DNA of 32,743 nucleotides from Acidimicrobiia bacterium (GTDB lineage Bacteria > Actinomycetota > Acidimicrobiia > Spongiisociales > ZC4RG35): positions 1 to 32,743 of the forward strand of contig JARDZU010000006.1 in the NCBI GenBank assembly GCA_029240695.1, written 5' to 3'. The notes beneath the pieces are model-generated. The model worked only from the letters and a program-made list of their open reading frames with translations, was not told the DNA's origin and made no database searches. How positions within the stretch are numbered: position 1 is the first letter of the stretch; each line of letters starts with the position of its first letter. This document shows, piece by piece, positions 1 to 32,743 of the stretch. The position numbers were made by a program, and so were the translations under genes.

Positions 1-18
1 ACGGGCGTCAACGACGGG

Positions 19-1887
19 CTACTTGTCAGGTCGGACATGGGCGCCTTCCTGGCCCTGTCCATCGTCTTCGACATCTAGTTCGATGCCCTCTTCCCCATCC
101 GGGTCGCCCTTGGACCGCCCCTCGGCTATGCCATCCACGGTCTTCCACACCTGGGAGCGAAGGCCGGTCGAGGCCCACCGGGTGAGCTTGGTCCGACGAC
201 GGCGAAGCAGCACGACCCCAACCAGCGTGGCGCGACGAATGGCGAAGTCGCGATCGGCGGCTTCGAGTGAGCGGGTGACGGTGTGCCCCGCCGAGGCGAC
301 CAGGATCACGGAGTCGACCCTCTGGGCCAACACGTGGGAAGCAGCTTCGCCCAAGTTGGTGCCTGCGATGATGACCACGTCGAAGATCTCCCGTGCCACC
401 TCGAGAAGCACCTCGAACCGGTATCCGGAGAGAACGTCGGCGGCGTCCCGCTTGCCATTGCCGGAGCGCAGAGCCCGCAACCCCTGAACGACCTCAGGTG
501 AGGACAGCAGGGTCGTCTTGAACTCGGAGATCAACTCCTCACGCTCGCCGCCGGCCCCGTTCAGCAGGCTGGACAGGGTTGCGCCAGTCTCCGGGCCCCA
601 CTCCACCATGTGGTTGGTCTTGTCGAAGGTTGCATCGAGGAGGAGCACGCTCCGACCCGATGCTGCGACAGCCACGGAAATGTCAGCAGTGAGCTCGCGG
701 ATGTCCTCTTTGAAGATCCCACTGCCCTGGAAGGCGATGACAGCATTGTCTTGGTCGTCCAGCTGGCTTCGCAGCATCTGGATCGAAGCCTTCCGCCTAC
801 CTCCTGGGCTTTCGAGGTACCAGGGCTCGCCAGTCGGATGGTGGACGATGGCCAGCGGCCGCGACGGCATCTCCACGATGACCGGCGGTCCCTCGTCGAG
901 GTCCTTGGCAGACCACATCATGCCCCGTCCACGCTCCAGTGCGATGAGCCCGATCAGAACCGCGCCGATGGCCCCGAAGGTGGCCAGCATCTGGTTGCCG
1001 GATGTCGAATCCGAATCAAGTGTTACCGGCCTGCTGTCGACCGTGCCAGACCGAGCGAGAGCTTCCTGCTCGAGGATGCCGGTGAACAAGCTGTTCCACC
1101 TGGCCTCGAGCTGCGCCAGCTCGAGGTTCTTGAGCGTGAGCTCGGGATCCTGCTGATCCTGGGTCAGGGGGTCCACAACGGGTGGGAATGTGGCCAGCTG
1201 AGCCTGGAGCTCGGAGAGACGCGCCATGGTCCGGTCCATCTCGGCCTGGATCGACTCAGGGGTGCGAAGCACCAGCTCTGGGTTCATCAGCTGAGTGGTC
1301 AGGTTCCCCTGGTGCGCCAGCAGGGCGGCCACCTGGTTTTCCAGAACAGTCCGCTGGGTCTGCTGTGTCACCTCGTCCGCGGTGGGAGGGGAGGCGGCCT
1401 GCAGAGCAGCCAGCTCATCACGCATTGTCTTGATCTCAGTCGAGGTCTTCTCCAGATCCTCCCTCATCCCATCTAGCCCAGCGCCAATCGTGGCGACCGC
1501 AAGGAAGTTCTTTTGCATGTTCTCGGCCAGCGCATCGGCTTCGGCCTGGGTGAAGCCACGGGCGATGAACTGAAGCTGGTTCGCTTCGTTCTCGAGATCG
1601 ACTTCGGCCATCAACCAGGGGAGAAAGGCTCCCGGAGTCTCGCCAATGACGTCAGAGTTCACATCCGTCGCCAAAGCCAGCTGGGTCTCGAGCATGGTCT
1701 CGAAATCTTCGCGTTCGAGGGCCTGCGGATCCTCGGTGAAGGTGACCGACGCCATTGCCTCGAAGGGCGGAAGGTTGGCATTGCGGTACTCGGCCAACTC
1801 GCCGGAAACCACATAGGCCAGGACTGCGGCGGCGACCAGCAGCCACCATCTCGCCTTGGCAATACCTCGAATCGTTGTCATGTCCAC
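19..1887 (-). CDS. Wzz-like polysaccharide co-polymerase with degenerate BY-kinase domain
   Basis: A 622-aa membrane protein with the layout of actinobacterial chain-length determinant/tyrosine-kinase fusions. It has a short cytoplasmic start, a first membrane helix near residues 13-31, a long external part rich in heptad-like helices (about 135-265), a second helix near 300-318 and a cytoplasmic Rossmann-like ATPase region. The family controls polymer length and export together with Wzy or an exporter. The usual Walker A (GxGKS/T) is replaced by GSGIFKED near residue 390. Walker A' survives as VLLLDATFDK (about 414-423). Walker B, normally ending in Asp, reads VVIIAGTN. There is no C-terminal tyrosine cluster; the tail is acidic. 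ATP hydrolysis and autophosphorylation are therefore doubtful. The GTG start has a GAGG about 7 nt upstream. The alternative ATG at 1881 overlaps the upstream stop as ATGA. It is translationally coupled to the dehydratase gene. Family assignment is good; activity is inferred absent. Confidence 0.8.
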   Translation of the reverse strand: MDMTTIRGIAKARWWLLVAAAVLAYVVSGELAEYRNANLPPFEAMASVTFTEDPQALEREDFETMLETQLALATDVNSDVIGETPGAFLPWLMAEVDLENEANQLQFIARGFTQAEADALAENMQKNFLAVATIGAGLDGMREDLEKTSTEIKTMRDELAALQAASPPTADEVTQQTQRTVLENQVAALLAHQGNLTTQLMNPELVLRTPESIQAEMDRTMARLSELQAQLATFPPVVDPLTQDQQDPELTLKNLELAQLEARWNSLFTGILEQEALARSGTVDSRPVTLDSDSTSGNQMLATFGAIGAVLIGLIALERGRGMMWSAKDLDEGPPVIVEMPSRPLAIVHHPTGEPWYLESPGGRRKASIQMLRSQLDDQDNAVIAFQGSGIFKEDIRELTADISVAVAASGRSVLLLDATFDKTNHMVEWGPETGATLSSLLNGAGGEREELISEFKTTLLSSPEVVQGLRALRSGNGKRDAADVLSGYRFEVLLEVAREIFDVVIIAGTNLGEAASHVLAQRVDSVILVASAGHTVTRSLEAADRDFAIRRATLVGVVLLRRRRTKLTRWASTGLRSQVWKTVDGIAEGRSKGDPDGEEGIELDVEDDGQGQEGAHVRPDK

Positions 1888-3998
1888 TGCGTTACCTCGT
1901 TGATTTCTCTCAAATCGATGGTCTCATCGTCAGGCCACTCGCGATTGGCGAGGGCCAGCAGGAACTCTGTGAGCTCCCGTCTTCCACCTGTGGTGGACAT
2001 CTGCTTCAACTGCCGAACGCTGAGCTTCAGTGCGTCCGGGCCGGGGACCTTCGTCTGGGCGATGTTGATCTGGGGATGCGAGCTGCTCAAGAGCGGGCCA
2101 TGGGCCAGCTCTTCGACCAACTTCTCGCCGGGACGAGCGCCGACTGTCTTGACTTCGATGTCCCGGCCCGGCACAAGACCGCCCAGACGGATCATGCGAT
2201 GGGCGAGGTCGATGATCCGGACCGGCTGACCCATGTCGAGGACGAACACCTCTCCGCGGTCGGCCAGGGCCGATGCTTGGAGCACGAGCTGGACCGCTTC
2301 GGCGATGGTCATGAAGTAGCGGGTCATGCGCTCGTCGGTGATCGTCACGGGTCCCCCGGCGCGGATCTGCTCCATGAAGGTTGGAACCACACTCCCACGG
2401 CTGCCGAGGACATTGCCGAACCGGACCGACGAATAGATGCACCCGTCAATCTCGGTGTTCGCGGCCGACTGCACCAGCATCTCCGCCATCCTCTTCGACG
2501 CTCCCATGACGCCCTTGGGGTCGACGGTCTTGTCGGTAGAGATCAAGACGAATCGCTCGATCCCGGTGCTGCGGACCACCTTGAGGAGGTTGTTGGTGCC
2601 GACCACGTTGGTCTTGACCGCTTCCTCGGGCCATTCCTCGAGGATGGGAACATGCTTGTGGGCCGCTGCGTGATAGACGACCTGCGGCTGGTACTTGGCA
2701 ATGAGAGCCTTCAGCTTCTTCTTGTCCCGGACATCGCATAGCGCGGGGACCAACTCGGTGCCGGCCGGCTCATCCCATTTGACCATGTTGTCGTGAAGAT
2801 GGGTCTCGTCGTGGTCCATGGCGATGACCCTGGCGGGCATGAAATGAAGCACCTGGTTCACGATCTCGGACCCGATCGAGCCCCCGGCCCCGGTGACCAG
2901 GACCGTCTTGCCGTAGAGGATCGACTCGACTGCATCGAGATCGGTGGTGACCGACGGGCGGAGCAAGAGGTCCTCGATCTCGAGGTCCCTGATGTCCGGA
3001 CCACCGTCGTATCCCGTGAGCAGCTCGTCGAGATCTGGCACGATCCGCAGACGCACATCGACGTCGACACAGAGGTCGACCAGCCGACGGGCCAGGACGC
3101 TGGCACCCTCCGAGGCGACGATCACCTGCTGGACGTTCAAGGTGGTCACCAACGATGCGATGTCCTCCAGCTCGCCGACGATCGGCAGATTGGCCAGACG
3201 CTTCGCCTTCGTGGTGGGCCCGGAGCTGACAAAGCCGACAACGTCGACCTCGTAGGGGCCGGTGTAGCGAGCTAAATCGGCGGCGCGCTTGCTGGTGCCC
3301 AGAATGAGCACACGGTCCCGGGCGTCCAGTCTGAGACCCCGGTGAAAAGAGAAGAGACGGGAGCGGAAGCGGACTGCACCGAGGAAGCCGAGCGAGATCA
3401 TCGACCCGAGGACCAAGACCGATAGGGGTACAGCCCGGTTGCCAGGTCCCTCGATCAGCTCGTGGTCACCGAGGGCGAGAACGATGAGGAACAGGACCGC
3501 CGCTGCCCAGAAGGTGGCGGCGATGACGCGGCGAGCCTCACTGATGCTGGCGAACTCCCAGACATGGCCATAGGCACCCATGGCGACGTTGGCGACGAGA
3601 TGGATCCCGATGATCACCGGCAGGGCGATGAGCACTCTCGCCCACCAGACTCCCTGGAGCCCCCCGTCGAGTGAAATGACACCGAGTGCTGATAGGTAGG
3701 CGACGGCGATGACCATCGCGTCCACGAATGCAAACGAGATGTCGGCACGGAGTTGGGCGAGCAGTGTCGCCACCCGTGCCCCGAACGAACTAACCCCAAG
3801 CTTCCCGGTGAACCGCCTAATCACGGCATCCGCCCTCTTTTGTCCCAGTCGGATGTGCGCGGCGGCCAGCGCCACCTTGGCATCATCCGTAATGCCTCCC
3901 AGAAATCCAGTCAGGGACCGAAACCGACCGACCGATTCATCCCCCCAACCCGGCCGAAGTATTACGAAACGCCTCGACCCGTTCGATACCTTAACCAC
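1878..3998 (-). CDS. CapD/WbpM-family UDP-sugar 4,6-dehydratase, membrane bound
   Basis: A 706-aa protein of the polysaccharide-biosynthesis CapD/WbpM/PglF type, which converts a UDP-HexNAc to the 4-keto-6-deoxy sugar at the inner membrane face. Four membrane helices lie at about 90-110, 118-140, 158-178 and 190-210. A first Rossmann domain begins near 228 (VLILGTSKRAA). The catalytic extended-SDR domain has TGAGGSIGSE near 368-377. The family signature STDK (about 487) is followed by MGASK, giving the Ser-Met-Lys triad of this family in place of Ser-Tyr-Lys. The GTG start at 3998 has no clear ribosome site and leaves about 90 residues before the first helix. An internal GTG at 3824 is preceded by AAAGAGGG and gives about 648 aa, closer to the usual length. 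It is first in a two-gene unit with the Wzz-like gene and divergent from the epimerase gene. Confidence 0.9.
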   Translation of the reverse strand: MVKVSNGSRRFVILRPGWGDESVGRFRSLTGFLGGITDDAKVALAAAHIRLGQKRADAVIRRFTGKLGVSSFGARVATLLAQLRADISFAFVDAMVIAVAYLSALGVISLDGGLQGVWWARVLIALPVIIGIHLVANVAMGAYGHVWEFASISEARRVIAATFWAAAVLFLIVLALGDHELIEGPGNRAVPLSVLVLGSMISLGFLGAVRFRSRLFSFHRGLRLDARDRVLILGTSKRAADLARYTGPYEVDVVGFVSSGPTTKAKRLANLPIVGELEDIASLVTTLNVQQVIVASEGASVLARRLVDLCVDVDVRLRIVPDLDELLTGYDGGPDIRDLEIEDLLLRPSVTTDLDAVESILYGKTVLVTGAGGSIGSEIVNQVLHFMPARVIAMDHDETHLHDNMVKWDEPAGTELVPALCDVRDKKKLKALIAKYQPQVVYHAAAHKHVPILEEWPEEAVKTNVVGTNNLLKVVRSTGIERFVLISTDKTVDPKGVMGASKRMAEMLVQSAANTEIDGCIYSSVRFGNVLGSRGSVVPTFMEQIRAGGPVTITDERMTRYFMTIAEAVQLVLQASALADRGEVFVLDMGQPVRIIDLAHRMIRLGGLVPGRDIEVKTVGARPGEKLVEELAHGPLLSSSHPQINIAQTKVPGPDALKLSVRQLKQMSTTGGRRELTEFLLALANREWPDDETIDLREINEVTQWT

Positions 3999-4006
3999 TC
4001 AGCGTG

Positions 4007-4017
4007 CTGGTTACCAG
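4007..4017. promoter_or_regulatory. Small palindrome, possible operator
   Basis: CTGGTtACCAG has perfect 5-base arms around one base. It lies just upstream of the proposed GTG of the dehydratase gene. The position suits a regulator site, but the arms are short and no regulator gene is adjacent. Confidence 0.25.
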
Positions 4018-4095
4018 TACGTAATTCGATTTTTTTGCGACTCTGGATTTTGCACGATCCCGACTGGCCTGGGAGGACATGGAAAGGCTTGCCTC

Positions 4096-4125
4096 TTGAG
4101 CCAATATCACGCTCCGTGTTATTCT
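4096..4125 (+). promoter_or_regulatory. Candidate sigma70-type promoter of the epimerase operon
   Basis: TTGAGC and TATTCT are separated by 18 bases. The pair ends 39 bases before the epimerase ATG, in the A/T-rich divergent gap. It is a match to consensus only. Confidence 0.4.
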
Positions 4126-4164
4126 CCACGATCTCAGTGGGGTTATTCAGAGGGAGGACTCACC

Positions 4165-5043
4165 ATGAAAGTATTGGTGACGGGGTCTGCGGGTTTTATC
4201 GGCACGCATGTCTCCAGAGCATTGTTGGGCGACGGATTCGAGGTCACCGGTTATGACCAGAAGGAATCTTCCGAGCCCGGCATCGAATCGATCGTCGGCG
4301 ACTTTCTCGATCTCGAGGCGCTGACCGGCGCCGTCGAGGGTCACGACGTCATCGTTCACATCGGCGCGATCGGGGACGTATATCTCGCCGCCACCAATCC
4401 GGAGCTGGCCGCATCGGTCAACGTGACCGGGAGCACCAACATCGCTCTCGCCGCCGAAGCTGCTGGCGCCCGTGTGGTTTACGCGTCGACGTGGGAGGTC
4501 TATGGCGAGCCGGCGTACGAGCCGGTCGACGAGAAGCATCCTTGCGAGCCGGACCATCCTTACAACATCACCAAGCTGGCCGGCGAGCGAATGCTCATCG
4601 CCGCCGACCGGCTCCGAGACGTCCCGGTGATCGCTCTCCGATTGGGCACCGCCTACGGCCTTGGGATGCGTCCGAACTCCGTCTTCGAGATCTTCATCGA
4701 GAAGGCCCGGAAGGGAGAGCCCATCACCATTCAGGGTGACGGATCACAGGGCCGCCAGTTCACCCACGCCCGCGACATCGCCCGCGCCTTCGTCGCCGCC
4801 GCCAGGAGCGATGTGAGGGGTATCGCCCTCAATGTGGTGTCGCCAGAGATGATCTCGATCAAGCAGCTGGCAGACATCGTGACCGAGCGCTTCCCCACCG
4901 AGGTGACCTACGGGCAGCCGCGACCGGGCGACGTGCCACCGTCCTACGTTTCGGCGGCCCGCATCGAGGAGAAGCTCGGTTGGAAGACCGAAGTGAGCTT
5001 CGAGGAGGGCATGGCGGAGTTGCTCTCTGCCGATCGGGGCTGA
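4165..5043 (+). CDS. NAD-dependent sugar epimerase/dehydratase (extended SDR)
   Basis: A 292-aa nucleotide-sugar epimerase/dehydratase of the GalE/RmlB-like extended SDR family, acting on NDP-sugars in the cytoplasm. The NAD-binding loop TGSAGFIG is at residues 6-13. The catalytic set appears as ASTWEVYG (about 107-114) and YNITK (133-137). The later RQFTHARDIARA segment is typical of the family. The ORF track extends upstream to 3709, but the ATG at 4165 has GAGGGAGG just before it and places the glycine loop at the N-terminus as expected, so I use it. It opens a five-gene plus-strand unit: GT4, GNAT, membrane protein and APH-fold protein follow with overlaps or tiny gaps. The exact substrate cannot be told from sequence. 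Confidence 0.9.
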   Translation: MKVLVTGSAGFIGTHVSRALLGDGFEVTGYDQKESSEPGIESIVGDFLDLEALTGAVEGHDVIVHIGAIGDVYLAATNPELAASVNVTGSTNIALAAEAAGARVVYASTWEVYGEPAYEPVDEKHPCEPDHPYNITKLAGERMLIAADRLRDVPVIALRLGTAYGLGMRPNSVFEIFIEKARKGEPITIQGDGSQGRQFTHARDIARAFVAAARSDVRGIALNVVSPEMISIKQLADIVTERFPTEVTYGQPRPGDVPPSYVSAARIEEKLGWKTEVSFEEGMAELLSADRG

Positions 5044-5044
5044 G

Positions 5045-6148
5045 GTGGGCTCGACGAAGATCCGGGTTCTCGTCCTGATCAAGGGTCTGGGAATCGGAGG
5101 AGCCGAGAAGCTCATCTCAGAGGGAGCCCGGTTCTGGGATCGGGATTCGTTCGAGTACACGGTCGCCTACGTGCTTCCCTGGAAAGACCAGCTCGTTGGC
5201 GCACTGGAGGATCAGGGCATCGAGGTGCACATGATCGGAGGGAAGCGCGGGCTCACCCCGCCCACCGTCGGCCGACTCCGCAGCCTGGTGAAGGATCTCG
5301 ACGTCGATCTGATCCATGCCCATCTTCCCACCATGGGGATAGTGGCTCGCATCGCCTCGCCCGTTCCAGTGGTCTACACGGAGCACAACATGGCTGACTC
5401 CTACCGGCCCATCACTCGCACCATGAACCGACTTACCTATGGGAGGAATGCCGCGGCGACCGCGGTCTCCGGGGCCGTCGCCAGCTCTGTGAGCACCTGG
5501 CCCGGTGAGCCGCCGCTCGTCATCCCCAACGGCGTGGCCGTTCACGTGGCCCCCGAAGATGTCGTTGCCGCTCGCCAAGAGTTGAGGCTGTCGCCAACTG
5601 ATCCGCTCGTGGCCCATGTGGGCAACATCCGGCCCGGGAAGGGTCACGATGTCCTGATCGACGCTGTCGCCCATCTCAATCAGCGCATGCCGAACGTCAA
5701 GTTCGTCTCGATCGGCGGCGAGAAGTACCCGGGCGACCTCGACCGAGTTCGTAACCGCGTCATCGAGGGCGGGCTGGAAGACCATCTGCGATTCATGGGC
5801 CGCCGCCCCGATGCCCTGAGCTTTGTGGCAGCGGCCGATATCTTCGTCAATCCATCGAGCGTCGAAGGGTTGCCGGTAGCGATCCTCGAGGCGATGGCCC
5901 TCGGCCGACCTGTCGTAGCGGCGGCCGCCGGAGGCGTGCCCGGAATCGTCAAGGATGGCGAGACCGGGATCCTCGTCGAGCCCAACGAGCCGGAGGCGCT
6001 GGCTGCCGGGATCGAGAAGTTGCTCAACGATCCTTTCCTCGCCGAGCGTCTCGCGCAGGCGGCCCAGGACATGGTGGAGAAGGAATACGGGTTGGAGCCG
6101 ATGGTCCAAGCCATCGAGGACATATACCGAGAGGTTCTCCGTGGCTGA
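5045..6148 (+). CDS. GT4-family glycosyltransferase
   Basis: A 367-aa GT-B glycosyltransferase of family 4. The N-terminal domain starts with a glycine-rich loop (LGIGGAEKL). An HAHLP segment lies near residue 90, with TEHN later in the same domain. The nucleotide-sugar domain begins near 185 (HVGNIRPGKGHD). The retaining-GT signature EGLPVAILEAMALG supplies the E-x7-E pair. It probably adds a sugar to a lipid-linked repeat unit at the cytoplasmic membrane face. The GTG start lies one base after the epimerase stop. The end overlaps the GNAT gene by 8 bases, so the genes are likely co-translated. Donor and acceptor are unknown. Confidence 0.9.
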   Translation: MGSTKIRVLVLIKGLGIGGAEKLISEGARFWDRDSFEYTVAYVLPWKDQLVGALEDQGIEVHMIGGKRGLTPPTVGRLRSLVKDLDVDLIHAHLPTMGIVARIASPVPVVYTEHNMADSYRPITRTMNRLTYGRNAAATAVSGAVASSVSTWPGEPPLVIPNGVAVHVAPEDVVAARQELRLSPTDPLVAHVGNIRPGKGHDVLIDAVAHLNQRMPNVKFVSIGGEKYPGDLDRVRNRVIEGGLEDHLRFMGRRPDALSFVAAADIFVNPSSVEGLPVAILEAMALGRPVVAAAAGGVPGIVKDGETGILVEPNEPEALAAGIEKLLNDPFLAERLAQAAQDMVEKEYGLEPMVQAIEDIYREVLRG

Positions 6149-7091
6149 CACCATCACCACCAGGCATCTCGACGAGAGCGACGTCCTCCCGGTGCTGGAT
6201 CTGATGCGAGCCGCTCTAGGTGAGCCGCCGCTTCTTCGCCGCACCCCGGAGCTCTTCGCTTGGAAGCATTTCGACAACCCTTTCGGCCGCTCCTTGGCCG
6301 TCGTTGCCGAGACGGACGATCGAATCGTCGGTCTGAGGGCGTTCATGCGCTGGGACCTCGTCACACGCGATGGTGTCACCCTGCGTTGCGTCCGGGCCGT
6401 CGACACTGCGACCCACCCCGATTATCAGCGGCGTGGCATCTTTCGGAGACTCACTGAAGAAACTCTGGATTTAGCGCTAGCGGAAAACATGGATCTCGTG
6501 TTCAATACCCCTAACGAGAAATCGGGTGCGGGGTATCTCTCCATGGGGTGGACAGAAATCGGGATGATCGGTGTATTGGCACGCCCATCGTCGCGCCTGG
6601 CCACGGATCGCAGTCCCATTACCGACACAGAACCCGAGAATTTCCTTGCTGATCCCCAGCCGGCGATTCCACTCGAAGTGACCGATAGAGCCGCTCGAGG
6701 TCTGCGCACCCCGAGGAATGAGGCTTACTTGCGCTGGCGGTTCGGCTCACATCCGACGGCCCGATACTTCCGTGTCGACTCGGCGGACTCGACCGCCGTT
6801 GTCAGGCCCAACGTCCGCAAGGGACGACGCGAGTTGATCGTGGCCGACGTTTATGGGCCACGCCCGAGGGCTGCGTTGCGAGAGGCCGGTCGCAAATCCC
6901 GGTCGGGGTATGTTGCCGCCTGGTTCTCTCCAGGGTCGCCTGAGCGAGCGGCCGCCATTCGAAGCGGTCTCGTCCCCGTGCCTGGTGTCACCGCCTTGAC
7001 TCTCATGGCGCGCCCGCTTCGGGAATTGGACATCGACGTCACCTCAATGGCCTCATGGGATCTCGCCATCAGTGACCTGGAGCTCTTGTGA
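6141..7091 (+). CDS. GNAT-family N-acyltransferase
   Basis: A 316-aa protein with a GNAT fold in its first half. Residues about 1-70 give the first strands and helices. The acetyl-CoA loop is HPDYQRRGIFRRL near 92-104 (Q/R-x-x-G-x-G/A type), and NTPNEKSGAGYLSMGW follows as the usual late motif. The second half, about 150 residues, is not a standard GNAT and I do not recognise it. The ORF track starts at 5955, inside the glycosyltransferase. The GTG at 6141 has GAGAGG upstream and overlaps the GT stop, so it is the better start. In this setting it may acylate an amino sugar of the glycan; that is inference from context. Confidence 0.75.
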   Translation: MADTITTRHLDESDVLPVLDLMRAALGEPPLLRRTPELFAWKHFDNPFGRSLAVVAETDDRIVGLRAFMRWDLVTRDGVTLRCVRAVDTATHPDYQRRGIFRRLTEETLDLALAENMDLVFNTPNEKSGAGYLSMGWTEIGMIGVLARPSSRLATDRSPITDTEPENFLADPQPAIPLEVTDRAARGLRTPRNEAYLRWRFGSHPTARYFRVDSADSTAVVRPNVRKGRRELIVADVYGPRPRAALREAGRKSRSGYVAAWFSPGSPERAAAIRSGLVPVPGVTALTLMARPLRELDIDVTSMASWDLAISDLELL

Positions 7092-8485
7092 TGACAACAC
7101 TGCTCGCGCTCCACGCCCCCTTCCTGGCCCAGATCGAGGACGAAGTCGTCACCGATGGGGTGGCCGTCTTCGAAGCGCTGCTCATTTCGGCGGCTGCCCT
7201 CATCGTCATGTCATTCGTGGGCAAGGCGGTCGCCACCAGACAGGACCGCGACTGGCTGCCGACGCTGATCATGTGGGCTTGCGCCGCCAAACTCCTGGGT
7301 GCGTTTGGGCGTTTCTGGATGGTCACCGTCCTCTATGAGACGGGTGACTCCTATAGCTATCACATGTGGGGCGGGATATTCGCCCAGGTCTGGCGGGGGA
7401 TGCAGGTTCCGGTGTCGCAATCCAGCCAGCCCGGCACCGCGTTCACCGAAATCGCCACCGGGCTGATCTACGCGCCCTATACCCCGAGCATGCTGGGGGG
7501 CTTCATCATCTTTGCATTGATCGCTTTCACCGGCCTGCTGCTCTTCTTCCTGGCCGGGCGCCACTGGTTGGCCGGTTATCAGCTCAAGATGTACGGCCTC
7601 GCTGTCTTTTTCGCTCCCAGCCTCCTCTTCTGGCCATCGAGCATCGGCAAAGACGCCCTCATGGTCTTCTTCCTGGGGCTGGCTGCTTACGGGGCGTCCC
7701 GGCTTCTCAAGTTCTATCAGTTCAGCGCAATCCTTCTCATCGCACCTGGTCTCTACATGGCTGCCAGTATCAGGTCGCACGTGGCGGCGGTGATGGGTCT
7801 GGCCATCGTCCTGGCCGCGGTATTCGGCAAGGCACCGAAGAAGTACCAGGGATCTGCCAAGCGCGGGATCATGATCCTCCTTTGCGCCGGGGGAGCCGCC
7901 CTCTCGGTTCTCACCTTCTCGAGCACCTTCGGAGTGACGGTTGACGGTGGTGAGGGGACCACGAGCCCCGATCAATTCCTCTCCGATGTCTCGGAGCGCA
8001 CAGCTACAGGTGGGTCCGAGGTCGAGGGCGGGGCGGTGGGCAGCCCGGCCCAGCTACCAGGCGCGATCATCAAGGTCCTGTTCCGCCCCCTGATCTACGA
8101 GGCAGGCAATGCCCAAGCGCTGCTCAGTGCTCTGGAGGGCACCATCCTGCTCGGCATAACGATTTGGAACCTCCCTGCGATGTGGAGGAACAAGGGACGA
8201 ATGCGCGAGAAGCCGTATCTGATGATGGCCTTCTTCTACACCGGCGGATTCATCGTCGGCTTCAGTGCCATCCTCAACCTCGGCTTGCTGGCCCGCCAAC
8301 GCGTCCAGGTGCTGCCGATGTTCTTCGCCCTCATCGCCGGTCTGGCTTGGGATGAGACCAAGGGCGGGCGGCGGAAGAAGACCGAAGAGGAAGAGCCGGC
8401 CCCGGAATCGATCGACGAAGCCGTCGAGACAGTCATACGCACTGGGCCCTCGCGAAAGCCCCTGCCGGCGCCCGGCGACCACTGA
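7091..8485 (+). CDS. Polytopic membrane protein, possible polysaccharide polymerase
   Basis: A 464-aa protein with about nine or ten hydrophobic helices and an acidic/basic cytoplasmic tail (KKTEEEEPAPES). An external stretch follows the second helix (GDSYSYHMWGG) and a larger polar loop lies near residues 280-320 (GGEGTTSPDQ, TGGSEVEGG). The helix pair containing PSLLFWPSSIGKDAL looks like a conserved functional segment. Multi-helix proteins with large external loops in glycan loci are often Wzy-type polymerases or ligases, but sequence alone does not show this. The ATG used overlaps the upstream stop (TGATG) and has GGAG 8 bases upstream. A GTG at 7088 is the alternative. I would name it only as a membrane protein of the glycan operon. 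Confidence 0.7.
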   Translation: MTTLLALHAPFLAQIEDEVVTDGVAVFEALLISAAALIVMSFVGKAVATRQDRDWLPTLIMWACAAKLLGAFGRFWMVTVLYETGDSYSYHMWGGIFAQVWRGMQVPVSQSSQPGTAFTEIATGLIYAPYTPSMLGGFIIFALIAFTGLLLFFLAGRHWLAGYQLKMYGLAVFFAPSLLFWPSSIGKDALMVFFLGLAAYGASRLLKFYQFSAILLIAPGLYMAASIRSHVAAVMGLAIVLAAVFGKAPKKYQGSAKRGIMILLCAGGAALSVLTFSSTFGVTVDGGEGTTSPDQFLSDVSERTATGGSEVEGGAVGSPAQLPGAIIKVLFRPLIYEAGNAQALLSALEGTILLGITIWNLPAMWRNKGRMREKPYLMMAFFYTGGFIVGFSAILNLGLLARQRVQVLPMFFALIAGLAWDETKGGRRKKTEEEEPAPESIDEAVETVIRTGPSRKPLPAPGDH

Positions 8486-8530
8486 GACTGGGCGACAACC
8501 GACACCTAGGTGGTCGACGGAGGACGGACG

Positions 8531-9478
8531 TTGGCGATCGACATCAGCACGCTGGATCAAGACACCATCACCCGCGTGGTCAGTGACGTCCTGATGTCAT
8601 CTCGATCGATAGACCGGATCGAGGCCGTGGACACCTGGCGCACCCGCAACTCGGGGTTCTGGCGTTTTCGGGCCCATCCCGCGCAAGTGAATGACCAGCC
8701 GTTCGACGTGGTGTTCAAGGTGGAACGAAGATGGACTCCGGAGAGCGCAGAGGGTACCCATGACGCACTTCGTCGACTCTCCGACCTGCGACACCTGACG
8801 CCCGGGCCGTCGCCCAGCATCTCCTTCCCCGAGCCGTTGGGCTGGACCAGGGAGCCCCCCGGGGTGATCATGCCCAACGTCGAGGGTGTGGAGTTGTTCG
8901 ACGTGCTGGCTGACACAGGGCATGCTCTCTGGACCGACCCCGACCGCCCGTCTGAAGTAGTGAAGTCGTGCGGCGAAGCCTTCGGATGGATCCATCGCCT
9001 CGCCGTCATCGACCCAGAGACGGATGCCGTCCGTCAGGAGGCGCTGCAACGCTTGCCGGCCATCATGCGATGGGTCCTGGGGCGGTGGGCTCCAGCCAAG
9101 GAGGGGTCAGTGATTCGGAGTCACAACTTCTCGCGCAACGACTTCCTGGTCTCGAGCGATGCGCAGCTCTCGGTAGTCGACCCGCCGATCCTTGGCGCTC
9201 CGGCGCTGTTGCACGAGGACGTGGCGTGGTTCACCTACCAGTTGCTCACCCGCGCCGCACCCGGGCAACGGTTGGGGCTCCGGAGTCTGTTCCTCGAGGG
9301 CTATCAGTCCTCCAGCCTCGGTGGGCCTTTCGACAAAACCGACCTCAGAGGGGTCGGGATATACGAGGCATCTCGGGCCTTGGGCACTGCCAAGCGCCTG
9401 CTCATGAAAGGGGACTTCGCGGAAGCCCTGCAATCGTTCAAGATCGCATTGACCACACCCGGCCGCGTCTCCGGCTGA
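8531..9478 (+). CDS. APH-fold kinase-like protein with altered catalytic loop
   Basis: A 315-aa protein with the layout of the aminoglycoside/choline phosphotransferase superfamily. A strand with candidate ATP lysine lies near residue 64 (VVFKVE), a hinge near 112-118 (GVIMPNVEG) and a helical lobe follows. The catalytic loop reads SHNFSRNDF (197-205) where its paralogue at 15130-16092 reads YGDFAPYNI. The catalytic Asp is thus Asn and the metal-binding Asn is Asp. The DFG position reads DPP (217-219), and both share a downstream H-x-DVAWF block. It is probably catalytically altered or inactive. The ORF track starts at GTG 8510. The TTG at 8531 has GGAGGA 6 bases before it and is preferred. 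It is last in the plus-strand unit and convergent with the WecA-like gene. Confidence 0.65.
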   Translation: MAIDISTLDQDTITRVVSDVLMSSRSIDRIEAVDTWRTRNSGFWRFRAHPAQVNDQPFDVVFKVERRWTPESAEGTHDALRRLSDLRHLTPGPSPSISFPEPLGWTREPPGVIMPNVEGVELFDVLADTGHALWTDPDRPSEVVKSCGEAFGWIHRLAVIDPETDAVRQEALQRLPAIMRWVLGRWAPAKEGSVIRSHNFSRNDFLVSSDAQLSVVDPPILGAPALLHEDVAWFTYQLLTRAAPGQRLGLRSLFLEGYQSSSLGGPFDKTDLRGVGIYEASRALGTAKRLLMKGDFAEALQSFKIALTTPGRVSG

Positions 9479-9493
9479 TCCCAGCCCACCACA

Positions 9494-10459
9494 TCATCGG
9501 GTTCGAGGTTGATCGACTCTGAGGAAACCGAGACGGGCCAAGGCGGCAAGGAGTAGCGCGAGGAGGGCGATGAGTGACACCAGCCCCCACTCGACTCCCA
9601 GTGCCTGCTCGGCTGCGATCACAAGCGCAAGCAGGACAGCCTGTGTGGCGGCGGCGATCAGCGAGATGGCCCGCACCCCAACCCCGCGGTCACGTAGCTG
9701 GTCGTAGATGTGGCTGCGGTCTCCGAGAAAGAGCGGGCGATGGTTGAGCCGACGACGAAGGAGCGTCACGAGCATGTCGATTGCGAACACGCCGAGGACG
9801 CCGGCTGTGAACACCACCTCGATCGCCGATTCGTTGGTGGAGTCAATGATCAGATGCGTCAGATAGAGGCCGAGGAAATAGGTCCCGGCGTCGCCCATGA
9901 ACACACGTGCCGGGTGCCAGTTGAGGACGAGAAAGCCGGCCAAGGCCGCCCCGAGCTCGAGCGACGACACGAAGTCGAGGCCTCGACCCTGCGCGATCAC
10001 AGCCAATCCGGCCGCCGTCACCATTCCCACCGAACCAACCAGGCCGTCGAGGCCGTCGAAGAGATTGACGCTGTTGATGGCGAAGACCGCAAGCGCGACG
10101 CTGAGGACTATGAACACGACGCCGGGGTTCGAAGCAACGTTGAGGACCAACACGACTGCGGCCAGCACCTCGACGACCAGCCGCACCTTTGGATCGACCC
10201 CCACGCGGTCGTCGATCAGGCCGAGGATGAGAACCATGGTCGTGGCGATGAGAAGGCCCCACTCCAGGTCATTTCGCATCAGCGCGGCCGCGTTGACCCC
10301 GAGGAAAACCCCCACCCCACCCAGAGGCACCGCCGGCCGGGCGTGCGCCTTCAGTGCCGGGTCATCGGGGCGATCGACATATCCGACCTGGGGTCCCAGC
10401 CAGACTGCGAAAAGACACCAGGCCAGGCTGACGACACCGGCAACTATCAGGGCCGCCAA
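9494..10459 (-). CDS. WecA/MraY-like polyprenyl-phosphate sugar-1-phosphate transferase
   Basis: A 321-aa multi-pass membrane enzyme of glycosyltransferase family 4 in the MraY/WecA/TagO sense. It transfers HexNAc-1-phosphate from UDP-sugar to undecaprenyl phosphate and starts a lipid-linked glycan. Family motifs in order are HARPAVPLGG near residues 39-48, LGLIDD near 99, NLFDGLDGL near 151, FMGDAGTYFLG near 188 and a final cytoplasmic HIYDQLRDRG matching the HxxR-type motif. About ten hydrophobic helices fit the family. The TTG start lies inside the end of the upstream GT4-GNAT gene (13-base overlap), so the pair is coupled. It is the likely initiating enzyme for this glycan, or it may serve another wall polymer. 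Confidence 0.9.
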   Translation of the reverse strand: MAALIVAGVVSLAWCLFAVWLGPQVGYVDRPDDPALKAHARPAVPLGGVGVFLGVNAAALMRNDLEWGLLIATTMVLILGLIDDRVGVDPKVRLVVEVLAAVVLVLNVASNPGVVFIVLSVALAVFAINSVNLFDGLDGLVGSVGMVTAAGLAVIAQGRGLDFVSSLELGAALAGFLVLNWHPARVFMGDAGTYFLGLYLTHLIIDSTNESAIEVVFTAGVLGVFAIDMLVTLLRRRLNHRPLFLGDRSHIYDQLRDRGVGVRAISLIAAATQAVLLALVIAAEQALGVEWGLVSLIALLALLLAALARLGFLRVDQPRTR

Positions 10460-12237
10460 ACGAGGATCTCAGAGCGCTCGCCGGCATGGACCTGGATCCG
10501 CTCGGTGTCCTTGAAGCCCATCTTTCGGTAGGCGCCGATGGCCGTCTCGTTCTCTGAGCCAACGGTCACTTTCACCGCGGGCACTCCCCTCTGGTTCAGG
10601 TCGTCGAGCAGCCTCGCCCCCAACATCAGCGAAAGTCCCTTTCCCCGCGCTCTCGGAGCAACCACCATCGAGAGCAGTTCCGCCGGCACGTCTACCTGAT
10701 TCTGGCCATAGCGGAATGTCTCCCATGCCCGGCGCAGGTTGCTCGGTCTGATCAACCGGGGCAGGGCCGCCCATCCGGCTCGCCACCAATAATGCTTCGA
10801 GAAGTGGGCGTAGAACTCGCCGACGTTCTCCACTCCCGCCGTGAAGCCAACCGGTCCCCCGCCGTCGTCGACGACGACGACCACGGCCCCGTTCCAGGCG
10901 ATCAGCGCCTGATACAGGACCTTCATGAATCTCCGGCCAAGGAGGGGGAGAAACCCGGTTGCGATCAGTGAAGCGTGGAGCTCAGCCAGAGCCCGTGCGT
11001 CACGGGATGTGGCGAGCCGCATCTGGGGACGTGGCGCCGGGGTGATCATGGCGGGGGGCATGAGATGGCCGAGGCCTTTGGCGACGAGCCCGTCTCGGTA
11101 GGCATCCATGACGATGCTGACCACCTTCTCCTCATCGAAGCGCTCACGGGCGATGCTCGCGCTGGCCTCCGACATCTTGTTGCGCAGGGCCGCATCGTCG
11201 CCAACCTTCCGGATCGCCTCTCCCAGTCTCACCGGGTCGAGTACAGGGACCAGAAGCCCGTTGACACCGTCGTCGACGACCTGGCGACAGCCCCGGATGT
11301 CGGTGGCGATGACCGGGAGCCCCATTGCTGCCGCCTCCATCGCCGCCCTCGGGAATCCTTCCCGGTGCGATGGCAGGACGAATAGGTCCATCGCCGAATA
11401 CAGATCCTCCATGTCGGTGCGCATGCCGAGGAAACGCACGCCGGCTTCCTTGGCATTGGCGACGGCATCCGGCGGGAGGGCGTCTGACTTCTCAGGGTCG
11501 TCCGGTCCGATGACCACCACCTTGTATCCGTCACCGAGGTTGGTGGCGGCCTCGAACAACTCTGGATAGCCCTTCTCAGCGACGAGACGACCCACCATCC
11601 CCACCACCACGACGCCCTCGTCTACCCCGAACTCCGCTCTGAGACGGGAGCGCGCCTCTGGATCGACTCTGTCCCGGTCGAACCTCAAGAGGTCGACGCC
11701 ATTGCCAAGGAGCTGTCCCTTGCGGGAGGGAAGGATCCGGGTGCGACGGCAGAAGTCGAGATCCTCCACGTTCTGATGCAATTCCACGTCCGAGCACCGG
11801 GCGGCGACGGCCTCCAGGGCGTAGACGACGCCGCGCTTCAGTGGGTCGTCGTCTTCGGTGGCATACAGACCGTGCATCGTGTTGACCACGAGTGGAACCC
11901 CGGCGAGACGACCCAGGATCCGCCCGTACACGCCGGGCTTCGGGTTGTGGGTGTGGAGTACGTCGAATTGCTCTTTACGAAGGACCTTCCACAGCTGGGC
12001 GACTGCCTTCAGGTCGTTGCCCACGCTCATCCCTCTCGTCGACGCGGTGAGCGGGACATGCCGTATACCGTCCTGCTCGAGCTCCTCGACCCAGGGTCCC
12101 GGTGCGCTCACACCGACCGCTTCTCCTCCAGCCTCGTTAACCGCGAGAAGTTGGGGCCGGACGAGAAAGCGAAGACTGAGATCGACGGTGGTGAGGTGGG
12201 CGACCTGGAACGCCCGGCCCTCCAAGCTGTCATGCAT
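10447..12237 (-). CDS. Fused GT4 glycosyltransferase and GNAT acyltransferase
   Basis: A 596-aa two-domain protein. Residues about 10-390 form a GT4 glycosyltransferase: HTHNPKPG near 95, the donor domain from about 210 (VGMVGRLVAEKG), and REGFPRAAMEAAAMGLP with the E-x7-E pair. Residues about 405-596 form a GNAT domain, with VVAPRARGKGLSLMLG as the acetyl-CoA loop and ENETAIGAYRKMGF as the late motif. The linker is short and proline-rich (PPAMITPAPRP). GT4 proteins are normally about 350-400 aa, so the extra domain is a true extension in one frame with no break visible. It may couple transfer of an amino sugar to its N-acylation. It is co-transcribed with the WecA-like gene. Confidence 0.88.
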   Translation of the reverse strand: MHDSLEGRAFQVAHLTTVDLSLRFLVRPQLLAVNEAGGEAVGVSAPGPWVEELEQDGIRHVPLTASTRGMSVGNDLKAVAQLWKVLRKEQFDVLHTHNPKPGVYGRILGRLAGVPLVVNTMHGLYATEDDDPLKRGVVYALEAVAARCSDVELHQNVEDLDFCRRTRILPSRKGQLLGNGVDLLRFDRDRVDPEARSRLRAEFGVDEGVVVVGMVGRLVAEKGYPELFEAATNLGDGYKVVVIGPDDPEKSDALPPDAVANAKEAGVRFLGMRTDMEDLYSAMDLFVLPSHREGFPRAAMEAAAMGLPVIATDIRGCRQVVDDGVNGLLVPVLDPVRLGEAIRKVGDDAALRNKMSEASASIARERFDEEKVVSIVMDAYRDGLVAKGLGHLMPPAMITPAPRPQMRLATSRDARALAELHASLIATGFLPLLGRRFMKVLYQALIAWNGAVVVVVDDGGGPVGFTAGVENVGEFYAHFSKHYWWRAGWAALPRLIRPSNLRRAWETFRYGQNQVDVPAELLSMVVAPRARGKGLSLMLGARLLDDLNQRGVPAVKVTVGSENETAIGAYRKMGFKDTERIQVHAGERSEILVWRP

Positions 12238-12334
12238 GTCAGCCCACTACCAGCGGGGTCACTGCTGCTATCGCCGCCATGGATGCCAGAATACGGCCCA
12301 TGCATTTCCCACCCGGCATTGAGCAAACAGCCGC

Positions 12335-13585
12335 GTGAGCACGGGTGGTGTCCTCTTCCTGAACCCGAACCGGGCCGGGGGTCAGACGGCTCCGGTGACA
12401 TCCTGGATCAGTGTCGCCAGCTGGGCGGCGGCGGCCAGGAGGCTCTGGGGGCAGTCGTGGATCGTCACCCCCGAGGGCATTCTCGAACCAGAGGACGTCA
12501 TGCGGAGGGCATCTGACCCGGTCGCCCTCAAAGGCCCACCAGGTCCCGCGTCGCTGCGCCGCAAGGTGCCTACCACGGTCAAGACCGGGCTCAAGGACGC
12601 CCGAAAAGCTCTGGAGGCCCGCCGGTTCAGGGGAGCAGGGCTCGAAGGCCCGTGGCGTTCCGAGGAAGTGCGCTTCATCTGGCAGCGGCACGACCTCTTC
12701 CACGACGCAGGAGTGAGCGCGGCAAAGGCGCTGAAGCGCCCGTTGGTCGTCTTCACTCCCGCTCTCATCGTCCAGGAGGCGGCCGGCTGGGGTGTGAAAC
12801 GCCCGGGCTGGCAGGGGCTCCTGGAGCGGATCGCCGAGGCACCCTTGCTCAAAGCCGCCGATGTGGTGGCCTGCGGCTCGGTAGAGATCGCCGAGCAAGT
12901 GAGCCGGCTCGGGGTGCCCGAAGCGCGTCTCCTCGTGACACCGAATGGTGTCGATCCCGAGATGTTCTCGCCGGAGCGTCAAGGCGACGAGGTGAGACGG
13001 CGGCTCGGGCTGGAGAGCCGCTTCGTGATCGGGTGGGTGGGCAGCTTTCGTAAGTTCCATGGTCTCGACATGGCGTTGGAGGCGATGAAAAGGATCGCGT
13101 CCGAGATACCCGAGGCCACGCTTCTCCTCGTCGGAGACGGTCTGGAGCGGTCACATATCGAAGAGACCGTCCGGGCCCTTGGCCTCGAGAATGTCGTGAT
13201 GACCGGAACCGTGGGGTACCTCGATATACCCGAGCATGTGGCGGCGATGGACGTGGCGGTTATCACAGATCGCGGGGCGGGGTCCTTTCACTACTCCCCG
13301 CTCAAGCTCAGGGAGTACATGGCAGCGGGCAAGGCGGTGATCGCTCCCCGAGTCGGCGAGATGGCCAGATGGCTGGCGGACGGCGAGGACGCAGTGCTCG
13401 TCGAGAGCGGCGACACCGGAGGTCTTGCGGCAGCCATCGTCGATCTCCATGAGCGGCCCGAACTGAGGGCAAGGCTGGGGAAAGCCGCTCGTCGCAAGAT
13501 CCTCGAACAGGCGACCTGGGACATCCAGCTTCTCCGCATCGACGCTGCGCTGCACGGTGCCTCGAGTGCGCGGGCGCCTGGATGA
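12335..13585 (+). CDS. GT4-family glycosyltransferase
   Basis: A 416-aa GT-B glycosyltransferase. The first domain begins with VLFLNPNRAGG. The donor domain starts near residue 230 (IGWVGSFRKFHGLD). The signature region reads HYSPLKLREYMAAGKAV, the SPLK-E-x7 form common in bacterial GT4 enzymes. The GTG start is close to the divergent GT4-GNAT gene (97-base gap) and has no strong ribosome site. The stop overlaps the next ATG as ATGA. It opens a three-gene unit with the 170-aa protein and an APH-fold kinase. Sugar specificity is unknown. Confidence 0.88.
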   Translation: MSTGGVLFLNPNRAGGQTAPVTSWISVASWAAAARRLWGQSWIVTPEGILEPEDVMRRASDPVALKGPPGPASLRRKVPTTVKTGLKDARKALEARRFRGAGLEGPWRSEEVRFIWQRHDLFHDAGVSAAKALKRPLVVFTPALIVQEAAGWGVKRPGWQGLLERIAEAPLLKAADVVACGSVEIAEQVSRLGVPEARLLVTPNGVDPEMFSPERQGDEVRRRLGLESRFVIGWVGSFRKFHGLDMALEAMKRIASEIPEATLLLVGDGLERSHIEETVRALGLENVVMTGTVGYLDIPEHVAAMDVAVITDRGAGSFHYSPLKLREYMAAGKAVIAPRVGEMARWLADGEDAVLVESGDTGGLAAAIVDLHERPELRARLGKAARRKILEQATWDIQLLRIDAALHGASSARAPG

Positions 13586-14094
13586 GTGAGACACCTCTCG
13601 ACGAGTCTCTCAACCCGATCTGGGTGCTTCTCTCAAAGGGGGAAAGCCCAAATCTCTGGATGCCACCCACGGGAGGGAAGGAATGGGGAGCGTCGCTGGA
13701 GTCGGCGTCGGCTGCCCTAGGCGACGAGGAGCTCATCATCTCGGTGGGCCGGCCTCTGGCACGCTCGGCCCTGTCCCGCCTTTCCGGCCGGGGGCGTCTA
13801 TCGAGCAAGGGCCCCAGCCCGACAGAGATGACAGACGCATTCGCAAGGCAGGGGTTAGAGGTGATAGCCACTTATGGGCTCTGGCCGTCGGCCCGTTCCC
13901 CCCGAATTGCCTTCCCCTGGGGCCATATCCGCATGATCTACTGGCTACAGACCTCTGGCGTGCTCGGCGGTGGGGGCAACAGGCTCTGGGCCCGGATTCT
14001 GGCGAGGTCGGTTTTGTTCACGCCGGTCGCTGCCGCCATCGCCCCGGGCATCGCCTTCGTGGTTCGCCGATCCCGCAACGAAGTCGCTCGATGA
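13582..14094 (+). CDS. Uncharacterised 170-aa protein, possible methyltransferase C-terminal remnant
   Basis: No domain is certain. The central part (EELIISVGRPLARSALSRL, then a helix and VIATYGLWPSARSPRIAFPWG) resembles from memory the C-terminal half of class I SAM-methyltransferase-like proteins found beside APH-fold kinases in actinobacterial glycan loci. The N-terminal SAM-binding half with its GxGxG loop is absent. A weakly hydrophobic segment near residues 141-160 ends in basic residues. Both ends overlap neighbours as ATGA, so it is a real translated gene and not leftover sequence. It may work with the APH-fold kinase that follows. The remnant idea needs a profile search. Confidence 0.6.
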   Translation: MSETPLDESLNPIWVLLSKGESPNLWMPPTGGKEWGASLESASAALGDEELIISVGRPLARSALSRLSGRGRLSSKGPSPTEMTDAFARQGLEVIATYGLWPSARSPRIAFPWGHIRMIYWLQTSGVLGGGGNRLWARILARSVLFTPVAAAIAPGIAFVVRRSRNEVAR

Positions 14095-15101
14095 TCGAAG
14101 AATTGACAGGCTACGCCAGGCAGGAATGGCAATCCTGGTTCGGGCATTCCCCTGAATCGGTGGGCATTGCGATCGGGAGCGGAGGGCCGGCCCATAGAAC
14201 GAGGGCCGCCGTGTTCGTGTTCGAGGACAGACGGGCGCGTCCATCGGTCGTGATGAAGATCGCCTTCACCGACCTCGAGGGAGCATTTCTTCGACATGAG
14301 CACGGTGCGCTCGCTGATATCCGGCCCCTCTTGCCGGAGCCGATGCGCCGAACTGTGCCCCGAGCCTTGGGTCTGGCGGAGATCGAGGGAAATACCGTCC
14401 TGACGATGGAGGCGCTAGCCGGGCGTCGCCTTCTCGTCCCCGATCTCAACGGTACAGGAGGCTCTCTACCACGGTCGTTGATGGGCGACTTCTACCGCAA
14501 GTCGTTCGAGTGGAGCAACGATCTCGCCGTCGCAACCAGCAGCACAGAGCGGCTCGATGGGTCACACCTCGCCGAGATCGTGGACCGGTACATCGGTCTG
14601 GTCTCCCACTCCACCGATGTCGAAGGAAAGGTGCGCAGCTTCCGTGATGCGGTGGCCGGGAGTGGAATCGCCTGGTCCACGTCCTGGCAACATGCCGACC
14701 TGGCGGTGGGCAACGTCCTGATGCATCGGGGGGAGTTGCGTCTCCTCGACTGGGAGCACGCATCCGATAAGTCACAGCCCTGGTTCGATCTAGCCCAGTC
14801 CGTCGGGGCGACGGCAAGGCTGGCCAAGCGTCAATCGGGCGCTGCCTCCTCCCGGGCCGCCGCAATGTCGGCTCTCGGTAGGTCGGGTTGGGCCGGCCAG
14901 GTGCTCCGGGCCGAGATCGAACGCGCCTGGGATAACCGGATGCCCCTCGGCTGGGTGATCGCTCTCAGCTCGATGGCAACCGCCATCCGGCAGGCAGACG
15001 ACACGCGTATGGGGGCCGACGACTGGACCGAGTTCGCCGCGTCGCTCGTCGCCGACAGAGAATTGCGATCGGAGCTCCCTTGGATGGTCCCCGACTGGTG
15101 A
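14091..15101 (+). CDS. APH/choline-kinase-fold phosphotransferase
   Basis: A 336-aa protein of the aminoglycoside phosphotransferase superfamily, which transfers ATP phosphate to small molecules or sugars in the cytoplasm. A strand with a candidate ATP lysine is at VVMKIA (about residue 56) and the hinge is near TMEALAG (105-111). The catalytic loop HADLAVGN (201-208) matches H-x-D-x4-N, and LLDWE near 218-222 gives the second metal-binding Asp in the usual DxE-type variant. The enzyme therefore looks active, in contrast to the paralogues at 8531 and 15130. The ORF track begins at 13683 in another gene; the ATG at 14091 overlaps the upstream stop (ATGA). The substrate is unknown; an amino sugar or glycan precursor is plausible from context. 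Confidence 0.8.
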   Translation: MIEELTGYARQEWQSWFGHSPESVGIAIGSGGPAHRTRAAVFVFEDRRARPSVVMKIAFTDLEGAFLRHEHGALADIRPLLPEPMRRTVPRALGLAEIEGNTVLTMEALAGRRLLVPDLNGTGGSLPRSLMGDFYRKSFEWSNDLAVATSSTERLDGSHLAEIVDRYIGLVSHSTDVEGKVRSFRDAVAGSGIAWSTSWQHADLAVGNVLMHRGELRLLDWEHASDKSQPWFDLAQSVGATARLAKRQSGAASSRAAAMSALGRSGWAGQVLRAEIERAWDNRMPLGWVIALSSMATAIRQADDTRMGADDWTEFAASLVADRELRSELPWMVPDW

Positions 15102-15129
15102 TGAATGGTGACGGCGCTCAGCGCCAGCA

Positions 15130-16092
15130 TCACCCTCTGGCTGCCTTCCTCCAAAGCATTGCCAAACGGAGGTAGGCAGGTACTTCGCCAAGCTCACGCT
15201 GGCGCAGCCGGCGGCGCACTGTCCACAGACTTCGATGGGACCGATAGAGGGCGAGCAGCGCCCGATCGGCGGGAGTGTCGAGGGTGACCGGTCCGGTTCG
15301 GCGGTACCCGTCATGGAACGAATCGGCCAATTTGGCCCTCGCGTCGTCGAATGCCCCACCCTTCTCTGACGTTTCCGAGCCGAGACGGCGCTCGAGATTG
15401 AACAGAAACCAGGCCACATCTCGATGCACCAGATCGAGGGCAGGTGGAGACGGCTGGTCCATGATCCACGCCTTCCCGCCGGGCCCGAGCCTGATGTTGT
15501 ACGGGGCGAAGTCCCCGTACCGCCTCGCGGTAGAGCTGACGAGATCGATGGCGTCGAGAAACCACGGCTGGACCATCAATGTTCTCGCCATACCTTCGAG
15601 TTCCGCACGGATCGAAGTCGGGTCGGACACCAAGTCCGCCAACGGACTCTGGCTGTGAAACGATCCCAGCGCGTCGCCACACGCCTCGATGACCGATCGA
15701 AACGTATCTGCCGTGTCGTGGCCGGCGGCGCGGAGAAGCTTCCCGAGGTCCTCGCCAGGGACATACGCGATGCATAGGCAGGGCGGCGCCGCATGCCAGC
15801 CCATCGGTTGGGCAATTTCGAGAGACGACCCGGCATCAGTGAGAAGCGTTGACAGGGCGATGAGGTCGTCGTGGATTCTCCGCGCCTCGGTCAGGTCCCA
15901 ATCCCTCCCCACTTTGATCAGGGCGATCGGCGCGTCGCCTTCGGACGTGCTGAGCTCGTAGAACGTCGACGTGTGACTGACGAATCGGCCAGTGGGGACC
16001 GCAGTCGCCAATTCCCGAGCCGTCTCGAAGCTCTGTGCCAGGTCTGAGGCGACAGCCTTCAGCTCGGTCTCGGTCAGTAGATCGGCTGGCAC
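15130..16092 (-). CDS. APH-fold kinase-like protein, D-Q-P variant
   Basis: A 320-aa APH-superfamily protein and closest relative in the window of the protein at 8531. The ATP-lysine strand is ALIKVG (about 57-62) and the hinge IAYVPGED (108-115). The catalytic loop is YGDFAPYN (192-199): Asp194 and Asn199 are kept, but the usual His is Tyr. The DFG position reads DQP (212-214), followed by the shared HRDVAWF block. It could still bind metal and ATP. The GTG start lies 6 bases after the glycosyltransferase gene that precedes it on this strand, so it is probably the last gene of the long minus-strand unit. It is convergent with the kinase at 14091. Confidence 0.7.
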   Translation of the reverse strand: MPADLLTETELKAVASDLAQSFETARELATAVPTGRFVSHTSTFYELSTSEGDAPIALIKVGRDWDLTEARRIHDDLIALSTLLTDAGSSLEIAQPMGWHAAPPCLCIAYVPGEDLGKLLRAAGHDTADTFRSVIEACGDALGSFHSQSPLADLVSDPTSIRAELEGMARTLMVQPWFLDAIDLVSSTARRYGDFAPYNIRLGPGGKAWIMDQPSPPALDLVHRDVAWFLFNLERRLGSETSEKGGAFDDARAKLADSFHDGYRRTGPVTLDTPADRALLALYRSHRSLWTVRRRLRQRELGEVPAYLRLAMLWRKAARG

Positions 16093-16098
16093 GCCTGC

Positions 16099-17214
16099 TC
16101 AGGCCCGACCGCGGGCGATGAAGGGCTCCAGCACGTCATGCCAATGTTCGACCGAGGCCTGGAGAGTGAACATGTCCATGCACCGCGTCCTTGCCTTCTG
16201 ACCCATCGCCTCCCTCAGGGCACGATCCGAGACCAGCCTCCGAACCGCGTCTGTCATCCCCGGCTTGTCCTCGATGTCGACCAACAGCCCGGTCACCCCG
16301 TCCTCGATCACATCCCGGGCCCCGGGGACCCTGGTCGCCACCGTGGCCAGACCGGAGAGCCCTGCTTCGATCAGCACACCCGGCATTCCCTCACCTGGGG
16401 GGAGGCTGGTGAAGACGAAGATGTCGTTCTCGGAGAGAAGCTGAGGCACGTCGCTGCGTCTGCCCAGCATCTCTATGCGTGCCTCCCCGGCGCGTGCGCC
16501 GAGCGATTGCTCCAGCGGCCCGTCTCCGACCATGGCGGCATCGAAGTCGAGATCATCCTGTCTCAGCGCCGCGACAACATCGATGAACCAGTCCGGGCGC
16601 TTTCCTGGATCGAGATGGCCCACGAAAATGACGCCCGCCCGCCCGTCTCTGCCACCGACGTGAGGCGGGAAGTCGACCGGGTCCCGGGCGTTGGGGATGA
16701 CCACAAGACGATCCTGGGGCACGTCGTAGAGCTGGTTGGCCTCCTCTGCCACGTCGCTCGACACCGCGGCGACGATGTTGGCCCGTCGGGTGTAGTAGCC
16801 GTGGAGGGACCGATTCGCCTTCCGCTGAAGTGCCCGGTGAGCGGTGCCGACCTTCAGATACACGAGGGGCAAGTCGCGCGGGAGGGCGATGGCGGCGTAC
16901 TTGGCCGACTCGCCTCCGTGGGCCACGACTACTGCCGGAGCGATACGCTTCACCTCGCTGCGGAGCCGTCGGACTACTCGCGGATCGAGGCCGAGCCGGC
17001 GGAGCATCCCGCGCGGCACATCGAGCTCGACATCGGGCCGAAGCAGAACAGGATCCGCTCGGAACAAGGTCAGGATCTGATGCGATTCGTCTTCGGTGTT
17101 GAGTGCATCGACAAGCGCTCGGGCATAACGCTGGGCGCCTCTCGCCAGGTCATAGGGGAGAACGTGGAGAACGACGGGCGGAGTCGGGGAGCCCGGCATC
17201 TCGGTCAATGACAT
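16099..17214 (-). CDS. GT4-family glycosyltransferase
   Basis: A 371-aa GT-B glycosyltransferase. It begins with VLHVLPYDLARGAQRYA, the usual N-terminal loop. The donor domain starts near VIFVGHLDPGKRPDW. The retaining-GT signature LPPGEGMPGVLIEAGLSGLA provides the E-x7-E pair. The ORF track starts at 17268, well inside the phosphatase gene. The ATG at 17214 overlaps that gene by only 10 bases and removes an arginine/cysteine-rich false extension; another ATG lies at 17199. It is unusual in following two secreted phosphatase genes in the same unit. Specificity is unknown. Confidence 0.85.
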   Translation of the reverse strand: MSLTEMPGSPTPPVVLHVLPYDLARGAQRYARALVDALNTEDESHQILTLFRADPVLLRPDVELDVPRGMLRRLGLDPRVVRRLRSEVKRIAPAVVVAHGGESAKYAAIALPRDLPLVYLKVGTAHRALQRKANRSLHGYYTRRANIVAAVSSDVAEEANQLYDVPQDRLVVIPNARDPVDFPPHVGGRDGRAGVIFVGHLDPGKRPDWFIDVVAALRQDDLDFDAAMVGDGPLEQSLGARAGEARIEMLGRRSDVPQLLSENDIFVFTSLPPGEGMPGVLIEAGLSGLATVATRVPGARDVIEDGVTGLLVDIEDKPGMTDAVRRLVSDRALREAMGQKARTRCMDMFTLQASVEHWHDVLEPFIARGRA

Positions 17215-18776
17215 GCACCGATGCCGACATCGACAAAGGTCGAGCCGGCTTCGGGGATGAACTCCCACTCGTATCCGTCGGCATACAGGGCCAGTTTGAG
17301 GATCCCGAACGAATCGGTGTATCGGGTTTCGCTGTTCGGGGCGACCTGGTCGAAGCTGCGGTTTCCCGTGCCCCCGGTTCCGGCGACGATCTGCCGGATC
17401 CCCTCGACCGGATCGTGAGTGCCATCGGGATCCTGAGGGGCAAAACGCTCGTAGTTGTGATCGTGCCCGTTGACCACGAGATCTGCCTCGCCCTCGTAGA
17501 GCGCAGCGAATAGGTCCCTCATCCCGGGATCGCCCCCGTGGTCACCCGAGCTGAACAGGGGGTGATGCCAGTAGGCCAGCGTGCATGCCGCATCTGAAGA
17601 ACCCAACTCTTGCTGGAGCCATCGCACCTGAGGCGAACCTGTCTCGCAAGCCACGTCTCCGCAGTTGGAATTGAGCACGAGGACCTGCCAGTCGCCGGCT
17701 TGGTAGCTGTAGTAGCCCTCACCAGGTTGGCCTGCGGCCTCGCCAAAGTAGCCAAAGTAACCAGTGGCATCGGAGGTGTTGTAGTCGTGGTTCCCGGGCG
17801 CCGGCCGGGTCCGATCCTTGTGCCGTCCCCAGGTCGGGTCATAACACTGGGCAAATTCCTCCGCCGAACCGTCCGAGTAGACGTTGTCTCCTGTGGTGAA
17901 AACGATGGTGGAAGGGTTCTGGGCGACAACACCGTCGATGAGATCGGCGGTGACGGTGTCGCCATCGTTACCACAATCCGAGATGTCGCCAGCGCCGGCG
18001 AGCACGACCGGTGTGCCTGTCAATTGAGCCACTGGCTCTGACTCCGCTGCCGCCGCCTCTGCCGAGCCCCAGTCGAGGATGAGAAGGGGAGCGTTTGCCC
18101 CGCTCTCGAGCGCGGCGAACTCGGCACTGTCGTCAGTTGAGGTGGTGAGATAGAAGTCGTAGGTGCCAGGCCCCAGGACGACGGAAGTCAGGTCCACGTC
18201 CACCGTGGAGCCCTCCGCAGTTCCGGGAGGAATGGTGGCGATCTGGGCCCCGACCGCTGGGGCATTCGCCCCGTTTGCATCGGCCTGAGTCCACGGGCCA
18301 TCTACCTCGTGCACCATGACCACCTCATCGGTGTCCGCTATCACGAAGAGTCGCATCGAGACGCTCTGGAGCGTTTCACCCTCGGGGATGTCGCCGACGA
18401 CGAAGCGAACCAGGGCCTGCTTGTTCTCGGGCGGATCGTTCTCTATCTCGAGCACGTCTTCGAAGCCGTTGATCTCTTCCGGCTGGCCGCTGTTGACGGA
18501 GGTGTCCTCACTAGCCGTGACGGCGAGTTGGCCCGGGGGCATGGAGACGGTCGGTGAAGTTGGCGCGACAGCGGTGGTCGAAGGCGCGTCGACCGAGACA
18601 GGAGGTGCCGGGGTTGTGGTCGGGGCCGCCGCAGGCTCCTGCGAAAGACCGCCCGTGGCAAGGAAGCCGATCACCAGGCCCACCAGGATCGTGAGCACCA
18701 CCGCCAGGACGATGATGATCGTCTGTCTGTTGTCCTTTGGTGTGGCGTCACCACCGTTCATGTTTTCGCCGTTCAT
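17205..18776 (-). CDS. Membrane-anchored purple-acid-type metallophosphoesterase with DNRLRE-like module
   Basis: A 523-aa extracytoplasmic phosphatase. A single hydrophobic helix at about 19-41 follows a short polar start and is followed by a Thr/Pro/Ala-rich linker (about 48-80), so it is probably an uncleaved anchor. Residues about 85-237 form a DNRLRE/CBM-like beta module with ENKQALVRF and ETLQSVSMRLFV. The metallophosphoesterase domain has all five metal motifs: GDISD (263), GDNVY (296), GNHDY (328), WHHP (403) and NGHDHNYERF (436). It likely releases phosphate from external esters with a dinuclear metal centre. The ORF track start (18998) is too early; the ATG at 18776 has GGAGG and overlaps the phytase stop as ATGA. 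Confidence 0.88.
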   Translation of the reverse strand: MNGENMNGGDATPKDNRQTIIIVLAVVLTILVGLVIGFLATGGLSQEPAAAPTTTPAPPVSVDAPSTTAVAPTSPTVSMPPGQLAVTASEDTSVNSGQPEEINGFEDVLEIENDPPENKQALVRFVVGDIPEGETLQSVSMRLFVIADTDEVVMVHEVDGPWTQADANGANAPAVGAQIATIPPGTAEGSTVDVDLTSVVLGPGTYDFYLTTSTDDSAEFAALESGANAPLLILDWGSAEAAAAESEPVAQLTGTPVVLAGAGDISDCGNDGDTVTADLIDGVVAQNPSTIVFTTGDNVYSDGSAEEFAQCYDPTWGRHKDRTRPAPGNHDYNTSDATGYFGYFGEAAGQPGEGYYSYQAGDWQVLVLNSNCGDVACETGSPQVRWLQQELGSSDAACTLAYWHHPLFSSGDHGGDPGMRDLFAALYEGEADLVVNGHDHNYERFAPQDPDGTHDPVEGIRQIVAGTGGTGNRSFDQVAPNSETRYTDSFGILKLALYADGYEWEFIPEAGSTFVDVGIGACH

Positions 18777-20419
18777 CTGCCCTCCGCATACTCGAGACGA
18801 AGTCCAGGAGCCTGCCCGGCGTCTCCTTCGAAGGCAACAGCCGCTCGTCGTCCGGCCCCCTCCGCGCGCACGACCAACCTCAGGCTCCCTCCGGGCTCCC
18901 ATCCTGGCGACGCGACGATCTCCCTGATGACCGCCGACAAGTCCGGAGTCTGCTGAAAGACACCGCGCTCCTCGTCGTCCCATCCCGCGGGCGCCCATGT
19001 CACGGCCTCTGTCTCTGCACTGCCCTCGTCGATGACACCGCTGATGGAGAGCACCAGGTCGGAATCATCGACCCCGGCAGCGGTGAACTGGACGTGGGCG
19101 CTCCTGACGGTTGAGTCAGCGGACACGTTCAGTCCAGGAAACTCCAATGCCACCGTGCTGTCAGAGTCGAAGACGAGGGTGGTTCCAGCTTCCACCGTGC
19201 CGTCAGTCGCCAACTGTCCATCTTCCTCCGCAGCCGATACCGCGGTCCGCCTCACCGACCAGTTCGAAGGTGTGGTGGCGATGTCGGAGGGCAGGGGCAC
19301 ATGTGGCAGGTTCGTCGGGCTGTCTCCACGCGGGTTCCAGCCGGTCTCGATGGCAAGAGCCGGATTGGGGGCCCCGGCTACGACATCCCAGGGAACGAGC
19401 TTGAAGTTCTGGTTCCCCGAATCGTTGTCCCCGTCCTGCGCCACGAATAGCCCGTTGGGAAATCCGGCACCCAAGGGAGCACTCATCACATCGATGCCAT
19501 CGGTGCTGCTGGTGCCGTCGATCGAAGCGGAATCGACGATCTGGAAATTCGAGACGTGCTCATTGTCTCCGGTGCGGTTGTACGTTGCGTACTGCCCCGA
19601 GCCCTGACTCGACGCGATCAGATAGCCGGCTCCGTCAGGGCCGTAGTAGATCGTCAGTCCCTCCACGTCGGCCTCCAAGGTCGAACCGACCTGATCGACG
19701 GGGACGCGGGAGGAGCCGCCGCCGGGCTCTGCCTCATATTTCCAAATGCCCACGGCTTCCTCCGCAACGTACAGGTAGGCGTGGTCGTCGTCGGCGACAC
19801 ATCCTTCGGCGGTGCTCTCCATGGAGATGTCACGCACCTGGGTCGCGGTCACTCCGCCCGCACCCCCGTCCGAGAGTTGGAACTGGCGCACCGGCCCGGA
19901 CCCGTCCGAGGTGACAAAGACGAAGAAGGTCCCGGTCTCGGGGCTGCGATAGAGGCACACGCCGAGGACGTCCAGGCCAGTAGCGATCGGCGAGGCCACC
20001 TCGACGAGCTGGCGGGTCTGGGGATCGACTCGGTGGATGGTGATGGCTTCATCGTCCTGTTCGCTGGTGACCACGATGTCTACCGGCTGGCCGGCCAGGG
20101 GAAAGCCATGGCGTATGTCGACGTTGTTGGGACGGATCCCGGCGAGATATTGGATCTGGCGGCCATCGAGGGCATAGACGGCGAGACCGCCTTCCTTGTC
20201 AGTTCCGATGACGGTCGAAAGCGCCGGGTCGGTGGGATGGAGCCAGATGGCTGGGTCGTCGGCCGCATCACCGCCGTTGGGAACCGGATCGGTTTCGACG
20301 GTCGCGGTCACGTCGGTCGTTTGGGCCTGCGCCGGCAGCCAGGACTCGCCCACCATCACTGATGCCACGATGACACCGACGACGAGCGCGCTTAGAACCC
20401 GCGGGCTCCTCCTCCACAT
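18773..20419 (-). CDS. Secreted beta-propeller phytase with C-terminal beta module
   Basis: A 548-aa 3-phytase of the beta-propeller class, which removes phosphate from phytate outside the cell in a calcium-dependent way. A signal peptide covers about residues 1-32 (cut near AQA). The class motif DAADDPAIWLHP is near 50-61. The propeller body runs to about 380, with GLDVLGVCLY, AEGCVADDD and DVEGLTIYYG as expected blade motifs. Residues about 425-548 form a second beta domain resembling the DNRLRE-like modules of secreted actinobacterial enzymes (TVRSAHVQF, then W-rich and G-rich strands). The ATG start lacks a clear ribosome site. Its end overlaps the metallophosphoesterase start as ATGA. 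Together they would form a phosphate-harvesting pair. I saw no PHO box. Confidence 0.9.
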   Translation of the reverse strand: MWRRSPRVLSALVVGVIVASVMVGESWLPAQAQTTDVTATVETDPVPNGGDAADDPAIWLHPTDPALSTVIGTDKEGGLAVYALDGRQIQYLAGIRPNNVDIRHGFPLAGQPVDIVVTSEQDDEAITIHRVDPQTRQLVEVASPIATGLDVLGVCLYRSPETGTFFVFVTSDGSGPVRQFQLSDGGAGGVTATQVRDISMESTAEGCVADDDHAYLYVAEEAVGIWKYEAEPGGGSSRVPVDQVGSTLEADVEGLTIYYGPDGAGYLIASSQGSGQYATYNRTGDNEHVSNFQIVDSASIDGTSSTDGIDVMSAPLGAGFPNGLFVAQDGDNDSGNQNFKLVPWDVVAGAPNPALAIETGWNPRGDSPTNLPHVPLPSDIATTPSNWSVRRTAVSAAEEDGQLATDGTVEAGTTLVFDSDSTVALEFPGLNVSADSTVRSAHVQFTAAGVDDSDLVLSISGVIDEGSAETEAVTWAPAGWDDEERGVFQQTPDLSAVIREIVASPGWEPGGSLRLVVRAEGAGRRAAVAFEGDAGQAPGLRLEYAEGR

Positions 20420-20455
20420 GGAAAGGCATGTTAATGGTGACCGCCATCAAGCAGT

Positions 20456-21382
20456 TCAGAACGGGCTTGGTGCGCTTTCTGCCGGCTCGGTGACCCGTGT
20501 ACCGACGTAAATCCCGACGCCCAGAGCGATCAGGTAGCCGGCGACGATGACGATCAGAGCGGGAAGCATGTTGTCGAATCGGGCTGCAATCCGCGAGCAA
20601 ATAACGACCAAGACGAACTGAGGAATCGAGGCCACCACCGCGCCCAGCCAGTTCTGCCTGACCCTGTTGACCAGGTTGGCCGTGCCGGGACGAAGCCGGA
20701 AGATGATCGGCTCGAGCAGGAGCAGTCCCAAGCAGGCCGCAGATCCTGCGATCGACGGTGGACGGCCGCCCCCACCGGCTGCAGCCACCCAGAGGAATGC
20801 CCCCACGGCCACGAAGGAGCCCTCCATGCCCAGCGAGACGGCCACCTTGGGCCAGGCGAGAAGGGTGATCGGCAGAGCAGCTGCCATGAGAACCAGAGCT
20901 TGTTCCGTGTCGGGAACGGCAGCAAAGGTGCCGAGCACAGCAAGTGTGAAGTAGATGACGCCGAGTCCGAGACGTTGGTTGCGTGTCTCGAAGTCATTGA
21001 TGAGAAATCCACCGACCGGGATCAGCACCGCCATCAGGACCCGAACCCAGGTCAGGTCGGTGACAGTCGCACCGAAGCCCAGCCACACCGAGCCAGGCAC
21101 CGCAGCCAGTATCTGCACCCAAGCCGGGGCCCGGGTCAAGCGCACGATCAGGACTCCGATGGCTATCGCTGCGAGGGCGGGGACCGCAGGCCCGAGTGGC
21201 TCAGCCACGAGGTACAGGCCACCAATCGTGGCGATCGCGACGAGCAACCCGGCAATTGGCATTGGGGGTCGATAGCGGCCAGTCACAAATCGAAGGGCCC
21301 AGCCCAGTGCTAGCGCCAGTACACCAAGGCGGAGCCCGGTCGTGAAGAAGCCCGTCTCGAAAAGAGCGAGGAGATCGGACAC
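20456..21382 (-). CDS. Multi-pass membrane protein of unknown function
   Basis: A 308-aa protein made almost entirely of hydrophobic helices, about nine or ten, with short loops and a small glycine-rich loop near residue 200 (GGGGRPPS). Basic residues at RLRPG and NRVRQNW suggest cytoplasmic loops. I do not recognise the family, and no catalytic motif stands out. It sits between the ASPIC lipoprotein gene (24-base gap) and the phytase gene (36-base gap) in the long minus-strand unit. It could be a transporter, an acyltransferase-like or a polymer-handling protein. The GTG start has only a weak ribosome site. It is well supported as a gene by its coherent hydrophobic pattern. Confidence 0.65.
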   Translation of the reverse strand: MSDLLALFETGFFTTGLRLGVLALALGWALRFVTGRYRPPMPIAGLLVAIATIGGLYLVAEPLGPAVPALAAIAIGVLIVRLTRAPAWVQILAAVPGSVWLGFGATVTDLTWVRVLMAVLIPVGGFLINDFETRNQRLGLGVIYFTLAVLGTFAAVPDTEQALVLMAAALPITLLAWPKVAVSLGMEGSFVAVGAFLWVAAAGGGGRPPSIAGSAACLGLLLLEPIIFRLRPGTANLVNRVRQNWLGAVVASIPQFVLVVICSRIAARFDNMLPALIVIVAGYLIALGVGIYVGTRVTEPAESAPSPF

Positions 21383-21406
21383 GGAGGCGATTCTAGAACG
21401 GGGCTC

Positions 21407-23068
21407 TCAGCCGCAGCCCGCCGGATACCTCACATGTTGGTCTGCGGACACGCCCTCGAGGATCACAATCTCCCCTTCGCCCGGGGGGTTGAGCTGGATG
21501 TCGACTTGCTCATGGTCGCCGAGCCCGAAATGGGCCACGGGTGCCACTCCCGAGGAGTAGCCCTGAGTTGTTGTTATCTCACGGGCACCGAGCAACGCGG
21601 GCGTCTCCCCCGCTGTGCCCGACTCGTAGACCTCTATCCGCCACCCGAGGCCGGATCCCAATTCGCTGCCCATGGAAACTTCCAGCCAGTGGCCCGACGC
21701 GGTCTCGTTGCGCAACATCAGTGAGGGCAGTGCCGGGTCGAACTCCACCAGAAAGACGTCGAGTCGCCCGTCCCTGTCGATATCGGTCGTGGGCCCAGCA
21801 ACCCAGTACTGAGCGCTCCCCAAACCTTCCGGAGCGCTGAACACGGGGATGTCGCCGTTGAGCCCTGTGTGCCGGAACACGGCGGGCCGGGTGCCGTCTG
21901 CGGCCGAAGCCGTGGCAACCAGGTCGGGCCAGCCGTCGTTGTCCATGTCGTTGAGCTCGACATGCGGGCCTTTGGTCGGGAGCCCGACCAGTCCGGCCGC
22001 CTCGGTCACTTCCTCGAACTGCGCCCCTCCCCTGTTGAGGAACAGACGCACCGGGACCATGGCCCCATCGTCGATGGTGCTGTTGAAGTGGTGACCTACG
22101 GCGATGTCCAACAGACCATCGCGATTGACGTCTGCGATCGAAGCTCCCGTGACCAGATCCTCGTCACCGATCGGCGGCCAGGCGAAAACGGAGCTGTCGA
22201 CCTGCTGGAACGACTCGCCATCGGCGACGAATAGCTGATTCGACCCTGCCACGAAGATGTCCTGGCGGCGGTCCCCCGTGAGGTCGGCCACCGCCACCCC
22301 GAGTCCGACGATGCTCTGGGGCAGGCCCGCCGCCGCTGTGACGTCCGTGAAAGCGAGATCCCCTTCGTTTCGGAGCAGGACACTCCCGCCCTCATCGGCG
22401 GTGATGAACAGGTCGAGCAGGCCATCTAGGTCGTAGTCGAGGACGGCAACCGACCGCCCGGCAAATTGGGTGGGGAGCCCGGTTCCCGCCGGGACCAGCG
22501 AGCCCCCGTCGTTCCGCAGTATCTGTGAACCTGGCGCAGAAGGCTGGTCGTCGTCCCAGTTTCGGGAGATGACCAGGTCGAAGTCACCGTCCGAGTCCAG
22601 ATCGGCGGTGGTCCCACCGCTGGTTCTGGCGAACATGTCGGGGAGGCTCTCGTCGGCGGCGAAACTGGCGTCCGACGATAGGAGCAACTGGTCCGGGGCC
22701 GGTCCGTCGGCGCCCCGCGCCTGATAGATCTCGGTGTCACGATCGGCGAACGTGCCCATGAAGAGGTCGGGCCGCGTGTCGCCGTTGAAGTCTCCCCACA
22801 CCCCGGCGTGCCCGTACATGCCGACCAGAGGTGTCACCATGCCCAGAGCCTCGGTCTGATCGGAAAACCCGATCGCGGCCTCCCCGTCCCCAGGCGCTGC
22901 CGTCCAACAAGTAAGCCTTCCACCTTCAGCGACGGTGCCGGTGGTGCCTGAAGAGGTACCTCCCGGGTCTGTCTCCGCCCCACTCGTGGCGGGAGTTCCT
23001 GCCTCGCCCCCGGACGTGCACGCAGTCAGTACGACCAGAGCCGCCACTGTCAGCATCCGGCGACTCAC
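21407..23068 (-). CDS. FG-GAP/VCBS propeller lipoprotein with ASPIC/UnbV domain
   Basis: A 553-aa lipoprotein. The signal peptide ends in LTAC, giving a lipid-modified Cys17. A low-complexity Gly/Thr linker follows. The body is a beta-propeller of FG-GAP/VCBS repeats with calcium-type loops such as DLDSDGDFD, DYDLDGLLD, DVNRDGLLD, DMDNDGWPD and DIDRDGRLD. The last about 100 residues fit the ASPIC/UnbV domain (GHWLEVSM, then VAPVAHFGLG). Such proteins bind ligands or carbohydrate at the cell surface; no enzyme activity is established for this arrangement. The GTG start overlaps the upstream stop as GTGA. Its neighbours are another propeller protein and a multi-pass membrane protein, so the three may form one surface complex. 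Confidence 0.85.
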   Translation of the reverse strand: MSRRMLTVAALVVLTACTSGGEAGTPATSGAETDPGGTSSGTTGTVAEGGRLTCWTAAPGDGEAAIGFSDQTEALGMVTPLVGMYGHAGVWGDFNGDTRPDLFMGTFADRDTEIYQARGADGPAPDQLLLSSDASFAADESLPDMFARTSGGTTADLDSDGDFDLVISRNWDDDQPSAPGSQILRNDGGSLVPAGTGLPTQFAGRSVAVLDYDLDGLLDLFITADEGGSVLLRNEGDLAFTDVTAAAGLPQSIVGLGVAVADLTGDRRQDIFVAGSNQLFVADGESFQQVDSSVFAWPPIGDEDLVTGASIADVNRDGLLDIAVGHHFNSTIDDGAMVPVRLFLNRGGAQFEEVTEAAGLVGLPTKGPHVELNDMDNDGWPDLVATASAADGTRPAVFRHTGLNGDIPVFSAPEGLGSAQYWVAGPTTDIDRDGRLDVFLVEFDPALPSLMLRNETASGHWLEVSMGSELGSGLGWRIEVYESGTAGETPALLGAREITTTQGYSSGVAPVAHFGLGDHEQVDIQLNPPGEGEIVILEGVSADQHVRYPAGCG

Positions 23069-24462
23069 GGGAGATGGATCACGAGGAGGACGACCTCCCC
23101 GAAGCCGTCGTCCGCGCCGAGCGGTCCGGCGTTCGCACCCATGTAGATCGTGTCGCCGGCGGGTGACACCGCCATGCTGAATGTCCCGCCGAGACGCAAC
23201 CCGAGACCCTCCTCTGTGAGGGGATTGAGCTCTGCCATGACCGTCTGCTCACCGGTTGCGGTGTCGACACTGGTGAGCGCGCCGCCGAATGCCCAGGCGT
23301 CGCCGTGGGCATCAGGCATGAAGAAGAATCGATCACCCGAGGGGTGAATGGCCATGGTTGCGGTGTATTCGGCCGGATTGCCGAGGCCCTCGATCGACCC
23401 GTCTGGATTTAGAACGAAGAACGCGTCGGGATCCCGGGTGACCGCGAACACCCTTCCGTCCTCGGCCGGCGTGGTCGAAGCCCTGAGCCAGTCACCGGGC
23501 ATCTGGTGGGGGTGAGTCGTCACCTCGTTGGTCGCCGGGTCATAAACCGACAGCTCGCCACCGCCGATCGAGTAGTACGCCCGCCCCTCGCCATCGACCA
23601 TCACGTTTCGGAACCCGGAATGCGGCGACGCCGGGCCTTCGAAGACCAATTGCTCACGCAGGACGTTGTAGACGAAGAACGGGCCGGCGTCGACGTTCTG
23701 AGCCTCCGCGATCGGGTCGATCGCCTCGCCGTATACCAGTCCCAGGTCCGACGATCCCGCCAGCGAGGGAATGCCGTGCTCCTGGATTGGGACTCCCAGG
23801 GCTGCGATCGTGCGCTGCTCGGGATCGAGTCGGAAGAGATAGTCCCCGGTGTAGGACGACCCGTACTGGAGATCACGGTTGGTGCCCCAGTAGGAGGCGA
23901 AATACACCTCGCCACAGGGCCCGGCGGCCATCTGACCGTGGACCTTGCCGTATCCCCAGGCCCCCGGAGTGTGATCGACGTAGGACAGGAGATCGCCGAG
24001 TGTGCTGAGCGTCCCGGTCGCCGGGTCGTACTCGTAAACGAAGGAGTTCCCATCAGGGCCGAGATGGTCGCCTATCGCAGAGACGAAACGGCCATCGTCC
24101 AGGGCTATGCCCTGACCCCACATGGTCCAGGGGTCGCCCTGGTAGTCGGGCCGCGGGTACACCACGCCCTCGACTTGCATCCCATTCACTTCGCCGAGGT
24201 CAACCAACTGGGCGCTCGGGCCACCAACGTATGGCTGACCGGGTGGGACATCGCATGACGGGTCGACAGCCCCGGTGACTGGGGTCGACTGGCTCGTCTC
24301 AGGCTGTGTACTCGATGTCTGCCCCTGTGTGGTGGGCGTCGCCGCTTCGGGGGAGTTGGGATCTGAATCCCCTCCGCCCGCCAGTCTGCTCCCGAGAAAC
24401 CACCCGCCGGCCAGGGCTACCGTCAACCCCCCGACGACCAAAACCCATTTCCACGCCCCCAC
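23065..24462 (-). CDS. Membrane-anchored beta-propeller protein, function unknown
   Basis: A 465-aa protein with one N-terminal helix (about residues 5-27) and a Thr/Ser/Gln-rich linker (about 38-65), so it is anchored outside the membrane. The rest reads as a beta-propeller. Repeated strand motifs include FVYEYDPATGTL, LFRLDPEQRTI, LSVYDPATNEV and FFVLNPDGSIEG. The repeats are like those of SMP-30/PQQ-type propellers, but no enzyme signature is clear. A cysteine pair (about 69 and 158) may form a disulfide. The GTG start has GGAGG 7 bases upstream. It is the first gene of the minus-strand unit that leads to the phytase and phosphatase, so its promoter probably controls them. Confidence 0.75.
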   Translation of the reverse strand: MGAWKWVLVVGGLTVALAGGWFLGSRLAGGGDSDPNSPEAATPTTQGQTSSTQPETSQSTPVTGAVDPSCDVPPGQPYVGGPSAQLVDLGEVNGMQVEGVVYPRPDYQGDPWTMWGQGIALDDGRFVSAIGDHLGPDGNSFVYEYDPATGTLSTLGDLLSYVDHTPGAWGYGKVHGQMAAGPCGEVYFASYWGTNRDLQYGSSYTGDYLFRLDPEQRTIAALGVPIQEHGIPSLAGSSDLGLVYGEAIDPIAEAQNVDAGPFFVYNVLREQLVFEGPASPHSGFRNVMVDGEGRAYYSIGGGELSVYDPATNEVTTHPHQMPGDWLRASTTPAEDGRVFAVTRDPDAFFVLNPDGSIEGLGNPAEYTATMAIHPSGDRFFFMPDAHGDAWAFGGALTSVDTATGEQTVMAELNPLTEEGLGLRLGGTFSMAVSPAGDTIYMGANAGPLGADDGFGEVVLLVIHLP

Positions 24463-24509
24463 GGCATGCCCTCCCGTCTTCGTGACCGGACGATAGTGCG
24501 TTCTGCATA

Positions 24510-24537
24510 TTGTTTGACCACGGAGGGCGGTTACACT
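24510..24537 (+). promoter_or_regulatory. Candidate promoter of the ABC exporter operon
   Basis: TTGTTT and TACACT are separated by 16 bases. The predicted start point near 24544 leaves a leader of about 95 bases before the ABC ATG. Only the -10 box is a good match. Confidence 0.35.
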
Positions 24538-24565
24538 CTCATTCGTCTAGGGGGGGCGCACACGC

Positions 24566-24577
24566 AAACCGTGGTTT
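24566..24577. promoter_or_regulatory. Palindrome in exporter leader, possible operator
   Basis: AAACCgtGGTTT has perfect 5-base arms around two bases. It is 63 bases before the ABC start codon, downstream of the proposed promoter. A repressor site is possible; no regulator gene is nearby. Confidence 0.3.
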
Positions 24578-24586
24578 ACTTGATTC

Positions 24587-24613
24587 GACGCCGACTTCAT
24601 TCGATGCGGCGTC
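24587..24613 (+). other. Stem-loop in exporter mRNA leader
   Basis: GACGCCG pairs perfectly with CGGCGTC across a 13-base loop, ending 26 bases before the ABC start codon. It is not followed by a T run, so it is not an intrinsic terminator. It may affect translation or be chance. Confidence 0.3.
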
Positions 24614-24639
24614 CTGGGCGTTGAGGGGTTTGACAGGAA

Positions 24640-25644
24640 ATGAGCGAACGCGATCCGAGCATCTCGGTCAAAGACCTGACCAAGGTCTATGAGCCCTCGC
24701 CCACGTGGATGAAGCTCATGGTGAAGAGCAACATCAAGAACGCAGTGGTCGCGCTCGACGGCATCACCTTCGAGGTTGGGCCCGGTGAGATCTGCGCTGT
24801 GGTCGGCCCCAATGGTGCCGGCAAGACCACGACGTTCCGCATCCTCCTCGGTCTCACCACTCCATCTACCGGGACCGCCACGGTTGGTGGATACGACGCC
24901 CAACACGAGTCGGTCGCAGTCCGACGCATGGTCGGCTGGATGCCTGGCCAGGACGTCAGCCTGCTGGGCCGCCTCACCTGTGTCGAGAACCTCCGTTTCC
25001 ACGGCCGTCTCCAGGGACTCAAAGGTGAGGATCTCAAAGGGCGGATATACGACTCCCTGGCCAAGGTCGGCCTCTCCCATGCCGCTGAGCATTCCGTCTT
25101 TGCCCTCTCCTCCGGAATGCGGGCACGACTCCAGCTCGCCCGTGCCCTGCTGCATAGCCCAAGCGTGCTGATCCTCGATGAGCCCACAGGCGCCATCGAC
25201 CCGGTAGCTGCCCACGAGCTCCTCGGCCTGATCATCTCCATCGTCGAGGAAGAGCGGCTCGCCTGCATGATCAGCTCGCACCGTCTCGAGGAAATCGAAG
25301 CCCTCCACTCTCACGTCGTCCTCCTCGACAAGGGGCGGATCCGGTACGACGGAGACCTCGATGAGTTGAGAGATCTCGTGGACCGGGAGCAGCTCGAGAT
25401 CGAGTTCAAGACCGACGAGAGTGCCCGTCAGGCACGAAAGCTCATCGACGCCGCCGGTCTGGGTGAGTCGATCACCGTCGAGGGATCCCAGCTGACGACG
25501 GTTCTGACCTCATCCGAGACGACGACCGGAGACGTCCTCGCAGTTCTCGAGACGGTGGCACCAGAGGTGGTGCATCTCCAGGAGGTGCAGCGACCGCTCC
25601 GCGACCTCCTCGCCGACATGTATCGGGAGAAACAAGCGAAATGA
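24640..25644 (+). CDS. ABC-2 exporter ATP-binding protein
   Basis: A 334-aa ABC ATPase with Walker A GPNGAGKTT (about residues 58-66), signature LSSGMRARLQLARAL (about 152-166), Walker B LILDEPTGAIDP and H-loop SSHRLEE. The C-terminal about 100 residues match the DrrA/CcmA-type extension of ABC-2 exporters, not the carbohydrate-binding domain of Wzt-type O-antigen ATPases. An insert near residue 15-35 (PTWMKLMVKSNIKNAV) precedes the nucleotide-binding core, as in some polysaccharide or lipid exporters. The ATG follows GAGGGG by 11 bases. It pairs with the permease downstream by an ATGA overlap. The cargo may be the glycan or a glycolipid made nearby. Confidence 0.92.
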   Translation: MSERDPSISVKDLTKVYEPSPTWMKLMVKSNIKNAVVALDGITFEVGPGEICAVVGPNGAGKTTTFRILLGLTTPSTGTATVGGYDAQHESVAVRRMVGWMPGQDVSLLGRLTCVENLRFHGRLQGLKGEDLKGRIYDSLAKVGLSHAAEHSVFALSSGMRARLQLARALLHSPSVLILDEPTGAIDPVAAHELLGLIISIVEEERLACMISSHRLEEIEALHSHVVLLDKGRIRYDGDLDELRDLVDREQLEIEFKTDESARQARKLIDAAGLGESITVEGSQLTTVLTSSETTTGDVLAVLETVAPEVVHLQEVQRPLRDLLADMYREKQAK

Positions 25645-26510
25645 GTGTCGAGACCAAGGCCCCGGAAGCGGAGGAGCACGGGCGTCGCAAGAAGCGGCGC
25701 TCACCGAACAGACCCACCCCTTCGATCGCGGTTGCGTTCCTCCGCATGGATGCCATCGAGGAATTCAGCTACCCCATGTCGCTCATTCTCAGCGAGCTTG
25801 GAACCGTCCTGCCGGTTCTGGTCTCGTTCTTCATCGGCGACCTGGTCGGTGAGTCGGCCGAGGTCGGTGGCGACTATTTCACCTTCGCCGTACTCGGGTT
25901 GGCGGTGTCCGCGATTCTCCAGGGCGCCTTGAGCGGGTTCGGAGGCAACCTGCAACGCGCCCTGAACCGGGGCTCGCTGGAGACCCTGTTGGTTGAGCCG
26001 GTCCCGTGGACGTTCCTCCCATTTGCCATGAATCTCTGGCACACCATGATGGGAGTGCTCGAAGGGGCCATCATTCTCGCGATGGGTGCCCTGCTCGGGG
26101 CGGAGTACCTGGCCTCGGGGTGGTGGGAGTTCCTCGTCCTGCTCGTGCTGGGGATACTTGCTTGCACCGCCATCGGGATCGTGTCGGCAGCCATCCTCAT
26201 CATCTCGAAGCGGTCCAAGCCCTTCCTCACTCTATATGGCATGGCGGCGTCATTGCTCGCCGGTGCCGTGTTCTCCGTCGACCAGCTTCCCTCCTGGCTG
26301 CAGACCCTGTCCTGGGCCATCCCACACACGTATGTCATCAACGCCAGCCGCGCCGTGCTCATGGAAGACCCGGGCACGTTCGTCGTCCCGTTCCAAATGG
26401 CAGTCATCGCACTCCTTGCCTTCAATGTGGTGGTGCTCGCTGGTGGTCTCTGGCTGTTCTCCCGCTCACTCGAGTACGGGAGAAAGATGGGCATGCTGAG
26501 CGGCTACTAG
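25641..26510 (+). CDS. ABC-2 type exporter permease
   Basis: A 289-aa membrane protein with a basic cytoplasmic start (GRRKKRRSPNRP) and six hydrophobic helices. It has the ABC-2 permease layout: an amphipathic connector (NLQRALNRGSLETLL) after the second helix, and the late motif SWAIPHTYVINASRAVL before the last helix. It forms the channel for the ATPase encoded just upstream (ATGA overlap). The next gene, an APH-fold kinase, begins 8 bases later, so the four genes from 24640 to 28410 form one unit. Confidence 0.9.
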   Translation: MSVETKAPEAEEHGRRKKRRSPNRPTPSIAVAFLRMDAIEEFSYPMSLILSELGTVLPVLVSFFIGDLVGESAEVGGDYFTFAVLGLAVSAILQGALSGFGGNLQRALNRGSLETLLVEPVPWTFLPFAMNLWHTMMGVLEGAIILAMGALLGAEYLASGWWEFLVLLVLGILACTAIGIVSAAILIISKRSKPFLTLYGMAASLLAGAVFSVDQLPSWLQTLSWAIPHTYVINASRAVLMEDPGTFVVPFQMAVIALLAFNVVVLAGGLWLFSRSLEYGRKMGMLSGY

Positions 26511-26518
26511 GCCGGCCC

Positions 26519-27511
26519 GTGCCCTTCGACCATCGACCCGACGTCCCTGGAGCCGATGTGCTGCAGAGGGCCCTGGTGGCCCTGGCGGACAAACACTCGA
26601 TCGCGCCGGAGTCCCTGACCTGGAGGGTGGGCGACCGCAACGACCGCAAACGCTCGACGCTCTTCCCCTTGACCTTACGATCCACCGAAGGAACGGTGGC
26701 GACGGCTTGGTACAAGACACCCTACTTTCCGCCAGCAGAGCAAGACTCCCGACATCTGGGCCGGGCACGCGAGGCCCTCAGTCGGGGCGACGAGATGGCG
26801 CGACGTTTCATGGAGCTCGCCGGCGAATCCTCAATCGCCATCAACGAGACGCTGGCCTTCGACGAAGACACGCTCGAGGTGGTGACCCTCGGGCTGGAAG
26901 GCGAGCCGATGGGCAACCCGTTGCAGTTTGCCTTTACTGGCAAGAGTCGAACCAGGGCCTTGGCCGCTGTGGCAGCAGTCGGACAGGCGGTCCGGTTTCT
27001 CGAGAGTTTCCCCCAGCCCGAGCCTGGCCCAGAGCTGGACCGCATCTGGAAGGAGACGGAGCGAAAAGTCGAGTCCATCGGGCCGCTGCTGTCAGAGGCC
27101 GATCGGAGGAGTCTCGAGACCCATCTCGGCGAGCTGTTCGACTTGGCCTCAGCCGACACCCACGGAGTAACCGTCTCACACGGAGACCTCAGCCCCGGGA
27201 ACGTGATAATGATGGACGACGGCACCGGTCTGATCGATTTCGGCTGGATACCCCAGCTTCGTGGCTTCGACCTCTCCCGATTCGCTCATCGCCTCCGGTA
27301 CACCACCACGTCGTTCCGACCCTGGACCGAGGCTCTGATTTGCGCCGTCACGGATGGGTATGGAGACCCGGATGCCGCCTCCCGACCCGGATGGCAGTTC
27401 TCGGAGATGCAGCGGTTGATGGGCACGATTCAGCGTCTCGAGCGGAAAGGTGAGGGGGGTCGGAGATCGGCAGGGCGTGCCTTGGCCGAGATCCGGGCGG
27501 GGCTCACATGA
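26519..27511 (+). CDS. APH-fold phosphotransferase with canonical HGD and DFG motifs
   Basis: A 330-aa protein of the APH/choline-kinase superfamily. The N-lobe has a candidate ATP lysine at ATAWYKTPYF (Lys66). The catalytic loop is HGDLSPGN (221-228), an exact HGDxxxxN, and the metal motif is IDFGW (239-243), an exact DFG. It is the most conventional of the four APH-fold proteins in the window and is probably active. The ORF track begins far upstream at 26006 inside the permease; the GTG at 26519 sits 8 bases after the permease stop and is the first reasonable start. It lies between an exporter and a sulfotransferase-family gene (ATGA overlap), so its substrate may be the exported glycan or lipid. 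Confidence 0.8.
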   Translation: MPFDHRPDVPGADVLQRALVALADKHSIAPESLTWRVGDRNDRKRSTLFPLTLRSTEGTVATAWYKTPYFPPAEQDSRHLGRAREALSRGDEMARRFMELAGESSIAINETLAFDEDTLEVVTLGLEGEPMGNPLQFAFTGKSRTRALAAVAAVGQAVRFLESFPQPEPGPELDRIWKETERKVESIGPLLSEADRRSLETHLGELFDLASADTHGVTVSHGDLSPGNVIMMDDGTGLIDFGWIPQLRGFDLSRFAHRLRYTTTSFRPWTEALICAVTDGYGDPDAASRPGWQFSEMQRLMGTIQRLERKGEGGRRSAGRALAEIRAGLT

Positions 27512-28410
27512 AGCCGTTCCCATTTTTCTTCGGGGCCAATGGTTCGGGCACGACGTTGCACCGAGCCATTTTCGACTCTCACCCCGACCTGGCGATACCG
27601 GGTGAGGCACGTTTCGTGGCCAAGCTGGCAAATCGGTACCGGGAGGGATACGACACCGAGCGGTTCATGAAGGATCTGGGCAAAGACGATCGGTTTGTGA
27701 ACTGGGGACTCGAACCAGATGACGTCGAGATGGCTCTGAATGACCCACCGGCCGGGGACTATCCGGAGGCGGTGCGTCGGCTCTACGACCGATACGCCGG
27801 CCTGCAGGGTAAGACCCGATACGGAGACAAGACCCAGAGCAACATCCATCATCTGGCGCTGCTGGCCGACCTCTTCCCTGAGGGCAAATTCGTCCATGCC
27901 GTGCGTGACGGCCGGGACGTCGCCCTGGCGCACACCGACGGGACCAAGATCGAACAGGTCGCCGTGTCCTGGAAGCGCCGGGTCGACGCCGGGCGGGCGG
28001 CCGGAAAGTCGCTAGGCCCCGACCGATACATCGAGTCTCGATTCGAGGGGTTGATCGACGACACCGAGGGCTCTGTTCGGAGGCTATGCGACTTCCTCGA
28101 GTTGCCATTCGACCCGTCGATGCTCACCTACTACGAGCGAGCCGGTGACATAGTGTCGACCACGGCGGTACCCGACCGGCACAAGGACATCTTCCTGCCC
28201 CCCACCAAAGGCCTTCGCGACTGGCGACGGGAGCTGTCCGATGACCAGGTGGCCCGCTTCGAGGCGCTGGCCGGCGACATGCTCGACGAGCTCAGCTACG
28301 AGCGGAAGTACGAAAAGGTGCCCCTGTCCGCCCGTGCCGCCGCTCTCCGTCAGGTGGTCCGGGATGGGGCCCGTTACACGGTGCGACGGGTGAAGAAGGT
28401 GGTCCGCTGA
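27508..28410 (+). CDS. Sulfotransferase-family protein
   Basis: A 300-aa cytoplasmic protein of the PAPS-dependent sulfotransferase family. The N-terminal loop GANGSGTTLHRA (9-20) stands where PRSGTT or GRSGTT is usual, so the basic residue is Gly. DSHPDLAIPGE follows as in the family. YGDKTQSN (105-112) is the expected middle motif. HAVRDGRDVALA (130-141) is the 3'-phosphate motif, with Ala where Ser is usual. The basic tail (YTVRRVKKVVR) may contact membrane. It may sulfate the glycan or lipid exported by the upstream ABC system, but the changed cofactor loops leave activity open. It is last in the unit and followed by a hairpin terminator. Confidence 0.8.
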   Translation: MKPFPFFFGANGSGTTLHRAIFDSHPDLAIPGEARFVAKLANRYREGYDTERFMKDLGKDDRFVNWGLEPDDVEMALNDPPAGDYPEAVRRLYDRYAGLQGKTRYGDKTQSNIHHLALLADLFPEGKFVHAVRDGRDVALAHTDGTKIEQVAVSWKRRVDAGRAAGKSLGPDRYIESRFEGLIDDTEGSVRRLCDFLELPFDPSMLTYYERAGDIVSTTAVPDRHKDIFLPPTKGLRDWRRELSDDQVARFEALAGDMLDELSYERKYEKVPLSARAAALRQVVRDGARYTVRRVKKVVR

Positions 28411-28413
28411 CCA

Positions 28414-28446
28414 AATGAAGAGAGCCCCTGACGGGCTCTCTTCATT
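28414..28446. terminator. Strong bidirectional hairpin terminator
   Basis: AATGAAGAGAGCCC pairs perfectly over 14 bases with GGGCTCTCTTCATT around a CTGAC loop. It lies 3 bases after the sulfotransferase stop and 37 bases from the stop of the convergent SLH-LRR gene. The A/T ends of the stem supply a short U stretch in both directions. Confidence 0.85.
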
Positions 28447-28483
28447 GTCGGCCGACTTACGTCACCCTTCGGCGGGCGGCTCC

Positions 28484-30169
28484 TCAGGGAACCGGTCGTG
28501 GCATTCCGCAGTTGTTCCAAAGCGGGTCGCGGGCCTTGATGTAGTCGTAGAGCGCCGTGCTCCCGGTGCTCAGGCACTGCACGGGGGGCCCATGCAAGAG
28601 CAACTCCGCCAGATCCGGTCCCCGCACCCGGAAGTTGGGAATGGCGTTGTCCTGTAACCGATTGTTGGAGATGTCCAGAGCCTCCAGCTGCGGCAGGTTG
28701 ATGATGGCGTTCGGAATCTCACCGGTCATCAGATTGAAAGACAGGTCGAGCTCGGTCAGAGTGAAGATCTGGGTGAACACCGTGCTGAATCCACCGAGCC
28801 TGTTGTTGGACAGATCGATGTCATCGAGGACTGGCGCATTCCCCAGGCCGGCCTGGACCCCACTGAATCTGTTCACGGAGAGGTCGAGCCGGTTGAGGAA
28901 CGGGAGACTCCCAAGGCTCCCCGGAATTCCGCCGCCGAATTGGTTCTCCCTGAGGTCTATCTGACGCAACGCGGGCATCCCACCCAACACAGTGATCGGC
29001 CCGCTCAGAGCGTTGGTACCGAGGTCGAGGATGCGCAGGGCATTGAGATTGGTCAAACTTGAGGGCAGGCCTCCACTCAACTGGTTGGCGTGCAGATCCA
29101 ATTCCACTGCGAGATTGGTCAGGTTGCCCAAGGTGCTCGGAATGTTCCCCGACAACCCATTTCCCGATAGGTCCAAAGCCGTCAGATTCCTCAGATTCCC
29201 GAGCGTCGCCGGAATCGATGAGCCCTCCAGCTCGTTGGAGGCGAGGTCAAGGGTGCGCAAGCCGGTCAGGTTCCCAAGAGCACTCGGCAGCGATCCAACC
29301 AGATTGTTGCCGGGATCATTCGGGGTCTGTTCCAACACGATGGATGTCACGCGGTTCCCTTGGCAGCCCACACCGAACCAGGTGCAGGGATTTGTGTTGA
29401 CGCCCCAACCGGTATTGGTCGTCCACTGGGGACCACCGGTGGAGTTGAACAGCGCCATGAGTGCTTGGCAGTCGCCTTTCACCACCGTGGTAACACTGTC
29501 ACAAAACGCGCCGCTCGGAGGAGGAGTAACTCCCCCACCCAGAGCCCTGATGATGAAAGCCGCCATCTGGCCACGCGTGACGTTGGCTGTGGGGCAGAAG
29601 TTGGTGTTGGCCGGCGGGTTGCACCCGAACGTGATACCGGCGTCGGCCACCTTGTTGATGCCCGGCTCGAAGATCGAGTTGTTGTCATCTACGAAATGGT
29701 CGGTGTTCGAGGGAGGCAGGTTCTCTGCCCGCGACAGGAACGCAGCCATCTCCCCACGGCTGATGGTGCTGTCACCGCAATAAAGCGCCGGACCACACCC
29801 CTGGGTCAGACCGGCCTGCCGCAGACGGTTGGCCGCGTCCTCATAGACCTTGCCATTGTCATCCGAGAAGTAATCCGCCGAGGCCGGTCCCAGGTCGTAG
29901 GCGCGGACGATGAAGATCGCCATCTGGCCACGGGTCACCGGGTCCTCTGGACAGAATCTGGTGTTTGCCGGTGGATTACACCCCAGGGTGATGCCACGAG
30001 CGGCGAGTTCGTCAATCGCCCCCTGGAACACGCTTCCTGCCGTGTCGGTGAACGCCTGCTGCTCGATCGACTCACCTGAGTCGTCGGCCACTTGCGCACC
30101 CGCCACCGGCATGATCGAGAGGAAGAGGGCCACGACGAGCCCCAACAACCCCAGTTTTCCACCACGCAT
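28484..30169 (-). CDS. Secreted SLH-repeat and leucine-rich-repeat surface protein
   Basis: A 561-aa secreted protein. The signal peptide covers about residues 1-25 (cut near AGA). Three SLH-type repeats lie at about 40-95, 98-150 and 155-212. Each has the form VTRGQMAxFIxRA and a Cys pair (GCNPPANTRFC, GCGPALYC, GCNPPANTNFC) that may form disulfides. An LRR N-terminal cap follows (about 220-270; NSTGGPQW, then CTWFGVGC). About ten plant-type LRRs come next, such as LGNLTGLRTLDLASNEL, and a Cys-containing cap ends the protein. SLH repeats bind wall polymers, so this is probably a wall-anchored binding or adhesion protein. The ORF track starts at GTG 30271; the ATG at 30169 has AGGGGG and begins the signal peptide. 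It is a single-gene unit. Confidence 0.88.
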   Translation of the reverse strand: MRGGKLGLLGLVVALFLSIMPVAGAQVADDSGESIEQQAFTDTAGSVFQGAIDELAARGITLGCNPPANTRFCPEDPVTRGQMAIFIVRAYDLGPASADYFSDDNGKVYEDAANRLRQAGLTQGCGPALYCGDSTISRGEMAAFLSRAENLPPSNTDHFVDDNNSIFEPGINKVADAGITFGCNPPANTNFCPTANVTRGQMAAFIIRALGGGVTPPPSGAFCDSVTTVVKGDCQALMALFNSTGGPQWTTNTGWGVNTNPCTWFGVGCQGNRVTSIVLEQTPNDPGNNLVGSLPSALGNLTGLRTLDLASNELEGSSIPATLGNLRNLTALDLSGNGLSGNIPSTLGNLTNLAVELDLHANQLSGGLPSSLTNLNALRILDLGTNALSGPITVLGGMPALRQIDLRENQFGGGIPGSLGSLPFLNRLDLSVNRFSGVQAGLGNAPVLDDIDLSNNRLGGFSTVFTQIFTLTELDLSFNLMTGEIPNAIINLPQLEALDISNNRLQDNAIPNFRVRGPDLAELLLHGPPVQCLSTGSTALYDYIKARDPLWNNCGMPRPVP

Positions 30170-30241
30170 TATGAAACCCCCTGGTGCCTTCCCCGCACCG
30201 GTAGACCAGGAAGAGCGATAGCCCTCCACCCAACGCCGCGG

Positions 30242-30270
30242 AGCATACATGTCCTTTGATTGTTGTGCCA
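30242..30270 (-). promoter_or_regulatory. Candidate promoter of the SLH-LRR gene
   Basis: On the minus strand TGGCAC and TATGCT are separated by 17 bases. The start point near 30236 would give a leader of about 66 bases and supports the ATG at 30169 over the earlier GTG. The -35 match is weak. Confidence 0.35.
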
Positions 30271-30341
30271 CGTCGAGTGGTCGGCGAACGTGATGAGTGA
30301 CCAGAGGGACTAGACCCGTTGCTGCCTCCTCGGGCTCGTTC

Positions 30342-30371
30342 TTGACGACGCCCCGAAACAGGCTCTATCGT
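30342..30371 (+). promoter_or_regulatory. Candidate promoter of the TSUP gene
   Basis: TTGACG and TATCGT are separated by 18 bases. The predicted start point (about 30377) falls inside the TTGTTGAC half-site, the right place for a repressor. Confidence 0.45.
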
Positions 30372-30372
30372 G

Positions 30373-30406
30373 TTGTTGACATTAAATAGACAAGCAAAGT
30401 CAACAT
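30373..30406. promoter_or_regulatory. Paired half-sites, probable Rrf2 operator at TSUP promoter
   Basis: TTGTTGAC and GTCAACAT are inverted half-sites separated by 18 bases (30381-30398). The 7-base core TGTTGAC/GTCAACA is perfect. The same half-site occurs at the Rrf2 and YceI promoters. Confidence 0.5.
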
Positions 30407-30429
30407 TATCTCATAAGGATTTTTCCCAT

Positions 30430-31320
30430 ATGCCGTCGCTCATCGTTTTCGTCCTCGTCGGTTTCGCTGCCCAGATGGTCGACGGGTCGCTTGGCATGGC
30501 CTATGGGGTTACGTCGTCGACCCTCCTCGTGGCGACCGGCATCGGGCCGGCGATGGCCTCGGCCTCGGTCCACTTCGCCGAGGTTGGGACCACCCTGATC
30601 TCGGGAGCCTCTCACTGGCGGTTCGGAAACGTCGATTGGCGCACCGTTCTCCTGCTCGGGGTGCCCGGTGCCGTCGGCGCCTTTGCCGGCGCCACCGTCC
30701 TCTCCAACCTCTCCACCGAGGCGGCTCGACCATGGATGTCGGCCATCTTGCTCGTCCTCGGCGTCTCTCTCCTCGTCCGGTTTGCCGTCAAGGGCACCCG
30801 GACCGACCGGCACCATCTCGGCTTCAAGTCCAGGTTCCTCGCGCCACTGGGTTTGTTCGCCGGGTTTGTCGATGCCAGCGGTGGGGGCGGGTGGGGGCCG
30901 GTCGCCACTCCGACCATGCTCGTCTCGGGCCGGACCGAGCCTCGGAAGGTGATCGGCTCCGTGTCTGCCAGCGAGTTCCTCGTATCTGTCGCCGCCAGTC
31001 TCGGATTCCTCCTCAATCTCGGTTCGCAAGGCATCGACTGGCCGATCGCCGGCGCTCTTCTCGTTGGTGGGGCGATCGCGGCGCCGTTCGCCGCCTGGCT
31101 GGTGAGAAGGGTGGCGCCAAGGGTGCTCGGCACCGTGGTCGGGGCCGTGATCGTGATCACCAACTCGAGAACGCTGTTCAACCAGTTCGGGCTCGAGGGA
31201 GCGATGAGGACCTTGGGCTATCTGGCAATCGTCGTCGGCTCAGTGATCGCGATCGTTCTCGCGGTGAGAGGAAGCAGACGAGATCGCGAGCAGTCGGAGC
31301 TGATAACTCAGACCGTCTAG
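30430..31320 (+). CDS. TSUP-family (TauE/SafE) membrane transporter
   Basis: A 296-aa membrane protein with about eight helices and the two-fold repeat of the TSUP family: FAAQMVDGSLGMAYG near residues 11-25 and LFAGFVDASGGGGWGP near 138-153. The family exports sulfite, sulfoacetate or other small organosulfur anions. The ORF track starts at 30370; the ATG at 30430 has AAGGA 10 bases upstream and puts the first helix at the N-terminus. Its stop overlaps the Rrf2 stop on the other strand. Operator-like half-sites in its promoter suggest control by that Rrf2 regulator. The substrate is not shown by sequence. Confidence 0.88.
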   Translation: MPSLIVFVLVGFAAQMVDGSLGMAYGVTSSTLLVATGIGPAMASASVHFAEVGTTLISGASHWRFGNVDWRTVLLLGVPGAVGAFAGATVLSNLSTEAARPWMSAILLVLGVSLLVRFAVKGTRTDRHHLGFKSRFLAPLGLFAGFVDASGGGGWGPVATPTMLVSGRTEPRKVIGSVSASEFLVSVAASLGFLLNLGSQGIDWPIAGALLVGGAIAAPFAAWLVRRVAPRVLGTVVGAVIVITNSRTLFNQFGLEGAMRTLGYLAIVVGSVIAIVLAVRGSRRDREQSELITQTV

Positions 31321-31763
31321 CGCTTCGTTGTCAGACCCACCGGAACCCAGGGTCCGCCCGCCTGCACGGCGAGGGTGGCGAAATCGGTCCGCTCCAAAAT
31401 GGCGATGGTGGCGTCGCGCACCTCGGCCCAAACATCGCGCAGGCTGCACCCGATCTCCATCGAGCACGGCTGCGGCTCATGGCGAGTGGCGCATTCGATT
31501 GGTGCCAGTTGACCCTGAAATATGCGCACAATGCGCTCCAGGGTGATCTCTGCGGGATCGTGATTCAGGCGGTAGCCGCCGGAGGGGCCCCGCTCGGAGC
31601 GAACGACGCCGGCATCGCGAAGCTGCATGAGGATCTGCTTCATGAAGGGCTCGGGGACCCCCACTCTCCGCGAGAGATCCTGCGCATTCAGCCTCTCACC
31701 ATCGGCGATGGCCAGGGCGAGAACGGCTCGCGTCGCATAGTCGGTCTTGCGCGAGATCCACAT
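31317..31763 (-). CDS. Rrf2-family regulator with three cysteines
   Basis: A 148-aa Rrf2 transcription factor. The winged helix has the usual start ISRKTDYATRAVLALA, the recognition-helix region VPEPFMKQILMQL (about 36-48) and RGPSGGYRLN in the wing. Cys91, Cys100 and Cys106 follow a C-x8-C-x5-C pattern close to that of IscR/NsrR/RsrR proteins, so it may hold an Fe-S cluster that senses redox, NO or sulfur stress. The ORF track starts at 32267; the ATG at 31763 begins the conserved domain exactly. A TAGATT box at 31772-31777 (minus strand) predicts a start point at or next to the ATG, so the mRNA may be leaderless. It likely represses itself and its neighbours. Confidence 0.9.
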   Translation of the reverse strand: MWISRKTDYATRAVLALAIADGERLNAQDLSRRVGVPEPFMKQILMQLRDAGVVRSERGPSGGYRLNHDPAEITLERIVRIFQGQLAPIECATRHEPQPCSMEIGCSLRDVWAEVRDATIAILERTDFATLAVQAGGPWVPVGLTTKR

Positions 31764-31770
31764 TGTTGAC
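31763..31770. promoter_or_regulatory. Rrf2-type half-site at the Rrf2 gene start
   Basis: TTGTTGAC, identical to the half-site at the TSUP promoter, covers the first base of the Rrf2 start codon and the predicted transcription start. This is the expected place for autorepression. A second perfect half-site is not seen. Confidence 0.4.
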
Positions 31771-31829
31771 CAATCTAGTCGCCTTTGTAAGGTGGAACCT
31801 GAGACCCGGGAATGAAGTTGAAGCCTTGA

Positions 31830-31847
31830 TTGTTGATAGTTCAACAA
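31830..31847. promoter_or_regulatory. Palindromic operator upstream of the YceI gene
   Basis: TTGTTGAtagtTCAACAA has perfect 7-base arms around four bases. It overlaps a possible -10 box (GATAGT, 31835-31840) and ends 22 bases before the YceI ATG. It is the clearest of the three related sites. Confidence 0.55.
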
Positions 31848-31869
31848 CACCAGAAGAAAGGGCTCATTC

Positions 31870-32433
31870 ATGGCAACTGATCGCATCGTCGATGGCCGGA
31901 TCGTCCCCCATCCCGGGACGTGGCTCATCGACCCCATCCACAGTGATCTCCGGATCACCGCTCGCCATTTGATGGTGGCCAAAGTCCGAGGCACCTTCGA
32001 GGACCTCGATGCCACGATCGTTGTCGCGGAAGACCCACGGCAGTCGACCGTGCAGATCGAGGCCAAGGCCGCATCGGTCACCACCGGCACTCGCGAGCGA
32101 GACGAGCATCTGCGCTCCGCCGACTTCCTCGATGCCGAGCAGCACCCTCTGATCATCTTCAAGTCGACGGCGCTCAACCCGGCCGGAGACGACTGGAAGC
32201 TGACCGGTGACCTCACTATCCGCGGTGTGACCCGCCCGGTGCAATTCGACCTCAGCTTCGAAGGCACCTCAACGGATCCCTACGGCAACACCAAAGCGGG
32301 CTTCAGCGCCGTCGGTGAGATCGAGCGTCGGGACTGGGACCTGACGTGGAACGTCCCACTCGAAAACGGCGGTGTGCTGGTATCGGAGAAGTTCAAGATC
32401 GAGTTCGACATCGAGGCTGCCCTCCAGGCTTGA
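31870..32433 (+). CDS. YceI-family lipid-binding protein
   Basis: A 187-aa lipocalin-like YceI protein. Family motifs in order are WLIDPIHSDLRITARHLMVAK (about 17-37, the opening signature), RDEHLRSADFLDAEQHP near 76-92, and LTIRGVTRPVQFD near 115-127. Members bind long isoprenoid or amide lipids. There is no signal peptide, so it is cytoplasmic, as is common in actinobacterial members. AAAGGG precedes the ATG by about 9 bases. It is a single gene followed by a hairpin terminator, and the palindrome in its promoter suggests control by the adjacent Rrf2 regulator. Confidence 0.92.
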   Translation: MATDRIVDGRIVPHPGTWLIDPIHSDLRITARHLMVAKVRGTFEDLDATIVVAEDPRQSTVQIEAKAASVTTGTRERDEHLRSADFLDAEQHPLIIFKSTALNPAGDDWKLTGDLTIRGVTRPVQFDLSFEGTSTDPYGNTKAGFSAVGEIERRDWDLTWNVPLENGGVLVSEKFKIEFDIEAALQA

Positions 32434-32450
32434 CGCCGTTCTCCGTACAA

Positions 32451-32481
32451 AGAAGAGCCCGGCCCGCGGCCGGGCTCTTCT
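32451..32481. terminator. Hairpin terminator after YceI
   Basis: AGAAGAGCCCGGCC pairs perfectly over 14 bases with GGCCGGGCTCTTCT around CGC. It lies 17 bases after the YceI stop and 13 bases from the stop of the convergent MarR gene, so it probably serves both. The T run is short. Confidence 0.85.
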
Positions 32482-32494
32482 CGTTTCGTGCGGC

Positions 32495-32743
32495 TCAGTC
32501 GACCCGGAGTCCGCTGACCGCGTCCCCCCCGGCGGCGGCAGCGTCACGAAGGAAGTCGCGGACCACCTCGAGCTGCTCGGGAGTCAGGGCTCCGCAAATC
32601 TCGGCCAACGAGCGGTTCATGGGGCCGTAGAGACGGAGCAACTCCGGCCCACGCTCGTGTCGCGCGTCCAGACGAACACGACGACGGTCCTCGGGTCCGG
32701 TAGCCGGGTCACCTCCCTTCCTCCAATCGATCGATGACGCCGG
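32495..32743 (-). CDS. MarR-family regulator, C-terminal part only
   Basis: The last 82 codons of a minus-strand gene cut by the window edge; it is absent from the ORF track because no start lies in the window. The reading frame opens with PASSIDWRKG, then DPATGPEDRRRVRLDA, which matches the wing of MarR proteins (the D-x-R-R-x DNA-binding segment). A helix (ELLRLYGPMNRSL) and ALTPEQLEVVRDFL follow as the C-terminal dimer helix. Such proteins repress nearby genes and respond to phenolic or oxidant ligands. The target cannot be judged without the upstream sequence. Confidence 0.75.
   Translation of the reverse strand, partial: PASSIDWRKGGDPATGPEDRRRVRLDARHERGPELLRLYGPMNRSLAEICGALTPEQLEVVRDFLRDAAAAGGDAVSGLRVD

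Follow-up and report, generated by a model that had tools for sequence, protein, structure and literature searches.

Results

A run of seven genes within a polysaccharide locus

The window analyzed here, a stretch of 32,743 nucleotides, is part of the 2.9 Mb draft genome of an Acidimicrobiia bacterium (G000; 282 contigs). Its GC content is even, at 0.60–0.66. The list of open reading frames places seven genes between positions 15130 and 24462, all on the minus strand (Table 1). They are closely packed, with a 4-base overlap between genes 1 and 2, gaps of 24 and 36 bases before and after gene 3, an ATGA overlap of 4 bases between genes 4 and 5, either a 10-base overlap (ATG at 17214) or a 5-base gap (ATG at 17199) between genes 5 and 6, and a 6-base gap between genes 6 and 7. 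These values, from −10 to +36 bases, depend on the plausible starts chosen for the ORFs. The start of gene 5 was moved from 18998, the start of the long ORF, to 18776, which is the likely one because the methionine there overlaps the phytase stop as ATGA and lies just ahead of the hydrophobic anchor. An earlier note had described seven genes running in one direction with tight spacing; coordinates, direction and spacing all proved correct. Spacing, together with the synteny described below, is the basis on which a single operon is predicted.

Table 1. Features of the window considered in this study (positions are those of the window).
Feature	Coordinates	Strand	Basis
Gene 1, surface beta-propeller protein, 465 aa	23065..24462	-	N-terminal hydrophobic segment 7-25 (hydropathy)
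Gene 2, FG-GAP/UnbV-ASPIC lipoprotein, 553 aa	21407..23068	-	PF13517 1e-32, PF07593 4e-7; lipobox LTAC
Gene 3, multi-pass membrane protein, 308 aa	20456..21382	-	PNPT (MraY/WecA) fold without catalytic Asp; VPDTE at residues 156-160
Gene 4, secreted beta-propeller phytase, 548 aa	18773..20419	-	PF02333 2e-106, positions 3-370 of 375
Gene 5, membrane-anchored PAP-like metallophosphatase with CBM96/DNRLRE domain, 523 aa	17205..18776	-	PF24517 3e-16, PF00149 2e-12
Gene 6, GT4 glycosyltransferase, 371 aa from ATG 17214	16099..17214	-	PF13692 1e-29
Gene 7, APH-fold kinase-like protein, 320 aa	15130..16092	-	catalytic loop YGDFAPYN...MDQ kept
WecA-type transferase, active-looking	9494-10459	-	Pfam; catalytic motifs invariant in A5
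GT4-GNAT	10447-12237	-	Pfam; directly after gene 6 homologue in G015
ABC exporter pair, APH-fold protein, sulfotransferase	24640..28410	+	Pfam
Divergent intergenic region, gene 1 versus ABC exporter genes	24463..24639	.	sequence

According to Pfam, both flanks consist of polysaccharide genes (CapD-type dehydratase, epimerase, GT4s, GNATs, WecA-type transferase, ABC-2 exporter, sulfotransferase and APH-fold proteins). In such surroundings the glycosyltransferase and the APH-fold protein are no odd guests; the secreted hydrolases and the propellers are. The WecA-type initiator, CapD-type dehydratase, epimerase, GT4s, GNATs and ABC-2 exporter are shared with ABC-exporter-dependent extracellular polysaccharide loci. 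The window differs from these in also hosting a secreted phytase and phosphatase, propeller lipoproteins, four APH-fold proteins and a sulfotransferase.

Further reading frames were noted around the run. A minus-strand gene at 28484-30271, beside the polysaccharide locus, encodes a surface protein with S-layer-homology and leucine-rich repeats, and SLH segments related to it flank polysaccharide genes in four genomes (G001, G010, G017 and G137). The plus-strand gene at 7088-8485 encodes a 465-aa protein without Pfam match that is 37-46% conserved at the same locus position in many relatives. The minus-strand ORF at 12239-13060 was rejected as a gene because the opposite strand reads as a GT4.

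The upstream pair

Gene 1 matched no Pfam family above the cut-off. A profile built from eight of its homologues matched designed and amine-dehydrogenase propeller structures (best 4e-13), and homologues were present in 11 of 60 relatives. Propeller and FG-GAP genes lie side by side in seven other loci of relatives that were examined, with different neighbors every time and on contigs other than that of the polysaccharide locus. From this distribution, the two genes appear to be a portable surface-lipoprotein pair that was added upstream of the polysaccharide residents.

The phosphate hydrolases

Gene 4 contains a complete beta-propeller phytase (BPP) catalytic domain (PF02333). Residues 37-349 align with the Bacillus phytase 1poo (phmmer 2e-85), and the full catalytic propeller is shared with the Bacillus 3-phytases 1poo and 3amr. 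It differs from them by an extra C-terminal domain and by its setting in a polysaccharide locus beside a phosphatase resembling purple acid phosphatases (PAP). The extra domain, 167 aa of adhesin type without Pfam match (window 18776-19276), is of a kind that also precedes, or is fused to, metallophosphatase domains in relatives. Direct BLASTP of the phytase accessory domain against that of the phosphatase gave no significant match.

Phytases of this kind were found in 2 of the 138 genomes of the order when residues 184-548 served as query; the full protein was used as query in 60 genomes. None of the other six genes stood alongside any of 80 phytase loci elsewhere, nor beside the nearest named relatives of gene 4, which are at most 53% identical and belong to Chloroflexota, Planctomycetota, Paenibacillus and others. 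A literature search on phytase operons found no matching arrangement. The pairing of the two hydrolases has recurred independently in an unrelated, unclassified metagenome-assembled genome (L143, 9962-13884). There, the genes for a TonB receptor, a phytase, an FAD oxidase and a metallophosphatase share one orientation, with the phytase and metallophosphatase on one strand, two genes apart.

The metal-ligand motifs of gene 5 are intact (GDNVY 296, GNH 328, WHHP 403 and GHDH 437). They correspond to the GDxxY, GNH, HxP and GHxH motifs of PAP-like metallophosphatases (PF00149), and PAP structures are its nearest solved relatives. The protein differs from purple acid phosphatases in its N-terminal transmembrane anchor and CBM96/DNRLRE domain, and sequence similarity to them reaches only about 2e-5. 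A scan of viral contigs for this phosphatase gave no match. A second CBM96-type phosphatase paralogue (44%) lies elsewhere in G002, a second species of the genus, directly after a sulfotransferase (contig C29; L056 1849-3345 with 830-1654), and a partial homologue is found on contig C228 of G000.

The GT4 and the APH-fold proteins

Gene 7 had no Pfam match. Its profile matched corramycin phosphotransferase (4e-9), and Foldseek with a model of mean pLDDT 75, weak over residues 150-191, retrieved the glucosamine kinase 6hwj (5e-7). The protein carries a Brenner-type loop with catalytic Asp and Asn, the metal Asp and the ATP Lys (K60, YGDFAPYN, MDQ). It thus has the fold and catalytic loop of the APH-fold small-molecule kinases 6hwj and 8agy (corramycin phosphotransferase), from which it differs by a Y in place of the H of the HGD motif and by an identity of about 15-18%.

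Gene 7 is one of four APH-fold genes in 20 kb of polysaccharide locus, the others being 8510-9478, 13683-15101 and 26507-27508, all on the plus strand. Direct BLASTP between the proteins at 15130 and 13683 gave no significant match. The protein at 26507 retains HGDLSPGN. The one at 8510-9478, a homologue of gene 7 with 27% identity, has the loop HNFSRND, without the catalytic Asp, and its homologue in G018 (L049 6853-7611) reads RFSPND; this type is possibly a pseudokinase subfamily of polysaccharide loci. In G018, an APH-fold gene also follows a glycosyltransferase, without phytase.

Gene 3 has a predicted PNPT fold and lacks the catalytic residues

The earlier note had left the identity of gene 3 unstated, and no Pfam family matched it. 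Its AF2 model (pLDDT 86.8, pTM 0.86) was compared with the PDB by Foldseek, and the top 25 matches were all MraY, WecA-type transferases or DPAGT1 (probability 0.99-1.00; TM 0.60-0.62 to MraY structures), with E-values of just 4e-3 to 6e-2. By hhalign, the gene 3 family was colinear with the WecA family of the window over 219 columns (87.8%, E 3.3e-6), whereas two other membrane families used as controls gave 0.1% and 1.7%. Gene 3 shares the predicted fold of the PNPT superfamily (MraY, WecA/TagO, DPAGT1) and aligns colinearly with the WecA of its own locus.

What sets gene 3 apart from that superfamily is its residues. In the alignment, other residues stand where WecA has the DD pair of loop B and the N..N..DG.DGL and GD.G loops, and gene 3 has no H..D segment. 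GD.G occurs in none of 11 gene 3 homologues, and none has DD at the equivalent position. The locus's own WecA retains all the catalytic motifs that gene 3 lacks. The aspartates of MraY have been implicated in binding Mg and substrate phosphate (PMC4790310). Gene 3 was not classed as an active PNPT enzyme, since the catalytic and Mg-binding Asp residues and the His motif are missing. In their stead the family conserves VPD[TV]E, of which V, P, D and E are invariant in a nine-member alignment. Going by helix order, the predicted position of this motif is on the opposite face from the former active site.

Homologues of gene 3 were found in 15 of the 138 genomes of the order and, among 397 genomes drawn, in 3 more distant ones of the phylum. 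Where flanks permit, many lie among CapD, WecA, GT4, GNAT or exporter genes, including one in another order (G153).

Comparison with relatives

In G002, genes 2-7 are found in the same order over two contigs, so that the synteny proposed by the earlier note as a check was indeed recovered, and its loss in all relatives, which the note had held would count against the unit, does not apply. One contig (C98) carries the C-terminal half of the FG-GAP protein (79% identity), the membrane protein (63%) and the 5' part of the phytase (61%). The other (C120) carries the 3' part of the phytase (48%), the phosphatase (62-63%), the GT4 (65%) and, in the same place, the APH-fold protein (37%). The two contigs overlap at their ends by 141 identical bases within the phytase, which makes genes 2-7 contiguous. 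An assembly gap covers the propeller and the N-terminal half of the FG-GAP protein. The gap between FG-GAP and membrane protein is 60 bases in G002, and its phytase/phosphatase and phosphatase/GT junctions are near-overlaps (an 8-base gap and a 10-base overlap). Gene 7, at 37% compared to 48-79% for genes 2-6, may have been replaced independently.

In G015, from another genus, the membrane protein, the GT4 (46% identity to gene 6), the GT4-GNAT and the WecA are direct neighbors in that order, without phytase or phosphatase. Six more genomes have a GT4 of a sister clade directly before the GT4-GNAT. Outside G000, G002 and G015, the glycosyltransferase upstream of the GT4-GNAT falls in a clade of its own in the tree, at an identity of only about 30%. 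Phytase, phosphatase and APH occur in this locus position only in this genus. G001, of the same genus, has at the same chromosomal site (TauE/Rrf2 flank 86-91% identical) a locus without genes 1-5 and 7. Also at that site in G001 (L072 3181-7950) are an HprK-like gene, a LuxR-type regulator and a 744-aa fusion of nucleotidyltransferase-like and GT4 domains, assigned by eye.

Discussion

The seven genes do form a unit, one that is conserved in its genus and composite in origin. Its GT4 and membrane protein are, as synteny shows, old residents of the polysaccharide locus: in G015 they are adjacent, with the next GT4 gene immediately following, and there is no phytase. The secreted hydrolases and the propeller pair are probably additions. 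By parsimony, the ancestor that G000 shares with G002 is likely to have acquired phytase and phosphatase by insertion between membrane protein and GT, and the propeller pair by insertion upstream. The earlier note had offered a rearrangement in which the late genes were added. A composite built by rearrangement stands, but the gene order in G015 reverses the roles, the GT being old and the hydrolases added.

We consider it reasonably probable that the unit is a genus-specific, co-oriented gene run built by insertion into an extracellular-polysaccharide locus, in which surface phosphate scavenging is expressed together with the glycan coat. The residents, genes 3 and 6, would take part in lipid-linked glycan assembly with the flanking WecA, GTs, acetyltransferases and ABC exporter. 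The additions would be the propeller/FG-GAP pair upstream, the phytase and phosphatase between genes 3 and 6, and the APH-fold gene after gene 6. Propeller, lipoprotein, phytase and phosphatase would be exported and stay at the surface or close to it through the transmembrane anchor, the lipid anchor and the CBM96 and adhesin-type domains. BPPs halt at partly phosphorylated inositols. The phytase would attack inositol phosphates, and the phosphatase could complete the dephosphorylation of the partly processed products, so that the cell gains phosphate. GT4 and APH would remain in the cytoplasm and act on the glycan of the surrounding coat. Co-transcription would put the enzymes into the coat during its making, and a common promoter in the intergenic region upstream of gene 1, divergent from the exporter, would tie both the hydrolases and the GT4/APH pair to the coat.

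The earlier note had proposed a search for PHO boxes upstream of 24462. Neither Streptomyces-like nor E. coli-like patterns matched in 24463-24639, and totals over the window were at chance, the consensus used possibly not being that of this lineage. A scan of the same region for sigma-70-like sites or a consensus promoter gave nothing above chance. As no PHO box was found there, phosphate control of the unit is unproven.

It is also conceivable, if unlikely, that the genes are neutral neighbors, inserted into a variable polysaccharide locus and sharing only their strand, with internal promoters separating the hydrolases from the GT/APH pair and no joint function. Polysaccharide loci do vary among these genomes, the gaps on either side of gene 3 could hold start sites, and the PHO-box scans found no shared regulator box. 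However, stop/start overlaps join phytase to phosphatase and phosphatase to GT in the window, with near-overlaps in G002, and the order was maintained while the proteins diverged to 48-65% identity.

The integrated system proposed in the earlier note, in which phosphorylated polymers are bound and stripped outside while APH and GT build the cell's own phosphate-containing glycan, appears more doubtful still. The tight junctions with three stop/start overlaps, the order kept in G002 and the several APH-fold proteins of the locus would fit it. Yet G015 has the GT and membrane protein in the same context without phytase, phosphatase or propellers, and the propellers occur without the rest. The substrates of APH-fold proteins also include aminoglycosides, amino sugars and other small molecules, and at least one homologue here (8510-9478) lacks the catalytic Asp. 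With no PHO box found and no phosphoglycan polymerase recognized in the locus, this reading found no direct support. A simpler role for the two hydrolases is to scavenge organic phosphate at the surface. Finally, an assembly or binning artefact uniting unrelated genes, conceivable in so fragmented a draft, is scarcely credible given the even GC of 0.63-0.66 and the same order in the independently assembled G002 at 48-79% (genes 2-6) and 37% (gene 7), and for genes 2-7 it is ruled out by that order and the exact contig overlap.

Within the composite unit, gene 3 is the most unusual part and of greater interest than the unit itself. That its relatives are found in polysaccharide loci across the phylum suggests a non-catalytic WecA-like subunit. 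MraY functions as a lipid-linked dimer (PMC9046198), which makes a dead partner of WecA a concrete hypothesis. We regard the chances as evenly balanced that gene 3 is the first member of an undescribed family of WecA/MraY-fold membrane proteins that are catalytically dead and belong to polysaccharide loci of at least part of the phylum. Its members would be non-catalytic partners, for example a subunit of a WecA hetero-dimer or an undecaprenyl-glycan chaperone, with an extracytoplasmic VPD(T)E motif, and in this genus their locus would have been fused with a surface phytate-scavenging module. A literature search for PNPT-fold pseudoenzymes and dead WecA partners found nothing, which is weak evidence of absence.

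With gene 3 the question arises of whether there are pseudoenzymes of PNPT fold, and whether WecA and other initiating transferases use dead partners. The unit itself shows that a glycan locus can take up a secreted phosphate-scavenging pair along with a surface lipoprotein pair and keep them through speciation, and it offers a testable link between coat assembly and the use of organic phosphate.
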